Source of the DNA: Bacteroidales bacterium
GTDB lineage: Bacteria; Bacteroidota; Bacteroidia; Bacteroidales; Marinilabiliaceae
Direction of reading: 5' to 3'
Assembly (NCBI GenBank): GCA_024401335.1
Contig: JAKSLH010000008.1
Location: forward strand, 36,103 to 100,102
Length of the DNA: 64,000 bases
How positions within the stretch are numbered: position 1 is the first letter of the stretch; each line of letters starts with the position of its first letter. Both the position numbers and the translations under genes were made by a program. Below are positions 1-64,000 of the stretch, in pieces. A model generated the notes under the pieces. The model saw nothing but the letters and a program-made list of their open reading frames with translations. It was not told the origin of the DNA and did no database searches.

Positions 1-1574
1 ATTCTTCTCTTCTCTGGCGATTTGTCCATGAACAAGATATATGCCTCTTGGGCATGAGTTGGGAACGTCTCCCCTTCATGTTGTTTCACAAACTGACGGA
101 GTGATGGCCAGAAACAACGTGAATCACAACGTAGCATGGAATATAACAAGGCTTGCTCTGAAGCTATTCTGCTGTCAGCTTCATACCAGAACACCACGCT
201 GTTGATCAGGTAGCTGATACTGTTCTCTACACCGGTAAGTTCATTTGGATAAGCCCTATGCAATTCACGTATGTTTTCTGTTACAGGAGCTGGTTGCCAA
301 TCAGAATAGAACGGAAGGCCATGCAGCTGAGCGGTATAACGATCCACCAGCGCCTTTTCGCCGTTAGCGTAGGCACAACGCGAAAGCGCCTTCAGATAAA
401 ATGGAGAGAATCCTGATTGGACAGCGCATTCAAAGGCCAAACGGAATCCTTCGTTCAGCAATCCATAGTTATAGTAGACAACTGGTGACGCTATCTCCAG
501 GAAGCTCACATGCAAAGAATCGGGATTATAAATAGCACTATAATCATTTCTCATCTTAAATGAGTTCTCATGCATAGCTTCCTTGTTCATCAAAGCCACA
601 TTCTCCAGCATTACCATAGAGACCGTCGGCTTCGGATTTTCATTTACAACGTCGAGCACATCCTGCCATTTGTCGTCCTCTGCATAACGCACCATGCGCA
701 TCTCGTCGATGTAGTTGCTGTCACGGAACATCATAGACCATGTGAAGGCTATTCCGGCTACGGCACAAGCCATAGGGACAAATGCCTTTGACAAATATCG
801 GCTGCATAGAGGGATGATTACAGAAACAGCTCCCAACAGCCAGAAAGGTATAGTAAGATGCTCACTGCAGTCGCTTGCCGTAATGAAGCGAGGCATTCCT
901 GCCAGTGCAGTCACATCGTCTGATTTCATGTTTGAATATAATAACGTGCGCCATATTCCAGCTGCGAAGAGTATCAAGACAACACCCAATAGTTCGCGCC
1001 AGGTTGGCTTTTCAATAATAGCAAGGCATATCACAAAAAGTATTGCGAACCAGCCAAGCACAGGATAAGAGCAAAAGGCAATAATATACCATACAAGATG
1101 CCATTTGCGTGGTGTGTTGCGGGCAATCCACAACAATGTCAGCATGACAAGATAACCCACCGACTGCGAGAACCAGTAGCCTCGTATGGTGGAGATGTAG
1201 ATCCAGTAGCCCAGATCGACGATCGAAGTCAGCAGAAAAGCGACAGGCAGCAGCATCAGCGCAGAGGCGTTACCCTGCAGGCGGAATGCTTTGGTGCCCA
1301 CAAAGAATATCAGAGTCCATATGGCCATAAGCACCGATGCGCCAACAGCCGGATAACAGAACAGTTGTGTAAGCCATGCTCCAACATACCGCATCAAGCC
1401 GAATGGCCTAGACATGAGGGTCTGAAAGAATGGCGCGCCATAGAGGAATTCGGAACGGTCGTGCGCCGTATATAAGACCTCCCGGTTTAGATATAGTATG
1501 TATACAGCAAACAGGAAGAAAGCCGCGAGGCTCGCATAAATGCAGATGTCCTGTCTTTTTTTATCAGTGTTCAT
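1..1574 (-). CDS. DUF6057-like multi-spanning membrane protein, 3' end cut by window edge
   Basis: The reading frame stays open from the ATG at 1574 to the window edge (524 codons), so the C-terminus is missing. The N-terminal half is very hydrophobic, with roughly seven to nine membrane segments starting around residues 12-29. The second half (from about residue 300) is soluble, with helical, TPR-like stretches such as YNYGLLNEGFRLAFECAVQ. The same layout is seen in the gene at 16536-17843, which occupies the mirror position on the other side of the locus. I place both in the DUF6057 family of Bacteroidetes from memory of architecture and context; function is unknown. It sits just beyond the terminator at 1584-1618 that closes the left SusC/SusD operon and reads in the same direction. 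Confidence 0.6.
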   Translation of the reverse strand, partial: MNTDKKRQDICIYASLAAFFLFAVYILYLNREVLYTAHDRSEFLYGAPFFQTLMSRPFGLMRYVGAWLTQLFCYPAVGASVLMAIWTLIFFVGTKAFRLQGNASALMLLPVAFLLTSIVDLGYWIYISTIRGYWFSQSVGYLVMLTLLWIARNTPRKWHLVWYIIAFCSYPVLGWFAILFVICLAIIEKPTWRELLGVVLILFAAGIWRTLLYSNMKSDDVTALAGMPRFITASDCSEHLTIPFWLLGAVSVIIPLCSRYLSKAFVPMACAVAGIAFTWSMMFRDSNYIDEMRMVRYAEDDKWQDVLDVVNENPKPTVSMVMLENVALMNKEAMHENSFKMRNDYSAIYNPDSLHVSFLEIASPVVYYNYGLLNEGFRLAFECAVQSGFSPFYLKALSRCAYANGEKALVDRYTAQLHGLPFYSDWQPAPVTENIRELHRAYPNELTGVENSISYLINSVVFWYEADSRIASEQALLYSMLRCDSRCFWPSLRQFVKQHEGETFPTHAQEAYILFMDKSPEKRR

Positions 1575-1583
1575 ATTGTCATC

Positions 1584-1618
1584 AAAAAAAGGGCTGGCTC
1601 AACCATCTGAGCCAGCCC
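1584..1618 (-). terminator. Rho-independent terminator of the left SusC/D operon
   Basis: A perfect 11-bp stem (GGGCTGGCTCA at 1591-1601, TGAGCCAGCCC at 1608-1618) with a 6-base loop is followed on the minus strand by seven T. It lies 57 bases past the stop of the last lipoprotein gene and just before the DUF6057-like start. The right-hand operon has a related hairpin (GGGCTGA core) at the same place. Confidence 0.9.
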
Positions 1619-1674
1619 CATAAATTACAATGTCTCTAAACTCATCATTGTTTCAAGACAAAAGATGTTGGAGA

Positions 1675-3063
1675 TTATTTTGCAGCCTTAACAGGTCTGA
1701 TAGAAACACCAATGTTCTTGTCAGCCATGCTGTTGATAATCTTCTTAGAATTGTCAAACATACCATTGTTGAAAAGAAGGATGTTTGGCATTGAAGCGAT
1801 GCTGCCTATTGAGCCGAAACCACCGGCATTCTGCTCAGCACTGTTAGGGAAAGTATACTTACCAGATACTTCACCTGAAGCATAATAACCTGCAGCGCCA
1901 TTAGCGATCAATGTGTTCTCGTAGCGATAGCCAGCTGCTGGCAAGAAGATGCTGTTGCCGTTAGGACCTGTTACCTTATAACCAGCACCAGTATACTCCC
2001 ATTCACACTCCTTAATCAACTCATTGAGCTGAGCAGTAGTAGGCATAGCCCATTCTGCACCCCAGTTCTTAGTAGCTGCATCATACTTTGCATCACCAAT
2101 AATGCTCAAACCAGCAATGTCTGCATCGTGACCTTCGTTGTATGAAACGAAACCTTCTGATTCTACAATGAAATCAGCGTGGAGGTAATTGTCTGCATTG
2201 CTGTATACAGCTTCAGTGAAATAAGACCATGCAGTATCCTTTTCAGCAGTCGCCTTAGCCTCAGCTACGACTTTAGCCAAGTTGATTTCTGGATCAACTG
2301 GAACCAACTTCTGAATTGGGTCTGTGTAAGAAACCTTCTCTGCCTTTGCTACAACGTAAACATTGTATTCGTCTTCACCATAATCTTTGTCATTATTAGC
2401 GGCTTTGAGAGCATTATAATCAGCCAAGCCAGTAATCTCAAGAATATCAGCTACACTGACACCAAAAGACATAAGATACCTAGCGAGTGCAGGAGCATAA
2501 CCTTCTTCTGTATGAGACATAAAGACTCTACCTTCTTTTACAGTATAGACTTTGTCACATTTAGAGTCCTCCTTTATATCTTTTTTAGATACGTAATTGC
2601 CTTCTGCATCCTTATATGAATGTCTCTCAATAACGATATCACAATCAAAGTCTGGACGAACGCTATCAACTGCAACTACCTGGATATTCTCCAACTTAGC
2701 AATCTGAACATTGCCTTTATCAGACTTCAGATTACCCTTGCATGAGTTAAACAAGTCCTTTACATCAGGGCTAGTACCCTGAGCATAGGTGTCAGCCTTT
2801 ATGCTCAACTGTGTGCCTGTTACATCACCCCAGATAAAGCTTATGCCCATATCCTGTGCACTTGCAGCACCTACATTCTTGTCAGCCCATAGAGTATTTG
2901 AAGGCAAACCCAAGTCTACTGCGGCACCAACACTTGCAATGCTACTAGTGTTTGCATTGTATGGAGTGCCGATAGAAACTGTTTCATCATCATCATTACA
3001 AGCTACAAAAGCACCTGCAATAAATGTTGCGAACAAAATATTATTTAATCTATTTCTTTTCAT
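1675..3063 (-). CDS. Lipoprotein with a split FISUMP-type domain
   Basis: Predicted lipoprotein of 462 residues, lipobox ending at C22 and followed by NDDDE, the acidic pattern linked to surface export in Bacteroidetes. Start taken at the ATG at 3063, because only this gives a normal signal peptide; an upstream in-frame ATG at 3108 would overlap the preceding gene and add a non-signal leader. Residues 49-66 (VDLGLPSNTLWADKNVGA) match the N-terminal half of the FISUMP/major-paralogous domain. The usual partner motif (WAMPTTAQLNELI) appears only at about residue 338, so some 200 extra residues are inserted inside the domain. It is the last gene of the left SusC/D operon and has no counterpart in the right one. 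Ligand unknown; a surface glycan-binding role is inferred from context. Confidence 0.8.
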   Translation of the reverse strand: MKRNRLNNILFATFIAGAFVACNDDDETVSIGTPYNANTSSIASVGAAVDLGLPSNTLWADKNVGAASAQDMGISFIWGDVTGTQLSIKADTYAQGTSPDVKDLFNSCKGNLKSDKGNVQIAKLENIQVVAVDSVRPDFDCDIVIERHSYKDAEGNYVSKKDIKEDSKCDKVYTVKEGRVFMSHTEEGYAPALARYLMSFGVSVADILEITGLADYNALKAANNDKDYGEDEYNVYVVAKAEKVSYTDPIQKLVPVDPEINLAKVVAEAKATAEKDTAWSYFTEAVYSNADNYLHADFIVESEGFVSYNEGHDADIAGLSIIGDAKYDAATKNWGAEWAMPTTAQLNELIKECEWEYTGAGYKVTGPNGNSIFLPAAGYRYENTLIANGAAGYYASGEVSGKYTFPNSAEQNAGGFGSIGSIASMPNILLFNNGMFDNSKKIINSMADKNIGVSIRPVKAAK

Positions 3064-3097
3064 TGTAATGCTTTTTTTAAAACCATTAAGAGGTTTA

Positions 3098-3925
3098 TTA
3101 CTCCTCATAGTAAATTGAATGAACAGTCATTGTACCTGAGTAGAGCATGAGGTCAAGGTCTCTACCCTCACCACCTCTTGCACAGTCATTTGCGATTTGT
3201 CCTGTGAGAGCAAGTTCCCACTTGCCATCAGCGCTCATCTGCTTCTTGATAGGCACATGGTCATAGTAAGTTGCACTCCACCAGCCGTTCATCACCTTCA
3301 TGTCACAGTCGTCAGAAACGTCTGTCAACTCAAAGATAAGAGTCTTGCAGCCAAAGTATACATTATCATCGAGGTAAGGAAGATTTGTGAACAATGGTGA
3401 TGCCTCAAACTTGCCGTCTTCTTCGTTTGCAGAAACAGCAGTACCATATTGGCATCTACCTTCATTGTCGCTGAAACGCATTGCTGCAGCATCCCAAGCG
3501 CCTGGCTTAAATGCTGGCTGCTCTTCAGGATTCTCTCCGTAAATATATACTTTAACAAGAGGTTCTGTGATTGTCTCGCACTCTACCTCGTAGTCAGTAA
3601 CAAGAACAGTACCATCTGCGCAAGTAGCAGTGAGACGAACATTGTGCTTTCCAAGCAACATCTTCGACTTTGCATAATTGCTGACAAAAGCCTTACCGCT
3701 ATTTGATTCAGTAACATAACCGAGGTTCCATTTAGCATTAACTGGTGCCAATGTCTCACAAGTGATTACATTACCATTTTTTCCGTCTTTAGAGTCTACA
3801 GATACAGTTGTAGCGCTCCTGAGCTCTTCGACTGTAATATGACCTCCATTGCTGATCTCTTCCTGTTCAGGCTCGCAGGCAGTCATACCACATACTGTAG
3901 CTATTAATAAAAATATCTTTTTCAT
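3098..3925 (-). CDS. SusE/F-like surface lipoprotein with GWWS motif
   Basis: Lipoprotein of 275 residues with lipobox cysteine C17 followed by EPEQEE. The C-terminal third (NGWWSATYYDHVPI, then a conserved cysteine and a final beta-rich stretch) resembles the end of the 234-residue lipoprotein at 15761-16465 (TGWWSVNLCDDIPI). The two are therefore positional counterparts in the left and right operons. It starts 20 bases after the SusD stop. By position it is expected to be an outer-surface glycan-binding partner of the SusC/SusD pair; no fold or ligand can be read directly. The last 3 codons run close to the next gene, whose ATG is 34 bases downstream. Confidence 0.75.
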   Translation of the reverse strand: MKKIFLLIATVCGMTACEPEQEEISNGGHITVEELRSATTVSVDSKDGKNGNVITCETLAPVNAKWNLGYVTESNSGKAFVSNYAKSKMLLGKHNVRLTATCADGTVLVTDYEVECETITEPLVKVYIYGENPEEQPAFKPGAWDAAAMRFSDNEGRCQYGTAVSANEEDGKFEASPLFTNLPYLDDNVYFGCKTLIFELTDVSDDCDMKVMNGWWSATYYDHVPIKKQMSADGKWELALTGQIANDCARGGEGRDLDLMLYSGTMTVHSIYYEE

Positions 3926-3945
3926 ATTGTTTACTAATTAATAGA

Positions 3946-5862
3946 TTAATAGAGTGTCACATACTGTGTCTTAGAATCTGCAGCATCCCAGCCATCGTTC
4001 TGCTTGATCTTGCCGTTAGAAAGTAAGATCTGAGCCTGTGGCTTCGACAAGAAGCCGTCAGTTGCTTCATAACGTTCTGTCCAAGAGCAAGTCATGTGCT
4101 TCATGATAGCCTTTTCAGTACCCTTGTTAACGATCTGCTTACCTTCCTGAGCCTGAAGAGCCTTAGAAGCGATACCGCCCTTATTGCCCTTGCCAGTCCA
4201 GCGACGCAAGTCGTTGAAACGGAGGCCTTCGAATGCAAACTCCCAACGGCGCTCGTCCTGTACAGCCTTCAAAGAGTAAGCTGTCTGAGGAACACCTGCA
4301 CGAGCCTGTACCTGGTTCATATACTGAGCATCACCAGTGAGCTCTGTAGCCATCAAGAGAACGTCAGCATAACGCATGAGGTAGAAGTCCTCGAAGTGGT
4401 CACCCTGCATACCGTTGTCAAGTGAGCTGCTTGAGAAGCCAGGAGCCTTTCTCCACCATGGGTTATCACCATCGCAAGCATCAAGAGTTACACCGTTGTA
4501 CTTCTTTACACCGTAGCCAGAAGCCTCGCAGCAGTCCTTTACGAAATCATAGTTGATTTCCTTGCCTTCCTTTTCACCAGTAGCGGCCATAGTAGGACCA
4601 TCAACACCGATAATCAAAGAAGCCTTCTTACGCTTGTCGATGTATGGCTTAGTAGGGTTGTTCTCTGCAATTGTCCAGTCGTCATAGATGTTGCATGAAG
4701 GAGTACCCTGGCCCCAGCCCTGTGTAAATGGATAAGTGTAGTCACGGTTACCATTGTTGCCGTTAACACGGAGAGCCCAGAAACATGAGAGGTAGTTACA
4801 GTACATACGTGGTGTTGAATAACCACCAGGAATAGCCCACTTAGATGCGTTCATGAACTGAATCTGGAAGAGTTCCTCTGGGTTGCCGTTGCCATTGCCA
4901 GGCATATCGAAGCAGTCTGCCTCGTCCATGTCAGCGATGTAGTCATAAGCATGGCCTACACCGTCCTTAGCCTCAGCCAAGAGAAGGCTGTTAGAGTACT
5001 GCCACAATGAACGGTAGTCCTTGAGAAGTCTGTAGCCGCTGTTGTTTACAACGTCCATAAGAGCGTCGATAACATCCTGCTTAGTGAGAGAAGTCTTGTC
5101 GCAGCCTTCCTGACCCTCTACGAGATCTACTTTTTCCACGTTACCAGTATAGAGCTCTGGAACCTTCTTGTAAAAGCCTGCCCAGAACATATATGCACGT
5201 GCAAGGAAAGCCTTTGCAACATAGCTGTTAGCGTGACCAGAACCGAACTCTACATTCTTGCTCATGAGGTTCATACCTGAGATGAAGTCAGAGAAGATCT
5301 GTGGATAAATCTTTTCTTCTGCACTAACCTGCTCCTCCATTTCTGGAGTCAATGTTGTAGAAGTAACCAAAGGTACATCACCGAACAACTGAGTGAGCCA
5401 GAGAGTGTAAAGACCGCGCATAAAGTAACCTTCACCGAGGAGCTGGTTGCGCTTTGCTTCTTTGCCTGTCCAGTCAACATTGTCGATTGTCTCAATCTGG
5501 TTGTTGGCACGTGAGATACCACCATAGAGGAGGATGAATGGCTCCTGATACTGGTCAACGCTCATCTCGGTCAAGTGATGGAGAGACTTGACCTTGTTGT
5601 CCTGAAGACCACCAGAGCCAAAGCAGTTGTCTGACATGACTTCCCACCAGTAGAAGATGTTCTGGTTGTCTGCGTCGCCGCCACCCATTGTATTCATGAT
5701 ACTGTAGGTAGCTGCATTCAAGGCCTCAACGTCTGCAGGCTTGCCAGGGAAGGTAGCCTGAGTCATTTCGGTAACACGTGGATCGGTGTCCAACATGTCG
5801 TTACAAGCAGTGAACGAAGCTGCTGAAAGCAAAGCCGCTGCTGTTAATATCTTGTTATTCAT
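3946..5862 (-). CDS. SusD/RagB-family nutrient-binding lipoprotein (left operon)
   Basis: SusD-type lipoprotein of 638 residues: signal peptide with lipobox ending at C20 (SFTAC), then NDMLDTDPR, the usual start of mature SusD proteins. The helical TPR-like core includes GEGYFMRGLYTLWLTQLFGDVPLV, and the C-terminus has the family signature DERRWEFAFEGLRFNDLRRW. SusD proteins cap the SusC barrel at the outer membrane and bind the substrate. It begins 23 bases after the SusC stop and is plainly cotranscribed with it. It is somewhat longer than the right-hand paralog (588 residues) and differs strongly in the binding region, so the two pairs probably take different ligands. Confidence 0.95.
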   Translation of the reverse strand: MNNKILTAAALLSAASFTACNDMLDTDPRVTEMTQATFPGKPADVEALNAATYSIMNTMGGGDADNQNIFYWWEVMSDNCFGSGGLQDNKVKSLHHLTEMSVDQYQEPFILLYGGISRANNQIETIDNVDWTGKEAKRNQLLGEGYFMRGLYTLWLTQLFGDVPLVTSTTLTPEMEEQVSAEEKIYPQIFSDFISGMNLMSKNVEFGSGHANSYVAKAFLARAYMFWAGFYKKVPELYTGNVEKVDLVEGQEGCDKTSLTKQDVIDALMDVVNNSGYRLLKDYRSLWQYSNSLLLAEAKDGVGHAYDYIADMDEADCFDMPGNGNGNPEELFQIQFMNASKWAIPGGYSTPRMYCNYLSCFWALRVNGNNGNRDYTYPFTQGWGQGTPSCNIYDDWTIAENNPTKPYIDKRKKASLIIGVDGPTMAATGEKEGKEINYDFVKDCCEASGYGVKKYNGVTLDACDGDNPWWRKAPGFSSSSLDNGMQGDHFEDFYLMRYADVLLMATELTGDAQYMNQVQARAGVPQTAYSLKAVQDERRWEFAFEGLRFNDLRRWTGKGNKGGIASKALQAQEGKQIVNKGTEKAIMKHMTCSWTERYEATDGFLSKPQAQILLSNGKIKQNDGWDAADSKTQYVTLY

Positions 5863-5885
5863 ATACTACTAATCAATTTTAGAAA

Positions 5886-8800
5886 TTAGAACTTAATGCT
5901 TGCACCAACAGTCCAAGTACGTGATGGTGGATACAAACCAAGGTCAATACCAGATGCCCATGAGTCAGCACCACCTGATGAACCTACTTCTGGGTCGAGG
6001 CCAGTGTAGCCTGTGAATGTGTAGAGGTCAGATGCCTGTACATAGAGGCGGAACTGCTGGAATGGCATAGCCTTAATAAGCTGCTTGAAGTCGTAGCCGA
6101 GAGTTACAGACTTGATCTTGAAGTAGTCTGCATCTTCCATGTAGCGTGTAGACACCCAAACTTCGTTGTTGCTGCCATAGCAGATACGTGGCATTGTATT
6201 AGAAGTGCCTTCACCATGCCAACGGTTCAAGATTGTTGTATCATAGTTGTGCTGATAAGAGTCAGCATATGAACGGTATGAACGCATAATCTGCATACCG
6301 AATGCGCCTGCACCGTTTACAGAGAAGTCAAGACCCTTCCAAGTCAAACCAAGGTTAACACCGAGAGTCACGTCTGGGTTAGGGTTACCGATTTCATGCT
6401 TATCGCTTATATCGCTATCAGCGTATGTGATAACGCCGTCGTTGTTCCAGTCATCCCAGATGCAGTCACCTGGCTGTGCGTTGTCAAGAACAGCCTTGCC
6501 GTTTGCACGAGCCTCGTCGATCTGAGCCTGGTTCTGCCAGATACCGCTGTATGACATACCACGGAAGTAACCGATTGGCTTACCAATCTCAGCACGATAG
6601 ATATAGTCAGTACCCTGTGAGAGGATTGAAGCAGCACCATTGATGTAACCATTCTCGTTAGCGATACGAGTAACCTCGTTCTTGTTAGTAGCGAAGTTTA
6701 CACCTACATTGTAGCCAACCTGACCGATCTTGTCGTTCCAAGAGATTGCAAGTTCGATACCCTTGTTCTCAACGTCACCACCGTTGATGTATGCTGGGTT
6801 AGTACCCTGGATAGCGATGTGTGGACCAGTGATCAACCAGTCCTTAGTAGTCTTCTTGTACCAGTCGAAGTTTACAGACAAGCGGCTGTCAAGGAAGCGT
6901 GCGTCGAAACCGAGGTCGATCTGCTCAGAAGTCTCCCAAGTAAGGTCTGGGTTAGGAACGATATTTGCAAAAGCACCTGTGTTAGGTGTACCAGAAGTAG
7001 AAGTCTCCATTGAGCTGTCGAACTTGTAACCGTTGTCACCTGCGTCACCAGACTGTGCGATAGTTGCGAGGTACTGGTACTTAGGAATAGAGCAGTTACC
7101 GTTCTGACCCCAAGATGCACGGATCTTGAAGAAGTCAACGATGCCCTGAGCGCCTTCCATGAATGCCTCGTTAGACATCACCCAACCAGCAGATACTGAT
7201 GGGAATGAACCCCAACGGTGACCGTCTGCGAAGATTGAAGAACCATCACGACGTACAGTTACTGTAGCCATGTAAGTCTCGTTCAAGTCCCAGTTTACAC
7301 GACCGAACCAAGATGCGAGATATTCGTCATCGTTTGGCTTGCCTGTAAGAGTGACGTCAGTTGCCTGAGTTACCTTGAAGTTAGAGAGCCATGCCGAATC
7401 CCAGCCCTTGAGAGTTGCGAGCTGCTCGCCGCCATCAACCTTGTTAGAGCCGCCGAGGTTTGTGCTCCATGAAGAAGCCTGATAGCTCTGACCAACCAAC
7501 ACGCTGATCTTGTTGCCAGCGAGAACAGGAAGATCGTATGAGAGTGTGTTTTCAATAGAGTAGTTAGAGCTCATCCATGCGCTCTGGCTAGCGTTGTATG
7601 CGCTTACTGTACCAGAACCTGCCGATGGAGAACGTGGCTCAGCATAGCTGCGGTATGCACCTGCACCCCAACCATAGTTGAACTGTGAACGGAACTTCAA
7701 GCCCTTGATTGGCTGGATAGTCATGAATGCAGTAGCACCTACATTGAGGTTGCGGCTTTCTGCCATAGAGTTGAATCCACCCTTAGTAAGGCCTTCCCAT
7801 GGGTTGCTGAACCAGAAGTCATTCCAGCCAGTACCATAGTTTTCATGGTTGTAGACCTCACCGTTGTCAGCATACTGTGGCATAAGAGGAGTAGTCTGAA
7901 GCAAGCTGTGGATGTAGCTCCAGTACATACCGTCCTCAGCGAGGTCATGGCTTGTGTTGTACATGATAGACATGTTCTCACCGATAGTGATAGCATCGAA
8001 CTCGTTGTTCTTAGACTTCAAGAGCACGTGATCGCTGTTGAGGCGGATAGTGTGACGCTTGTAGAAAGAAGCCTGGTCAGCACCCATGATACCTTCATTG
8101 TCAGTGTATGTATAAGACATGGCGAACTTAGACTTGTCTGAACCACCAGTCAATGTCAAAGAGTGGTTCTGCTGAAGAACGTTGTCGTTCTGGAATACAT
8201 CCCACCAGTCAGTACCTTCCCAGCCAGCCTGAACCTTTGCGATGATGTCCTCTGGAACATAGTCAGCAAAGTTCATTGGAGCGCCGCTGTTGTTGAATGA
8301 GTTCTCATTCATGATCATCATGTACTGCTGAGCGTTCAAGAGCTGTGGACGCTTGTATACATTAGCCCAACCGAGGGCGCCATTGTATGTAAGCTCTACC
8401 TTGCCAGCCTTACCCTGCTTAGTAGTAACAAGGATAACGCCGTTGGCAGCACGTGCACCATAGATAGCTGCAGAAGCAGCATCCTTCAACACGTCGATGC
8501 TCTCGATATCGTTAGGGTTGATGTTTGCGAGGTCGCCGCCTGAAACACCGTCGATAACGTAGAGAGGAGCCGAATTACCGATAGTACCGATACCACGGAT
8601 ATTTACCTTAAAGCCCTTACCTGGCTGTGTAGATGACTGAGTGATCTGCACACCTGGAGTTGAAGATGCCATCGCACCAAGAGCGTTGGTAGTGTTAAGC
8701 TTGGCGATGTCATCACCCTTAACCTGTACTGTAGCACCTGTAACGAGCTTCTTCTTCTGAACACCGTAACCAACGACTACAACGTCGTCGAGAACGAGTT

Positions 8801-9134
8801 CCTGCATCTGCACTGTCATGCCTGGAGCGGCAGCCACTGTCTGGCTCTCGAAGCCTACGAACGAGAACTCAAGTTCCTGTCCTGCTTCAACACCTTTGAG
8901 AGTGAACTTACCATCGAGGTCGGTGATAGTTCCGTTTGTTGTACCCTTCTGGATAACGTATGCACCAACTACTGGCTCACCGTTAGGATCGAGTACAGTA
9001 CCGCTGATTTCCTTGCTCTGCTGCATTACAGCCATGTCTGGAGCTGCGAATGCCATAGCACAAGGAGCACTGCCTGACAACATAACTAATGCTGCTGCCA
9101 AAAAGAGTGCGTTCTTTTTCGAATTAAAATTCAT
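5886..9134 (-). CDS. SusC/RagA TonB-dependent transporter, left copy (currently behind the promoter)
   Basis: SusC-type outer-membrane receptor of 1082 residues. A signal peptide (about 1-30) is followed by a carboxypeptidase-regulatory-like domain (about 41-115), the DDVVVVGYG segment near 117-124, a plug domain (about 125-245, with LKDAASAAIYGARAANGV) and a long beta-barrel ending in aromatic-lysine-phenylalanine. Residues 1-146 are identical to the SusC at 10711-13938. After that the proteins differ throughout the plug and barrel, apart from family motifs. It imports a substrate captured by the SusD encoded 23 bases downstream. The consensus promoter at 9310-9341 and a leader of roughly 170 bases lie upstream, so this copy is inferred to be ON in the sequenced orientation. 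Confidence 0.96.
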   Translation of the reverse strand: MNFNSKKNALFLAAALVMLSGSAPCAMAFAAPDMAVMQQSKEISGTVLDPNGEPVVGAYVIQKGTTNGTITDLDGKFTLKGVEAGQELEFSFVGFESQTVAAAPGMTVQMQELVLDDVVVVGYGVQKKKLVTGATVQVKGDDIAKLNTTNALGAMASSTPGVQITQSSTQPGKGFKVNIRGIGTIGNSAPLYVIDGVSGGDLANINPNDIESIDVLKDAASAAIYGARAANGVILVTTKQGKAGKVELTYNGALGWANVYKRPQLLNAQQYMMIMNENSFNNSGAPMNFADYVPEDIIAKVQAGWEGTDWWDVFQNDNVLQQNHSLTLTGGSDKSKFAMSYTYTDNEGIMGADQASFYKRHTIRLNSDHVLLKSKNNEFDAITIGENMSIMYNTSHDLAEDGMYWSYIHSLLQTTPLMPQYADNGEVYNHENYGTGWNDFWFSNPWEGLTKGGFNSMAESRNLNVGATAFMTIQPIKGLKFRSQFNYGWGAGAYRSYAEPRSPSAGSGTVSAYNASQSAWMSSNYSIENTLSYDLPVLAGNKISVLVGQSYQASSWSTNLGGSNKVDGGEQLATLKGWDSAWLSNFKVTQATDVTLTGKPNDDEYLASWFGRVNWDLNETYMATVTVRRDGSSIFADGHRWGSFPSVSAGWVMSNEAFMEGAQGIVDFFKIRASWGQNGNCSIPKYQYLATIAQSGDAGDNGYKFDSSMETSTSGTPNTGAFANIVPNPDLTWETSEQIDLGFDARFLDSRLSVNFDWYKKTTKDWLITGPHIAIQGTNPAYINGGDVENKGIELAISWNDKIGQVGYNVGVNFATNKNEVTRIANENGYINGAASILSQGTDYIYRAEIGKPIGYFRGMSYSGIWQNQAQIDEARANGKAVLDNAQPGDCIWDDWNNDGVITYADSDISDKHEIGNPNPDVTLGVNLGLTWKGLDFSVNGAGAFGMQIMRSYRSYADSYQHNYDTTILNRWHGEGTSNTMPRICYGSNNEVWVSTRYMEDADYFKIKSVTLGYDFKQLIKAMPFQQFRLYVQASDLYTFTGYTGLDPEVGSSGGADSWASGIDLGLYPPSRTWTVGASIKF

Positions 9135-9154
9135 GTTTAGTACTATAAAAGATT
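8839..9154. repeat. Left arm of the susC inverted repeat
   Basis: This 316-bp stretch is the reverse complement of 10691-11006 with six mismatches (310/316), counted by hand. It includes an unbroken 241-base match (8839-9079 with 10766-11006), a 32-base match and a 28-base match around the ATG (9127-9154 with 10691-10718). Inside 8839 the copies keep identical protein sequence to residue 146 but collect silent differences. The abrupt perfect block inside more divergent sequence indicates recent exchange between the copies. Confidence 0.93.
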
Positions 9155-9185
9155 GATTGAATTAATATAAGTTTCTTTTTCTTGT

Positions 9186-9242
9186 ATTCATCCGACGAAG
9201 AATGAATTGTACGGCCCAGCCTCATAGGCTTCCCGTAGCGGG
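9186..9242 (-). promoter_or_regulatory. Structured 5' leader of the switchable susC transcript
   Basis: Three short hairpins lie one after another in the leader: CCCG/CGGG around CTA (9232-9242), AGCCT/AGGCT around a 3-base loop (9218-9230), and ATTCAT/ATGAAT (9186-9191 with 9202-9207). They sit between the promoter and the start codon, inside the putative invertible segment, so the same leader would precede either susC. The GC-rich pair stands out from the AT-rich surroundings. Whether it binds a small RNA or protein, or only stabilises the message, cannot be seen. Confidence 0.55.
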
Positions 9243-9309
9243 GGTTGACTTGCTTTCTTTCCTATACTTTTCGAGTTTTATCGTTTTGAACATAATTTGT
9301 TTTCAAGGT

Positions 9310-9341
9310 CAAAATTAGTTAGTTTTTTATTTTTTAACAAA
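9310..9341 (-). promoter_or_regulatory. Consensus Bacteroidetes promoter of left susC
   Basis: On the minus strand TTTG (9338-9341) is followed after exactly 20 bases by TAATTTTG (9310-9317), a full match to the Bacteroidetes -33/-7 consensus. Transcription should start near 9303, giving a leader of about 170 bases. No comparable element is visible directly upstream of the right-hand susC. Confidence 0.8.
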
Positions 9342-9742
9342 CATTCAGAGATAAAAAATAATACAAATGCAATAAAGTATATGTTTTTGATAAAATAATA
9401 TCAGTATACAACTACCAATATATACATAAAAAAAACATATTAACACAAGCAAAATCGACCTAATTGCGTATAAACCATTAAATTATAGTGCTAAAAACAA
9501 TATGTTTTACTAACAAATGAATAAATATACAGCTGATAAGACTGATAAAAAACATAAGTCCGCCACTACTTATTGATTTATATAGATTACCCTCAGATAA
9601 TCTAAAACATGTAAAAAAAATATTATGCCCGCCCGACAACCATTGCGTCCGCATTAATTAACAATTGTTAAATGGAAACTCGGTTTTTATAGGAAGACGT
9701 CAATATGAATAGGGATTAACACTCAAAAAAAAAAACATTTAG
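9342..9742. other. AT-rich gap upstream of the recombinase, with small palindromes
   Basis: No coding sequence is apparent. Two dyads stand out: TAGATTA/TAATCTA with an 8-base spacer (9583-9604) and the 14-base palindrome TTAACAATTGTTAA (9658-9671). Either could be an operator or a recombinase-binding site. I found no convincing TTTG/TAnnTTTG promoter for the recombinase on the plus strand. Confidence 0.5.
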
Positions 9743-10675
9743 ATGAAACTATTATCAAGAACGCACCTTTGGATATATAATATAGGTGCAATAAAGCTAA
9801 ATGCATATTTGAAGACGTATATAGAAAAGAAATATGCAGAAGGATACAAGGCACAAGACATGCTTAGAATGATGCTTGACAGTGTTGAACACTATGCAGG
9901 AGACAAGGTTCGCATTACAGATGTGGACATATCATTTTTCAAGGGATACATTCTCTACCTGAAAAACGAGTATGAGACTAGGCGGAAGCATCATGATGGG
10001 AAGCGAAGATTGAAACTTACGACAGCCAAGACATTATGTAACATGTTCAGTTCTGCAATCAATGATGCCGTAAGAAGCGGGGTCATTGACAAGAATCCGT
10101 TTAAGATGCTCAATTCTCACGAGAAGATACGTGCCGATAGCGAGTCACGATGTTATCTAACTATTGAGGAGCTTCAAAAAATGATCGATTGCGATTGTAA
10201 ATCGGAGCCGGTAAAACGGGCTTTTTTATTTATGTGCTTCACAGGCATGCGAATAAGCGATGTCAGAAATCTCAAATGGGGAGATATAGAGAATGACGGT
10301 AAGGTGATGAGGGCCAAGATAGTGCAGATCAAAACAGGCAACATGTTACATGTGCCAATATCGCAAGATGCGCAACATTGGATGATGGACAAGGACCATA
10401 ACATTGAGAGCGTCTTTAGCAGATTGCCAAGACTCACCGTAATGAATTACCAGATAAAGAAGTGGGCAAGGGATGCAGGAATAATAAAGAATGTCACCTG
10501 TCATGTAGCCCGGCACACCTTTGCGACCATGACCCTAACACTAGGGGCAGATCTGTACACGGTGTCGAAGTTATTAGGACATACAAACATCACGACCACA
10601 CAGATATATGCAAAGATTGTTAACGACAAGTTGATAGATGCTGTAAAACTGACTGAAGGACTATTTAAATACTAG
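9743..10675 (+). CDS. Tyrosine recombinase (site-specific integrase family), probable SusC invertase
   Basis: Recombinase of 310 residues with an N-terminal SAM-like core-binding domain (about 15-125) and a C-terminal catalytic domain. All expected active-site residues are present: R170 (FTGMRISDV), K197 (IKTG), H254 and R257 (HVARHTF), H280 (LLGHTN) and the nucleophile Y289 (TTQIYAKI). It lies between two divergent susC genes that carry inverted repeats at their 5' ends. Its stop is only 35 bases from the right susC ATG. Recombinases in this position in Bacteroides invert DNA to switch surface genes; that it acts on the susC repeats here is inferred. It lies inside the segment it would invert, so its own downstream neighbour would change with each flip. 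There are no other phage or transposon genes nearby, which argues against a simple integrated element. Confidence 0.93.
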   Translation: MKLLSRTHLWIYNIGAIKLNAYLKTYIEKKYAEGYKAQDMLRMMLDSVEHYAGDKVRITDVDISFFKGYILYLKNEYETRRKHHDGKRRLKLTTAKTLCNMFSSAINDAVRSGVIDKNPFKMLNSHEKIRADSESRCYLTIEELQKMIDCDCKSEPVKRAFLFMCFTGMRISDVRNLKWGDIENDGKVMRAKIVQIKTGNMLHVPISQDAQHWMMDKDHNIESVFSRLPRLTVMNYQIKKWARDAGIIKNVTCHVARHTFATMTLTLGADLYTVSKLLGHTNITTTQIYAKIVNDKLIDAVKLTEGLFKY

Positions 10676-10681
10676 ACAGTA

Positions 10682-10706
10682 AGTACTATAAATCTTTTAT
10701 AGTACT
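10682..10706. repeat. Perfect 11-bp dyad at the recombinase/susC junction
   Basis: AGTACTATAAA (10682-10692) and TTTATAGTACT (10696-10706) form a perfect dyad around a 3-base centre, in the 35-bp gap between the recombinase stop and the right susC ATG. The inner arm is shared with the left susC (in 9127-9154); the outer arm is not. It is AT-rich and lacks a T-run, so it is not a typical terminator. It could be a recombinase or regulator site, or a hairpin near the ribosome-binding region. Confidence 0.7.
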
Positions 10707-11006
10707 AAACATGAATTTCAATTCGAAAAAGAACGCACTCTTTTTGGCAGCTGCTTTGGTAATGCTGTCAGGCAGTGCTCCTTGTGCTATGGCATTCGCA
10801 GCTCCAGACATGGCTGTAATGCAGCAGAGCAAGGAAATCAGCGGTACTGTACTCGATCCTAACGGTGAGCCAGTAGTTGGTGCATACGTTATCCAGAAGG
10901 GTACAACAAACGGAACTATCACCGACCTCGATGGTAAGTTCACTCTCAAAGGTGTTGAAGCAGGACAGGAACTTGAGTTCTCGTTCGTAGGCTTCGAGAG
11001 CCAGAC
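10691..11006. repeat. Right arm of the susC inverted repeat
   Basis: Reverse-complement partner of 8839-9154 (310/316). The arms enclose about 1.5 kb (9155-10690) holding the promoter, leader and recombinase. Because the repeat starts upstream of the ATG and encodes the same residues in both copies, a crossover anywhere in it would leave both SusC proteins intact and only exchange what lies upstream. Confidence 0.93.
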
Positions 11007-13938
11007 TGTAGCTGCTGCTCCAGGCATGACAGTTCAGATGCAGGAACTCGTGCTCGACGACGTTGTAGTCGTTGGTTATGGTGTTCAGAAGAAGAAACTT
11101 GTAACTGGTGCTACAGTACAGGTTAAGGGCGATGACATCGCTAAGCTCTCAACAACATCTGTTCTCACAGCTATGCAGAGCCAGACTCCAGGTGTTACAA
11201 TCATGCAGAATAGTGGTCAGGCGGGCGAAGGTTACAAGGTTAACATTCGTGGTATCGGCACAACCGGCAACTCAGATCCTTTGTACGTCATTGATGGTGT
11301 TGCAGGCGGTAGCCTTAACGACCTAAACCCTTCAGACATCGAATCTATCGACGTATTGAAGGATGCTGCATCTGCAGCTATCTATGGTGCGCGTGCCGCC
11401 AACGGCGTTATCCTCGTAACCACTAAGCAGGGTAAGTCTGGCAAAATACAGGTGTCATATGATGGCTATTATGGCCAGCAGTATCTAGCAAAGGCTCCAG
11501 ATGCTCTCAATGCGCAGGAGTACATATACAGCCGTCAGCTTCGTTTCTTCAATGGTGGTGCCGACATACCAGATTGGCAGGGAAAACTTTCTGAAGATGT
11601 CTACCAGAAACTCTTCAATGAAGATGGGACTGTGAAGAAAGACGGATGGACAGGTACAGATTGGCTCGGCGAATCATATCACAAAGGCGCAATGACACAG
11701 AACCACTCTATTAATATAGCAGGCGGTAATGACATGTCAAAGTTCTCATTCGGTTTTGCATATACAACTCAGGATGGTATTTTTGGTGGCGAGACTCAGT
11801 CTAAGTTTGAACGTTACAACATTCGCTTAAACTCATCACATGCTATCTTGCGTTCAGAGAGTGGAAAGTTTGACATTATCACTGTAGGTGAAAATGTCAA
11901 CATAAACCGTAGCAATCGTAGAGGTATCTCCCAGAGCTCAATGTATTGGAACAATATCCATGACCTCATGATAGCCAATCCATTGATGCCTGTTTACGAC
12001 AAGGATGGTAAATACTATACCAACACAGAAATGTCAAATGATGGTTGGACACTCGGTTCTTCTGTAAACCCATTAGCAATTGCAGCTACTACTAGCCAGG
12101 GTTTGAACGAAAGCAACAACTGGAATGTAAACACAAGCGCTTATTTGGAAATACAGCCTATTAAAAACTTGATCTTCAAATCACAGTTTGGTTACCGTTT
12201 TGGATTCAACTCATATCACGCAATGACAAGAATCCATGCATCTGGCACAAACGAGGCTACCCAGGACAACGCATCACAGTCACTCAACTTGTGGTCAAAC
12301 ATCTCATTTGAAAACACTTTGACTTATACTTTCGACATCAACCAGAACAATATCAATGTCGTAGTTGGTCAATCAATTGAGAAAAACAAGTATGGCGAGC
12401 ATCTTGACGCATCAGGAAACAACCTCCTTTTCGGAGACAGCTTCAAGCATGCATACCTCAGCAACTCTCAGATCAAGAAGTTGGCAGATATAAATGTTAA
12501 CGGCAACCCATCAGGCGACAGCTCACTTGCATCGTTCTTCGGTCGTGTCAACTACAACTTCGCAGAAAAATATATGTTGCAGGCAACAGTCCGCGCCGAT
12601 GGTTCTTCTAACTTCGCAGAAGGTCATCGTTGGGGTATATTCCCTTCTGCATCAGCTGGTTGGGTAATAACGAACGAAGATTTCATGGATTCAACAAAGG
12701 ATGTAATGGACTTCTTAAAGATTCGTGGTTCATGGGGTCAAAATGGTAACTGTAACATTCCTAATTTCCAGTATTACACTCAGGTAGGTTTCGATACAGC
12801 AAACAGCTACTTCTTTGGAGCTGGTAACCATGATGAAGCTACAACAGGTGGTTCATTCAATACACTTGGCAACCCTGATCTTACTTGGGAAACATCTGAG
12901 CAGATTGACCTTGGTGTTGAAGCTCGCTTCATTGGTAGCCGACTTGGTTTCGGATTCGACTGGTATAAGAAAACCACTAAAGACTGGCTCGTTCGTGCTC
13001 CAATCCTAGGTGTTTACGGTATCGGTGCTCCATACATCAATGGTGGTGACGTAGAAAACAAGGGTATTGAGCTTGCAATCAACTGGAATGACCAACTTGA
13101 CAACGGCCTTCGTTATGGAATCTCTGCAAACATGTCTTATAACAAGAATGAAGTAACAAAGTTGGCTAACTCTGAAGGTATTATGCATGGTCCAGGCGCA
13201 GTATGGCATCAGCTTGAGGGCGAAATCTATCGCGCACAGGAAGGCCAGCCTATAGGTTTCTTCTATGGATTCAAGACAGCTGGTGTATTCCAGAATGGTC
13301 AGCAGATCGCCGAATACGATAAAAAGGACAATATCCACGGTGGAAATGATAAGTTGCGTCCTGGTGATTTGATCTTCGTTGACACAAACAACGATGGCGA
13401 AATCGATAACAATGACCGTACATTTATCGGCGATCCTCATCCAGACGTAACAATGGGTATAAGCCTCAACCTTGGCTTCAAGGGCTTTGATTTCTCTCTC
13501 ACAGGTGCAGGTGCATTTGGCCAGCAGATTCTCCGAACTTGGGCTAATCAGGACTTCCCAGTACAGAACCTTACAAAGAAGATTGTTAATGGTTCTTGGA
13601 AGGGAGAGGGCACTAGCAACAAGCTTCCTATATTCGATGGTTTTGATACTCCGAACTGGAAGAATATGTCATCAGCTATGCTTGAGGACGGTGATTACTT
13701 CAGAATCCAGAACGTAACACTCGGCTACGATTTCAAGACAATTTGGAAAAACAGCCCATTCTCACAAATTCGCCTCTATATTTCAGCAAACAACCTTTAC
13801 ACATTCACAAGCTATACTGGAATGGATCCTGAAGTTGGTGGCGAAGGTGGTTCTGGCAACTCATGGGCAGCTGGTATCGATACTGGCGTATACCCTAATC
13901 CACGTACTTATTTGGTTGGTGCAAACATTAAATTCTAA
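10711..13938 (+). CDS. SusC/RagA TonB-dependent transporter, right copy (no promoter of its own seen)
   Basis: SusC receptor of 1075 residues with the same order of parts as the left copy: signal peptide, regulatory-like domain, plug and barrel. Residues 1-146 are identical to the left SusC, with divergence from residue 147 (KLSTTSV versus KLNTTNA). The body carries family motifs (LKDAASAAIYGARAANGV, KIRGSWGQNGNC) but many substitutions in the barrel, pointing to a different ligand. Its start lies 35 bases after the recombinase stop on the same strand, so in this orientation it could only be transcribed by read-through from the recombinase. Inversion between the repeats would put the promoter at 9310-9341 in front of it. 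SusD follows after 35 bases. Confidence 0.96.
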   Translation: MNFNSKKNALFLAAALVMLSGSAPCAMAFAAPDMAVMQQSKEISGTVLDPNGEPVVGAYVIQKGTTNGTITDLDGKFTLKGVEAGQELEFSFVGFESQTVAAAPGMTVQMQELVLDDVVVVGYGVQKKKLVTGATVQVKGDDIAKLSTTSVLTAMQSQTPGVTIMQNSGQAGEGYKVNIRGIGTTGNSDPLYVIDGVAGGSLNDLNPSDIESIDVLKDAASAAIYGARAANGVILVTTKQGKSGKIQVSYDGYYGQQYLAKAPDALNAQEYIYSRQLRFFNGGADIPDWQGKLSEDVYQKLFNEDGTVKKDGWTGTDWLGESYHKGAMTQNHSINIAGGNDMSKFSFGFAYTTQDGIFGGETQSKFERYNIRLNSSHAILRSESGKFDIITVGENVNINRSNRRGISQSSMYWNNIHDLMIANPLMPVYDKDGKYYTNTEMSNDGWTLGSSVNPLAIAATTSQGLNESNNWNVNTSAYLEIQPIKNLIFKSQFGYRFGFNSYHAMTRIHASGTNEATQDNASQSLNLWSNISFENTLTYTFDINQNNINVVVGQSIEKNKYGEHLDASGNNLLFGDSFKHAYLSNSQIKKLADINVNGNPSGDSSLASFFGRVNYNFAEKYMLQATVRADGSSNFAEGHRWGIFPSASAGWVITNEDFMDSTKDVMDFLKIRGSWGQNGNCNIPNFQYYTQVGFDTANSYFFGAGNHDEATTGGSFNTLGNPDLTWETSEQIDLGVEARFIGSRLGFGFDWYKKTTKDWLVRAPILGVYGIGAPYINGGDVENKGIELAINWNDQLDNGLRYGISANMSYNKNEVTKLANSEGIMHGPGAVWHQLEGEIYRAQEGQPIGFFYGFKTAGVFQNGQQIAEYDKKDNIHGGNDKLRPGDLIFVDTNNDGEIDNNDRTFIGDPHPDVTMGISLNLGFKGFDFSLTGAGAFGQQILRTWANQDFPVQNLTKKIVNGSWKGEGTSNKLPIFDGFDTPNWKNMSSAMLEDGDYFRIQNVTLGYDFKTIWKNSPFSQIRLYISANNLYTFTSYTGMDPEVGGEGGSGNSWAAGIDTGVYPNPRTYLVGANIKF

Positions 13939-13973
13939 TAATTGTCATCACTTCCAACAAAAAAGATTATAAT

Positions 13974-15740
13974 ATGAAAAAGATATTTTTAATGGCAGCT
14001 ACTGCAGTCCTTGCCCTTACATCTTGCGAAGACTTCCTTGATTCACAAGATTATACAGGCAAGAACAGCACAAACTTCCCTACAACCAATGAAGACGTTG
14101 ACAAGATGGTTGCCGCCGTATATAAGTCATGCTTCTATGGTCCATTCCAAGGTAATAACCTTGAGCAGTATTTCTCTGTAGCTAATATAATGTCTGATGA
14201 TATGTTTGGTGGCGCCGGACTCGGTGACCCATGGTGGCAAGCAATCGACAAACTCATGTATGCACAGACAAACCAGATGTCCGACCTTTGGACATATGCA
14301 TACGAGACTATCGCTCGCGCAAATTCAGCATTGAATGTTATTGACAACATCGCTGATGAAGATGCACGTAATCAAACTAAAGGCGAGCTTCTCTTCATGC
14401 GTGCGTATAGCTACTACAACCTTGTACTTGCGTTTAATAATGTACCTATAATCGAAAAGGCACCTGAAACAGTTGCTGAAGCACAGGAAGCACCAAAACA
14501 GGTTGAAGGCAAGGAAGTTTTTAAACGCATTGCTGATGACCTCTATTTGGCTACTTCTATCATGCCTGGAAAAGACAAAGGTTATGAATACAAGAGCCTT
14601 TGGTCTGGTAAACTTGCGTTTGGCAAGGTTAGCCGTTGGGCTGCAGAAGCATTCCTTGGCCGTGCATTCCTTTTCTATACAGGTTTCTATGGTGAATCAA
14701 GCATGCCTATGACAGATGGCAAAGCTATAGAAAAAGCTTACGTAGAAGAGAAGTTGAAAGATTGTATTGAGAATTCTGGCCACAGTCTTTTGAAAGATTA
14801 TCGTTCTTTGTGGGCATACTCAAACAAGTATACTGCTAAAGATTACGAATATGTAAAGGATTTGAATGAAGCAGATTGCTATCAAGAAGGTAATGCAGAA
14901 GTGCTCCTCGCTATCAACTTCCAGTATCAGTCTGCATGGTCATCACAGCTCCATTTGACTAACCAATATGGTTTGTTCTTTGGTATCCGTTCAGATAATA
15001 ACGAGCCTAAAGACTCTCGTTACTATGTTGGCAATGACGACTCTGTATATCCATTCGGTGGAGGATGGGGTTGTGGCACTGTTGCTACTAACTTGGTTAA
15101 TGATTGGAAGAAAATTGAGCCAGATGACCCACGCCGTGAAGCCTCTATACTTGACATGAGCAAAACAACTCTTGATCCTGGAACATTCTCTGATGCTGTA
15201 GAGTTGTCTATGTATCATCAAAAGAAGATTACTTCAGTACGTTCTTCGGGTGGCAACAGATATTCATGGTCACTTGATGCAATGGGAGCTGATGCTGCAG
15301 AGACTGGTAACTATCAGGCTTCAAACTGCACACCATTGACTATCTATCGTTTAGCAGACGTTTATTTGATGTATGCTGAGTTGACCAAGGATGCAACATA
15401 TTTGAACAAGGTACGTGAACGTGTTGGTTTGCCTGCTGTCGCTTACTCTGAAGAAGCGCTTCGTAACGAACGTCGTTGGGAGCTAGCATTCGAGGGTAGC
15501 CGTTGGGATGACCTCCGTCGTTGGGGCATTGCGGCTGAAGCTCTTTCAAAGCAGAATGGTCAGGCTATGTATAACCTAGGCAAGGCTACTACTATGACTT
15601 TCAACAACTATGCTGAACGTTACAATGCAACCAAGGGCTTCTATCGCATTCCAAAGAACCAAATTGAACTTTCTGGTGGCGTATATGTACAGAACAAAGG
15701 TTGGGAAGATGATGCTGCAAATCAGTTCGCAGGTTACTAA
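13974..15740 (+). CDS. SusD/RagB-family nutrient-binding lipoprotein (right operon)
   Basis: SusD-type lipoprotein of 588 residues with lipobox cysteine C18 (LALTSC), mature start EDFLDSQDYTGKNS, a TPR-like helical core (GELLFMRAYSYYNLVLAFNNVPII) and the C-terminal signature NERRWELAFEGSRWDDLRRW. It would cap the SusC encoded just upstream and bind its substrate. It is a paralog of the left SusD (3946-5862) but the middle regions differ widely, consistent with alternative ligands for the two receptor pairs. It is followed 20 bases later by a small surface lipoprotein. Confidence 0.95.
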   Translation: MKKIFLMAATAVLALTSCEDFLDSQDYTGKNSTNFPTTNEDVDKMVAAVYKSCFYGPFQGNNLEQYFSVANIMSDDMFGGAGLGDPWWQAIDKLMYAQTNQMSDLWTYAYETIARANSALNVIDNIADEDARNQTKGELLFMRAYSYYNLVLAFNNVPIIEKAPETVAEAQEAPKQVEGKEVFKRIADDLYLATSIMPGKDKGYEYKSLWSGKLAFGKVSRWAAEAFLGRAFLFYTGFYGESSMPMTDGKAIEKAYVEEKLKDCIENSGHSLLKDYRSLWAYSNKYTAKDYEYVKDLNEADCYQEGNAEVLLAINFQYQSAWSSQLHLTNQYGLFFGIRSDNNEPKDSRYYVGNDDSVYPFGGGWGCGTVATNLVNDWKKIEPDDPRREASILDMSKTTLDPGTFSDAVELSMYHQKKITSVRSSGGNRYSWSLDAMGADAAETGNYQASNCTPLTIYRLADVYLMYAELTKDATYLNKVRERVGLPAVAYSEEALRNERRWELAFEGSRWDDLRRWGIAAEALSKQNGQAMYNLGKATTMTFNNYAERYNATKGFYRIPKNQIELSGGVYVQNKGWEDDAANQFAGY

Positions 15741-15760
15741 TTCTTAATAGGTATAAAGAT

Positions 15761-16465
15761 ATGAAGAAATTAATTTTATCTTTGGCGGTTGTATTCGCTT
15801 CTGCATTCACTGCATGTGATCCTGTTGAGGATTTCACTGAAAATACAGCCAAGAACTTCACGGGTGATCAAATAGATGCAACCCTCGTTCAGAACAATGG
15901 TGAAAACCTTGTTCAGGTTACTGTTCACACAGATGGAACAGCCCAGATTTCAAATGGCAAGCAGACAATCAAGGCAAACTATGCTGACTTGATCCTGCGC
16001 GAAATGGGCGAAAATACTGTTTATGTTACAATGCTTACCGCTGATGGCAACATTGTTGAAAAGCAGTATAAGGTTAATGTTACTTCTATGCCTCATGAAC
16101 TCCCTGTTCTCGAAACTATCGTATGGCAGGGTGAAGAAATAGGTGGCGGATGGTCGGGTACTCTTCGCTTCTGTGTTGGCCAGACAAATGAGGGTGTTCT
16201 ACCTTATCTTCCAGATGAAACATACGACTGGATGGTCGGAAAGAAGATGAGTCTCGATATTAAAGAGGCTAGTGCAGATGCGACAGTTCGTATCACAACT
16301 GGATGGTGGTCTGTAAACTTGTGTGACGACATTCCAATTTCTGGAGCTCCATGCAAAATTCAGTTTGAGATGACTCAGGAATTTGCAGATGTTTGTAAAA
16401 CTCAGCATTTGCTATTCACTGGTAATGGTAGCTATACTATCACAAAGTTTTATTTTGAACTCTAA
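15761..16465 (+). CDS. SusE/F-like surface lipoprotein with GWWS motif
   Basis: Lipoprotein of 234 residues with lipobox cysteine C19 followed by DPVEDF. The C-terminal region (TGWWSVNLCDDIPI, a cysteine before the last strands, and a final aromatic beta segment) aligns by eye with the end of the lipoprotein at 3098-3925. It takes the same third place in the right operon. The probable role is outer-surface glycan binding alongside SusC/SusD; this is inferred from position. The terminator at 16486-16522 follows directly, so this is the last gene of the operon. Confidence 0.75.
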   Translation: MKKLILSLAVVFASAFTACDPVEDFTENTAKNFTGDQIDATLVQNNGENLVQVTVHTDGTAQISNGKQTIKANYADLILREMGENTVYVTMLTADGNIVEKQYKVNVTSMPHELPVLETIVWQGEEIGGGWSGTLRFCVGQTNEGVLPYLPDETYDWMVGKKMSLDIKEASADATVRITTGWWSVNLCDDIPISGAPCKIQFEMTQEFADVCKTQHLLFTGNGSYTITKFYFEL

Positions 16466-16485
16466 TACCTTATAGGTTAATGATA

Positions 16486-16522
16486 ATGGGCTGACTCATT
16501 TATTTGAATCAGCCCATTTTTT
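16486..16522 (+). terminator. Rho-independent terminator of the right SusC/D operon
   Basis: ATGGGCTGA (16486-16494) pairs with TCAGCCCAT (16509-16517), extendable inward with one mismatch, and is followed by T-rich sequence. The core matches the terminator closing the left operon, and here too a DUF6057-like gene begins immediately afterwards (ATG 16536). Confidence 0.88.
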
Positions 16523-16535
16523 ACTTTTATTATTT

Positions 16536-17843
16536 ATGAAAAAAAGAGTAGTCGAATACAGTCTCTCTTGTATCATCGGTGTCCTTGCTTACTTTTTCTG
16601 GGCTTTGCCTTTCAGAAGCGTACTCAATTATCACGAAGAGTTTCAGCTCTTTCTTTTAGATTCCGATTACTTTTTGTCTCATCTAAAACAGATGGGTGGT
16701 TTCTCTGTGTATATATCAGAATTCTTTGTTCAGTTTTACAACAATTATTGGATTGGTAGTATTGTTATTGCTATTGAGTTCTTTTTCATACATCAACTTA
16801 CATTGACTATTCTAAAATCTTTTAATGTCTTTGGGGTTAATAACTACCGTATCCTCATATATTGTTTATCACTTGTTCCTACATTAGTTCTATGGCTTGT
16901 TTTAGGTGATGTCAATATAATGCATTCTCTGATAATTGCTGTTATTATTGCTTTGCTGTTGCTTTATGTTCTAGTTATAACCATTCATTCTGCTACCTAT
17001 AGATTTATAGGTTTATTCTTAGCTCCAATTGCCTATGTCTGGCTTGCTGGTACAAGCCATTACCGTATTCCAAACTCAACGTTCTCTTTCGAACATGTAT
17101 ATAACCATAAGACTTTGCAGATCCTCGATTATGATTTTCTTGTTCGTACCAACCGTTGGCAACAGATAATTGAATCGTCAGAACAAAAACAACCTGACTT
17201 GCCTCTTACTGTCTGTGCAACCAATTTGGCTCTAGGAATGACCAATCAGATAGGACGTCGTGCTAAAGAGTTTTATCAGAATGGTACCGAGGGGCTTTTC
17301 CCTCCATTTACAAAAGAATCTTTTTCAACATTAACCACTGCCGAGGTCTATTTTCACCTTGGGTTAATGAATACTGCTCAAAGATATTATTTTGAAGCGA
17401 TGGAAGCTTCGCCCAATTATTCGAAGAGTTGCCGATGTATTCGTCGCCTTGCAGAAACCAACATGATAAATGGTCAGTATGAGGTCGCACGAAAATATCT
17501 TCATATTCTTTCGAAAACTCTCTTTTATAAGAAATGGGCTTGTCGTACTTTACAATTGATTAATGCAGGTGACTGGGCTATATTACAACATCCATTGTAC
17601 GGACGCCTTCGTCGTATGCGACTAAATGAGGACTTTCTGTTTAGCGATCGTGAGATTGATAAGATTTGTGGACGACTGCTTATGCATAATAACGAAAATG
17701 TTCTCGCTATGCAGTATATGTTGTTTTATACCTTGTTAGAGAATGACTACAATAAGTTCATACAATATATGCATCTTGTCAAAAACGAAATGTCTTATTG
17801 CCAAGAACTGGCTTCATTTGAAAAGTATGTTCAAAAACATTAA
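16536..17843 (+). CDS. DUF6057-like membrane protein with TPR-like C-terminal half
   Basis: Protein of 435 residues. The first 180 residues hold about five to six hydrophobic segments (near 9-27, 71-93, 103-122, 128-150 and 155-172). The rest is soluble and helical, with a TPR-like pair (AEVYFHLGLMNTAQRYYFEAME, then YEVARKYLHILSKTLF). It is the counterpart of the truncated gene at 1-1574, again placed after the operon terminator. Family placement in DUF6057 rests on architecture and context recalled from Bacteroides; no activity can be assigned. The next gene begins 11 bases after its stop, so the two are probably cotranscribed. Confidence 0.6.
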   Translation: MKKRVVEYSLSCIIGVLAYFFWALPFRSVLNYHEEFQLFLLDSDYFLSHLKQMGGFSVYISEFFVQFYNNYWIGSIVIAIEFFFIHQLTLTILKSFNVFGVNNYRILIYCLSLVPTLVLWLVLGDVNIMHSLIIAVIIALLLLYVLVITIHSATYRFIGLFLAPIAYVWLAGTSHYRIPNSTFSFEHVYNHKTLQILDYDFLVRTNRWQQIIESSEQKQPDLPLTVCATNLALGMTNQIGRRAKEFYQNGTEGLFPPFTKESFSTLTTAEVYFHLGLMNTAQRYYFEAMEASPNYSKSCRCIRRLAETNMINGQYEVARKYLHILSKTLFYKKWACRTLQLINAGDWAILQHPLYGRLRRMRLNEDFLFSDREIDKICGRLLMHNNENVLAMQYMLFYTLLENDYNKFIQYMHLVKNEMSYCQELASFEKYVQKH

Positions 17844-17854
17844 TTCCTATTGAT

Positions 17855-19333
17855 ATGAAAGTTTGTTTAAAATATATTCTCTTTGTAACAGTCCTTTTGT
17901 TCTCTTCTTGCCATAACAAGCCAGACAATGTGACAAGAGTCGATCAGTTTCCTCCTATATTCCCCGATTATGTCGATGTTACAATTCCTGTTGGTATTGC
18001 ACCGCTCAATTTTAATGTTGTTTCTAATGGTGATAATGTTCCTTGTGTCGATGTAATTGTAAAGGGCAGCATAGCTGGCGAACTACATTCTAATGGCTCT
18101 CTGGCTCAATTCGATATTGACGATTGGCAAAGTCTTGTTGCTTCTAACATTGGTGGACACCTTGCTGTTACTGTATGCGCATATGTCGAAGGCAAATGGA
18201 TTCAGTACAATGATTTCTCTATCAATATAAGCGAACATCTTCTTGATGATTGGGGACTAACATACCGACGTATCGCTCCTGGATATGAGGTCTATAGCAA
18301 GATGGGCATATATCAGCGAGAACTTAGTTCATTCGATGAGTTCGCAATTATTGAAAACTCTAACGTTTATGGTATGTGTGTCAATTGCCACACCTCTAAT
18401 AGGGCTAATCCCAACCAGATCGTTTTTCATGTTCGAGGTGATCATGGCGCTACGATGATACAACTCGATGGCAAACGTGAATGGCTTAAGGCTCTAAATG
18501 ATAGTATAGGTGGATCTATGGTCTACCCATACTGGCATCCTTCTGGACGATATTGTGCTTTCTCTACTAATCAGACTCGACAAGGTTTTCATGTTTCTGA
18601 CCTCAATCGTATCGAGGTATTTGACATGTCTTCTGACATACTTGTTTATAATCCCACTACTCATGAGATTGTTTGGGATTCTTTGCTGACGACTAAGGAC
18701 TGGTCCGAGAACTGTCCAGTGTTCTCGCCCGATGGAAAGAAGCTTTATTTCATCACTTGTTGTCAGCAATCTTATCCTATGCATTATAAGGATGAGAAAT
18801 ACAACTTGTGTAGCATTGACTTCAACCCAGATGACGGCACATTTGGCGACAAAGTCGACACGCTCTTCAATGCCGTTGCCATAGGCAAAAGTCTAACCTG
18901 GCCAAAACCTTCATATGACGGGAAACACCTTCTGTTTACACTCATAGACTATGGATATTTCAGTATATGGCACAGAGAAGCAGAACAATGGATATTAGAT
19001 ATACAGACGGGCAAAGCGCGCCCTATTGATGAGATTAACAGCAATGAATCTGATAGCTTTCATAATTGGAGTAGCAACAGCCGATGGATAGTATTCACCT
19101 CACGTCGCGCAAACGGCCTCTATTCTCAACTATTTCTAGCATCAATAGATGAGAACGGACAGGCAACTAAACCATTCTTATTACCTCAGAAAAACCCTCT
19201 AGAGTATTACGAAAACACTTTATTCTCATTCAACACTCCAGACTTCACAAAAAAAAGAGTGTCATTTGATTCAAAAACAGCATACAAAGAAATACTATCA
19301 GATAATAGAACCCAAACTAAAGTCAGAGAGTAA
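17855..19333 (+). CDS. TolB/PD40-like propeller lipoprotein with a CxxCH motif
   Basis: Lipoprotein of 492 residues with lipobox ending at C19 (LLFSSC). A beta-rich N-terminal domain (about 30-130) precedes a CVNCH motif (C175, C178, H179), the c-type haem-attachment pattern. The C-terminal half shows TolB-like propeller repeats: PYWHPSGRYCAFSTN, NCPVFSPDGKKLYFITC, WPKPSYDGKHLLFTL and WSSNSRWIVFTSRR. Homologs are often labelled TolB-like or cytochrome-like. Whether haem is bound is unknown, since only one motif is present. It follows the DUF6057-like gene by 11 bases, suggesting the two work together. The corresponding gene on the left would lie beyond the window edge. Confidence 0.75.
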   Translation: MKVCLKYILFVTVLLFSSCHNKPDNVTRVDQFPPIFPDYVDVTIPVGIAPLNFNVVSNGDNVPCVDVIVKGSIAGELHSNGSLAQFDIDDWQSLVASNIGGHLAVTVCAYVEGKWIQYNDFSINISEHLLDDWGLTYRRIAPGYEVYSKMGIYQRELSSFDEFAIIENSNVYGMCVNCHTSNRANPNQIVFHVRGDHGATMIQLDGKREWLKALNDSIGGSMVYPYWHPSGRYCAFSTNQTRQGFHVSDLNRIEVFDMSSDILVYNPTTHEIVWDSLLTTKDWSENCPVFSPDGKKLYFITCCQQSYPMHYKDEKYNLCSIDFNPDDGTFGDKVDTLFNAVAIGKSLTWPKPSYDGKHLLFTLIDYGYFSIWHREAEQWILDIQTGKARPIDEINSNESDSFHNWSSNSRWIVFTSRRANGLYSQLFLASIDENGQATKPFLLPQKNPLEYYENTLFSFNTPDFTKKRVSFDSKTAYKEILSDNRTQTKVRE

Positions 19334-19435
19334 ATTTCAAACACGACATACCATAAATTCCGGAACGCGAGAAGTTAGGCCATTATTCCCGCTTTATAAT
19401 AGCCCCAAATCAACTCTATCTTTTATACTAACACC

Positions 19436-19478
19436 TAAAACAAGAAAGCCTCTGCAACATTAGTTACAGAGGCTTTCT
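19436..19478 (-). terminator. Terminator of asnA
   Basis: A perfect 12-bp stem (AGAAAGCCTCTG at 19443-19454, CAGAGGCTTTCT at 19467-19478) is followed on the minus strand by a TTGTTTT tail. It lies 30 bases past the asnA stop. The plus-strand side has no T-run, so it mainly serves asnA. Confidence 0.85.
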
Positions 19479-19508
19479 CTTAAAAATATAATCGTGTTAG
19501 TACATTTA

Positions 19509-20546
19509 TCAGATAAGAGGTATGTTGTTCTTTGAACAAGTAGCACGCATGTCATCTGGCCAGATGCTTGCCTGAATCTCTCCGATATGTGCCTTACGCA
19601 AGTAATACATGCAGAGACGGCTCTGACCTATACCGCCACCTATCGAAAGTGGCAACGAACCTTCAAGAAGACGCTTGTGGAAATAAAGCTCCTTGCGCTG
19701 TTCCTGACCCTTTATCTTAAGCTGACGCTCGAGAGCGGCCTTGTCAACACGGATACCCATAGAACTTATCTCAAACGATCTGCCAAGAACGTCATTCCAT
19801 ACCAGAATATCACCATTAAGACCCTTGTATCCGTCGGAATTTTCTGTTGACCAGTCGTCATAGTCAGGAGCTCTACCATCATGTGGCTCGCCTGACGAGA
19901 GTTCGCCACCGATACCCATGATAAAGACAGCACCATACTGCTTTGTTATCTTATCCTCACGTTCTTTTGGAGTGAGGCCTGGATACATCTTCAAGAGTTC
20001 CTCTGCATGAACGAAATGGATGTCGTCTGGCAACTGTGGAACCAACTCAGGGTATCGTTCATATACAACATATTCAGTACGCTTTATGGCACCATAGATG
20101 CGACGAACTACCGCTTTGAGGAAGTCGAGATTACGATTTTCCTTTGACATCGTCATCTCCCAGTCCCACTGGTCAACATACAACGAGTGGATATTATCAA
20201 GTTCCTCATCGGAACGGATAGCATTCATATCTGTGTATATACCATACCCCTCTTCAATACCATAATCGGCAAGAATCATACGCTTCCACTTAGCAAGTGA
20301 GTGTACAACCTCCGCCTTCTGATCAGCAAGATCCTTGATAGGGAAAGTAACAGCACGTTCTACTCCGTTAAGGTCATCATTAAGACCTGTCCCCTTCATC
20401 ACGAAAAGAGGAGCTGTAACACGACGCAAACGCAATTCTGCGGCCAAATTATGCTGGAAGAAGTCCTTGATAAACTGAATGCCCAACTCCGTCTGTCTTA
20501 GGTCGAGCAGAGGCTTATATCCCTTAGGTATATATAAATTTCCCAT
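19509..20546 (-). CDS. asnA: Aspartate--ammonia ligase
   Basis: Ammonia-dependent asparagine synthetase of 345 residues, a normal length for AsnA. It makes asparagine from aspartate, ammonia and ATP in the cytoplasm and has a class II aminoacyl-tRNA-synthetase-like fold. Recognisable parts are VTAPLFVMKGTGLNDDLNGVE near the N-terminus, HSLYVDQWDWE in the middle and the C-terminal GGGIGQSRLCMYYLRKAHIGE, where the motif 3 arginine lies. It is a single-gene unit with its own promoter (-7 box at 20589-20596) and terminator (19436-19478). Context gives no link to the neighbouring receptor locus. Confidence 0.97.
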   Translation of the reverse strand: MGNLYIPKGYKPLLDLRQTELGIQFIKDFFQHNLAAELRLRRVTAPLFVMKGTGLNDDLNGVERAVTFPIKDLADQKAEVVHSLAKWKRMILADYGIEEGYGIYTDMNAIRSDEELDNIHSLYVDQWDWEMTMSKENRNLDFLKAVVRRIYGAIKRTEYVVYERYPELVPQLPDDIHFVHAEELLKMYPGLTPKEREDKITKQYGAVFIMGIGGELSSGEPHDGRAPDYDDWSTENSDGYKGLNGDILVWNDVLGRSFEISSMGIRVDKAALERQLKIKGQEQRKELYFHKRLLEGSLPLSIGGGIGQSRLCMYYLRKAHIGEIQASIWPDDMRATCSKNNIPLI

Positions 20547-20588
20547 TGCGGTAGTACGGATAATATCAATTTGTAATTAAATGCACTG

Positions 20589-20613
20589 CAAATGTATCAC
20601 TTTTTTACGTGAT
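20589..20613 (-). promoter_or_regulatory. asnA promoter with overlapping dyad
   Basis: TACATTTG on the minus strand (20589-20596) is a full -7 box about 43 bases before the asnA ATG; the -33 box is poor (TGTT-like). A dyad ATCAC-8-GTGAT (20596-20613) lies between the two boxes and might be an operator. Confidence 0.6.
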
Positions 20614-20704
20614 TAAACATAAACCACTGCTATTTTTTTAGAAGAATATAACAAAAAGTACTATTTCCAGTATTACACTTATAAAAATCGATACCAGAAC
20701 ACAA

Positions 20705-20736
20705 CAAAAAAGGAACGCACATAGTACGTTCCTTTT
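20705..20736 (-). terminator. Terminator of the rnf operon
   Basis: AAAAGGAACG (20708-20717) pairs perfectly with CGTTCCTTTT (20727-20736), followed on the minus strand by a T-run. It lies about 30 bases past the rnfA stop. Confidence 0.88.
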
Positions 20737-20764
20737 GCTATTTAGACAATCGTCGATCGACCGA

Positions 20765-21361
20765 TTATACCAAACCTGAGAAGCCGATGAAGGCAAGAGC
20801 CATGATACCGGCAACGATAAGAGCGATAGGCATACCCTTCATTCCCTCTGGAATATCCATAAGCTCGAGATGTTCACGAACACCGGCAAAAAGGATAAGA
20901 GCGAGAGCGAAACCTATTGCAGTAGCTATTGCATATACAACACCGCTCAAGAGAGTAGCCTCTGGAAGGCCCTGGAGGTTGTATGTACCGTCACCTACCA
21001 TGATTGCGACACCGAGAATGCAGCAGTTAGTAGTGATAAGTGGAAGGAACACACCGAGAGCCTGATAGAGAGAAGGAGATACCTTCTTGAGGATAATCTC
21101 AACCATCTGCACGAGAGCTGCGATGATGAGGATAAACGCTATAGTCTGGAGATACTTTAGATCAAAAGGCTCAAGTAAGCACTTCTGAACAAGATAAGTA
21201 ACAACAGTAGCGATGGTGAGCACGAAAGTAACAGCAGCGCCCATGCCAGCAGCTGTGCTGACCTTCTTCGACACGCCAAGGAAAGGACAGATGCCGAGGA
21301 ACTGAGACAAAACAACGTTATTGACGAAGATTGCCGATATGACTATCAATATATATTCCAT
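20765..21361 (-). CDS. rnfA: Rnf complex subunit RnfA
   Basis: Integral membrane subunit of 198 residues with six hydrophobic segments. The family pattern NNVVLSQFLGICPFLGVSKK lies near the N-terminus and TTNCCILGVAIM in the middle; RnfA and RnfE hold a shared 2Fe-2S cluster within the membrane through such cysteines. It is part of the ferredoxin:NAD+ oxidoreductase that couples electron transfer to ion export. It is the last gene of the rseC-rnfBCDGEA run, only 3 bases after rnfE, and is followed by the terminator at 20705-20736. Confidence 0.97.
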   Translation of the reverse strand: MEYILIVISAIFVNNVVLSQFLGICPFLGVSKKVSTAAGMGAAVTFVLTIATVVTYLVQKCLLEPFDLKYLQTIAFILIIAALVQMVEIILKKVSPSLYQALGVFLPLITTNCCILGVAIMVGDGTYNLQGLPEATLLSGVVYAIATAIGFALALILFAGVREHLELMDIPEGMKGMPIALIVAGIMALAFIGFSGLV

Positions 21362-21364
21362 AAC

Positions 21365-21949
21365 TTATGCCTTTCTTATTTTATTAACGATAGCGATAAG
21401 GTAGCCAAGCACGATGAAAGCGCCAGGTGCCAACACGAAAGCGAGAGCACCATATTCGCTACTCCACAAGTCAATGCCGAAGATGTTACCCGAGCCGAGA
21501 AGTTCGCGGCAAGCACCAAGAAGTGTCAGAGCGAATGTAAAGCCGAGACCCATACCGATGCCATCGAACATTGAGTCGAGAGGTGTATTCTTCACAGCGA
21601 AAGCCTCAGCGCGGCCAAGCACGATACAGTTAACCACAATAAGCGGAATAAACAGACCGAGCGAAGCGTAGAGTGAAGGCAGATAAGCCTGCATCAGCAT
21701 CTGAAGCACTGTTACGAATGTAGCGATAACTACGATAAATGATGGGATGCGCACCATATCTGGAACGATTCTCTTGATTGCCGAGAGCACCACGTTACTG
21801 CAGATAAGCACGAAGGTGGTAGCCAAGCCCATACCCAAGCCGTTGACGGCCGAAGTTGTCGTACCAAGAGTAGGACACATACCGAGAAGAAGAACGAATG
21901 TAGGGTTCTCCTTGACAAGTCCGTTGAGTATTATCTTAAACTTATTCAT
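21365..21949 (-). CDS. rnfE: Rnf complex subunit RnfE
   Basis: Membrane subunit of 194 residues, a paralog of RnfA. ENPTFVLLLGMCPTLGTTTSA and VVNCIVLGRAEAFA carry the paired cysteines used for the intramembrane iron-sulfur cluster. The ATG at 21949 is preferred: it gives the family-typical MNKFKIILNG start and has AAAGGA just upstream, while the longer frame would need a TTG at 21961. It lies between rnfG (22 bases upstream) and rnfA (3 bases downstream). Confidence 0.96.
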   Translation of the reverse strand: MNKFKIILNGLVKENPTFVLLLGMCPTLGTTTSAVNGLGMGLATTFVLICSNVVLSAIKRIVPDMVRIPSFIVVIATFVTVLQMLMQAYLPSLYASLGLFIPLIVVNCIVLGRAEAFAVKNTPLDSMFDGIGMGLGFTFALTLLGACRELLGSGNIFGIDLWSSEYGALAFVLAPGAFIVLGYLIAIVNKIRKA

Positions 21950-21971
21950 TTCCTTTGTCAATTATGGGTTA

Positions 21972-22649
21972 TTACTCCGCAACAGCAGTGGAATCATTCT
22001 CCTGTGCTACAGGTGTCTCTGGAACTGCAGGAGTAGCCTTCGACGTTGCACCCGTTGAAACGTTAGAACTAAACAGGGCATTATACTCGAGGTTGATAGC
22101 CTTGAGGAATGCACGGCTAGTAATTGTCGATGCTGTGATGGCATCTATCTCACCGCCGTCCTTGCTTACTGTAAGATTGCTCTTGCCTGGGTTTTTGCCA
22201 ACCACGTTGCTCTTAGGATGATTAGCCTCATCCTTGAACCACTCAGGAGCCTGAGCACCAAGACCTGGAGTCTCGCTATGCTTAAGTACCTCATAACCGA
22301 GGATATTACCCTCTGCATCAAAACCCACAAGAACTGTCAAATCAGGAGAAAAGCCCTGCACAGCAGTCTTGACAGCTCTACCGAGCTGCTTGCCATTCTG
22401 TTCTGCAGTATAGACTACAAACTGCTGCTTATCATTGTTGATGGTATCTATCTTGCTTACAGAAAGGGCACCTTCAGCATCAGGGCCAAGGATAACCTTC
22501 TTGATACCATTTTCAAGGTTCTGCTGTTCGATAGCTGCGATAGGGTCTTTAGTGACCTCGTTCATCACACCAAGGAGAGCAGCTGCGATGATTGCGATAC
22601 CAGTGAGCACAATCACCATATTAGGCAATGTTGATTCTAGCTTTTTCAT
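21972..22649 (-). CDS. rnfG: Rnf complex subunit RnfG (covalent FMN)
   Basis: Subunit of 225 residues with one N-terminal membrane anchor and a periplasmic FMN-binding domain. The flavinylation region reads DAITASTITS, a variant of the usual SGATxT pattern, followed by an extra Ala/Thr/Glu-rich C-terminal tail. The ATG at 22649 overlaps the rnfD stop as ATGA, pointing to coupled translation; an earlier in-frame start at 22685 would overlap rnfD by 40 bases and is not favoured. It carries electrons between RnfD and the remaining membrane subunits. Confidence 0.95.
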   Translation of the reverse strand: MKKLESTLPNMVIVLTGIAIIAAALLGVMNEVTKDPIAAIEQQNLENGIKKVILGPDAEGALSVSKIDTINNDKQQFVVYTAEQNGKQLGRAVKTAVQGFSPDLTVLVGFDAEGNILGYEVLKHSETPGLGAQAPEWFKDEANHPKSNVVGKNPGKSNLTVSKDGGEIDAITASTITSRAFLKAINLEYNALFSSNVSTGATSKATPAVPETPVAQENDSTAVAE

Positions 22650-23626
22650 TTCTTCACTACCTCCCCGAAGCGCTTTGGTTTGCAATAAGTATTGATAAGT
22701 GGAGTCACAATGTTCATGATCAATATAGCGAACGACATACCTTCTGGATATGCACCGAAGGTACGGATAAGCATTGTGATAAGACCGATGCCCACGCCAT
22801 AGACTATCATTCCGCTATGAGACATAGGTGAAGTAACATAGTCTGTAGCCATGAAGAACGCACCGAGAAGCATACCACCGCTAAGGATATGGAACAAAGG
22901 AGAAGCGTATGTCTCAGGATCTACGCCATAGAGCAATCCACCAAAGACTGCTACTGTAGCGAGGATGCTGACAGGGATATGCCATGTGATGACCTTAGTG
23001 CAAAGCAGGAATATGCCACCGATGATAAGGCATATTGCCGAAATCTCACCAAGTGAACCGCCGATGCTACCGAGGAGAAGGTCCTGGGTAGAAGGAAGTC
23101 CTGCTATCTCACTGATAGGAGTGCCGCTCTTGACACTTTCCTTGAGGAGTCCAAGAGGTGTCGCACCTGTTGCACCATCAACCTCAGAAGAAGGCACAGG
23201 CCAAGATGTCATCTGAGCAGGGAAAGATACAAGAAGGAACACACGACCGAGGATCGCTGGATTAGCAATGTTCTGGCCGAGACCACCGAATGTCATCTTA
23301 CCAATGCCTATAGCCACGAGAGCGCCGACAACAACAATCCACAAAGGAAGACCGGCAGGAAGGTTAAAGGCAAGTATCAGACCAGTAACCGCAGCTGAAC
23401 CGTCGGTAACTGTTGTAGGAACTTTTAGAATGAATTTCTGAATGAGGAACTCAATGAGTACGCATGACACAATAGAAGTCAAGACGACCGACAGAGCGCC
23501 CAAACCGAAGAACCACACTGAAGCAGCCAAAGCTGGCAACAGGGCAATTACGACTCCATACATATTGCGCTTAACGGAATCATCGCCATGCACATGTGGG
23601 GAAGGAGCTACTGTTAATGTATTCAT
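22646..23626 (-). CDS. rnfD: Rnf complex subunit RnfD (covalent FMN)
   Basis: Polytopic membrane protein of 326 residues with about nine to ten hydrophobic segments. The flavin attachment site is visible as DGATGATPLG, in which the last threonine takes FMN through a phosphoester bond. PHVHGDDSVKRNMYGVVIALLPA at the N-terminus and ATDYVTSPMSHSG near the C-terminus are typical of RnfD/NqrB. It starts 43 bases after rnfC and its stop overlaps the rnfG start. Confidence 0.97.
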   Translation of the reverse strand: MNTLTVAPSPHVHGDDSVKRNMYGVVIALLPALAASVWFFGLGALSVVLTSIVSCVLIEFLIQKFILKVPTTVTDGSAAVTGLILAFNLPAGLPLWIVVVGALVAIGIGKMTFGGLGQNIANPAILGRVFLLVSFPAQMTSWPVPSSEVDGATGATPLGLLKESVKSGTPISEIAGLPSTQDLLLGSIGGSLGEISAICLIIGGIFLLCTKVITWHIPVSILATVAVFGGLLYGVDPETYASPLFHILSGGMLLGAFFMATDYVTSPMSHSGMIVYGVGIGLITMLIRTFGAYPEGMSFAILIMNIVTPLINTYCKPKRFGEVVKK

Positions 23627-23669
23627 TATAATTAATTGATAATTAATAATAGACTATTGAAATTTGATA

Positions 23670-25058
23670 TTATGCCTTAGGAGCTTCTGCTGCCTTTGCG
23701 GCTTCAGCGGCTGCCTTTGCGGCTGCTGCACGAGCACGCATGATGCCCATCACCTTAGCCTTGCCAAGACGAACATAGTCGAGCAAAGGACGGTTAGAAG
23801 GGCAAGTGAAGCTACAAGAGCCACATTCGATACAGTCTGCTATATGATTCTCTTCTGCCATGTCCCAGAGGCTCTTTGCAGACACCTTAGAGAGCAAGAA
23901 TGGCTCAAGACCCATAGGGCAAACAGATACGCACTTAGCGCAACGAATACAGTTGGCAATCTCGCCTCGCTTCGACTCCTTCTTGTTCATCAAAAGGATA
24001 CCAGAAGAACCCTTATGGATTGGCACATCAATAGTAGCGAAGGCACGTCCCATCATAGGACCACCGCCGATAATCTTCTCGCAGTCTTCTGGAACACCGC
24101 CAGCGGCCTCGATAAGGGCCTTGACAGGAGTACCAATACGAGCCCAGAAGTTTGAAGGATTCTGAAGTGGCTTACCTGTTACGCAAACTACACGTTCGAT
24201 AAGTGGCTTGTTCTTCTGAACTGCCTCATATACGGCATAAGCTGTACCCACATTCTGAACTACAGCGCCTACAGATATAGGAAGAGCTCCACTTGCGACC
24301 TGACGGCCAATACAAGCATCGATGAGCTGCTTCTCACCTCCCTGTGGGTATTTCATCTTGAGAGGCTGAACATGTATGCCAGGATAACTTGCTGCAATCT
24401 TAGAGAGAAGGTCAATAGCGTCCTTCTTATTGTTTTCGATACCGATATAGGCATCGCTGACACCTATAGCCTTCATGAGGATCTTCACACCGATAAGTAT
24501 CTCCTCGCTCTTTTCGAGCATAAGGCGATGGTCGGCAGTAAGATAAGGCTCACACTCTACACCATTGATGATAAGAGCCTGTGCCTGACCTGGCTTAACA
24601 GCGAGCTTCACCTGAGCAGGGAAACGAGCGCCGCCCATACCTACGATACCCATCTCACCGATCTTCTTGACAATCTCCTCGGCCGAAAGTGTAATATCAC
24701 GCTTAATACCCGCTGATCGGTCGATAGTCTCGAGCCATTCGTCACCTTCTACAGCAATAGTGATCATCATAGCAGGCTTACCGTCATCACCAGTAGTAGC
24801 CTCGATCTTCTTCACCTTACCGGAGAATGGAGAGTGGATGTTGGCAGATACGAATCCGCCTGCCTGAGCAAGCAGCTGACCGACTTTCACGTCGTCACCA
24901 ACTGCAACAACAGGCTGTGCTGGAGCACCGATATGCTGAGCGACAGGGATCTTAACCTCCTTGATATCCTCAGGCAGATGGAACTCCTTTATAGCATTTC
25001 CGGCTGAGAGCTTATTCTCTTCCGGATGAATACCACCTATTGAAAATGTCTTCAACAT
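23670..25058 (-). CDS. rnfC: Rnf complex subunit RnfC
   Basis: Soluble subunit of 462 residues that binds NADH and FMN at the membrane surface. GMGGARFPAQVK is the flavin/NADH site region. Two 4Fe-4S motifs lie at C370-C373-C376-C380 and C409-C412-C415-C419. The last 25 residues are an Ala/Lys-rich tail, shorter than the long repeats of enterobacterial RnfC. A tandem 7-bp repeat lies in the gap before its start (25071-25105). Confidence 0.97.
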   Translation of the reverse strand: MLKTFSIGGIHPEENKLSAGNAIKEFHLPEDIKEVKIPVAQHIGAPAQPVVAVGDDVKVGQLLAQAGGFVSANIHSPFSGKVKKIEATTGDDGKPAMMITIAVEGDEWLETIDRSAGIKRDITLSAEEIVKKIGEMGIVGMGGARFPAQVKLAVKPGQAQALIINGVECEPYLTADHRLMLEKSEEILIGVKILMKAIGVSDAYIGIENNKKDAIDLLSKIAASYPGIHVQPLKMKYPQGGEKQLIDACIGRQVASGALPISVGAVVQNVGTAYAVYEAVQKNKPLIERVVCVTGKPLQNPSNFWARIGTPVKALIEAAGGVPEDCEKIIGGGPMMGRAFATIDVPIHKGSSGILLMNKKESKRGEIANCIRCAKCVSVCPMGLEPFLLSKVSAKSLWDMAEENHIADCIECGSCSFTCPSNRPLLDYVRLGKAKVMGIMRARAAAAKAAAEAAKAAEAPKA

Positions 25059-25070
25059 GATTTGTTAATT

Positions 25071-25105
25071 ACGAATTACGAAATACGAACTACGAATTAC
25101 GAAAC
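25071..25105. repeat. Five tandem 7-bp units between rnfB and rnfC
   Basis: Five consecutive copies of ACGAAnn (nn = TT, AT, CT, TT, AC) fill half of the 68-bp gap between the rnfB stop and the rnfC ATG. The array is non-coding and would be prone to slippage that changes gene spacing. Confidence 0.85.
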
Positions 25106-25126
25106 GAAGTTCGGAATACTAACATC

Positions 25127-26026
25127 CTACTGCTGTACAGCCTGTGCATCGGCAGGAGCTGCAGGAGCTGGTTTCTGTTCTGCAGGAGCAGGCTTAGCAG
25201 GTGGAGTAAAAGTAGCAGCGATAGCCTGCTTAGGGCATTCGTTGATACACATACCACAAGCCTTACACTTCTCATTGTCGATATGAGCCACATTGTTCTC
25301 AATTGTTATAGCATCGAACTTGCAGACCTTAGCACATTTGCCGCAACCGATACAAGAAGCCTTGCATGCCTTCATTGCCACAGCACCCTTGTCCTTGTTG
25401 ACACAGCTTACCCAAACACGACGAGCCTGGTCTTTTACAACACGACCCTTGTAGCGGATTTCTATGATCTGCTTAGGACAAGCCTTAGCGCAAGCACCAC
25501 ATGCTACACATTTGGCCTCATCAACTTCTGCGATACCGGTAACAGGATTAACCTTGATTGCATCGAACTGGCAGACGCTAACACAGTCGCCCAAGCCAAG
25601 ACAGCCATAAGAGCATGCTGTATCACCAGCGAAATGAGTAGATGCAATAGCGCACGATTTAGCGCCATCGTAGTTAAGAGTCTTAGGACGCTTGTCGAGA
25701 CATCCACCGCAACGCACAACGGCGAGCTTTGGAGCAGACTCAGCAACAGTCTTGCCAAGAATAGCAGCAATCTGGCTCATGACAGGAGCACCACCTACTG
25801 GGCAAACAAGTCCACTAAGATCGTCCGCCTTAGCAAGAGCCTCAGCCATAGCATGACATCCGGCATAACCGCATCCACCGCAGTTGGCACCTGGCAACAC
25901 TTCTTCTACCTCACCGATCTTTGGATCTTCATAGACCTTGAACTTCTGTGAGACAAAATAGAGGATTACCGCTGCCACACAGCCCAACACAGCAAGAACT
26001 GCAATTGTTATTAAAACAGCTTCCAT
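25127..26026 (-). CDS. rnfB: Rnf complex subunit RnfB (multi-cluster ferredoxin)
   Basis: Electron-entry subunit of 299 residues. A single N-terminal membrane anchor (about 3-28) is followed by the Fe-S domain with C49, C52, C57 and C75 in the C-x2-C-x4-C-x17-C spacing. After that come four ferredoxin-type motifs (CSYGCLGLGDCVSVC, CVACGACAKACP, CIGCGKCAKVCK, CKACGMCINECP) and a Pro/Ala-rich tail. It accepts electrons from ferredoxin. It lies 15 bases after the rseC-like gene, the usual order in Bacteroidetes. Confidence 0.97.
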   Translation of the reverse strand: MEAVLITIAVLAVLGCVAAVILYFVSQKFKVYEDPKIGEVEEVLPGANCGGCGYAGCHAMAEALAKADDLSGLVCPVGGAPVMSQIAAILGKTVAESAPKLAVVRCGGCLDKRPKTLNYDGAKSCAIASTHFAGDTACSYGCLGLGDCVSVCQFDAIKVNPVTGIAEVDEAKCVACGACAKACPKQIIEIRYKGRVVKDQARRVWVSCVNKDKGAVAMKACKASCIGCGKCAKVCKFDAITIENNVAHIDNEKCKACGMCINECPKQAIAATFTPPAKPAPAEQKPAPAAPADAQAVQQ

Positions 26027-26041
26027 GGTTTTGTTTTTCTA

Positions 26042-26470
26042 TTATTCTATTTTATTTCTTATTCTGAAAACGATGCTCTTGCGGAATTTATCACGCATCA
26101 AGTAGATTAAAAAAAAATAAGGTATCAGAACGCCGATAGCAGACAAGCCAACAGTGACGTCAGACACCCTTAAGACAGTAAGAACAACCATCACAAGCAC
26201 CATCAAGACAACAGGGACCACATAACACAAAACAACGGCTACAATTCCCATTGACTCAGAGCCAACGACTGTAACCGATTGTCCAACCTGGTATGTTTCA
26301 CCTTTATTTACAACAACCTCTATCATCTTGGATTTCTGATCGGAGGAGGAACATAACGAACGCGCTTCACACCCTGAACAAGCTGACTTGCTTAGGATCT
26401 CGACTGACATAAATTCGCCATCAAGTGATCGCACGACACCATCGTGCATTATCTCTTTACTCTCCTTCAT
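26042..26470 (-). CDS. RseC/SoxR-reducing-system-like membrane protein
   Basis: Small membrane protein (142 residues from the ATG at 26470) of the RseC family. A cysteine-rich N-terminal domain (SACSGCEARSLCSSSD) is followed by two membrane segments and a basic tail. RseC-like proteins regularly head rnf operons; a redox or assembly role is likely but unproven. The promoter at 26489-26519 overlaps the longer frame beginning at 26506, so translation must start downstream. MKESKEIMHDG at 26470 matches family N-termini best; the ATG at 26449 is an alternative and has AAGGAG 12 bases upstream. Confidence 0.88.
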   Translation of the reverse strand: MKESKEIMHDGVVRSLDGEFMSVEILSKSACSGCEARSLCSSSDQKSKMIEVVVNKGETYQVGQSVTVVGSESMGIVAVVLCYVVPVVLMVLVMVVLTVLRVSDVTVGLSAIGVLIPYFFLIYLMRDKFRKSIVFRIRNKIE

Positions 26471-26488
26471 TAGGGTCTTGTGAACATA

Positions 26489-26519
26489 CAAAAATACAAC
26501 TCCCATTTAAAATAGGAAA
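26489..26519 (-). promoter_or_regulatory. Promoter of the rseC-rnf operon
   Basis: TATTTTTG (26489-26496) is a full -7 box and TTTC (26516-26519) a one-mismatch -33 box, with a 19-base spacer on the minus strand. Transcription would start near 26482, about a dozen bases before the chosen rseC start. Confidence 0.7.
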
Positions 26520-26751
26520 CGAGCCCGAATAATTTAAAAAAGATATAAATAAGATAAAATGAGCAAACAACACCTTATAGTGCATTGTAACAATACATTA
26601 GGCACTTTACCGCATCATGTTGATATGTTGAAAAACACCTATTTTGCAAAGTTGACATTCCAAAAAGGCCTCACATTTGAACAATGGAGAATACATTATT
26701 TGTAAAAATATCTTATACCGAGTATAGAATATTAACAAAGGGTGCAGAATT
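26520..26751. other. Intergenic stretch with no recognised feature
   Basis: This AT-rich stretch lies between the rnf operon promoter and the terminator of the GH43 gene. I see no plausible gene, repeat or RNA in it. Confidence 0.6.
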
Positions 26752-26798
26752 AAAAAAAAAGAGAGTGGCAAGTGTCTGCACGGACTCTTGCCACTCTC
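26752..26798 (-). terminator. Terminator of the GH43 gene
   Basis: A perfect 12-bp stem (GAGAGTGGCAAG at 26761-26772, CTTGCCACTCTC at 26787-26798) is followed on the minus strand by nine T. It lies 26 bases after the GH43 stop. Confidence 0.92.
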
Positions 26799-26824
26799 CA
26801 ATAAAGCATCAATATAAAACTATC

Positions 26825-28774
26825 TTAATCTATTTTCTTACCCCAATAAGTCTTATGGTCGCCCAAACCGGCATATACTATTGTTGCACGGCGAGGAGAT
26901 GCTTCCCAATCGCATTCGCGCTTCACATAGAGCTTAACGCCATTAGCGGTAAGGATACCAGTAGTGGCATCAAACGACCACTTACCTCCCTTCCACACGC
27001 CGCTCGTAATCGTGCCATCCGCAGCGAATGTCATCTCACCTGCTACTCGTTGTTTCTGGTAATCGTATTTCAACTCGATATGCTCCCACTTACCAACGAA
27101 ATCTTCTGCCGAGAGTGCAATAGCCGGTACGTTGCCATAGCGTTCAGGCAACACGAGAGGCCATCCATCTTCAGTCCACACGATGCTACGCACGTGACCC
27201 ATCATGACGGCATTAGGTGCCCAAGTGTCTGACGAGCTATTAGGGAAGCGTGCCTGAGACGAGTAGAACCAGTTGCCCTTGCCATCATCGAAGACCGCAC
27301 AGTGAGAGATACCTACCCAGCCGCGATCGCCGCTGAACTGATAAGGATGTGTCTCAATAGGGAATGCGTCACCTCCATTATTTGTGCAGTCAGTATCATA
27401 CATATCTAAATATGGACCATCAATATTCTTTGAGCGAACTACTCGCGTATTATATGGCACATCGAGTGCATCGTATGCAAGGAACAGATAATAATAGCCA
27501 TCATGATATACCACCTCTGGGCCTTCAGAAGCCTGCCAACGCGAAGTTGTCTTACGAGTATAGATACGCTTACCGAATGCCTTGATATCGTTATATGACT
27601 TACCCCATGGATTAGGAAGGGACTCAAGTGTCTTACCTGTAGCTGGATCGAGCTGAACGGCTGCAATACCAGAATGCCAAGAGCCATAGATGAGCCAGTG
27701 TTCACCTTCTGGTGTGATGATATACGAAGGGTCGATGGCGTTGAAATAATAGTAGGCCTGTTCCCACTTATTCTTAGTGTTCGCATACTGACCATCGCGA
27801 TCTGTAGAAGAGCACAGGACATAACCCTTATCCTCCCATACATTGGTAGAAGGGTCTGTTGTTTCCATCACACCGATGAATGCTCGTTCTGTCCATGAAT
27901 TGTCGGATGATGAGTTTGGCTTGCCGTCACCGAAATTGTTGTCGAGAATGATGCTATAGTACATGCGATAGAGGCCGTCGCGCACCTTACGAGCACATGG
28001 TGCCCAGAAACCATACTGAGGATTGGTAATAACAGGGAGTCCTTGAGCTGAACGGAACTCGTTGACTTTCTCAAGTATCCATGATGGTGCCTCTTTCATA
28101 GTGCCACCCATATATTCCCAGTCAATAAGGTTCTTTGAACGGCGAGCATGGAAATGTCCTCCCTTGGCATGTTCATTGCCAAAAGAAGCGTCTGTCTGGT
28201 ACATATAGTAGTAACCGTCATCTGCCAGCATCACCGAAGGGTCGTGAACATTCGACAGGTTCCACTTGTCACGGTTATCCCACCCTGCTATATTGCGGTA
28301 GTCATCGGGATAGTCAGGACCAACATAGTCGTCGGTATTGGTAACCTCTGAAGTCGTAAATGAGACTGTCTCGGAGTATATATCCTCCTCGATGGAAGAG
28401 GTGAGAATAGCACACACATAATAAGTAGTGTTAGATGCCAGTCCGGGAAGTTCGGTCGAGAAAGTAGGATCAGTATATAAGCGACATGCGACAGACTTTG
28501 AACCTGACATGTCAGCATTTGTAGAATAACAGAATTTAGCTGAATGGTAGGCATCCAGAGAAGACATTGTAGCCGACACCTTAGCTGAATACGCAGCGAC
28601 ATCCGTCACCTCTGGCTTAGAGACAGAAATGCCAGATTGAGACCCCTTCATAGACTTATCGGGAGTCTGTTCTTGCTCGTTGCCATCATCTATCTTTTCA
28701 TCTTCACCACAAGCCGGCATAGTAAAAGCCAATGCGCCAACCATAAGCAAAGAGAGAAAACGCTTTATTTCCAT
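26825..28774 (-). CDS. GH43 lipoprotein, probable endo-arabinanase type
   Basis: Lipoprotein of 649 residues (lipobox C22, then GEDEK). Order of parts: a fibronectin-III-like domain (about 50-143), a five-bladed GH43 catalytic domain (about 170-540) and a C-terminal beta domain (about 555-649). The catalytic set is visible: D178 in VHDPS (base), D348 in AIDPSY (modulator) and E417 in ASEGPE (acid). The C-terminal domain with EHIELKYDYQKQRVAGEM is typical of the arabinan endo-1,5-alpha-L-arabinosidase subfamilies, so pectic arabinan is the most likely substrate. It is a single-gene unit with its own -7 box and terminator, not joined to a SusC/D pair. Confidence 0.9.
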   Translation of the reverse strand: MEIKRFLSLLMVGALAFTMPACGEDEKIDDGNEQEQTPDKSMKGSQSGISVSKPEVTDVAAYSAKVSATMSSLDAYHSAKFCYSTNADMSGSKSVACRLYTDPTFSTELPGLASNTTYYVCAILTSSIEEDIYSETVSFTTSEVTNTDDYVGPDYPDDYRNIAGWDNRDKWNLSNVHDPSVMLADDGYYYMYQTDASFGNEHAKGGHFHARRSKNLIDWEYMGGTMKEAPSWILEKVNEFRSAQGLPVITNPQYGFWAPCARKVRDGLYRMYYSIILDNNFGDGKPNSSSDNSWTERAFIGVMETTDPSTNVWEDKGYVLCSSTDRDGQYANTKNKWEQAYYYFNAIDPSYIITPEGEHWLIYGSWHSGIAAVQLDPATGKTLESLPNPWGKSYNDIKAFGKRIYTRKTTSRWQASEGPEVVYHDGYYYLFLAYDALDVPYNTRVVRSKNIDGPYLDMYDTDCTNNGGDAFPIETHPYQFSGDRGWVGISHCAVFDDGKGNWFYSSQARFPNSSSDTWAPNAVMMGHVRSIVWTEDGWPLVLPERYGNVPAIALSAEDFVGKWEHIELKYDYQKQRVAGEMTFAADGTITSGVWKGGKWSFDATTGILTANGVKLYVKRECDWEASPRRATIVYAGLGDHKTYWGKKID

Positions 28775-28809
28775 AACAGTATAGTTTAGATCGTTTTAAA
28801 TTACAACGA

Positions 28810-28817
28810 CAAAAGTA
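28810..28817 (-). promoter_or_regulatory. -7 box of the GH43 gene
   Basis: TACTTTTG on the minus strand fits TAnnTTTG, 35 bases before the ATG. No clear -33 TTTG is present, which suggests dependence on an activator. Confidence 0.5.
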
Positions 28818-28882
28818 AATAAACAAGAATTAACCGAGGTGTAAAAAAGAGTTACATTGGTGGACAGAAGACTATTATGCAC

Positions 28883-28922
28883 AAAAAAAGCCTCTCAGGA
28901 CATTCTCCCGAGAGGCCTTTTC
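28883..28922 (-). terminator. Terminator of the phosphohexomutase gene
   Basis: GCCTCTC (28890-28896) pairs with GAGAGGC (28910-28916), flanked by A/T runs that give a long T-tail on the minus strand. It lies about 22 bases after the stop. Confidence 0.85.
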
Positions 28923-28943
28923 TATCAATATAGGTTATAAACC

Positions 28944-30689
28944 TTAGTTTACTCCCATGTCCTTCAATGCCTGAGCGGCCTTGGCATCTGCCTTGGCGCT
29001 TGCCGATGCATATTCAGCAGCATTCTTGAGCTCGCCCTTCACTTCAATGTAGAACTTGATCTTTGGCTCCGTGCCCGATGGACGAACACTTACCTTTGTT
29101 CCGTCTTCTGTGAAATACTGAAGCACATTCGATGTAGCTGGCATGTTGATGTCGCTTACCTCACCACACTTCACACATGTCTGCTTCAAGCTCTTGAAGT
29201 CCTTGATCTTGACAACTGGTGAACCTGCAATCTGCTTTGGAGGATTGCTGCGGAAGTTCTCCATCATTGCCTTTATCTCGTCTGCACCGCTCTTGCCTGG
29301 CTTAACTACAGATACAGCCTTCTCAAGCTGGAATCCGTAATCCTGGTATATCTTCATGAGCAACTCATAGAGTGTCATGCCGTTGTCCTTAGCCCATGCA
29401 GCAATCTCACAGATAAGACAGATTGATGCAGGCGAATCCTTATCTCGTACAGCGTCGTATGGCAAGAAGCCGAATGACTCTTCACCGCCACCGATATACT
29501 TCTCTTTGCCTTCCATCTCACGTATGCGGTATGCGATCCACTTGAAACCTGTGAACTCGTCATACAACTTCACGTTGTTCTTGTCTGCTATCTCGCGGAT
29601 AAGCTCTGATGTAACGATTGTCTTCACGAGGAACTCGTTGCCCTTGAGCTTGCCGAGCTTCTTCATATTTGTGATGATGTAGTAGCAGAACATCATACAT
29701 GTCTGGTTGCCGTTGATGATGATCCACTGGCCCTTGTCGTCACGACATACGATTGCCAAGCGGTCTGCATCAGGGTCAGATGCGATAACGAGGTCTGCGC
29801 CAAGCTTTGTACCGAGATTCATACCCATTGTCATAGCCTCAGAGTTCTCTGGGTTTGGACTCTTCACTGTTGGGAAGTTACCATCGATAACCATCTGCTC
29901 TGGCACCACATTGATGTTCTGGAAGCCCCAGCTACGCAAACAGAGTGGTATGATCACACGACCTGTACCATGAAGTGGCGAATAAACGATGTTGAGGTCC
30001 TTCTGACGCAAGATAACATCCTGATCTACCATAGCGCTCTTCACTGCCACGAGGTAGTCATAGTCCATCTCACCACCGATGATGCTGATGAGATCCTTGT
30101 TTGCCTCCCACTTCACATCCTCAATCTTAACCTTGTTCACCTCATCGATGATGCCTGTATCATGTGGAGCAAGCACCTGCGCGCCATCTTCCCAATATGC
30201 CTTGTAGCCATTATACTCCTTAGGGTTGTGCGATGCAGTGATGTTTACACCTGCTATTGCACCGAGCTGACGGATGGCAAATGAAATTTCTGGTGTTGGA
30301 CGAAGGCTCTCAAAAAGATATACCTTGATGCCGTTTGCCGAGAAGATATTGGCTACTGTTTCAGCAAAAAGACGGCTGTTGTTACGGCAGTCATGACCAA
30401 CAACAACACTCTGTACTTTGCGGTTCTTACATGCCTTGTTGATGTAGTTGGCAAAACCCTGTGTCGCCATACCTACAACATATTTGTTCATTCTGTTTGT
30501 ACCTGCGCCCATGATACCGCGGAGACCGCCTGTACCAAACTCCAATGTACGATAGAATGCGTCGATGAGACCTGTCTTGTCAGAATTGTCAAGCAGAGCC
30601 TGAACCTCTGCCTTTGTTTCAGCGTCAAAGTTGCCACCAAGCCATGTCTTGGCAGTAGCTTCGCACTGAGCTAATAGTTCTTTATCCAT
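28944..30689 (-). CDS. Phospho-sugar mutase (phosphoglucomutase/phosphomannomutase family)
   Basis: Alpha-D-phosphohexomutase of 581 residues. The phosphoserine loop is TASHNP (S153), the metal loop DPDADR (305-310), the sugar-binding loop GGEESFGF, and the phosphate-binding loop RPSGTEPKIKFY lies near the C-terminus. It interconverts sugar 1-phosphates and 6-phosphates in the cytoplasm, most likely glucose and possibly mannose. The length of about 580 matches the PgcA-like branch common in Bacteroidetes. It has its own terminator and is read in the same direction as its neighbours, trxB upstream and GH43 downstream. Confidence 0.95.
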   Translation of the reverse strand: MDKELLAQCEATAKTWLGGNFDAETKAEVQALLDNSDKTGLIDAFYRTLEFGTGGLRGIMGAGTNRMNKYVVGMATQGFANYINKACKNRKVQSVVVGHDCRNNSRLFAETVANIFSANGIKVYLFESLRPTPEISFAIRQLGAIAGVNITASHNPKEYNGYKAYWEDGAQVLAPHDTGIIDEVNKVKIEDVKWEANKDLISIIGGEMDYDYLVAVKSAMVDQDVILRQKDLNIVYSPLHGTGRVIIPLCLRSWGFQNINVVPEQMVIDGNFPTVKSPNPENSEAMTMGMNLGTKLGADLVIASDPDADRLAIVCRDDKGQWIIINGNQTCMMFCYYIITNMKKLGKLKGNEFLVKTIVTSELIREIADKNNVKLYDEFTGFKWIAYRIREMEGKEKYIGGGEESFGFLPYDAVRDKDSPASICLICEIAAWAKDNGMTLYELLMKIYQDYGFQLEKAVSVVKPGKSGADEIKAMMENFRSNPPKQIAGSPVVKIKDFKSLKQTCVKCGEVSDINMPATSNVLQYFTEDGTKVSVRPSGTEPKIKFYIEVKGELKNAAEYASASAKADAKAAQALKDMGVN

Positions 30690-30768
30690 ATTATTGTATT
30701 TTGTATTTTTCAGTAAACTTTTTTCAAAGAAAACGATTTTCAGCGAAAAATAAAAATTATGTGTCTCT

Positions 30769-31704
30769 TTATTTATTCTCCATCAACCACAGCTCTGCGT
30801 CCTTGGCCGCCTTGCATCCACTGGCTGCTGCCGTTATGGCCTGACGATAACGTGGGTCGCATACATCGCCACAGGCAAAGACGCCTTCTATGTTTGTATG
30901 CGACGTACTGCCTTTCACTTTGATATAGCCCTGCTCGTCTGTCTCTATACCTGGGAACAGTTCTGTATTTGGCTTGTGACCTATCGCGAGGAAGAATCCA
31001 TCGATGGCTATCTCTACTGTCTTCTCGTCAGCCTTGCCTTTGCGATATTTCAAGATGGCTTTCTCTACGCCTCCTTCTCCGTCAAGCCCTACTGTCTCAT
31101 GTTCATACATCACTTCTATGTTATCTACCGTTGCCAGTCGCTCCTGCATAGTCTTCGATGCTCTGAGCTCGTTTCTTCTGACTATCAGATACACCTTCTT
31201 GGCTAGTGTGGACAGATACATGGCTTCTTCTATCGCTGTATCTCCTCCTCCTACTACGGCTACATTCTTGCCTCTGTAGAAGAATCCATCGCATGTGGCA
31301 CATGCCGACACTCCACAGCCTGCATATCTCTGCTCATCTGCCAGTCCAAGATACTTGGCTGTCGCTCCTGTGGCTATGATAACAGCGTCTGCCTCTATCT
31401 CTCCATCGTCTGTTGTCACGGCAAATGGTCTCTTGCTCATGTCTATCGCACTCACCATACCTGAACGTATGTCTGCGCCAAACTTCTCAGCCTGCTCTCT
31501 CATCTGCATCATGAGCATATTGCCGTCGATCCCTTCAGGGAATCCCGGGAAGTTCTCTACTGTCGTTGTCGTCGTGAGCTGTCCTCCTGGCTGCATACCC
31601 TCATAGAGCATTGGCTTGAGATTGGCTCTTGATGCGTATATCGCTGCTGTGTAACCTGCCGGACCAGAGCCGACGATGAGTATCTTTGTCTTTGCTGTTG
31701 CCAT
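30769..31704 (-). CDS. trxB: Thioredoxin-disulfide reductase
   Basis: Flavoprotein of 311 residues that reduces thioredoxin with NADPH. The FAD site GSGPAGYTAA lies at about 12-21, the redox pair is C135-A-T-C138, the NADPH site is GGGDTAIEEA, and the C-terminal FAD contact is FACGDVCDPRYRQAITAAASG. It begins 12 bases after the stop of the DUF4249 gene, so it may be carried on the GH2-TonB-DUF4249 transcript, an unusual neighbour for a housekeeping reductase. Confidence 0.97.
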   Translation of the reverse strand: MATAKTKILIVGSGPAGYTAAIYASRANLKPMLYEGMQPGGQLTTTTTVENFPGFPEGIDGNMLMMQMREQAEKFGADIRSGMVSAIDMSKRPFAVTTDDGEIEADAVIIATGATAKYLGLADEQRYAGCGVSACATCDGFFYRGKNVAVVGGGDTAIEEAMYLSTLAKKVYLIVRRNELRASKTMQERLATVDNIEVMYEHETVGLDGEGGVEKAILKYRKGKADEKTVEIAIDGFFLAIGHKPNTELFPGIETDEQGYIKVKGSTSHTNIEGVFACGDVCDPRYRQAITAAASGCKAAKDAELWLMENK

Positions 31705-31716
31705 GGTTTACTGTAT

Positions 31717-32625
31717 TTATCTTGTTATTTCAATATCTTTCTTATCAAACGACATGCCGGTCACTATGCCTACTCCATTCTCTATATTTGAATGTATGGA
31801 TGTGATACCGAAGACTGGCAATATCAGGTAGCTCTGGGCCAGACGTGCTGTATGAATGTAGTTGTAGTAGTCATACGTGTGATGATACAACAAGACCTCG
31901 ATAGTCTTCCTCGAGTCTTTTTCTCTCATCACCTTGCTTATATCTGCTTTCATGATGTTGAATGTGATATTCCTTTGCTTGCCGTTTATCATCTCATCAT
32001 TGAACAGACCTGCCGACGACGACTGTATTGTAGTTGTGAGTGTTGAATTTGCAATATAGAAAAGATAATCAGAATAATCACATTCGAGTGGTGTTATTCT
32101 TGTTTCTCCTGTACTCAGCTCTTCCTTCGCTCTAGCCACTATCTGATAGTAGTCTCGGGTCTCCTTAGGATCTCGCATAGTAATAGTGATTCCCATGATG
32201 CTATCTGTGCTGTTCCTAACAAATTCAGTGACCGATATATCCTTTATCTCCACTGGCTTGAGCATCTTTGTATAACCCGACGCATGCTTGTCGTTTATCT
32301 TGTCATAGATATCTATCTCTATCGAATCCCCATACTCTATGTTCATGCCATCTATGCTTGTCGCTATCTCTCCCTCTTTCACGTATTTGCTTATGCCGTC
32401 GCTTGGCGGGTTGACTGTCATTGTCACATATACTCCGTTGAGCGAACTGTATTTCGTAGTGTCTGTATATGACACGGTACCATAGGCTTTGACCGTGACA
32501 GTGCTATCTTTGTAGATGAACGAGGTAACAACGATCTGGCTGTGCGAGTTGAGGTCTATTACGGCCTCTGTCTCACAGCTTATCAATGCAATAAGTGTCA
32601 ATATGTATATCGTTATTCGTTTCAT
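31717..32625 (-). CDS. DUF4249-family outer-membrane lipoprotein
   Basis: Lipoprotein of 302 residues with lipobox cysteine C17 (LIALISC) and a beta-rich body of the DUF4249 type (IDLNSHSQIVVTSFI, then repeated strands; KRNITFNI near the end). The ATG at 32625 shares one base with the TGA stop of the TonB receptor (TGATG), so translation is coupled; an earlier frame start at 32664 would overlap the receptor and give no proper signal peptide. DUF4249 proteins regularly follow TonB receptors that lack a SusD and are thought to play a similar surface role. Ligand unknown. Confidence 0.85.
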   Translation of the reverse strand: MKRITIYILTLIALISCETEAVIDLNSHSQIVVTSFIYKDSTVTVKAYGTVSYTDTTKYSSLNGVYVTMTVNPPSDGISKYVKEGEIATSIDGMNIEYGDSIEIDIYDKINDKHASGYTKMLKPVEIKDISVTEFVRNSTDSIMGITITMRDPKETRDYYQIVARAKEELSTGETRITPLECDYSDYLFYIANSTLTTTIQSSSAGLFNDEMINGKQRNITFNIMKADISKVMREKDSRKTIEVLLYHHTYDYYNYIHTARLAQSYLILPVFGITSIHSNIENGVGIVTGMSFDKKDIEITR

Positions 32626-35300
32626 CAGAATTTTATGCTGTATTTCAGATATGGCCATGGCCATGCTATGAGACTGAACTGCTTTAGCTTATATGTATTG
32701 TTGGCAGTGCCTATGCTGTTGTCTTGACTTGCGTACGTATTCGTCTGTTTCCAATAGACAAACATCGGGTTCTTGTGGGCATAGACGTTGTATATGCCAA
32801 AACTCAATACTCGCTCTGTTCGTCCTATAGGTCTTTTTATGTTGGCGCCTATGTTTAGCGTATGCGAATTTGGCAGTCGATAGGCGTTTCTCACTCCTTC
32901 TATAGGATATGAATACGCCTCTTTTTCATCTACAACGGTAAATCGGCTGTCTGGTATTGTCGTAGGCGAGCCTGTAGTGTACTGCCATGTGGTGTTAATA
33001 TCTACTCTATTGTTTATTTTGAAGCTCAGGTTTATCGATGTCGAATGCGTCCTGTCATTGTCAGCATTCATTGTCAGGCCTTCGTTGATGTCATCAAATC
33101 TACTTCTGGCTTTCGACAGTGTGTACCCTATCCATCCCGACAAGCGCCCCGACTTCCTGTGAAGGAAGAACTCCAGTCCCTTGGCATAGCCATCTCCTCG
33201 GCTATATATGTCGTCCCAGTTGTCTTCCATAAACGATTCCATCATCAGCGACGACTTGTATGTCTGCTGATTCTTGTATCTCTTGTAATATGCTTCTGTG
33301 CTGAAATATAGCTGCTGACCTATGTGCACACTAGCTTCTGTTGACACCTGCCATGAGTGTGGCGTTGGCAGCTTCGTTGATGCAGGAAGCCAGATGTCCG
33401 CCGGTGAGGCAACAGATACCATGCGCATCAGCTGCATAAACTGTGTCATGTCGGAATATCCGGCCTTAAGCTGCACACGCTTACCTAGTTCATAGCCGAC
33501 CATTATGCGCGGCTCGATTCTGATATACGGCCTTCTCATAGGTCGCTTGAGTATCGATGAGTGTATTCCTGCATTGATACTCAGGTCTCCTAGAGTAAGT
33601 TCGTCTTCGAAGTATATGTGGCTCTCTATACGGTATATTGATTTATCTTTTGTCTTGTCTGTGCCTATTGATGTGGAGTCCGACCTGTCAACGGTTGTTG
33701 TATATACCGACACGCCTGGATAGAATCCATGATATGTCATGTTGGCTCCATATCTTATCACTCCTGGAACAAATGGTGTGTACCAGTTGAAGTCTATACG
33801 CGCTCCTACATCATTTATACCGCTGTAATAGCCGTTGAGGAACTTCACCTTGTCATTGTCTGTATAATTTGTCAAAGTGTTCCTAAAGCGATAACGGCTG
33901 TAACTGACGGATGTGTTTGAGAATAACGATGAACCAAACACATGATTCCACCTTGCCGAAGCCACAACATTACCCCATCTTACCTTCTGGCTGTCATTGA
34001 TTGATATCTTACGGGTATCTTTGTCATGGTATTCTATGTATATGTCACGGTAGTTGTAGCCATAACTCAGATTGTCATACCCGGTGAATACGCCTACGTA
34101 GAGCCTGTCCTTTTCTGATATGATATAGTTGAGCTTAGCATGTATATCATAGAAGTTAAAGGCATATTTCTGACTTTTATTGCGCTGTATCTGTGACGAG
34201 AAGAGATCAAAATATGTCCTTCGCGCCGACACGATAAACGACATCTTGTCTTTGATTATCGGTCCCTCCAATGTAGCGTTTGAGGCTAGCAGTCCGATGT
34301 TTACATATCCAGAGAATTTCTGCATGTTGCCTTCCTTCATCTTTACGTCAAGCACCGACGATAGTCTTCCTCCATACCTCGCCGGGAACCCACCTTTGAT
34401 GAGTGTAGCGCTGTTCACCGATTCTGAGTTGAACACGGAATAGAGACCTGCCAGGTGATTCGGACTATATAGAGGCACGTCATCGAGCATCACCACGTTC
34501 TGGTCCGAACTGCCTCCTCTCACACTCATGCCACCGAAACCCTCTTCTCCGCCATTTACACCTGGTGTCCATTCTAGAGCCTTTATGACATCCGACTCAC
34601 CTAGCAACGACGGCATGCTCTTCACCTGCTCCATGGTAAGTTCCACGATACCCGTCTTGGCTCTGTTCATGTCGCTCTCGCTAGCCATCACATCAATGTC
34701 CTCTATGAGCAGAGTAGGCTCTAGCTTTATTGTCATCATCGTGTCCTGCTTGAGATCCATGTAGATGGTCGTCGGCTTATAGCCTACGTATGATGCCCTT
34801 ATCCCCAGTCGACCTTCTGGCAGCGTGATGCAGAAGAATCCATATCCGTTGGTGGCCTGCCCTATATATAGCAATGTGTCATACACGTTGGCTCCTATCA
34901 GCACTTCACTGCTCAGTGCGTCCTTGCAGTAGCCTTTTACCGTGTAATAACGGGCCTTTTCTGGGGCTATAATGACCTTATTCCCTCGGATGACATACTC
35001 TACTGGGAATCGCGAAAATATCTTGTCAAGAACATCCAGCAGAGTGAGCTTATTCTCGCTTATGGTCAACTTCTGGTTAGCATACACCTTGTTGCTATAG
35101 CTTATCGTTATGCCTGTCTGGCGGCTCACTATGTTTATCAGTGTGTCCGACGCTCCGCTATAGCCGTTCTTTAGGTGTATCTCTTCATCAAGTATATTGG
35201 TCTGGGCATGTAACGTGACTGCCGCCAATGTCATTAGCAGCACCCATAGCAGTCTCATCATTCTCCTTCTGCTATATCCGTATGTCCCGTTGTCGTTCAT
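32625..35300 (-). CDS. TonB-dependent receptor with STN domain (DUF4249-associated)
   Basis: Outer-membrane receptor of 891 residues. After a signal peptide (about 15-32) comes an STN secretin/TonB N-terminal domain (about 50-112, ending VEYVIRGNKVIIAPE). Then follow a carboxypeptidase-regulatory-like domain (about 117-200), a plug (about 225-340, GGMSVRGGSSDQNVVMLDDVPLY) and a barrel. STN domains usually talk to an anti-sigma protein; a compact FecR/DUF4974-like protein is encoded 2.6 kb upstream at 37923-38474. The frame starts 4 bases after the GH2 stop; the ATG at 35261 could be the true start because it gives a cleaner signal peptide. No SusD partner is present; DUF4249 takes that position. 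Confidence 0.92.
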   Translation of the reverse strand: MNDNGTYGYSRRRMMRLLWVLLMTLAAVTLHAQTNILDEEIHLKNGYSGASDTLINIVSRQTGITISYSNKVYANQKLTISENKLTLLDVLDKIFSRFPVEYVIRGNKVIIAPEKARYYTVKGYCKDALSSEVLIGANVYDTLLYIGQATNGYGFFCITLPEGRLGIRASYVGYKPTTIYMDLKQDTMMTIKLEPTLLIEDIDVMASESDMNRAKTGIVELTMEQVKSMPSLLGESDVIKALEWTPGVNGGEEGFGGMSVRGGSSDQNVVMLDDVPLYSPNHLAGLYSVFNSESVNSATLIKGGFPARYGGRLSSVLDVKMKEGNMQKFSGYVNIGLLASNATLEGPIIKDKMSFIVSARRTYFDLFSSQIQRNKSQKYAFNFYDIHAKLNYIISEKDRLYVGVFTGYDNLSYGYNYRDIYIEYHDKDTRKISINDSQKVRWGNVVASARWNHVFGSSLFSNTSVSYSRYRFRNTLTNYTDNDKVKFLNGYYSGINDVGARIDFNWYTPFVPGVIRYGANMTYHGFYPGVSVYTTTVDRSDSTSIGTDKTKDKSIYRIESHIYFEDELTLGDLSINAGIHSSILKRPMRRPYIRIEPRIMVGYELGKRVQLKAGYSDMTQFMQLMRMVSVASPADIWLPASTKLPTPHSWQVSTEASVHIGQQLYFSTEAYYKRYKNQQTYKSSLMMESFMEDNWDDIYSRGDGYAKGLEFFLHRKSGRLSGWIGYTLSKARSRFDDINEGLTMNADNDRTHSTSINLSFKINNRVDINTTWQYTTGSPTTIPDSRFTVVDEKEAYSYPIEGVRNAYRLPNSHTLNIGANIKRPIGRTERVLSFGIYNVYAHKNPMFVYWKQTNTYASQDNSIGTANNTYKLKQFSLIAWPWPYLKYSIKF

Positions 35301-35304
35301 GCTG

Positions 35305-37803
35305 TTATTGGGTTATTATCTTGACGGCACCTTCACTGAGTCCTTCGCTATGTAGTCTTACGTTTATCGTCCCAGCCTCTTTGCCTGCCTGTATCAGCAC
35401 CTGCGCCAGTCCGTTGAAAGCAGGCACCTTAAATCTCTTGCATTCCAGATCTCTCGGGTGTTCTTCTCCCTTGAAGGCTGGGTTACCATTGCCTACACCC
35501 AGTATTCTTCCCGGACCGTCAACTTCTATCTCTATTTCGTTGCATGCCGTTGGCACCATCTGCCCCCTCTTATCGCTCAACTGAACTGTAAGCACAGCTA
35601 CGTCGCGATTGTCAGCTTTCAATTCATATTTGGCAGCTCCGCATATCCCGTTTATCATCCTGCTTCCTCGCTCTGTCCATGCGCTGACATCTATCCGTGT
35701 AGCGTCACCTGTGGTATAGACAGTCTTCTTGGCCACTTTCCTGCCATTCTTATAGCCTACCGCATCCAACCTTCCTGGCTTATACGTCGCCGTCCATTTC
35801 AGATGGCCGTTTTTCTCTACTCTCTGCCTGCCTTTCGACTTACCGTTGACTATCAGCTCTACTTCATCATAGTTGCTATATGCCCATATATCCACCGACT
35901 CTCCCTCATGTCCTTGCAAGTTCCAGTGCGGGAAAATATGAAGCACCGGCTTGTCAGTCCACCATGCTCTAAGGTAACTTGCTTCATCTTTGTCAAAGCC
36001 GCAATAGTCCAGTATGCCAAACTCCGATCCTACGGCCGGATATTCAAGAGGATTGCCCTCGCCTCTATAGTCAAAGCCAGTCCAATAGAACAGTCCCGCT
36101 GCCCATGGCTTTTCATCATAGAATTTCCAGCCTCGCTCAATCTTATTCTCGTATGTAGTATCTGTCCTGTTGATGCTTGGCATAGTACATTTTGTCGGAT
36201 CATCAAAATACACTCCTCGCGTGCCGCATCCTGTCGTCTCTTCTGTACCTACTATTATCCATTCAGGATATGACTTGTGCCTGTTCTCTACGTCATTCTG
36301 CACAATGTAGTTGTAGCCAACAACCTCCAGCCCCTTTATCAGCTCTGCACCACCGGCATTGGCTACGGTCACCATTCTCGATGGGTCCAGTCTGTGGGTA
36401 TATTCTCTCATCGAAGCGGCAATCTTGGTACCTCTCACGTCATTCTCCAGTCCCCACTCCTCATTGCCGTCACTCCATAGTATCACCGACGGGTGATTCC
36501 TGTCGCGTTTTATCATCTTCTCCAGCAGTCGCAGATGTTCCTCGTTTACGCCCATCAGTCGATTCTCGTCTATCACCAGTATGCCCTCTCTGTCACACGC
36601 GTCGAGCATGGCTGGCGTCATCGGGTTGTGCGACGCTCTATAGGCGTTGCACCCAAGTGCCTTGAGTCTCTGCAGTCTATACACCTGCAACGCGTCTGGT
36701 ATAGCTGCTCCCACACCTGCATGGTCCTGATGCATGTTGACACCCTTGAGCTCTATATTTTTGCCGTTGAGGAAAAAGCCTTTGTCTGCTGTGAACTTCA
36801 CATCTCTTATGCCGAATGTTGTCGTGTATTCGTCAACAACCATATTGTCAACTATGACTTCAGTCTTGAGAGTATAGAGATATGGATCGTCTATGTCCCA
36901 CAGATGAGGCTTCTTACTGCTTAACTGCACGAGTCCCTTCTGGCGAGTTTCTTTGGGCATAAGTGGCGTGACGTCAAGAGCTACGTTCTGGACAGGTATC
37001 TCCATAAACACATTGCCCTCGGCATCAATGACGGTATGTCTCACATGACAATTATCGATGGCTTCTAATCCCGAATTCTCTATTTCAGTATCCACATGAA
37101 GGATGAACTTGTTGTAAGTCTCATCGGGGAAAGTGCAATATACGAATGTGCCGAATGGAGCTATATGCACGTTGTTGCTTTTCTTCAGCCATACGTCACG
37201 GTATATGCCGGCACCCTCATAAAACCACCCTTCCTCGAGTGTAGCGTCAGCTCTCACACAGATAAGGTTATTGCCACCAAAGTTCACATAGTCTGTTATA
37301 TCATACACCTGCGAAGCATAGCCGCTATGCTCCTGACCCATATAGAAGCCGTTGAACCACACTGTCGCATTGCGGAATATGCCATCGAACTGCAGTTCTA
37401 TATGCTTACCTTCGTCGTCCTTGTCTATGGTGAACTCTTTGCGATACCATCCTACACTGTTCTCTGGATATTTATATCCTACAGCTCTATATCCATGACT
37501 ATGACTTGCCTCTGCCGCGTATGGCAGTTGTAGCACCCAGTCGTGTGGCAGACGCACATCCTCCCATCCACTGTCATCAAACTTCAATGAGTATGGTCCT
37601 TCGTTATGTATAGAGTTGGCCTTTGTCAGATAGTTGAAATACTCCGTGCCGTTTCCGAAATCTTTAGCAGGTGAACTGGCATCACCAAGACTGAACTTCC
37701 ACCCTTCGCACATCAGTTCTGAGGTCCTCGCTGTCTGCGCGTTGGATACTGTAAAGACGAAGAAAGTCAAAAATGCCGATAATATCCTGATGTTCATATT
37801 CAA
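35305..37803 (-). CDS. GH2 glycoside hydrolase, probable beta-galactosidase
   Basis: Secreted GH2 enzyme of 832 residues with a cleavable signal peptide (to about A22). N-terminal sugar-binding jelly-roll (about 35-210), immunoglobulin-like domain (about 215-335), TIM barrel (about 338-620), then C-terminal beta domains. The acid/base is E448 in WSDGNE and the nucleophile E521 in GTEET; GVNMHQDHAGVG and YRASHNP are also conserved. This layout fits beta-galactosidases of Bacteroidetes, though other GH2 activities remain possible. It is the first gene of a tight group with a TonB receptor (4 bases) and DUF4249. Confidence 0.92.
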   Translation of the reverse strand: MNMNIRILSAFLTFFVFTVSNAQTARTSELMCEGWKFSLGDASSPAKDFGNGTEYFNYLTKANSIHNEGPYSLKFDDSGWEDVRLPHDWVLQLPYAAEASHSHGYRAVGYKYPENSVGWYRKEFTIDKDDEGKHIELQFDGIFRNATVWFNGFYMGQEHSGYASQVYDITDYVNFGGNNLICVRADATLEEGWFYEGAGIYRDVWLKKSNNVHIAPFGTFVYCTFPDETYNKFILHVDTEIENSGLEAIDNCHVRHTVIDAEGNVFMEIPVQNVALDVTPLMPKETRQKGLVQLSSKKPHLWDIDDPYLYTLKTEVIVDNMVVDEYTTTFGIRDVKFTADKGFFLNGKNIELKGVNMHQDHAGVGAAIPDALQVYRLQRLKALGCNAYRASHNPMTPAMLDACDREGILVIDENRLMGVNEEHLRLLEKMIKRDRNHPSVILWSDGNEEWGLENDVRGTKIAASMREYTHRLDPSRMVTVANAGGAELIKGLEVVGYNYIVQNDVENRHKSYPEWIIVGTEETTGCGTRGVYFDDPTKCTMPSINRTDTTYENKIERGWKFYDEKPWAAGLFYWTGFDYRGEGNPLEYPAVGSEFGILDYCGFDKDEASYLRAWWTDKPVLHIFPHWNLQGHEGESVDIWAYSNYDEVELIVNGKSKGRQRVEKNGHLKWTATYKPGRLDAVGYKNGRKVAKKTVYTTGDATRIDVSAWTERGSRMINGICGAAKYELKADNRDVAVLTVQLSDKRGQMVPTACNEIEIEVDGPGRILGVGNGNPAFKGEEHPRDLECKRFKVPAFNGLAQVLIQAGKEAGTINVRLHSEGLSEGAVKIITQ

Positions 37804-37836
37804 ATCAATTATTTAAGTCGTTGGTGTATATAAACG

Positions 37837-37866
37837 AAAAAAGACGCCCTTGAGGGAGCGCCTTTT
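37837..37866 (-). terminator. Terminator of the FecR-like gene
   Basis: AGGCGCTCCC and GGGCGTCTTTTTT on the minus strand form an imperfect stem around TCAA followed by T. It lies 57-86 bases after the stop at 37923. It separates this gene from the GH2 group, whose own promoter I could not identify. Confidence 0.65.
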
Positions 37867-37922
37867 CTGCATATTCCATTATGGTCTTCAATTTCGGACT
37901 TCAAGGGAAAAGGCCCGTGAAG

Positions 37923-38474
37923 TTAATCAGATATTACCAAATATCCATCTGAATCAAGGGCAAAGTTATGCCCGAAGTGAATATTTAGCTCCTCAAGAAC
38001 CTCATTGAGTGATTGGTGGTCAAAAGTTGTTGTGACTTTGATCGTATCATCTTTCACATCACTCTTCAATCCCTTTATCTCAGGGTAATATGTCATGAGT
38101 GTTGCGGTCACTGTGCTGAGGTCTGCTCGGTCAAAGCGTATGTGCATATTCTGCAGATCTGAACTTGTCGCGCCAATAGCTGGTGCGACAGTCTCTGTCC
38201 TGTTGCTGTTCTCTCCCCAATGCAGGAGAAACGCCTTGATGTCACCTGCCCAAACAAGTCCTATGACAAGCAGTGGCACCAACATCGCCGCATATCTCAT
38301 CATGATCTTGCCGATGCTTCTATGCGACTTTGTGCTCTTGGCTACATTGTCCCACGCCTGCATCTTCCTGGCGTCTATCTCTCTGGCTCTATCTACCGCC
38401 TTCTTCTGTTCAGGCGTCATTGTGCCGTTGAGATAGCTCTCCAATAGTGAGTTTATGTTCTGTTCCTGTTTCAA
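37923..38474 (-). CDS. Compact FecR/DUF4974-like membrane protein
   Basis: About 183 residues if translation starts at the TTG at 38474, the first plausible start after the preceding small ORF; no ATG gives the full N-terminal domain. The N-terminal part (LLESYLNGTMTPEQKKAVDRA) resembles the cytoplasmic anti-sigma segment of FecR proteins. One membrane helix follows (YAAMLVPLLVIGLVWAG), and the C-terminus (SLNEVLEELNIHFGHNFALDSDGYLVISD) resembles DUF4974, the FecR C-terminal domain that meets receptor STN domains. The central FecR domain normally found (about 100 residues) is absent, and no ECF sigma gene lies beside it. The role in signalling is inferred. Confidence 0.6.
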   Translation of the reverse strand: MKQEQNINSLLESYLNGTMTPEQKKAVDRAREIDARKMQAWDNVAKSTKSHRSIGKIMMRYAAMLVPLLVIGLVWAGDIKAFLLHWGENSNRTETVAPAIGATSSDLQNMHIRFDRADLSTVTATLMTYYPEIKGLKSDVKDDTIKVTTTFDHQSLNEVLEELNIHFGHNFALDSDGYLVISD

Positions 38475-38496
38475 AATAGAGGTTTTTCGTTCGTAA

Positions 38497-38667
38497 TTAG
38501 TGGAAACATACTGCTTCGAAGATATTGCCGAGTTCTGCCTCTGGCAACTCCTCTGTCTCAGCGTCAAATTCAGCGGTCTTGCTAACCTCTTCCTTTGCAA
38601 TTGTCTCCTCTGCTATGTTCTCCTCAGACGCAAACATCTGAGCAAATAGTTCGAATATAAATTCCAT
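38497..38667 (-). CDS. Small acidic protein, unknown
   Basis: A possible 56-residue protein from the ATG at 38667 (MEFIFELFAQMF), very rich in Glu and Asp. It ends 22 bases before the proposed start of the FecR-like gene. It stands in the place where an ECF sigma factor gene would normally be, but shows no sigma motifs. It could be a small regulator or a chance frame. Confidence 0.35.
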   Translation of the reverse strand: MEFIFELFAQMFASEENIAEETIAKEEVSKTAEFDAETEELPEAELGNIFEAVCFH

Positions 38668-38735
38668 CTTATTGTTGCTTTTACTCACATGACAACCGAC
38701 ACATTGCAAACACGTATCCGAAAAACATTTTTTTC

Positions 38736-39527
38736 TTAAATATGATTATTGGGGTCTTTAGAATTGTCCACTTCCTCTATCAGTTCTCTCTGCAACCTTC
38801 TTGCCATCGGCACAAAGAGCCAATACGAAATAAGTCCACCCACCAAAGCACAGAGGCCCGACAGCAATAGCGTCAGTGTCGTCTCTATCATGTCCTTTGT
38901 TACCGTTATGCCGCACCATTTCAACACCTGCCTGAACGTAGCCTGTATCGTTGCTCTGAATATCGCAAAGCTTCTTTTTACTATGCCCTTACCTATCTGG
39001 CCTACAACTTTCTTGGCCTGCTTGATGACCTTGTGCTTTATCTGTGTCCCAGCCATTTTGACGGCCATATTGGCTAGCGACGCGTAGTTGAGCTGGTTCT
39101 CTCCCGAGTATTCACCCTTACGCTTGTAGAGAATATATAACTCCTGCGATATGGCAAACACCTGCAGCTGGAAATAGATGATATCCACCACCATCAGCGG
39201 CCACATGATCCAGCTCTGAGGCCATGCGCACATAGCGGTGACCGCCAGCACTCTCATTCCGTGGTTCCTTATGCGGCTCGTGGCTACTGAGGTTATCCGC
39301 TCCTGCCCCACCACTTCCAATGGCGATGTCTCATAGGTCCTGACAAGGTCCTCCTCACTCAGGTGCAGATATTTGTCCGATATATGACGTATGAATTGGT
39401 CTGGATCTTCTTTGTAGGTGTGCAGAAACCTGAGGCCGAGTATATTTTCAAATACCCAATTGTATATACCCATGCCCCAGTCTATGATGGCGTTTATCTT
39501 TTCTTTTACTGTATTGAAAAGGCTCAC
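38736..39527 (-). CDS. Membrane-associated protein of unknown function (EcsC-like?)
   Basis: Protein of 263 residues with hydrophobic segments near residues 93-128 (VLAVTAMCAWPQSWIMWPLMVV) and 213-235 (LTLLLSGLCALVGGLISYW), separated by a long basic helical region. An EcsC-family relationship is possible from the pattern of a membrane-associated helical protein with TSRIRNHGMRVLA, but I am not confident. It lies between the histidine kinase (49 bases upstream) and the small acidic ORF, same strand, so it may share their transcript. Confidence 0.55.
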   Translation of the reverse strand: MSLFNTVKEKINAIIDWGMGIYNWVFENILGLRFLHTYKEDPDQFIRHISDKYLHLSEEDLVRTYETSPLEVVGQERITSVATSRIRNHGMRVLAVTAMCAWPQSWIMWPLMVVDIIYFQLQVFAISQELYILYKRKGEYSGENQLNYASLANMAVKMAGTQIKHKVIKQAKKVVGQIGKGIVKRSFAIFRATIQATFRQVLKWCGITVTKDMIETTLTLLLSGLCALVGGLISYWLFVPMARRLQRELIEEVDNSKDPNNHI

Positions 39528-39575
39528 TACTTATCTGTTTTTACGCCGCAAAGATAACTCTTTTTGTATTATGGC

Positions 39576-41513
39576 CTATAGTATGAATACAAAACGGGCT
39601 CCGTTGGTGTAGCTTGTATCGAGCTTCACCTCACCATGCAACTTCTCTGCTATGATGCTGCAGATGTTGAGTCCGATTCCTGAACCCTTGACCTTAGCGT
39701 TGTGTTTTGTAAATCGCTCAAATACGTACTCCGCCATCTCTGGTGGCACACCTTCTCCTGTGTCGGTCACCGAGAATGTCAGCTTGCCCGGATTCTCTGT
39801 CGTAGAGCAGTGCAGACGTATCTCGCCCGCCCAGGTGTGCTTGCAGGCATTTGTCAGATAGTTCACGAGCACCTGACTTATGCGGCGTCCATCCGACTGT
39901 ATGGTATAGCTATCGTCCACTTCTGTCGTGAAATGCATCTTCACCGCCTTCGGCTTTCTGAACTCTGCCGCCTGCATCGCGATTCGACATACGTTGTTGA
40001 CATTTGTCTCTGCTATGTTCACTATATAGTTGCCATGATTGGAGTCTGCTATGTCCAATACATCATCTATCAGAAGACTCAGCATGCTATATGCGTTGGC
40101 TATCTGCTTGTTGTGCTCCTCCTTCTCCTCTTCCGACCATGTGCCGTCTGGCATGCCAAGCAACTGCGAGAAGCCCATGATGGCATTCAGCGGATTGCGT
40201 ATCTCGTGTATCATGTTGTGCAGGAATTCGGTCTTCGCCTTGTTCGCCGCCAACGCTTCTTCTGTTATCTTCTTCTGATGCATCTCGGCAATCACATGTT
40301 CAGTCACGTCATAGTGATAACCGCTTAGCATATGGCCGCCCATGATAGGCTTGGCTGTACCTCCACATCTCACATAACGTTCTCCCTTGGTCGGGTGTAT
40401 CCACAGATATGTATTCTCGTCTCTCACCCCCTCGGTTATCATCCTCATGACAGAGGACTGCACCGACTCTACGGCATCTGGATGCACTCTGCTATACCAT
40501 GCGTCATACATCTCCTCTTCCGTGAGCGACGAGTCCTTGTCCAGACCGAGCAGCTCCCGCATCTTGCCATCGACATTCATGCGTGGCTTCTTGCCCATCA
40601 CGAGACTGATGTGCCACATGCCCATGTCCGACGAGTTGACGATGTCCTTCACGTCTTCAAGGGCATCCTGCTGCGCTCTGCGCTCACGCTCATCGGCATC
40701 CACATTGGTATAGGCCACTGCTATGTCCTCTGGCTCTTCGTCTTCTGGAGCAAATTTGATGAGCTGTATCTCTACCCAAACATACTGTCCTGGAGTGTCT
40801 GTATATAGGAAACGGTGCGTATGTCGCTTCTTGCCTTTCAGCACCTGGCAGATGAAGTCTTTGTCTGTGTAGCAGAGCATAGCCTCCAGATGGTCCGGAT
40901 GGCAATGTTTCCTCATGGCTGCAGTGAAGATGGTGCTTACCGACTTGGCCTTGTCGTTGATAGGACCCTTGATGTCTTCTGGCGCAACAGATGAATAGAA
41001 TTTGTGACTGCAGATGTCAGTGTTGATGTTATATATCACCAGCAGATCGTAGTTGCTGATGAGGCCGTTGATGTAGTTGTCCTGCTTCTCTATCTTTTCG
41101 TCTTTCGACTTCTCTCCCTGTATGTCTTCTATGGTGAATATCGCTGTCTGGGCCCTGCCATCTACCACGTCTAGCACTATCCATTGCGCACGGCACCATT
41201 TGCGCGTTCTGTTGGTGCATCGGTATTCCGCCGACAGCGTGCCGTCTTGACCTAGACGTTCTGCCAGGTTATCCCAGTCAATGAGGTCGCTCATCTTGTC
41301 ACGGTACTCTTTCTCTATGGCGACATCCTGATATACTTTCAGGGCATCCTTGGCATTTGTATGCATTTCTGTCAACTTGACAACGGAAGGGTGCACCTTC
41401 AGTATCTCATACGTGCATGTGTTCAGATCGACCAGAAATACCGAACTGTAATGCTTGGATATTGTAGATGTTATGCGCTTATATTCATTGCGCAGTCCTT
41501 GTAGCTTTACCAT
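39576..41513 (-). CDS. PAS-domain sensor histidine kinase, apparently cytoplasmic
   Basis: Kinase of 645 residues from the ATG at 41513. There is no signal peptide or membrane helix. Three PAS-like segments (roughly 10-130, 145-275 and 295-410) precede the dimerisation domain with the phospho-accepting H436 in MIHEIRNPL and an ATPase domain with N box (NYLTNACKH), G1 (DTGEGVP), F box (FERF) and G2 (GSGIGLN). No receiver domain or partner regulator is encoded nearby, so it is an orphan. The promoter at 41544-41574 puts the transcription start near 41537, so the in-frame ATG at 41546 cannot be the start. Confidence 0.93.
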   Translation of the reverse strand: MVKLQGLRNEYKRITSTISKHYSSVFLVDLNTCTYEILKVHPSVVKLTEMHTNAKDALKVYQDVAIEKEYRDKMSDLIDWDNLAERLGQDGTLSAEYRCTNRTRKWCRAQWIVLDVVDGRAQTAIFTIEDIQGEKSKDEKIEKQDNYINGLISNYDLLVIYNINTDICSHKFYSSVAPEDIKGPINDKAKSVSTIFTAAMRKHCHPDHLEAMLCYTDKDFICQVLKGKKRHTHRFLYTDTPGQYVWVEIQLIKFAPEDEEPEDIAVAYTNVDADERERRAQQDALEDVKDIVNSSDMGMWHISLVMGKKPRMNVDGKMRELLGLDKDSSLTEEEMYDAWYSRVHPDAVESVQSSVMRMITEGVRDENTYLWIHPTKGERYVRCGGTAKPIMGGHMLSGYHYDVTEHVIAEMHQKKITEEALAANKAKTEFLHNMIHEIRNPLNAIMGFSQLLGMPDGTWSEEEKEEHNKQIANAYSMLSLLIDDVLDIADSNHGNYIVNIAETNVNNVCRIAMQAAEFRKPKAVKMHFTTEVDDSYTIQSDGRRISQVLVNYLTNACKHTWAGEIRLHCSTTENPGKLTFSVTDTGEGVPPEMAEYVFERFTKHNAKVKGSGIGLNICSIIAEKLHGEVKLDTSYTNGARFVFIL

Positions 41514-41543
41514 AGCTGTCTTGGTTAAGGGATGTTGTTTATA

Positions 41544-41574
41544 CAAAGATAGCTATTTTGACTAATAATGCAAC
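41544..41574 (-). promoter_or_regulatory. Promoter of the histidine kinase gene
   Basis: TATCTTTG (41544-41551) is a full -7 box, with GTTG (41571-41574) as a one-mismatch -33 box and a 19-base spacer on the minus strand. This fixes the kinase start at 41513. Confidence 0.72.
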
Positions 41575-41650
41575 TGTTGACTCCAGAAAGATTGTTCATT
41601 CTTCAAATACCAGTTGCGTGCACTGTTAATTTGACCTATACGCCTCTAAT

Positions 41651-42997
41651 TTAAATATACTTCCCCAACACCTTCTCCACTTGCCCCACATAATAGAACG
41701 GCAAGTTAATCAGTCGGAATGTCTTCCCATTGTTTGCTTTTACGTCGTCAATTGACAATGGTTGTGACCAGACGCGTATTGCTACATCGTGAGGCGCCGC
41801 ATCCATGAATTGATGCAGTGATTTTAGTTTGGCATTGTGTCCCGACTTGACCTCTATAGGTATCACGAGCCCATTGTATGGATAGACAAAATCAACCTCT
41901 GCTTCCGAACCTACGCGGTCACTCCGCCAATAATCGCGGTGCGCCGACACGTCATTGCTTATTGCCAGCAATTCTTGCCCTACAATATGCTCTGCAATGC
42001 GCCCTCGCCAGACATCATTTATGTCAGCCACCGAGAATACGTCGCGCTGTATGCCTGCCACATAATTTACCATGCCGGTATCGAGCCACAATAGCTTCGG
42101 CCTTTTGCGCATATTGGTCATCATTGGCATCTGCACATTAGCGGTTGGATAGACAAGTTCGAGAAGCATTGCTTTGGATATTATCCGAAACGCTTCGCTC
42201 ATCTCACGGGATTTGTAGTTGGTTCCCGCAAAGCCCTCGAATGATATTGCTTCGGCCGCACAATTCCATCCATTGCTAAGTATACTTCTTATCACCTTTG
42301 TTGTTGTGGCACTTGCGGTGTATTTCTCCACATCATCGCTGTATGACAGGAGCAATGATTCATACGTATCCTTTACACTAAGTATATCTCTGTTCTGTGA
42401 ATATTCCACTATAGCCGCAGGCATACCTCCGCATAATATATATTCTCTGAAACGATTCATCAGGCGCTGATGTATTATTTCTGGTACGTCAACATCTTCT
42501 ACCAACGCTTGGTCCATCTCATCACCCATTGCTCCCAGGAATTCTGTGAATGTACAAGGTCGTAATGCCATATACTGTACACGCCCAACGGGAAATGATA
42601 TCCTTCGCACATCCATCAATGTCTCAAGCAACGACCCAGCTCCGATTACATGTATATGGTTGGCTTCCTCATAGAAGTAGCGCAGCATGGCCACTGCCTT
42701 GCCTGAATTTTGTATCTCGTCAATGAACAGCAAGACGTTTTCTGTGGCAACAGGCATCCCTTTGAGTATGAATGTCGCCCGTAACAGTTCGTTAACGTCG
42801 CTGTATATCTCAAACAACTTGCGGTCGTCTTCTTTTTCAAGGTTCAGATGCAAGAATGTGCTATATTCCTTGGCGAATTCCGTTACGAGCGTTGTCTTCC
42901 CCACCTGTCGAGCACCTCGCAGTATTAAAGGCTTGCGACTGGCTGAAAGCCTCCACTCTCTGAGTCTTTTAAGGGCGTTTCTGTTAAAGCAGTTCAT
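41651..42997 (-). CDS. AAA+ ATPase with DUF4143 domain
   Basis: Protein of 448 residues. The N-terminal P-loop domain has Walker A GARQVGKTT (28-36) and Walker B LLFIDEIQ (D93, E94). The C-terminal half carries the DUF4143 nuclease-like part (DFVYPYNGLVIPIEVKSG, with the D-x-n-E-x-K pattern). The family is abundant and mobile in Bacteroidetes, often present in many copies, with unknown biological role. It is a single-gene unit. Its -7 box (43028-43035) overlaps the first of three 33-bp-spaced direct repeats, suggesting a repressor, possibly the protein itself. Confidence 0.9.
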   Translation of the reverse strand: MNCFNRNALKRLREWRLSASRKPLILRGARQVGKTTLVTEFAKEYSTFLHLNLEKEDDRKLFEIYSDVNELLRATFILKGMPVATENVLLFIDEIQNSGKAVAMLRYFYEEANHIHVIGAGSLLETLMDVRRISFPVGRVQYMALRPCTFTEFLGAMGDEMDQALVEDVDVPEIIHQRLMNRFREYILCGGMPAAIVEYSQNRDILSVKDTYESLLLSYSDDVEKYTASATTTKVIRSILSNGWNCAAEAISFEGFAGTNYKSREMSEAFRIISKAMLLELVYPTANVQMPMMTNMRKRPKLLWLDTGMVNYVAGIQRDVFSVADINDVWRGRIAEHIVGQELLAISNDVSAHRDYWRSDRVGSEAEVDFVYPYNGLVIPIEVKSGHNAKLKSLHQFMDAAPHDVAIRVWSQPLSIDDVKANNGKTFRLINLPFYYVGQVEKVLGKYI

Positions 42998-43027
42998 AAA
43001 TGTTGGATATTCAAATATTTACAACTG

Positions 43028-43035
43028 CAAATGTA
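43028..43035 (-). promoter_or_regulatory. -7 box of the DUF4143 ATPase gene
   Basis: TACATTTG on the minus strand, 31 bases before the ATG; its first four bases are the end of the first direct repeat (43032-43053). The -33 region lies wholly inside that repeat. Confidence 0.6.
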
Positions 43036-43114
43036 ATAAAAGTACGGTATAAACAGTAAATTCTTGTAATAAAAGTACGGTATAAATATCGAGATATTGT
43101 AATAAAAGTACGGT
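43032..43114. repeat. Three phased direct repeats upstream of the DUF4143 gene
   Basis: The sequence TGTAATAAAAGTACGG plus a further six bases occurs at 43032-43053 and 43065-43086, and its first 17 bases at 43098-43114. The spacing is exactly 33 bp each time, about three helical turns, with unrelated 11-bp intervals. They occupy the promoter region of the ATPase gene and the gap to the PP2C gene. Confidence 0.9.
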
Positions 43115-43183
43115 TAATTAATTAGCCATTTGTATATAGGAACTACATGGATTGCCTTCCCGTCAATATCGATTTGTCGTTCC

Positions 43184-45412
43184 TCACACCCTCATCCCTA
43201 CCAGCGTCACATCATCCGTCTGCACACATTCTCCCATCCACTCTTCCAACGCCTTGCCTATAGCCTCTTTCTGATTCTCTACAGGCTCCTTGCTTATCCT
43301 CAGCAATAGCTGCTTCAAGCCGGCCGACTTCATTCTCTTGCCATGTGGATGCTCTACGTCTATATCGCCAAACTGGTCCGCCAAGCCGTCCGAACACATA
43401 TATACCATGTCGCCTCTCTCCATCTTCATCTCGCCTCCCTCAAAGCTTATCTTGCTGCTCTTGTCGTCTCTGTCTCCTATGCTTCGCTTCGTGCCTTTTA
43501 TCTCTTTTATCTCTCCGTTCCTCACTACATACAGTGGTCTTCTCGCCAATGCATATCTCATCTCCATGCTCTTAGGGTTATAAGTCACAAATGCCATGTC
43601 CATGCCGTCATTTACGCTCTCGTCGTCTTTCTGGCTAAGGAATTCTATGGTCTGCGCATCTAGCACTTTCAACACTTCACTTGGCTCTATCTTGTCCACA
43701 TGCGAACATATCTCGTTCAATATCGTCGTGCCTATCATCGACATGAATGCACCCGGCACTCCATGTCCGGTGCAGTCAGCGCAGGCCAGCAGGATCTCGT
43801 CTCTGTGCTCTCGTGCCCAGTAGAAGTCTCCGCTCACTATGTCTCTCGGACTGAAGAATGCAAATAACCCTTCCAAGTCTTTGCCTTCACTCAGTTTCTC
43901 CACGTCTGGCAACATCGCGCTCTGTATCCTCTTAGCATAGTTTATGCTGGCAGTCATTTCTCTGTTGCTCTCGCTTATTATCTTGTTCTTCTCGTCTAGC
44001 TTCCCGTTTTGTATCGTTATCCTCTCGTTCTTCTCTCGCAATTCTCGCGTCTGCTTTTCTACCTCTCTTGCCAGTAGTTCGTTTTGTTCGCTCAGCATCT
44101 TACGCTTCTCTTTTTCGCTGTGTCTCTTCTGTCTCTGTATATACACTATACTACTAGCTATCAGCAAGATAGCTCCTATAGCTATAAACGCCAGCCTCCT
44201 GTTCTGCTTAATCTCGGCTTCCTGTGCCTCCATCTCGAGCTTGTCCATACCCATCAGGGTGCTTATCTCGTCAATGCTAGAGTTTCTCGTCTCTTGGGCT
44301 AGTGAATCGCCAAGCGTGAGCACCTCCTGCGCTATGTCATAGTCGCGCATGTAGTTTCTTCTCATGTGGTTGGCCTTGAGTTTTATCTTAAGCACTTCGA
44401 GCTCAGCTCCTGAATCATAGCCATGCAGATAATACGCAGCCGAATCTGCGTATGTGAAGGCTGAGTTATAGTCATTCCTTGCCATGCAGTAGCTAGCCAT
44501 CGTCGAATAGAAAGTTCCCGCCAGGTTGTCGTATGCCTGTTTTGTGACGTTAAGTATCTGCCTCATTGATGCCACATGCTCTTCTGCCTTGTCTAGTTCT
44601 CCCGTCGACGTGTAAATCTCCACGTATGCGTCGTGTATGTAAAACTCGTACATCATATAGTTCTCGTCGGCCGACAGGTCGTCGGTCTTGGTCTTCTTAT
44701 ATATCTGCATGTAGTCTTCGAACTCATGCGCATATCTGAGTTTTGTCTCGGAATCCCTTGTTTTCAGTGAAGCAAGCATTCGCCCGTCAAAAGCGTCTCG
44801 TCTCTCAGCCGCAAGCAACGTCGGCCATTTGTCTGTTATCTCTATGCATTCGTTGTAGTAGTCTATAGCCTTCTCATAATGACCCATGTAGCCCTCTGCC
44901 GTGCCAAGACACGACAGAGCGTTGAGTCTGTTCACTATCTTTGTCGGCATCCTCATCTGTCCGTTTCTGTTTGTGTCGGGTTCTTCTGTCTCATAGCCGT
45001 GGCTGTCGTCATACAGTTCCTGGGCTACATTCATTGACAGTTTATACTTCCCTTGATAGCTGTATGATTGTGAAAGTATGAATTTGATATAATAATAGGT
45101 GTTTTTGCTAGCAGTCTCTTTCATGCCGGCTTCGCTCACACTGTCGGCCAGTTCTTTTATCCTGTTGTGGTAGCCCAAGTTGATATAGCTGCCAGCCTTA
45201 AGCTGCAGGGCAGATGTCTCATACTTCCTTATGCCATATTTCTTGGATCCCTCTATCAGTTTGTCCAAGTATGCCAGTCCCTCATTGGTGCTGTAGTTGT
45301 AATAGGCTATTTTGTATAATGAGTCAAGATATGCTATCTGCTCCTTTGTCGCCTCTCCCCATGCTGTGGTGGCGACAAATAACAATATCAATATGTTAGT
45401 GATTCTTTTCAT
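43184..45412 (-). CDS. TPR sensor with PP2C/SpoIIE phosphatase domain
   Basis: Membrane protein of 742 residues: signal peptide (about 1-19), a periplasmic TPR region (about 25-395), one membrane helix (about 408-427), a coiled coil (about 430-490) and a cytoplasmic PP2C-type serine phosphatase domain. Metal-binding motifs are present: SGDFYW, ADCTGHGVPGAFMSMIG and SDGLADQFG, ending TDDVTLVGMRV. Such proteins commonly act on anti-anti-sigma factors in partner-switching systems; no such partner is encoded here. It reads in the same direction as the ATPase and kinase genes. Confidence 0.92.
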   Translation of the reverse strand: MKRITNILILLFVATTAWGEATKEQIAYLDSLYKIAYYNYSTNEGLAYLDKLIEGSKKYGIRKYETSALQLKAGSYINLGYHNRIKELADSVSEAGMKETASKNTYYYIKFILSQSYSYQGKYKLSMNVAQELYDDSHGYETEEPDTNRNGQMRMPTKIVNRLNALSCLGTAEGYMGHYEKAIDYYNECIEITDKWPTLLAAERRDAFDGRMLASLKTRDSETKLRYAHEFEDYMQIYKKTKTDDLSADENYMMYEFYIHDAYVEIYTSTGELDKAEEHVASMRQILNVTKQAYDNLAGTFYSTMASYCMARNDYNSAFTYADSAAYYLHGYDSGAELEVLKIKLKANHMRRNYMRDYDIAQEVLTLGDSLAQETRNSSIDEISTLMGMDKLEMEAQEAEIKQNRRLAFIAIGAILLIASSIVYIQRQKRHSEKEKRKMLSEQNELLAREVEKQTRELREKNERITIQNGKLDEKNKIISESNREMTASINYAKRIQSAMLPDVEKLSEGKDLEGLFAFFSPRDIVSGDFYWAREHRDEILLACADCTGHGVPGAFMSMIGTTILNEICSHVDKIEPSEVLKVLDAQTIEFLSQKDDESVNDGMDMAFVTYNPKSMEMRYALARRPLYVVRNGEIKEIKGTKRSIGDRDDKSSKISFEGGEMKMERGDMVYMCSDGLADQFGDIDVEHPHGKRMKSAGLKQLLLRISKEPVENQKEAIGKALEEWMGECVQTDDVTLVGMRV

Positions 45413-45527
45413 ACTTCTATTTTACGTTCCACATCCTCGTTTTGTTTCTTTATGCCAATAGGGGGGAGGATGGGGTTTGCCACCAGAATTATCGCTCCCG
45501 TTGCTATTTTTTGCAGAAAATGAATAT

Positions 45528-45950
45528 ATGTCGGCTATATCCAATATGCAAGGTTGGTCGTCCGTCGCCATAGGACGCATCGAGTTCAAGGAAGGCAATG
45601 CTATCATCGTCTTCAAGGATGAGACAGCCGGCACCGAAGACCTCGGCTCCATCTCGGCCATCAAGCGCATTTCATTTGGTAATGTCAGCGAAAACGACAT
45701 AGCCAAGGAAGAAGACACACCAACAGCCATTGCAACAGAGCGCAAGGTAAGCGTCAGCGCCTATCCAAACCCAACAGCCGACCATGTCCATATCAGCGGC
45801 ATGCAGGAGGGTCAGCAGGTACGTCTCTTTACGTCCGACGGCCGTCTGACACATGTCGGAACATCGGCAGATATCGACCTTTCAGGCATGTCATCGGGTG
45901 TTTATCTACTGCAGGTCGGCAAAGAGGTAATCAAGGTTATCAAGAAGTAA
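45528..45950 (+). CDS. Short protein with C-terminal type IX sorting domain, probably truncated
   Basis: About 140 residues from the ATG at 45528. The N-terminal part (IEFKEGNAIIVFKDETAG, then SAIKRISFGN) resembles the repeat unit that precedes sorting tails in Prevotella secreted proteins. The C-terminus is a type A sorting domain (VSAYPNPTADHVHISG to SSGVYLLQVGKEVIKVIKK). No signal peptide is present, although such tails are read only after Sec export. It is therefore probably the 3' remnant of a larger secreted-protein gene. Confidence 0.6.
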   Translation: MSAISNMQGWSSVAIGRIEFKEGNAIIVFKDETAGTEDLGSISAIKRISFGNVSENDIAKEEDTPTAIATERKVSVSAYPNPTADHVHISGMQEGQQVRLFTSDGRLTHVGTSADIDLSGMSSGVYLLQVGKEVIKVIKK

Positions 45951-45963
45951 AAGACCAATCGGT

Positions 45964-46044
45964 GTAGAGATGGTGTGTACACCGTCTTATGCGAAATGTG
46001 GTTGAAATCAATGATTTACAAGACGGTGTACACACCGTCTCTAC
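45964..46044. repeat. REPIN-like inverted pair of REP elements
   Basis: Two 25-bp elements in opposite orientation (45964-45988 and 46020-46044, one mismatch), 31 bp apart, between convergent genes. Each starts with the tetranucleotide GTAG and continues as a palindrome with arms AGAYGGTG and CACCGTCT around TGTA, the classic REP layout. A related single element lies at 63794-63819. Confidence 0.85.
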
Positions 46045-46100
46045 GGGGGGAACTCATTGCACCATATCTAACGGGATGCAGGGTGGCAGACAGTAAAAAA

Positions 46101-46769
46101 TCAATCAGCATTCAGCTTGATAGCCTCCTGTAACTGATTGCAGATAGCTTGCATGCCCTTGATGGATGGGTGACCATTCTGCTTCTCGATATCATGGAGC
46201 TCAATAAGCTGAACATTATAGTGGGCACATACCTCGCGTGTCGACTCATTGATAGCCTCTCTTAATTCTGAATTGAGAATAGCATAAACCTTAGCCTCAG
46301 GGTAGATGCTCTTCAGCTGATCAAGCAACTTGGCCAAGGCAGGTCTGTAGGCCTTGAGATCCTCAGCTGTCCAGTCGGCATACTTATACTCCCCTATAGG
46401 AGAGTTGGCCCACGCATCATTTGTTCCTCCAAAAAGGAAGATGATATCCGGAGTGCCAAGCATCTCTACTCGTGAAAGGAACGACATCTTGGTAGCGTCC
46501 ATTCCGCCATAGCCTGTGTTGCAAATGGTAGTGCCTCCCCATGAGTTGTTCTGTTCCAGCTGGTAGTTCATAGCCTGTATATACAGACTCCACCATGTCT
46601 GTGAAGCATCTACTACGTCGTTTTTGTCGTTAGGATAAAATGGCGCATACCCTTCTGGATTCTTGCCAGCGAATGTAGAATACGAGTCTCCAAGTATAGA
46701 AACTTTCTTCTGTGCACTTATCATGACAGTCATAACCATGAGAAGTGTCAAAGCGAATGATCTTTTCAT
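46101..46769 (-). CDS. SGNH/GDSL-family hydrolase, secreted
   Basis: About 222 residues from the ATG at 46769, which gives a clean signal peptide (MKRSFALTLLMVMTVMISAQ); the longer frame from 46832 runs into the divergent promoter region and is rejected. SGNH blocks: ILGDSYST (serine), FGGTNDAW (block III Asn) and NGHPSIKGM (catalytic His with preceding residues). Family members act as esterases or acetyl-xylan/polysaccharide esterases; the substrate cannot be told. It is divergent from the Ppx/GppA gene and convergent with the sorting-domain fragment. Confidence 0.88.
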   Translation of the reverse strand: MKRSFALTLLMVMTVMISAQKKVSILGDSYSTFAGKNPEGYAPFYPNDKNDVVDASQTWWSLYIQAMNYQLEQNNSWGGTTICNTGYGGMDATKMSFLSRVEMLGTPDIIFLFGGTNDAWANSPIGEYKYADWTAEDLKAYRPALAKLLDQLKSIYPEAKVYAILNSELREAINESTREVCAHYNVQLIELHDIEKQNGHPSIKGMQAICNQLQEAIKLNAD

Positions 46770-46853
46770 TTTATTATTGTTTTTGGTTTGTCGTCGCGAA
46801 AATAGTGTTTTTCTTTCTGTGTTATGACACAAATTTAATTAAAAACCATTTCT

Positions 46854-46861
46854 TATATTTG
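46854..46861 (+). promoter_or_regulatory. -7 box of the Ppx/GppA gene
   Basis: TATATTTG fits TAnnTTTG and lies 29 bases before the ATG at 46891. No good -33 box is visible. Confidence 0.55.
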
Positions 46862-46890
46862 CCGTATATAATAGAAACACAATTGTCTTT

Positions 46891-47802
46891 ATGGATCTCG
46901 TCCATTATGCGGCTATCGATATAGGCTCCAACGCAGTGCGTCTTGTCATCAAGCGACTCGATGATCCTTCTAACGGCTACTTCTCTAAGGTGGTCGTTCT
47001 CCGTGTGCCTCTGCGTCTGGGACAGGACGCCTTCACCATCGGCGAGATATCTGAAAAGAAGATCCATGATCTTAAGGAGCTGCTGCGTTCCTATGCCATT
47101 GTGATGAAGCTCTACGACGTCAAGAAGTCCAACTTCAGAGCCTGCGCCACTGCCGCCATGCGCGAAGCCCGCAACGCCGGCGATGTCGTTGATTATATAA
47201 GGCGAAAGATCGATATGGATATCGACATCATACCGGGCACTGAAGAGGCCGCTATCCTATGCGCTGCTCACATGTCACATTGCGACAGCCGCAATATGGT
47301 GTACGTAGATGTAGGCGGTGGCAGCACCGAGGTCAGTGTCATAGCCGACGGTGAAATGGTGTCAACTAAGTCGTACGCCATAGGCACTCTACGCATTCTC
47401 AACGACACCGTCGATATCCATGTCTGCGACGACCTCATCCACGACATGCAACTCATAGCTATTGACTACCCTCACTCTACCATCGTCGGTGCCGGTGGCA
47501 ACATAAGCAAGCTGTTCGACATAGCCGAAGAACGCGATGCCGAGAGGCAGCGCCTATCACCCGCTATGCTCCATAAACTCTATAACGAACTAGCGTCTAT
47601 GTCCATCGAGCAGCGTGTTGACCATTTCAAGCTCAAACCCGACAGGGCCGACGTCATCGTCCCTGCCGCTCACATATTCCTCACCATAGCCGACGCTCTC
47701 GGCGCCGTATCTATCGAGGTTCCTTCAGTTTGTCTCTCCGACGGCATAATAGAGGATATTTACAGAAAACAGCAGAACGGCACAGATAAGAAGTGGTTTT
47801 AG
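46891..47802 (+). CDS. Ppx/GppA-family exopolyphosphatase or guanosine pentaphosphate phosphatase
   Basis: Protein of 303 residues with the ASKHA fold: phosphate 1 loop AAIDIGSNAVRLVI, the ACATAAMREARN segment, and the phosphate 2 loop YVDVGGGSTEVS, followed by IVGAGGNISKLFD. The length of about 300 is that of the short form without the C-terminal HD domain. It cleaves terminal phosphate from polyphosphate and/or pppGpp in the cytoplasm; the sequence does not decide which. The amidase gene begins 35 bases after its stop. Confidence 0.93.
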   Translation: MDLVHYAAIDIGSNAVRLVIKRLDDPSNGYFSKVVVLRVPLRLGQDAFTIGEISEKKIHDLKELLRSYAIVMKLYDVKKSNFRACATAAMREARNAGDVVDYIRRKIDMDIDIIPGTEEAAILCAAHMSHCDSRNMVYVDVGGGSTEVSVIADGEMVSTKSYAIGTLRILNDTVDIHVCDDLIHDMQLIAIDYPHSTIVGAGGNISKLFDIAEERDAERQRLSPAMLHKLYNELASMSIEQRVDHFKLKPDRADVIVPAAHIFLTIADALGAVSIEVPSVCLSDGIIEDIYRKQQNGTDKKWF

Positions 47803-47813
47803 ATAAATTTTCT

Positions 47814-47821
47814 TATCTTTG
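47814..47821 (+). promoter_or_regulatory. -7 box of the amidase gene
   Basis: TATCTTTG fits TAnnTTTG and lies 16 bases before the ATG at 47838, implying a very short leader. The -33 region is not conserved. Confidence 0.5.
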
Positions 47822-47837
47822 CGTGGTTTTTGCAAAA

Positions 47838-48818
47838 ATGAGAATAAGAAACATCATCGTTCTATTGTTTATGTTTGTCTCCCCTGTGATAGCGTTCTCA
47901 CAGGATGACAACACAGTCTTCGGCACCCCTCTTCAGGGCGAAGGCATCGGCATGTTTCTCTCTCGCCACGGCCTAGACAACTCCTCTAAAGCTCAGTTCA
48001 TCGAGCTCAACAAGGCCAAGCTCGGCAAAGACAACTCCCTACTCCTTGGTGTCAAATACCGCATTCCCGACAAGCAACGTGACGACATTGTCGTTGAGCC
48101 CCTCTTCGGTGAAGCCAATAAGGTTGTCAAGGTAGAAAACCGCAAGCTCAAAGACTGTGTCTATTACCTTGTCAGCGGTCATGGCGGTCCCGACCCAGGC
48201 GCTATGGGCAAGCTCGCTGGCCACGACCTCTGCGAAGACGAATTTGCCTATGACATAATGCTCCGCCTCGCTCGCCAGCTCATGGCATGGGGTGCGACAG
48301 TCCATATAATCATACAGGACGCTGACGACGGCATACGTGACGATCCGTATCTCGCCTACGACAACCACGAGACATGCATGGGCGAGGCAATACCACTCGA
48401 CCAGATACAGCGACTCAAGCAACGCTGCGTCGCCATCAACAACCTCTTCGCCAAGGAACGTAGCAAATACTGCCGTGCCATATTTATGCACCTCGACAGT
48501 CGCAGCGTCAAGGAACGTATCGACATATTCCTCTACCACTACGCCAAGAGTCCTAAAGGCGAACGACTCGCCAATACCATGCGTAACAAGTTCGAGGCAA
48601 AATACAAGCAGCATCAGCCTAACCGCGGCTTCACAGGCACTGTGAGCGAACGACACCTCTACGTCCTTAAGGAGTCAAACCCGCCTGCCGTGTTCCTTGA
48701 GCTGGGCAACATACAGAACTCACAAGACCAGCAGCGATTCATCAAACCATCAAACCGTGAAGCCGTTGCCCAATGGATGGCCGAAGGCATCCTCGAAGAA
48801 TATCAGAAGCATCATTGA
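47838..48818 (+). CDS. N-acetylmuramoyl-L-alanine amidase with N-terminal LysM-like domain
   Basis: 326 residues from the ATG at 47838, which provides the signal peptide (MRIRNIIVLLFMFVSPVIAFS); the frame extends upstream into ppx but without a signal. A LysM-like segment (about 33-78) precedes an Amidase_3 domain. Zinc ligands are H115 in VSGHGGPDPG, a glutamate near 133-135 and the histidine of FMHLDSRS; the catalytic glutamate is in FLELGNIQN. It cleaves the amide between MurNAc and the peptide stem in the periplasm, probably in cell separation or wall turnover. Confidence 0.9.
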   Translation: MRIRNIIVLLFMFVSPVIAFSQDDNTVFGTPLQGEGIGMFLSRHGLDNSSKAQFIELNKAKLGKDNSLLLGVKYRIPDKQRDDIVVEPLFGEANKVVKVENRKLKDCVYYLVSGHGGPDPGAMGKLAGHDLCEDEFAYDIMLRLARQLMAWGATVHIIIQDADDGIRDDPYLAYDNHETCMGEAIPLDQIQRLKQRCVAINNLFAKERSKYCRAIFMHLDSRSVKERIDIFLYHYAKSPKGERLANTMRNKFEAKYKQHQPNRGFTGTVSERHLYVLKESNPPAVFLELGNIQNSQDQQRFIKPSNREAVAQWMAEGILEEYQKHH

Positions 48819-48907
48819 TGTGCTTAAGGCGTGATATTTAATTGTCTATAAGACTCTTCAATTCGAAAAATTGATTAATTTTATGCCAATTAAATAAAAC
48901 TCCGAAT

Positions 48908-50623
48908 ATGAATACTAAAAATCTATTCTCATCTGCTTGTCTCGCAGGTTTGTCTGTTCTCGCAGTCTCTTGCGCAACAGATAAGGGCTGGAGCCCATCA
49001 TCCACTAAAGTCATTGTCGATCAGTGCGGCTATCTGCCAGCCTACCCTAAAGTGGCATTTGTAACCGAAGCCGCCAACAACTTCGCTATCATCAACCAGA
49101 AAGGCGACAAGGTCTATGAGGGCAAGGTCGCAACAGCACAGTATTACGCTGAGGCCGACCAGAAATTCCGTCGCATCGACTTCTCTGACCTCAAGGAGAC
49201 AGGTGTATTCCAGGTCGTTGTTGACGACACATTGGCATCTCTGCCTTTCCCTATCAATCACTCAGTATATACTGACATTCTTGCTACATCAGCCCGAGCT
49301 TTCTACTACAACCGCTCTGGCATGGCTATCGACAGCATCTACGGTGGCAAGTGGGCGCGTCCTGCTGGTCATCCCGACACAACAGTCATGGTTCACTGGT
49401 CGGCAGCCTCTAAGGAACGTCCTGAAGGCACTGTGATATCATCTCCTCGCGGATGGTACGACGCAGGCGACTATAACAAATACATCGTCAACAGCGGTAT
49501 CACTACATATACTATGCTCCTCGCATGTACTCAGTATGCCAAGGTTACTGAAAAAGTCAACCTCAACATCCCTGAGAGCGGCAACTCCATCCCTGACCTC
49601 GTTGACGAGACACTCTACAACCTCCGATGGATGCTTACCATGCAGGATCCTAACGACGGTGGTGTTTATCATAAGCTCACAACCCTCAACTTCGAGGCAT
49701 TCATCATGCCTGACCAGTGCAAGCAGCAGCGCTATGTCGTTGCCAAGGGCACAGCTGCCACTCTCGACTTTGCCGCTGTGATGGCCTATGCAGCCCGTCA
49801 TATCGGTCAGTTCGGCCAGGAGAACGAACTCGCTCCTCTTGCCGACTCATGCCGTCAGGCGGCTATCTCAGCCTATGAATGGGCAATCAAGAATCCTGGC
49901 GTCGCATTCCGTAACCCTAAGGATGTCTCTACAGGTGAATATGGCGACGGCACATTCAACGACGAATGGTTCTGGGCATCTTCTGAGATGTATCTCATGA
50001 CAGGCGACGAGAAATATACTTCAATGTCTTCATGCAACGCCACCAACAAGATCAGCACACCTAACTGGGGCGACGTAGCTACTCTCGGCTACTACTCTCT
50101 GGCCCTCGATGGTAAGGATAACGTGAAGGAAGAGGCAGTCAAGGCTATTGTCGATTTCGCCGACGAACTGGTATCTCTCGACAAGACATCACCTATCGCC
50201 CTCTCTATGCAGACATACGAATGGGGCAGCAACTCTACAGTGGCCAACACCGGTGTCGCTAAGCTTATCGCTTATAAGCTCACAGGCAATAAGGAGTATT
50301 TCAACTCAGCCCTCGACGACCTCCACTATCTCCTCGGACGCAATCCGCTCAACCGCAGCTTCATCACAGGCGTAGGCGTATATCCTCCTATGGACATCCA
50401 CCATCGTCAGTCGGGTGCCGACGGCATCGTTGATCCTGTTCCAGGTTTCCTCTGTGGCGGACCAAACACTGTAGTACCTACCGACTGCGACCCTATAGTA
50501 CCTCGTAGCCAGTTCCCTGCACTCGCCTATTCCGACGTGCTCTGCAGCTACTCTACCAATGAGGTAGCCATCAACTGGAACGCGCCTCTCGTATTCCTCT
50601 TGTGGGGTGTTGAAAACTTATAG
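48908..50623 (+). CDS. GH9 lipoprotein, probable endo-glucanase
   Basis: Lipoprotein of 571 residues (lipobox C22). An N-terminal immunoglobulin-like CelD domain (about 32-118) precedes an (alpha/alpha)6 GH9 domain. Catalytic features: D185 and D188 in GWYDAGDYNKY (D188 as base), the PPMDIHHRQSGAD substrate motif, and the acid E552 in TNEVAINWNAPLVFLLWG. Likely substrates are cellulose, mixed-linkage glucan or xyloglucan. It is monocistronic in appearance and not part of a SusC/D operon here, although the DNA-coded lipobox suggests it acts at the cell surface or periplasm. Confidence 0.93.
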   Translation: MNTKNLFSSACLAGLSVLAVSCATDKGWSPSSTKVIVDQCGYLPAYPKVAFVTEAANNFAIINQKGDKVYEGKVATAQYYAEADQKFRRIDFSDLKETGVFQVVVDDTLASLPFPINHSVYTDILATSARAFYYNRSGMAIDSIYGGKWARPAGHPDTTVMVHWSAASKERPEGTVISSPRGWYDAGDYNKYIVNSGITTYTMLLACTQYAKVTEKVNLNIPESGNSIPDLVDETLYNLRWMLTMQDPNDGGVYHKLTTLNFEAFIMPDQCKQQRYVVAKGTAATLDFAAVMAYAARHIGQFGQENELAPLADSCRQAAISAYEWAIKNPGVAFRNPKDVSTGEYGDGTFNDEWFWASSEMYLMTGDEKYTSMSSCNATNKISTPNWGDVATLGYYSLALDGKDNVKEEAVKAIVDFADELVSLDKTSPIALSMQTYEWGSNSTVANTGVAKLIAYKLTGNKEYFNSALDDLHYLLGRNPLNRSFITGVGVYPPMDIHHRQSGADGIVDPVPGFLCGGPNTVVPTDCDPIVPRSQFPALAYSDVLCSYSTNEVAINWNAPLVFLLWGVENL

Positions 50624-50684
50624 CATTTTTGATAATTTAACCATAAAAAATATCAAAACTTGCTCTTAAGTTGAATACTATTCA

Positions 50685-50692
50685 TACATTTG
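50685..50692 (+). promoter_or_regulatory. -7 box of the RNA methyltransferase gene
   Basis: TACATTTG fits TAnnTTTG, 31 bases before the TTG start. The nearest -33 candidate (CTTG at 50659-50662) is 22 bases away. Confidence 0.55.
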
Positions 50693-50723
50693 TCGTCGCA
50701 ATTAAATAGTAAAGACTACAACA

Positions 50724-51860
50724 TTGAAACTCATCGTTAAGACTCTCTATGGTGCAGAGGAGCTGCTCAGCAAAGAGCTTGAGCAATTAGGAGCTACCAA
50801 CATCACTTCCCAGCGTCGCGCTGTCAACTGTGAAGCTGACAAACGAACTCTCTACAAGATTAACCTATGGAGCCGTTTCGCACTCCGCGTTCTCGTTCCT
50901 GTAGTGGAAGTGAAGGCACAGACACCTGAAGAATTTTATGCCGCTGTTTACGCCTATGATTGGCACAACGTCATCTCTCCAGACAAGTCTATCAAGTTCG
51001 ACCATATCTCGTTCTCATCTCTGTTTCCTGACTCTCAGTACCTCGCCTATAAGGCAAAGGACGCTGTTGTCGACAAGATCCGTGATAAGGTAGGAGCCCG
51101 CCCATTTGTCGAGTTCGACTATCCTGATATAATGCTCAATGTCCATGCTACAGACGATGTTATCAATGTATCTCTCGATGCTTCTGGACCTTCACTCAAC
51201 AAGCGTGGCTACCGACTCCTTACACAGGAGACTAGTGGTGAAGTGATAACTGCCGCTACCAACGAGGTGCTCGCTGCTGCTCTTGTAGAATTGTCTGGTT
51301 GGGACGCCGATTCCACTCTTATCGACCCTATGTGCGGTATGGGCACCATCTGCGTCGAGGCAGCAATGAAGGCTCGCAACATAGCTCCTAACCTCTATCG
51401 TAAAGAGGTGTTTGGATTTATGAACTGGCTCGATTTCGACGACAAGATGTGGAAGGAAATCAAGGAAGAAGCTAAACAGGTGCAGAACAAGTGCCGTCTC
51501 AATATCATCGGCTACGACATCAACACCGACGCTCTCGATATAGCTAAGCTAGCTACTCTCGAACTCGGTCTTAACCCTGATGTGCGTATCGTCCGCAAGA
51601 GCATCCGCGAACAGGAACGACTCACTGAAGATGGTATAATAATAACTGTTCCACCTTTCCGTCAGGAAGAGGGCAAGCGTGAACTCGATGATCTATATAA
51701 GGAGATAACTTACTTCCTTTCACGTAAGTATCCTGATCACGACGCTTGGATCTATAGCACTAACCTTAAGGCTCTTCGCGCTGTCGAATATCGTTCAGCC
51801 GTGAAATACCAGATCTACAACGGATCACAAGAGGGTAACTTCAACCTCTATCCGTTCTAG
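50724..51860 (+). CDS. THUMP-domain RNA methyltransferase-like protein with altered motif IV
   Basis: 378 residues, starting with TTG at 50724 because a stop codon lies seven codons upstream and no ATG occurs before the THUMP domain. N-terminal THUMP RNA-binding domain (about 5-155) and a Rossmann methyltransferase domain with the SAM site LIDPMCGMGTICVEAA and the acidic loop IIGYDINTDALDIAKLA. Relatives modify guanine N2 in rRNA or tRNA and need N-P-P-Y in motif IV. Here the sequence reads ITVPPFRQ, so the Asn is replaced by Val. It may be inactive or act on another target. Convergent with gluQ, 9 bases apart. Confidence 0.85.
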   Translation: MKLIVKTLYGAEELLSKELEQLGATNITSQRRAVNCEADKRTLYKINLWSRFALRVLVPVVEVKAQTPEEFYAAVYAYDWHNVISPDKSIKFDHISFSSLFPDSQYLAYKAKDAVVDKIRDKVGARPFVEFDYPDIMLNVHATDDVINVSLDASGPSLNKRGYRLLTQETSGEVITAATNEVLAAALVELSGWDADSTLIDPMCGMGTICVEAAMKARNIAPNLYRKEVFGFMNWLDFDDKMWKEIKEEAKQVQNKCRLNIIGYDINTDALDIAKLATLELGLNPDVRIVRKSIREQERLTEDGIIITVPPFRQEEGKRELDDLYKEITYFLSRKYPDHDAWIYSTNLKALRAVEYRSAVKYQIYNGSQEGNFNLYPF

Positions 51861-51869
51861 TACTCCCGA

Positions 51870-52781
51870 TTAGTATCTTACAACTATATCGTTTTTGCTG
51901 ATGCTGTCCCAGTTGAACACTGAGACGGCATCAGTTCTTTTTATCTCTTCATCTCTGTCTATGACACCCGCCAGACACAGCACATGACCTATAAGTCCCT
52001 CTGGCGTGTACTTCTCTCTCAGATAGCCCATGTCTGTACCCTGGTCTCGTTTGGCCAGTCTGTGACCTGTCTCACCCGACATCAAAAGAGGCAGATGACT
52101 GAACTGTGGGGTTGGGTAGCCCAGCTTCTCATATAGGTATATCTGCTGATGCGTAGAGTCGAGCAAGTCTCTGCCTCTTACAATCTCACTCACACCCTGC
52201 ATCGCGTCATCTACCACAACGGCTATCTGATATGCAAAGTTACCGTCAGCTCTCTGTACAATAAAGTCGCCACAATCCCGGCTCAGGTTGCATCTCTGCT
52301 CACCATAGTGACCGTCTGTGAAGCACACCTCCTTGTCATCAACTATGATTCTTGTCGATGGCTCTCGCTCTCTTCTCTTCGTCTCCCTCTCCGCATCCGT
52401 GAGCGTTCTGCACCTACCGTTATACACCACCTTGCCGTCCGACTCGTGCGGTGCACGGGCTGCAGCTATAATATCCGCCCTCTTGCAGAAACATTCGTAT
52501 GTCAGTCCACAGGATTTGAGTCTGTCCAGCTCTCTCTGGTATATGCCGTCTCTGTCACTCTGATATATTATCTCGTCGTCGCTCACCAACCCGAGCCAAG
52601 TCAGGTCGTCAATCACCTGGTCCGCATACACTCTCTTGCACCTCTGTCTGTCAAGATCCTCTATACGTATTATCCACTCACCTCCCCTGCTTTTAGCAGA
52701 GAGATACGACAAGACTGCCGAATATATGTTGCCAAGATGCATGCGTCCGCTAGGCGAAGGCGCAAATCTTCCTCTAGTCAT
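51870..52781 (-). CDS. gluQ: Glutamyl-queuosine tRNA(Asp) synthetase
   Basis: 303 residues, the length expected for the truncated GluRS paralog that lacks the anticodon-binding domain. The HIGH-like site is RFAPSPSGRMHLGN and the KMSKS-like site is HRLAKRDQG. Cysteines ECFCKRAD and YNGRC form the probable zinc site. It attaches glutamate to queuosine in the anticodon of tRNA(Asp). It is divergent from the HAD phosphatase gene with closely placed -7 boxes. Confidence 0.93.
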   Translation of the reverse strand: MTRGRFAPSPSGRMHLGNIYSAVLSYLSAKSRGGEWIIRIEDLDRQRCKRVYADQVIDDLTWLGLVSDDEIIYQSDRDGIYQRELDRLKSCGLTYECFCKRADIIAAARAPHESDGKVVYNGRCRTLTDAERETKRREREPSTRIIVDDKEVCFTDGHYGEQRCNLSRDCGDFIVQRADGNFAYQIAVVVDDAMQGVSEIVRGRDLLDSTHQQIYLYEKLGYPTPQFSHLPLLMSGETGHRLAKRDQGTDMGYLREKYTPEGLIGHVLCLAGVIDRDEEIKRTDAVSVFNWDSISKNDIVVRY

Positions 52782-52797
52782 ACTGGTTGTTTTGGCG

Positions 52798-52826
52798 CAA
52801 AAATATTCAAAAAATCGCTATATTTG
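52798..52826. promoter_or_regulatory. Divergent -7 boxes for gluQ and the HAD gene
   Basis: TATTTTTG on the minus strand (52798-52805) faces gluQ and TATATTTG on the plus strand (52819-52826) faces the HAD gene, 13 bases apart. Initiation in one direction should interfere with the other. Neither has a good -33 box. Confidence 0.55.
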
Positions 52827-52867
52827 TATTGTCAATTGTAATCATACCCCATTACAAACGCTAAAAC

Positions 52868-53464
52868 ATGACCAACAACTCTATACTCAAGGCTCATCCC
52901 GACGCTCAGGGACTCATTTTCGACCTCGATGGAACTCTTATTGACAGCATGCCCATGCACTTCGCTGGATGGCAGACAGCATTCCGCATGTTCGACACCG
53001 AGATAGAACACGACTTCTTCTTCTCCTTCGCTGGCAAGGCAGCAGCCGAGATAGCGACGATCCTTATCGAACACTATCACTCACGCGCCACTGTCGAACA
53101 GATCGTCACCTTCAAGCAAGCCTATGTCTATGAACATCTGGCCGACGTTGATGTCATCGAGCCAGTCGTCAATGTAGTCAATGAATGTTATGGCAAGATA
53201 CCAATGGCCATCGGCACAGGCAGTGACCGTCGCCGCGCCGAGATCATGCTTCAGAATGCCGGCCTACTCGACAAGTTCGTCTGTGTCGTCGGCGCTGATG
53301 ACGTGAAGAATCACAAGCCAGCTCCAGACACCTTCCTACGATGCGCTGAACTCATGGGTGTCGATCCTACCAAATGCCAAGTCTTCGAAGACGCCGAGCC
53401 AGGCCTCACAGCAGCACGCACAGCGGGCATGATAGCGACCGACGTCAAGCCTTATTACATGTAA
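52868..53464 (+). CDS. HAD-family sugar-phosphate phosphatase
   Basis: 198 residues of the beta-phosphoglucomutase-like HAD subfamily: motif I IFDLDGTLIDS with the nucleophilic aspartate, an alpha-helical cap (about 30-90), motif II IGTGS, motif III lysine in VKNHKPAPD and motif IV VFEDAEPGL. The size and cap resemble fructose-1-phosphate/6-phosphogluconate phosphatases (YqaB-like). The substrate is not decidable from sequence. It is read in the same direction as mscS, 62 bases downstream. Confidence 0.88.
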   Translation: MTNNSILKAHPDAQGLIFDLDGTLIDSMPMHFAGWQTAFRMFDTEIEHDFFFSFAGKAAAEIATILIEHYHSRATVEQIVTFKQAYVYEHLADVDVIEPVVNVVNECYGKIPMAIGTGSDRRRAEIMLQNAGLLDKFVCVVGADDVKNHKPAPDTFLRCAELMGVDPTKCQVFEDAEPGLTAARTAGMIATDVKPYYM

Positions 53465-53526
53465 CTTTTCGGTTCATCCTACGTAGAAGATTTCTGTTGC
53501 ATAGCAAATAACACTCTAATATATTT

Positions 53527-54351
53527 ATGGAACAGAAACTTATGGATCTGCTCGTGTCGATGATTCCGACCGTGCTCGACTATGGCAAGATGCTTATAGT
53601 CGCTTCGCTGATGCTAGTCATCGGCTTCTGGTTGATAAAAAAAGTCGTTGTCGCAGTCAAGCGCATGCTTGAAGTCCGCAAGGTCGATTCAACCCTCACA
53701 CCTTTCATCGTTAATCTTCTTAATTGGGGCCTCAAGACTCTCCTCGTAGTCTCTACAATCTCTTACGTAGGCATCCCAATGACATCATTTGTCGCTATCC
53801 TCGGTGCTGCTGGCTTGGCTATCGGCATGGCTTTCTCTGGTACACTCCAGAACTTCGCTGGTGGCGTCATAATACTCGTCTTCAAGCCTTTCCGTGTAGG
53901 TGACTTTATCGAGGCTCAAGGCTATTCGGGCGTTGTCAAGGAGGTGCAGATTTTCAATACCATCCTTACCACAGGCGACAACCGCGTAGTCATCATTCCT
54001 AACGGTGGACTCTCTACTGGCTCGCTCATCAACTACTCAAAGATGCCAGAACGTAGAGTTGACTTCACCTTCGGCATCGGCTATGGCGATGATATCGACA
54101 AGGCTTATTCTGCAATCCGCTCTGTCATAGGTCGCAACGAGAAGATTCTGAGCGATGCAGGTCACGAACCATTCATGGCAGTCAGCTCACTCGGCGACAA
54201 TAGCGTAGATATCGTCGTTCGTGTTTGGGTACGCTCTGATAACTATTGGTCGGTATTCTTCTATATGAACGAATTTGTCAAGAAGGAATTTGATGCTCAA
54301 AACATCTCTATTCCTTTCCCACAGCGCGATATACATATCATTAAGGACTAA
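53527..54351 (+). CDS. mscS: Small-conductance mechanosensitive channel
   Basis: 274 residues with three membrane helices. The third, pore-lining helix reads ILGAAGLAIGMAFSGTLQNFAGGVIILVFKPFRVGDFIEA and carries the alanine/glycine packing typical of MscS, and the beta domain and C-terminal alpha/beta domain follow. It opens under membrane tension to release solutes during osmotic downshock. It is followed 26 bases later by an outer-membrane protein gene, perhaps on the same transcript. Confidence 0.95.
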   Translation: MEQKLMDLLVSMIPTVLDYGKMLIVASLMLVIGFWLIKKVVVAVKRMLEVRKVDSTLTPFIVNLLNWGLKTLLVVSTISYVGIPMTSFVAILGAAGLAIGMAFSGTLQNFAGGVIILVFKPFRVGDFIEAQGYSGVVKEVQIFNTILTTGDNRVVIIPNGGLSTGSLINYSKMPERRVDFTFGIGYGDDIDKAYSAIRSVIGRNEKILSDAGHEPFMAVSSLGDNSVDIVVRVWVRSDNYWSVFFYMNEFVKKEFDAQNISIPFPQRDIHIIKD

Positions 54352-54377
54352 TCAACAATTGCAAATTAATTATTAAG

Positions 54378-55304
54378 ATGAAAAAGTTTATTACTTATCT
54401 CTTCTGCGCAGCTTTGGCTGTTCCAGCATTCGCACAGGAAGAGGCTCCTGCCGAAAAACCAGCTCCTGCATGGAAGACTGGTGGCAACGGATCGTTTACC
54501 TTCAACCAGATCTCATTCAAGAACTGGGCTGCCGGTGGCAAGAACTCGGTAACAGGAACTTTCCTTTTGAAGACTTTCGCTAACTATAAGAGCGAAAAAG
54601 TCACTTGGGACAACACTCTCGATATGGGTTATGGTCTTACTAAGTATAAGAACGAGGACGTTCAGAAATCTGAAGATAAACTCCAGTTCACTTCTAACTA
54701 TGGTTACGATGCCTACAAGCAGAAGTGGTACTACTCTGGTCTCTTCGACTTCAAGACTCAGTTCGCTAATGGTTACAAGTACGACGGTAGCCAGATCGTC
54801 GATACCGTATCTAAGTTCATGGCACCTGCCTACATCAACATCGCGGTCGGTATGCTCTATAAGCCATCCGATGTGTTCTCCCTCTTCATCTCTCCTCTCA
54901 CAGGCCGTACTACTATTGTTTGTGACAAGGACTTCGCAACCGACTATGGTATAGATGAGGGCAAGAAGGTGCGTCTCGAGTATGGTGCTACAGTTAAGGT
55001 TAAGGTTGACAAGAAGAACATCGTCAAGAATGTTGACTACTTCCTTACTGCTACAGCCTTCTCTAACCTTGTTGAATCTCCAGAGAAGATCGATATCGAT
55101 GCAGAGACAGGTTTCAACCTCCACGTCAACGATTGGCTCACAGCTATCGTTAAGTTCAACATCCTCTTCGATGATGATATCAAGTACAAGGAGACATACA
55201 CTTACTTTGATGTAGATGGCGTAGAGTGCACAGGTGTTCGCAACCGCGGTGCTCGTGTTCAGTTCAAGGAACTCTTCGGCTTCGGTCTTGCATTCCACTG
55301 GTAA
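54378..55304 (+). CDS. DUF3078 outer-membrane beta-barrel protein
   Basis: 308 residues with a cleavable signal peptide (to AFAQ) and a Glu/Pro/Ala-rich linker. A barrel-like body follows, with WKTGGNGSFTFNQISFKNWAAGGKNSVTG, the recurrent start of DUF3078 proteins, alternating amphipathic strands, and a terminal aromatic residue pattern (FGLAFHW). Function is unknown. The strong terminator at 55327-55361 ends this transcription unit. Confidence 0.88.
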   Translation: MKKFITYLFCAALAVPAFAQEEAPAEKPAPAWKTGGNGSFTFNQISFKNWAAGGKNSVTGTFLLKTFANYKSEKVTWDNTLDMGYGLTKYKNEDVQKSEDKLQFTSNYGYDAYKQKWYYSGLFDFKTQFANGYKYDGSQIVDTVSKFMAPAYINIAVGMLYKPSDVFSLFISPLTGRTTIVCDKDFATDYGIDEGKKVRLEYGATVKVKVDKKNIVKNVDYFLTATAFSNLVESPEKIDIDAETGFNLHVNDWLTAIVKFNILFDDDIKYKETYTYFDVDGVECTGVRNRGARVQFKELFGFGLAFHW

Positions 55305-55326
55305 AAAAAACATCCTTATACAATAC

Positions 55327-55361
55327 AACGCCATGCATCAGCCAGTGCATGGCGTTTTTTT
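55327..55361 (+). terminator. Terminator after the DUF3078 gene
   Basis: A perfect 11-bp stem (AACGCCATGCA at 55327-55337, TGCATGGCGTT at 55346-55356) is followed by a run of T to 55361. Confidence 0.95.
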
Positions 55362-55390
55362 GTCCACCTATTAGAGGCTGAGGTGGACAA
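55360..55390. repeat. Short inverted repeat beside the terminator
   Basis: TTGTCCACCT (55360-55369) and AGGTGGACAA (55381-55390) form a perfect 10-bp stem with an 11-base loop, immediately after the T-run. No gene is near; it may be an operator upstream of the third SusC/D operon or part of the terminator region. Confidence 0.7.
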
Positions 55391-55479
55391 ATGATTTCAT
55401 GGTGAAAATTGTGCACTCCCACACATCTAGCCATACTTTTCACACCGTTTCGCTGAAAGCACGGCCTTTAACACATGAA

Positions 55480-55544
55480 AACACTTTTATCCAACTTGTA
55501 AACATTTTTATCCACCCCTATGCACAAAACTATCTCTATGTTTG
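55480..55544 (+). promoter_or_regulatory. Promoter of the third SusC/D operon with paired activator-like repeats
   Basis: TATGTTTG (55537-55544) is a full -7 box, 49 bases before the ATG at 55594. No TTTG -33 box is present. Instead the 14-base sequence AACAYTTTTATCCA occurs twice, at 55480-55493 and 55501-55514, exactly 21 bp apart (two helical turns). The second copy ends 22 bases before the -7 box. This is the expected layout for an activator that replaces a weak -33 box. Confidence 0.72.
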
Positions 55545-55593
55545 CATCGTTAAAATAGCATAAAATTACTAACGCTTAATTAATACTAATTCT

Positions 55594-57360
55594 ATGAAAT
55601 CAAGAAAACTGATGCTCGGTGCGATAAGCGCCATGGTTTTGGCTTCTGCGATGTTCGTAAGTTGCGAGGAGGATGACCTATATAAGGTTAATGCTCCTGC
55701 CGATTTACAAAATCGTATCGACGAAGCTGCAGCTAATGCAGCGACTAATGACAAAGCCCCAGAACTGACGAACATGCTAGAAGATGTTTATACAATTGGT
55801 AACACCGATTACTCTTCTGGATGGTGGTCGTCTTGGAGTAAATACTATGTTATTCCAGATGATACAACATGGAATGCTGTGTTTAATCTGCACATCAATC
55901 CTGATGATGCTACCAAGTATTATCAGAATTTCGCACTTGTTGTAACAAATGATGTGCCTCGTGGTGGTGATGGATATATAGAGTATGGTGCTATTCGCTA
56001 CGATGCAACAGGCGACTCAGCTGCATACAACTCTCTGTGGGGTACACATCTCTACTTTAAGTTTGCAGAGAGCACACTCTCATTCAATCCTGTAGATAAT
56101 GTAGATAAGGAAATACAGCAGCTTGGTGGTAAGGTTACTCTTAGCGTAACACGTACTAGCAATAGCTTCTCTATCACTATGGCTAACGCAAATGTTACTA
56201 AGACATACAAATGTCCATACGCTTTGGCTAATATAAACGCAGATCAGGCGAATAAGAACATTCGATGCTTCCTTGTTCCTGAAGGATCATATATTGATTT
56301 CATGCAGACAAATATCGAACCAGAAGGAGGCTGTACTTCGGCAAGCGACAAGATGCCTGTAAAGATGGTTGTTTCAGGAGTTCCTCAGTTTGTTGAGATA
56401 AGTTCAGAAATGAGCATCGATACTATAGTTAAGAATGTAGAGGCAGTAATTGAATTTGAAGAAGGAGTCACTAGTAAGGTAAAAGCAGAAGAATTGACAT
56501 TTATGGCAATTCCAGATCTCGAGAATGTGGGCAAGAAGATCCTAGTTGTTTCTTATGCTAAGTCATTCAAGGGAGAGGCCGTTTCGACACCAGTTATGAC
56601 ATCTGTTGAGTTTGATGTTGTTAATCCTGTTGTAAAGCTAGAAGCTAGTGTTGCTGGTAAGATGTACTATATCGGAGGTGCAAAGTTCGTTACTCTCACA
56701 CCAGGTCAGATTAGCGAGATAAAGGCCACTTACTCTGACGGTACTGTTGGCGTAATCCCTGTTTCTCTTTGCTCTTTGACAGATAATGTATTCTCAACAA
56801 AGAATGCTACAGGTGAAGCTACTCTTTCATATAACAACGCCAATAGTGTGGTATCAGTGAAATTGCCTGTAGAGATAGCAGCTAGCTCTCTTGCTCCTCA
56901 GGCAACACAGGTAGGTGCTACTGATTTCTCTACAGGATGGTGGCTTCCAGAAGGCACAACAACAGCCGATTGGGTTGTTGCTCCAGGTACAAGCCAGACA
57001 GTTAGTATGAAGGTCGGTTCTGATAACTTGGAATCTTGGCATAGCCCATGTACTATATTGCGCAAGGCTGATATGAATGAATACGCAGTAGTCCGTATGG
57101 ACAATTGGGGATGGGGTGGTAGCTATGACGCTGCTGTCAAGACTTCAAACTGGGACTGGGATACATTCAAGTCGAACATAGATGGCTCTGAGGTAGCAAT
57201 CACAGTTTCAAACAATGGTGATGGTACTGCAGATATCCGTTACTATGTAGTATATGCAAATGGTGAAGTTCACTTCCAGTATTATGACAACCTTGCTGTT
57301 GATGCAAATGATGTACAGTTCGGTATCGTAACAGAGGAATCATACCTCATATTCGACTAA
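55594..57360 (+). CDS. Surface glycan-binding lipoprotein with two GWW-type domains
   Basis: 588-residue lipoprotein (lipobox C24, then EEDDLY). Two similar beta domains, about 70-225 (starting TDYSSGWWSS, W77/W78) and about 443-588 (starting TDFSTGWWLP), flank a middle region (about 235-440) that looks like two immunoglobulin-like repeats. The exposed tryptophans and the VP(R)GGDGY/NWGWGG loops suggest carbohydrate binding. Unusually it comes first in the operon, ahead of SusC and SusD. No function beyond surface binding can be assigned. Confidence 0.8.
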   Translation: MKSRKLMLGAISAMVLASAMFVSCEEDDLYKVNAPADLQNRIDEAAANAATNDKAPELTNMLEDVYTIGNTDYSSGWWSSWSKYYVIPDDTTWNAVFNLHINPDDATKYYQNFALVVTNDVPRGGDGYIEYGAIRYDATGDSAAYNSLWGTHLYFKFAESTLSFNPVDNVDKEIQQLGGKVTLSVTRTSNSFSITMANANVTKTYKCPYALANINADQANKNIRCFLVPEGSYIDFMQTNIEPEGGCTSASDKMPVKMVVSGVPQFVEISSEMSIDTIVKNVEAVIEFEEGVTSKVKAEELTFMAIPDLENVGKKILVVSYAKSFKGEAVSTPVMTSVEFDVVNPVVKLEASVAGKMYYIGGAKFVTLTPGQISEIKATYSDGTVGVIPVSLCSLTDNVFSTKNATGEATLSYNNANSVVSVKLPVEIAASSLAPQATQVGATDFSTGWWLPEGTTTADWVVAPGTSQTVSMKVGSDNLESWHSPCTILRKADMNEYAVVRMDNWGWGGSYDAAVKTSNWDWDTFKSNIDGSEVAITVSNNGDGTADIRYYVVYANGEVHFQYYDNLAVDANDVQFGIVTEESYLIFD

Positions 57361-57393
57361 TTCATTAATTGAAGAATTAAACTTTTGAAAACT

Positions 57394-60300
57394 ATGAAAT
57401 ATTCATTTATAGCTTTATGTGGTCTCTTGGCTCTCGCTCCTGTAGCTAATGCTGAAGGTGTCGTGGCTCCTGAGATGTTGCAGGAAGCTCAGTCAGGTAA
57501 TATAAACGTATCTGGTAAGGTCGTTGACGACAATGGAGACGCCCTTCCTGGTGCTGCAGTATATGTTAAGGGTACTACTAATGGTACCGTAACAGATTTC
57601 GATGGTAACTTCAGCCTTTCAGCTCCTGCTGATGCTATTCTTGCTTTCTCTTTCGTCGGTTATAACAACAATGAGATTGAAATCGCAGGACGTCAGAATG
57701 TAGGTACAATCATGCTTCAATCTGATACTAAGGAACTCGACCAGATCGTTGTCGTTGGTTACGGTACTCAGAAGAAAGTTGACCTCACTGGTTCTGTCGC
57801 TATCGTCGATGCAGATGAGATGAAGAAAGTTTCTAACTCAAATATCTCTACCATGCTTCAGGGTAAGGTAGCCGGTGTAAACATCACTTCCGATGGTCAG
57901 CCAGGTGCCGATCCTGCAGTCCGCATCCGTGGTGTCGGTTCATTCGGTGACACATCGCCTCTCTACGTCATCGACGGTGTACCTATGGGTACTACTATCC
58001 GCGACTTCTCTCCAAATGATATCGCAACTATCCAGATCCTTAAGGATGCATCTGCTGCCGCTATCTACGGTTCACGTGCTGCTAACGGTGTCGTTATCAT
58101 CACTACTAAGAGCGGTAAGAAAGAACAGCCTATGCGCATCGACTACTCTGGTTATGTAGGTATGGATAAGATCAAGGATGACGTCTTCGAGGTTATGAAC
58201 GCCGAAGAGTATATCCAGCATTTCCGTACAGCTTGTGCAAACTCTGCTACTGTTCTCCCTAACGGTTATGTTGAGGGCAGCAAGGAATATGAAGAGTATA
58301 TCAAGGGTGTTGACACCAACTGGTTCGATGAGGTATTCAAGACAGGTGTTCGTCAGAACCACAACATCAACATCTCTGGTGGTGGCACTGCTAGCACATA
58401 CAACGTTGGCCTCGACTACTTCCAGCAGAAGGGTACTATCGAAGGCGCTGGTCCTAACTACGAACGTTTCACTGCTCGTGTAAACAACACAATGGACGTC
58501 AAGTTCATTCAGTTCAAGACCGGTATCGTATATAGCCACAGTGCTCAGGACAACATGTCAACTTCAAACGCATCTGAATATGTTCAGGGTATCTATGGTG
58601 GCAACAATCCTGTCATCCTCGACGCTCTCACTATGGCTCCTACTATCAAGGCTTACGACGAATCTACTTGGTGCCTCGATGACAAGGTAGGTGCTGCAAA
58701 GAACTATCAGTACGACGCGTATGGCTACGGCACATACTATGACGATGTTCATGGTGATATCTCACAGGTCAACCCACTCCTTAAGAACAACCGTCTCGTT
58801 CGTAACACAACTGTCGATCGCGTTGTCTCAACAGCCACTGCTGATGTCGATCTTCTCGACATGGTTGGTCAGAAGAACGATAACCACAAGGTTACATACC
58901 GTATCAACCTCTCTTATAGCAAGACATTCTGCAAGGACTACACATTCCTCGGTGCTTATATCTTGAGCAACCGTTGCTACCTTGACAAGTCTAACGAACG
59001 TCTCATCGAAGGCTACCGTCAGCTTACTGATGGTCTTGTTGAGAACACTATCACTTACGACGGCAAGATTGGTCTCAACCATGTAAACCTTGTTGTTGGT
59101 CAGACATTCGAACATGAGAAATACCACAACCTCACCGGTACTGGTATCAAGTTCCCTGAGCCATATTACCTCCAGGTAAACAACGCTAACGACCGTGACG
59201 CTTCAAGCTCACAGAGCGAACATGTTCTCGCATCATACCTCGGTCGTCTTAACTACGACTTCGATGGCAAGTATCTTCTCTCTGCTACAGTACGTCGCGA
59301 TGGTTCTAGCCGTCTCTCATCTAACGACCGTTGGGGTACATTCCCATCAGTATCTGTAGGTTGGCGTCTCGACAAGGAAGGCTTCTTCGGCATCGACGAG
59401 TCAATCATGCATCTCTTCAAGGTTCGTGCATCATATGGTGTGCTCGGTAACGAGAATATCGGTGAATACCAGTACATGTCGGCTATGGCTCGTAACAACA
59501 TGACCTATAGCTTTGGCGGCAGTGCAGTTACTGGTTCAGCTGTATCTACATTCGTCAATGAGGCTATCAAGTGGGAAAAGAAGAAGTCATTCAACGTTGG
59601 TCTCGACTTGGGTATGCTCAACAACCAGTTGGAGTTCAGTGCTGAATACTACAAGAACACTTCTGAAGACCTTCTCTACAACATCTCTGTTCCAACAAAC
59701 GCTGGCGTATCAAACACAAGCGTAACAATGAACGCAGCTTCTATGGAGAACTCAGGTCTTGAATTCAATGTAGCATATCACAACTACAACAACCCTGTCA
59801 AGTACGATGTAAACTTCAACCTTTCTACTCTCAAGAACAAGGTTACTTCTCTTGGTATCGCAAGCGATGACTACCTCACTGGTTCTTACTACACTAAGGT
59901 AGGTGAAGAAGTTGGTCAGTTCTATGGCTACGTTTATGAGGGCATCTTCCAGTCTCAGGACGAAATCAATGCTCTTGCTAAGGATGGCGTACCATATCAA
60001 AATGGTGCTCAGCCTGGCGACTGCAAGTATGCCGACCTCAATGGTGATGGTCAGATAACAGACAAAGACCAGCAGGTTCTTGGTTCTGGTCTTCCAAAGA
60101 TCAACTTCGGTCTTAGCGCTCGCGTTGAGTATATGGGCTTCGACCTCTCAGTATCTACTTTCGGTGCTCTCAAGTACAAGGTTAGTGACGCTGTTTACAA
60201 CTCTCTCCACAGTTCTTATGGTGCAGGCAACAAGAGCAAGGACCTCCTCAATGCTTGGACTCCTGAAAACACAAATACAGATGTTCCTCGTGTAGCATTC

Positions 60301-60585
60301 GACGCTGGTACTGGTTGGAACGACCGCTTCAGCTCTCGTATGATCCAGGATGCAAACTACTGGAAGATAGCTAACGTAGAACTTGGATACAACTTCAAGG
60401 ATGAGTGGTTCAACGATATCATTTCTGGTGTTCGTATCTATGTTTCAGGTCAGAACCTCGCTACTCTCACCAAGTATAAGGGCTACAATGTTGACTTCGC
60501 TGGTGGCACTTTCACTCCTGGCTACAACTTCTGCTCTTACCCAACTCCTCGCACATTCATGGCAGGTCTTAAGTTCTCATTCTAA
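57394..60585 (+). CDS. SusC/RagA TonB-dependent transporter, third copy
   Basis: 1063 residues from the ATG at 57394; an in-frame TTG lies three codons earlier, but the ATG starts a normal signal peptide. Regulatory-like domain (about 38-112), VVVGYGTQKKVDLTG, plug with ILKDASAAAIYGSRAANGVVIITTK, and barrel ending LKFSF. Unlike the first two SusC proteins it does not share their N-terminal sequence, so it stands outside the inversion system. The upstream lipoprotein gene stops 33 bases before, and SusD follows after 27 bases. Confidence 0.95.
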   Translation: MKYSFIALCGLLALAPVANAEGVVAPEMLQEAQSGNINVSGKVVDDNGDALPGAAVYVKGTTNGTVTDFDGNFSLSAPADAILAFSFVGYNNNEIEIAGRQNVGTIMLQSDTKELDQIVVVGYGTQKKVDLTGSVAIVDADEMKKVSNSNISTMLQGKVAGVNITSDGQPGADPAVRIRGVGSFGDTSPLYVIDGVPMGTTIRDFSPNDIATIQILKDASAAAIYGSRAANGVVIITTKSGKKEQPMRIDYSGYVGMDKIKDDVFEVMNAEEYIQHFRTACANSATVLPNGYVEGSKEYEEYIKGVDTNWFDEVFKTGVRQNHNINISGGGTASTYNVGLDYFQQKGTIEGAGPNYERFTARVNNTMDVKFIQFKTGIVYSHSAQDNMSTSNASEYVQGIYGGNNPVILDALTMAPTIKAYDESTWCLDDKVGAAKNYQYDAYGYGTYYDDVHGDISQVNPLLKNNRLVRNTTVDRVVSTATADVDLLDMVGQKNDNHKVTYRINLSYSKTFCKDYTFLGAYILSNRCYLDKSNERLIEGYRQLTDGLVENTITYDGKIGLNHVNLVVGQTFEHEKYHNLTGTGIKFPEPYYLQVNNANDRDASSSQSEHVLASYLGRLNYDFDGKYLLSATVRRDGSSRLSSNDRWGTFPSVSVGWRLDKEGFFGIDESIMHLFKVRASYGVLGNENIGEYQYMSAMARNNMTYSFGGSAVTGSAVSTFVNEAIKWEKKKSFNVGLDLGMLNNQLEFSAEYYKNTSEDLLYNISVPTNAGVSNTSVTMNAASMENSGLEFNVAYHNYNNPVKYDVNFNLSTLKNKVTSLGIASDDYLTGSYYTKVGEEVGQFYGYVYEGIFQSQDEINALAKDGVPYQNGAQPGDCKYADLNGDGQITDKDQQVLGSGLPKINFGLSARVEYMGFDLSVSTFGALKYKVSDAVYNSLHSSYGAGNKSKDLLNAWTPENTNTDVPRVAFDAGTGWNDRFSSRMIQDANYWKIANVELGYNFKDEWFNDIISGVRIYVSGQNLATLTKYKGYNVDFAGGTFTPGYNFCSYPTPRTFMAGLKFSF

Positions 60586-60612
60586 CCGTGTAACTTATTA
60601 TTAGAATACAAT

Positions 60613-62424
60613 ATGAAAAAGTTAAATATATTGCTCGCATCTTTGGCTTTCGCTGGCACTGGTGTATTCACTTCTTGCGACGATCAGCTTGATGTAGAGA
60701 ATCCAAATCAGCAGACTACTGACGCCTTCGGTAATACAGAGTCTGACCTTAACGAGACAATCATCGCTTGTTACAACCACAGCCGTATGGAAGGTTCTTA
60801 CGCACGCGTTGGTTATACTATCGACCTCTGCCGTGGCGACGAGGTTTGGAACGCATCACAGGTATGGTACCTGCCTTTCGACAACTTGAATGTCACTTCT
60901 AGCGACGAAATCACTGAGTGGCCATGGCGTGAATGGTACTATACTCTCAATGTTGCCAACTATGTCCTCTCAAAGGTAGATGGTGCAGGACTTGACGAAG
61001 AGGCATACAACCAGATCAAGGGTCAGGCTCTCTTCTTCCGTGGCCTCTCTTACTACAATTTGACAGGTTATTACCAGAATGTCCCATTGATCACCGACTA
61101 TGCTGAGTATTCTACACTCTCTGGTCTCTACAAGGCAAACAGTTCACAGGATGAAGTTCTTGATGTAGTTGAGGCAGATTTCAAGGAGGCAATGAGCATC
61201 CTTCCATCTCGCGACAATGGTGGTGAATGGTCAAAGGGTCGTGCTACTTGTGGTGCTGCAGCAGGCTATTATGCTCGCACACTCATGTTCCGTCATAAGT
61301 TCGCTGAGGCCAACGCAGTCCTCAAGGACATCATCGCAGGCAAATATGGCAAGTATGACCTCATGCCTAACTACGGTGATAACTTCCGCGAGGGTTCTGA
61401 ATTCGAGAACAACATCGAGAGCCTCTATGAGGTTCAGTATCTCGACTATGGCAAGCAGGGTACTGACGACGAATGGACACCTGTCAACACAAGCTCAAAC
61501 GCTACTCAGGGCCACGCTGTTGAGTCAAACCTTACTCCTGGTGTATTCGGTGGCTGGGCCGATCTCGCTGCTTCACCTTGGCTCTACAACCTCTTGAAGT
61601 CTGAACGTTGCGAAGACGGTACTCTCGACCCACGTCTCTACTGGACTCTCGGTACTTACGAGGCTGAATATGACACTTATGTTGATGGTCGTAACAACAT
61701 GATGTTCCAGACAGAGATACCTGCTGAAGGCTTTGTAGTTAATGCAAACAATGGTGGTATTCCTATCGTCAAGAACACAGGTGCTCGTCAGGGTCTCTAT
61801 AGCAGCGTTGTAACAGGTCTCCACTGTGGTGTCAACCTCCGTATGCTCCGCTTTGCTGATGTTCTCCTTCTCGCAGCTGAATGCGAAAACGAGGTAAATG
61901 GTCCAAACGATCTTGCTCTTAGCTATATCAACCGCGTACGCAATCGAGCAGGTCTCAAGAGCCTTTCATCTTCTAGCTTCAGCTCTAAGGATGCCCTCTT
62001 CGAACAGATCGCTAACGTAGAACGTCCAAAAGAACTTGGTTGCGAGTTTGGCCGTGGTTTCGACCTCATCCGTTGGGGCTTCTACTACAACGAGGGCCGT
62101 ATGCAGCAGCTCTTGCAGCATAGTGCTTTCAAGAAGTCGTCTTCTTTTGTTGGTTCACTCTCTGACATGGAGTTGGAAGTAGCTACTAACGAAGATCCTG
62201 CAAAGCGTCAGATCGAAGTTGGCAAGGATGACAAGGGCAACCCTATCTATGACAACTACGATAGTTCATACAACTATCTCGAACAGGGTCACGAATATAT
62301 TCCTGTTCCATTGGCTCAGTTGAACGCTAATCCTAATTTGGTTGGCAACTCTGCAAACGGAACAACTAGCAACGCTTCTGTTTACGCTGCTCATGGATAT
62401 TCAATCCACCCTGTTGTAAAGTAA
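60613..62424 (+). CDS. SusD/RagB-family lipoprotein, third copy
   Basis: 603 residues with lipobox C22 (GVFTSC), mature start DDQLDVENPNQQTTD, helical core (IKGQALFFRGLSYYNLTGYYQNVPLI) and C-terminal motif KELGCEFGRGFDLIRWG in the place of the usual ERR.EfafEG..w.DL.RW, a clear SusD variant. It partners the SusC just upstream. Last gene of the operon; terminator at 62458-62489. Confidence 0.93.
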   Translation: MKKLNILLASLAFAGTGVFTSCDDQLDVENPNQQTTDAFGNTESDLNETIIACYNHSRMEGSYARVGYTIDLCRGDEVWNASQVWYLPFDNLNVTSSDEITEWPWREWYYTLNVANYVLSKVDGAGLDEEAYNQIKGQALFFRGLSYYNLTGYYQNVPLITDYAEYSTLSGLYKANSSQDEVLDVVEADFKEAMSILPSRDNGGEWSKGRATCGAAAGYYARTLMFRHKFAEANAVLKDIIAGKYGKYDLMPNYGDNFREGSEFENNIESLYEVQYLDYGKQGTDDEWTPVNTSSNATQGHAVESNLTPGVFGGWADLAASPWLYNLLKSERCEDGTLDPRLYWTLGTYEAEYDTYVDGRNNMMFQTEIPAEGFVVNANNGGIPIVKNTGARQGLYSSVVTGLHCGVNLRMLRFADVLLLAAECENEVNGPNDLALSYINRVRNRAGLKSLSSSSFSSKDALFEQIANVERPKELGCEFGRGFDLIRWGFYYNEGRMQQLLQHSAFKKSSSFVGSLSDMELEVATNEDPAKRQIEVGKDDKGNPIYDNYDSSYNYLEQGHEYIPVPLAQLNANPNLVGNSANGTTSNASVYAAHGYSIHPVVK

Positions 62425-62457
62425 TTATCGCGGGATAATTATTGATCTTCATAATTT

Positions 62458-62489
62458 GCCCCTCTTGCCAAAGGCGAGAGGGGCTTTTT
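62458..62489 (+). terminator. Terminator of the third SusC/D operon
   Basis: GCCCCTC/GAGGGGC with an inner GCC/GGC pair (62458-62484), followed by five T. Confidence 0.9.
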
Positions 62490-62640
62490 GCATAACATAC
62501 GCCTTTCGATATCGTCACGCGTATTCTTGGCTGCCATCTACACCTTTGCAGTAATGACAGAATTCTAATTTTCCTTCTCTTGTCATAGTTTATTGAATTA
62601 AGCCGATTGCCGTCGTCTATTTTTTATTAAAATATGTTTA

Positions 62641-62648
62641 TATATTTG
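62641..62648 (+). promoter_or_regulatory. -7 box of the triple-repeat protein gene
   Basis: TATATTTG fits TAnnTTTG, 50 bases before the ATG at 62699; the -33 region is weak. Confidence 0.5.
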
Positions 62649-62698
62649 CTTATATACAAATAAATATATATTGAACCAAACTTTAAAGAACATGTTTT

Positions 62699-63781
62699 AT
62701 GAAAAAAATTATTCCTCTTTTGACCATCTTCATGATGGCTTTGACAGCTTCGGCTGCAGATTTGCTCACAGAACTTACCACTGCTTTGGGCAGCGACATT
62801 TTTACAAATGCCGGCAGTTCCCAGATAATGGTAAATGCTGACGGAAACGTTGTGTTTGTCAACGGCGAGAAGACTGTTGTGCTCAACCAGGAGTACACGA
62901 TTAGGAAATCCGCCTCTCGTTACTATTTCGAAGATCACGGTAGTACCATGTTTGTATTCCAAGTCGATGCCGAATCCGGCAAGGTTGTCCGCATTCGTGA
63001 CAACTCTTCCGCTTCCTGGTTTGAAAAAACGAAAATGGAAGCATCGCTGGCACTCGAATCAGAGTTAGTCGAACTGCTAGGTACAGACATGTATGGCTTA
63101 AGGGAAGATAGTTATCCTTTTCCAGTCGGCCTGATCTTTGTATCAGACGGTCATGTTTACATATCGGAAGGACCAATGTTTTTAAAGGCAACGAATGCTT
63201 CGCTCATTGAGAAGGACGGTGACGTCTATAAAATTGGTGAAATCCTCATAAGCACCGTCAATGGTGCCATTGACAAAGTTGTCGCTTACGGAGACATGGA
63301 GTTCCAGAAGATTCCGGAAGACGAATCTCTTGCATCGCCATTGGAAGCCGAACTTGTCGCACTCATGGGCTCTAATGAATATGCGGCTTCAGAAGCCATC
63401 TCTGCTCCATTGGGCGAGATTTCGATACGTGTTTTCAATGGCATGGTATGCATGGTAAACAATGTCAACGGATACGAAATGATTGTTGCCGAGGGCATGT
63501 TAGCGTCGGTGTCTAAATCTGACGCCAACTATGTTTTCACCGTTAGTAACGGTGACGGTAGCGATGATGAATTAATCTTTGTAGTGGAAGATAACCAGAT
63601 CACAAAGATTGAAATATCAGGAAGTTCTGTTGTGTTCTTGCCAAAGGAACAGCCATCAACGCCTACCGCTATCAAGGACATCAACGCCGGTTCAGAGAAA
63701 GCTGTTAAGACCATCGAAAACGGCAAGGTTGTCATCATCCGCAATGGCGAACGCTACGACATAGCAGGTCGCAGGTTGTAA
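62699..63781 (+). CDS. Secreted triple-repeat protein with Prevotella-type C-terminal tail
   Basis: 360 residues with a signal peptide (MKKIIPLLTIFMMALTASAA). The body seems to be three copies of a domain of about 95 residues, each starting with a leucine-rich helix such as LLTELTTALGSDIF, LESELVELLGTDMY and LEAELVALMGSNEY, followed by beta strands. The C-terminus (KAVKTIENGKVVIIRNGERYDIAGRRL) is the short sorting-like tail common in Prevotella secreted proteins. I do not recognise the repeat domain. It has its own promoter and terminator. Confidence 0.75.
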   Translation: MKKIIPLLTIFMMALTASAADLLTELTTALGSDIFTNAGSSQIMVNADGNVVFVNGEKTVVLNQEYTIRKSASRYYFEDHGSTMFVFQVDAESGKVVRIRDNSSASWFEKTKMEASLALESELVELLGTDMYGLREDSYPFPVGLIFVSDGHVYISEGPMFLKATNASLIEKDGDVYKIGEILISTVNGAIDKVVAYGDMEFQKIPEDESLASPLEAELVALMGSNEYAASEAISAPLGEISIRVFNGMVCMVNNVNGYEMIVAEGMLASVSKSDANYVFTVSNGDGSDDELIFVVEDNQITKIEISGSSVVFLPKEQPSTPTAIKDINAGSEKAVKTIENGKVVIIRNGERYDIAGRRL

Positions 63782-63793
63782 TTGACAGGTATG

Positions 63794-63819
63794 AAGACGC
63801 GGCAATGCCACGTCTCTAC
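63794..63819. repeat. Single REP-like element
   Basis: On the minus strand GTAG is followed by the imperfect palindrome AGACGTGGCA / TGCCGCGTCT (one mismatch). It has the same head and AGACG arm start as the pair at 45964-46044, so it is a variant of the same repeat type. It lies just after a stop codon. Confidence 0.75.
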
Positions 63820-63838
63820 AACGATAAAACGATACGGG

Positions 63839-63872
63839 AACGGGCATCTCCAGTTGGGGGTGTCCGTTTTTT
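63839..63872 (+). terminator. Terminator of the triple-repeat protein gene
   Basis: AACGGGCA (63839-63846) pairs with TGTCCGTT (63861-63868, one G-U), followed by a T-run. Nothing further is recognised up to the window end. Confidence 0.8.
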
Positions 63873-64000
63873 CATCTATATAGCTCCCACCTATCCTCTC
63901 AAAAAAATCCCCAGTATCCGCGTGAGATTGTTGCAAATCACCATTAGAAATAATAGCACGCAGATTCCGCAGATTAAATATTTAAGAAAAAGTGTAATTT

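Follow-up and report, generated by a model that had tools for sequence, protein, structure and literature searches.

In a window of 64,000 nucleotides, i.e. the whole stretch of Bacteroidales DNA analysed here, two divergent susC genes head two alternative, complete susC/susD pairs with a common 5' end, and a gene for a tyrosine recombinase lies between them (table 1). Both operons are ordered in parallel (susC–susD–small protein–DUF6057–PD40) and are paralogous, at 55% for SusC, 33% for SusD, 23% for the small protein, 25% over 134 residues for DUF6057 and 32% for PD40; among the operon proteins scanned there is no glycoside hydrolase. The preliminary description had the two SusC proteins identical over residues 1–146 and diverging thereafter, and this is what we find, with 78% identity over residues 147–240 and 46% beyond residue 240. 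The identical stretch comprises the signal peptide, a carboxypeptidase-regulatory-like domain, the TonB-box region and the start of the plug.

Table 1. Features of the locus, with positions in the 64,000-nucleotide window.
Feature	Position	Strand	Remarks
DUF6057 protein, left operon	1..1574	-	starts at 1574 and runs off the window; PD40 protein next, outside the window
477-aa protein, left operon	1675..3108	-	no match among right-operon proteins
275-aa protein, left operon	3098..3925	-	no Pfam family; apparently lipoprotein-like N-terminus, judged from sequence
SusD_L	3946..5862	-	
SusC_L, TonB-linked outer membrane receptor	5886..9134	-	1082 aa
Left arm of inverted repeat	8698..9157	-	leader 23 nt + SusC_L codons 1–146 minus final base
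241-nt unbroken core, left copy	8839..9079	-	
Mirror of dyad, left arm	9139..9163	-	one half and centre kept, other half degenerate
Candidate Bacteroidota promoter TTTG-N20-TAATTTTG	9310..9341	-	would read into SusC_L; into SusC_R after inversion
Tyrosine recombinase	9743..10675	+	310 aa; SAM-like and catalytic domains; no arm-binding domain found
25-nt dyad AGTACTATAAA-TCT-TTTATAGTACT	10682..10706	+	candidate recombinase site, inner edge of right arm, just before right ATG
Right arm of inverted repeat	10688..11147	+	leader 23 nt + SusC_R codons 1–146 minus final base
SusC_R, TonB-linked outer membrane receptor	10711..13938	+	1075 aa
241-nt unbroken core, right copy	10766..11006	+	codons 20–98 identical
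SusD_R	13974..15740	+	
234-aa protein, right operon	15761..16465	+	related to the 275-aa left protein (23%)
DUF6057 protein, right operon	16536..17843	+	435 aa, below the 569-position profile
PD40 protein, right operon	17855..19333	+	

The start codons of both susC homologues are overlapped by an inverted repeat. A near-identical repeat (310/316, with a 241-base core) spanning the ATG region and first codons of both genes had been reported before; it was recovered, with six mismatches in 10691–11006 and the core as the longest clean run, and the full arms turned out to be longer, i.e. 460 nt each, consisting of leader and 146 codons. The arms are identical at 441 of 460 positions (19 mismatches along the right arm; 96% complementary) and enclose a spacer of 1530 nt. 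This repeat is not a product of chance, since an N-terminal query of 117 residues matches only two places in the genome (84.6% complete) at E <= 1e-20, both of them at this locus; with the module thus present in two copies at this threshold, no third recombination site was found in this assembly. A 17-nt leader site has two exact matches in the genome, and further copies do not rise above the reversed control.

The coding part of the arms holds 18 mismatches, none of which changes an amino acid, and one clean run extends over 79 codons. Since random placement of the mismatches produced a clean run of at least 79 codons in 1 of 100000 trials (and of at least 80 codons in 0 of 100000), the arms have exchanged sequence. 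Nor is the DNA identity kept by selection on the protein alone, because codons for identical residues differ between the two genes in 33 of 73 cases in residues 147–240 versus 1 of 80 in residues 19–98. The 241-nt clean core looks like the outcome of gene conversion or homologous recombination. Long tracts are homogenized by these processes and not by site-specific exchange itself, and the long homogenized tract seen here is an observation that counts against a purely site-specific inversion.

The recombinase between the two susC genes is complete, as had been stated earlier: its reading frame is intact and all six catalytic residues are present (R170, K197, H254, R257, H280 and Y289). Its stop codon lies 35 nt before the ATG of SusC_R. 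An arm-binding domain occurs in four of five scanned relatives from other genomes and was not found in the locus recombinase, nor in three further recombinases of the same genome. A close second copy was not found in this genome, where the next match by E-value (2.6e-13) has 35% identity over 171 residues; across the genus (14 other genomes), the match with the lowest E-value (1.6e-40) has 36% over 214 residues, with some short stretches of higher identity. Matches at E <= 1e-40 were obtained in 3 of 70 other genomes of the family and matches at E <= 1e-48 in 15 of 392 other genomes of an order sample, the best of these (2.3e-68) at 43%. A genome contig collection yielded five distant recombinase loci, and a viral contig collection yielded none. 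Within the order, the relatives resemble integrases and are longer than the locus recombinase, which makes it less certain that the latter has retained invertase activity.

A single perfect match to the promoter consensus TTTG-N20-TAnnTTTG is present in the region, on the left-reading strand, versus 0.14 expected in shuffled intergenic DNA. The earlier claim of a consensus promoter on one side only therefore stands for the perfect match; it does not extend to matches with one mismatch, which (2 versus 1.5 expected) are no better than chance. The left-reading promoter is thus a candidate by its match to the consensus, and not a proof; in a simulated flipped sequence, this perfect match reads into SusC_R. 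In the same scan, the six related susC genes examined have no perfect match in their upstream DNA. A sigma-70 scan gave seven matches versus 6.5 by chance, no RNA family matched in the putative switch region, and folding of the leader revealed nothing unusual (z -0.52).

The 25-nt dyad at the inner edge of the right arm is a candidate crossover point; among shuffled intergenic sequences, such a dyad occurs in 3 of 300. In the left arm, the counterpart is poor and was not recovered in a genome search allowing up to three mismatches. Elsewhere in the genome, no place matches the dyad with fewer than two mismatches, and copy counts are not above the reversed control.

Overall, this arrangement is best explained, with a probability of roughly three in four, by a self-contained two-state inversion switch that puts a single promoter and leader in front of one or the other receptor operon. 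Between the arms lie the recombinase gene, the one candidate promoter and the leader. As sequenced, this promoter would read left into SusC_L and its operon, and the right operon directly follows the recombinase gene, with no space left for a separate promoter. If the segment turns round between its arms, a step for which the resident tyrosine recombinase is the most likely agent, the same promoter would read into SusC_R, with the recombinase preceding SusC_L. We infer that the segment does flip, that the resident recombinase is responsible, that the candidate promoter is used and that there is little or no expression of the operon behind the recombinase. Because residues 1–146 are identical, both SusC proteins would survive inversion intact: 459 of 459 simulated crossovers within the repeat leave both unchanged, as had been predicted, and 4 of 4 outside it change both. 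The inversion switch first proposed for this locus is thus supported by anatomy, i.e. by the arms, the recombinase between them, the promoter candidate, the preserved proteins, the parallel operons and an exchange of modules in sister species, with flipping as the predicted behaviour.

Among the 14 other genomes of the genus, an L-type SusC body is found at 77% or more in five and an R-type body at 65% in one, and the two occur together in none. The R-type gene of species G012 shares leader and N-terminus with the L-type genes of G010, G011 and G013 (79–81% of the DNA over 671–674 nt, and 82–92% identity over residues 1–110), whereas the bodies are only 43–44% identical. This comparison demonstrates, at the sequence level, that the promoter/N-terminal module was exchanged between L and R body types in the past of the sister species. 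N-terminal modules also vary among the L-type genes (46–51% for G009 versus the others), and exchange is therefore not special to the L/R pair. Furthermore, no recombinase like that of the locus lies beside susC in four L-type relatives (G009, G010, G011 and G013, with upstream DNA of approximately 3 to 8 kb), so that modules can be exchanged within the genus even where a recombinase is not resident.

A second example was sought in 38 larger regions and the five distant recombinase loci, which were searched for relatives of SusC, SusD and the recombinase and for inverted repeats. Relatives of the recombinase and of susC share a region in G006 only, where they are more than 12 kb apart, and inverted repeats of at least 40 nt occur only at locus L081, where a SusC relative was not found. 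Neither a flipped form nor a second example emerged from these 38 regions and five loci; since one genome per species was compared, the absence of a flipped form carries no information. In G012, contig C105, which ends inside the N-terminus of a related susC, was considered as the edge of a collapsed switch and dismissed, there being no second G012 contig with the same end, and a small upstream reading frame of recombinase-like appearance has no Pfam match.

The segment could also invert by homologous (RecA-type) recombination across the arms, with the recombinase being a relic or acting elsewhere. Arms of 460 nt with an unbroken core of 241 nt would suit this process, whose usual trace is a homogenized centre with diverged ends, and four sister species show module exchange with no recombinase beside susC. 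However, an intact recombinase that lacks the arm domain and has no close second copy in the genome is situated exactly between the arms, and a dyad of the recombinase-site type marks the inner edge of the right arm, which makes purely homologous inversion improbable. Nor do we give much credit to the notion that there is no switch at all, i.e. that divergent susC neighbours share their N-terminus by gene conversion, with the recombinase as a passenger and the right operon being read through from it. SusC N-termini are exchanged between genes across the genus generally, and read-through into SusC_R is possible because its start follows the stop codon of the recombinase after only 35 nt, a gap in which no terminator-like site was reported. 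Yet gene conversion explains the repeat but neither the intact recombinase nor the single perfect promoter match between inverted arms, and the codon differences given above make protein selection alone insufficient.

The two-state inversion switch may also be part of a longer evolutionary process, although we regard this as a tentative and rather doubtful extension. An expression cassette of promoter, leader and common N-terminal TonB-docking module would be the moving unit, and would capture and exchange whole receptor operons over evolution. Sister species would have fixed different cassette/body combinations, and the present species would retain the two bodies together, served by one cassette that has a recombinase of its own. 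Crossover would physically take place at the 25-nt dyad, and gene conversion would keep the coding repeat alike.

If the switch operates, each cell of this species would carry on its surface only one of the two SusC/SusD receptor systems, and a clonal population would hedge its bets with regard to nutrients and, possibly, to phages or antibodies recognizing the receptor; that the two systems serve as glycan or phage receptors is speculation. Two features are of particular interest: the layout is a compact two-state one that houses its recombinase within the segment, and sister species retain a trace of exchange between modules and bodies. This compactness makes for a clean test of a two-state system, and whether receptor operons move behind shared N-terminal cassettes can be asked by direct sequence comparison of the sister species.

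Systems of this kind are already known from Bacteroides fragilis, in which inverted repeats extend across the start codons of susC genes and Tsr0667 acts as a SusC/SusD invertase (Tsr presumably denoting the tyrosine type). In the ‘intergenic shufflon’ of Region EE, extensive inverted repeats lie over the start codons of susC homologues in ragA/susC and ragB/susD pairs, and inversion brings alternative pairs behind one promoter (PMC5729914, crediting its reference 28); one strain has three gene pairs, and another six genes, downstream of the invertible promoter (PMC5729914). The present locus has the same overlap of inverted repeats with susC start codons but, unlike Region EE as described there, consists of two complete operons and two arms, with promoter and recombinase inside one segment. 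Tsr0667 varies SusC/SusD expression and is described as acting on nine other regions besides three SusC/SusD clusters (PMC4747536 and PMC11852207). Compared by description, the recombinase studied here is instead encoded at the locus itself, and its candidate site has no other place in the genome at fewer than two mismatches. The nutrient-receptor shufflons of Bacteroides thetaiotaomicron undergo phase-variable receptor exchange, and a shift in one of them after phage exposure is reported from earlier work (PMC12548429). In its predicted phase-variable exchange of nutrient receptors, the present locus resembles these shufflons as described there. As a rule, invertible promoters turn expression on or off and have short repeats that lie outside genes. 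In those of the Bacteroidales, inverted repeats flank the promoter, whose orientation decides expression (PMC10939037 and PMC12632263). Unlike such a simple invertible promoter, the present locus has 460-nt arms covering 146 codons—a difference that would change if the 25-nt dyad were the true site—and a complete operon would be expressed in either orientation. Unlike a multi-site shufflon with three or more sites, it has two copies of the module at the above threshold in this assembly.

The divergent genes for SusC_L and SusC_R, which each head their own operon, start within the arms of a long inverted repeat, and the segment between these arms carries a tyrosine recombinase gene and a candidate promoter. 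The arms are 96% alike (441/460 by mismatch list), flank a spacer of 1530 nt and extend from 23 nt upstream of each ATG to the second base of codon 146. Both the near-identity of 310/316 (10691-11006) and the unbroken run of 241 nt (10766-11006) reported in the preliminary description are present in the mismatch list. The two proteins are indeed identical over residues 1-146, a stretch that takes in the carboxypeptidase-regulatory-like domain (43-109) and the beginning of the plug match (131-233), and then diverge to 78% (147-240) and 46% identity (241 to end), with both being full-length SusC/RagA proteins (TIGR04056, 837 and 865 bits).

Features of the proposed switch (window coordinates)
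Feature	Position	Strand	Remarks
SusC_L	5886-9134	-	1082 aa
Left arm of inverted repeat	8698-9157		460 nt; repeat search
Candidate promoter	9341-9310	-	perfect match; sole perfect site between outer ends of arms
Tyrosine recombinase ORF	9743-10675	+	SAM-like and Phage_integrase domains
Dyad, candidate crossover site	10682-10706		perfect 11-3-11; inner edge of right arm
Right arm of inverted repeat	10688-11147		460 nt; repeat search
SusC_R	10711-13938	+	1075 aa

Have these arms recombined? Their coding part contains 18 mismatches, all synonymous (18/18) and placed towards the ends, such that codons 20-98 are identical in both genes; when 18 differences were placed at random, at least 79 clean codons occurred in 1 of 100000 trials. 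Differing codons for identical residues amount to 5/18 in residues 1-18, 1/80 in 19-98 (codon 19), 13/48 in 99-146 (including a difference in the final base of codon 146, which falls just beyond the arm) and 33/73 in 147-240. Since this pattern exceeds what protein constraint can account for, sequence must have passed between the arms. Site-specific recombination alone would not homogenize so long a tract, which makes an additional contribution from gene conversion or homologous recombination probable. As a candidate crossover site we consider the dyad, which was equalled in 3 of 300 shuffled intergenic sequences; its left-arm counterpart keeps one half and the centre, and was not recovered in a genome search with up to 3 mismatches.

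The promoter scan (xTTG box, 18-22 nt, TAnnTTTG) found one perfect match versus 0.14 expected on average in shuffled intergenic DNA; tolerating one mismatch gave 2 intergenic sites versus 1.5 expected. The -7 box begins 183 nt upstream of the SusC_L ATG, and a perfect match to the same pattern was absent upstream of all six related susC genes scanned. A G+C-rich stretch at 9200-9250 stands out in the SusC_L leader, which is A+T-rich elsewhere (the non-coding spacer has 28.7% GC); it has no Rfam match and no unusual folding. By eye, contig C105 of the sister-species genome G012 has a G+C-rich stretch about as far from the susC gene there. When the segment was inverted by script, the candidate promoter pointed into SusC_R. 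Simulated crossovers inside the repeat left both proteins unchanged at 459/459 positions, as had been anticipated, and crossovers beyond it altered both at 4/4 positions tried. Only 35 nt separate the recombinase stop from the SusC_R ATG; the scan reported no terminator-like site there, so low read-through into whichever operon sits behind the recombinase would be possible in either orientation.

Inversion would select one of two whole operons built to the same plan: SusC_L, SusD_L, a 275-aa protein, an extra 477-aa protein, DUF6057 and PD40 on the left (the last two partly or wholly beyond the window), and SusC_R, SusD_R, a 234-aa protein, DUF6057 and PD40 on the right. Identity between the operons is 55% for SusC, 33% for SusD, 23% for the small protein, 25% for DUF6057 (over 134 aa) and 32% for PD40. 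The L-type operon of a relative (L094, G006:C59, 5741-12209) has two successive DUF6057-PD40 pairs, the second of which is the best match of the right-operon DUF6057 (44%) and PD40 (47%). Two open frames antisense to the left DUF6057 gene (715-1475, + strand) are probably not genes. Two long + strand frames near the window's other end (57385-62424) are of a length that, judged on this alone, would suit susC and susD.

The recombinase has R170, K197, H254, R257, H280 and Y289 at the six positions (alignment with three other recombinases of its own genome) which, following the family residue scheme, we take to be catalytic. It is matched in 167 of 393 genomes of the order sample, its own included (E <= 1e-18). 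Because its relatives are longer (among the matches listed, all others have an open frame of at least 349 aa, apart from a 285-aa frame that contains an internal stop), and because an arm-binding domain occurs in 4/5 scanned relatives from other genomes and is missing here, it appears to be an element-integrase relative that has become shortened and dedicated. The domain scan also found no arm-binding domain in three further recombinases of its own genome (84.6% complete); a search of this genome gave no close second copy of the enzyme. A different genome of the order contains a possible further invertible segment, L081 (G453:C19:73000-91000), where two tandem integrase genes are enclosed by inverted repeats measuring 295 nt (89%) and 186 nt (87%); no SusC relative was found there.

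Among 14 other genomes of the genus (completeness 74 to 99%), five have the L-type body, i.e. the SusC part beyond the shared N-terminus: G006, G009, G010 and G011 at 77-82% and G013 in two pieces at 78 and 83% (next match 57%, leaving out G002, which has a partial match of 65% at the edge of a contig). One genome, G012, has the R-type body, at 65% (next match 49%, leaving aside 52% over 483 residues of G013's L-type gene), and none of the 14 has both. Residues 1-110 of the window's proteins are 38-43% identical to relatives with matching bodies, whereas the bodies are 65-82% identical. Leader and N-terminus of the R-type gene in G012 are 79-81% identical in DNA (671-674 nt) to their counterparts in three L-type genes (G010, G011 and G013), with bodies 43-44% identical, and in G009 an L-type body follows a third N-terminus (46-51% to these three). 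N-termini and bodies thus differ in kinship across sister species: the promoter, together with leader and N-terminus, has become attached to different bodies. The junction falls at some point from about residue 110 to residue 240, which is also where the window's repeat stops; in the comparison, which ran as far as codon 140, the window and the five relatives that retain an intact 5' end have 84-94% identity over codons 115-140. This pattern would result if inversion or conversion took place across such repeats and one side was then lost, but also from ordinary horizontal replacement of a body. No similar recombinase was found beside susC in the four L-type genomes with upstream sequence; two neighbourhoods are uninformative, with contig boundaries inside susC (G006) or about 280 nt upstream of it (G012).

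The exact layout of this locus was not found in the literature searched, which left out key original papers, so no novelty is claimed for it. Three papers describe the Bacteroides fragilis Region EE shufflon of ragA/susC and ragB/susD pairs, whose long inverted repeats overlap susC start codons (PMC5729914), Tsr0667 as the invertase behind shufflon-type inversions that affect three SusC/SusD clusters and a further nine regions (PMC4747536), and nutrient-receptor shufflons of Bacteroides thetaiotaomicron, one of which shifted after phage exposure (PMC12548429). The present locus would work like these systems, but it has two states and holds both promoter and recombinase inside a single invertible segment. 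Overall, this is a probable switch of a known kind, with a well-supported anatomy from which we infer flipping; what it adds is the trace, seen in sister species, of N-terminal modules and receptor bodies having been exchanged.
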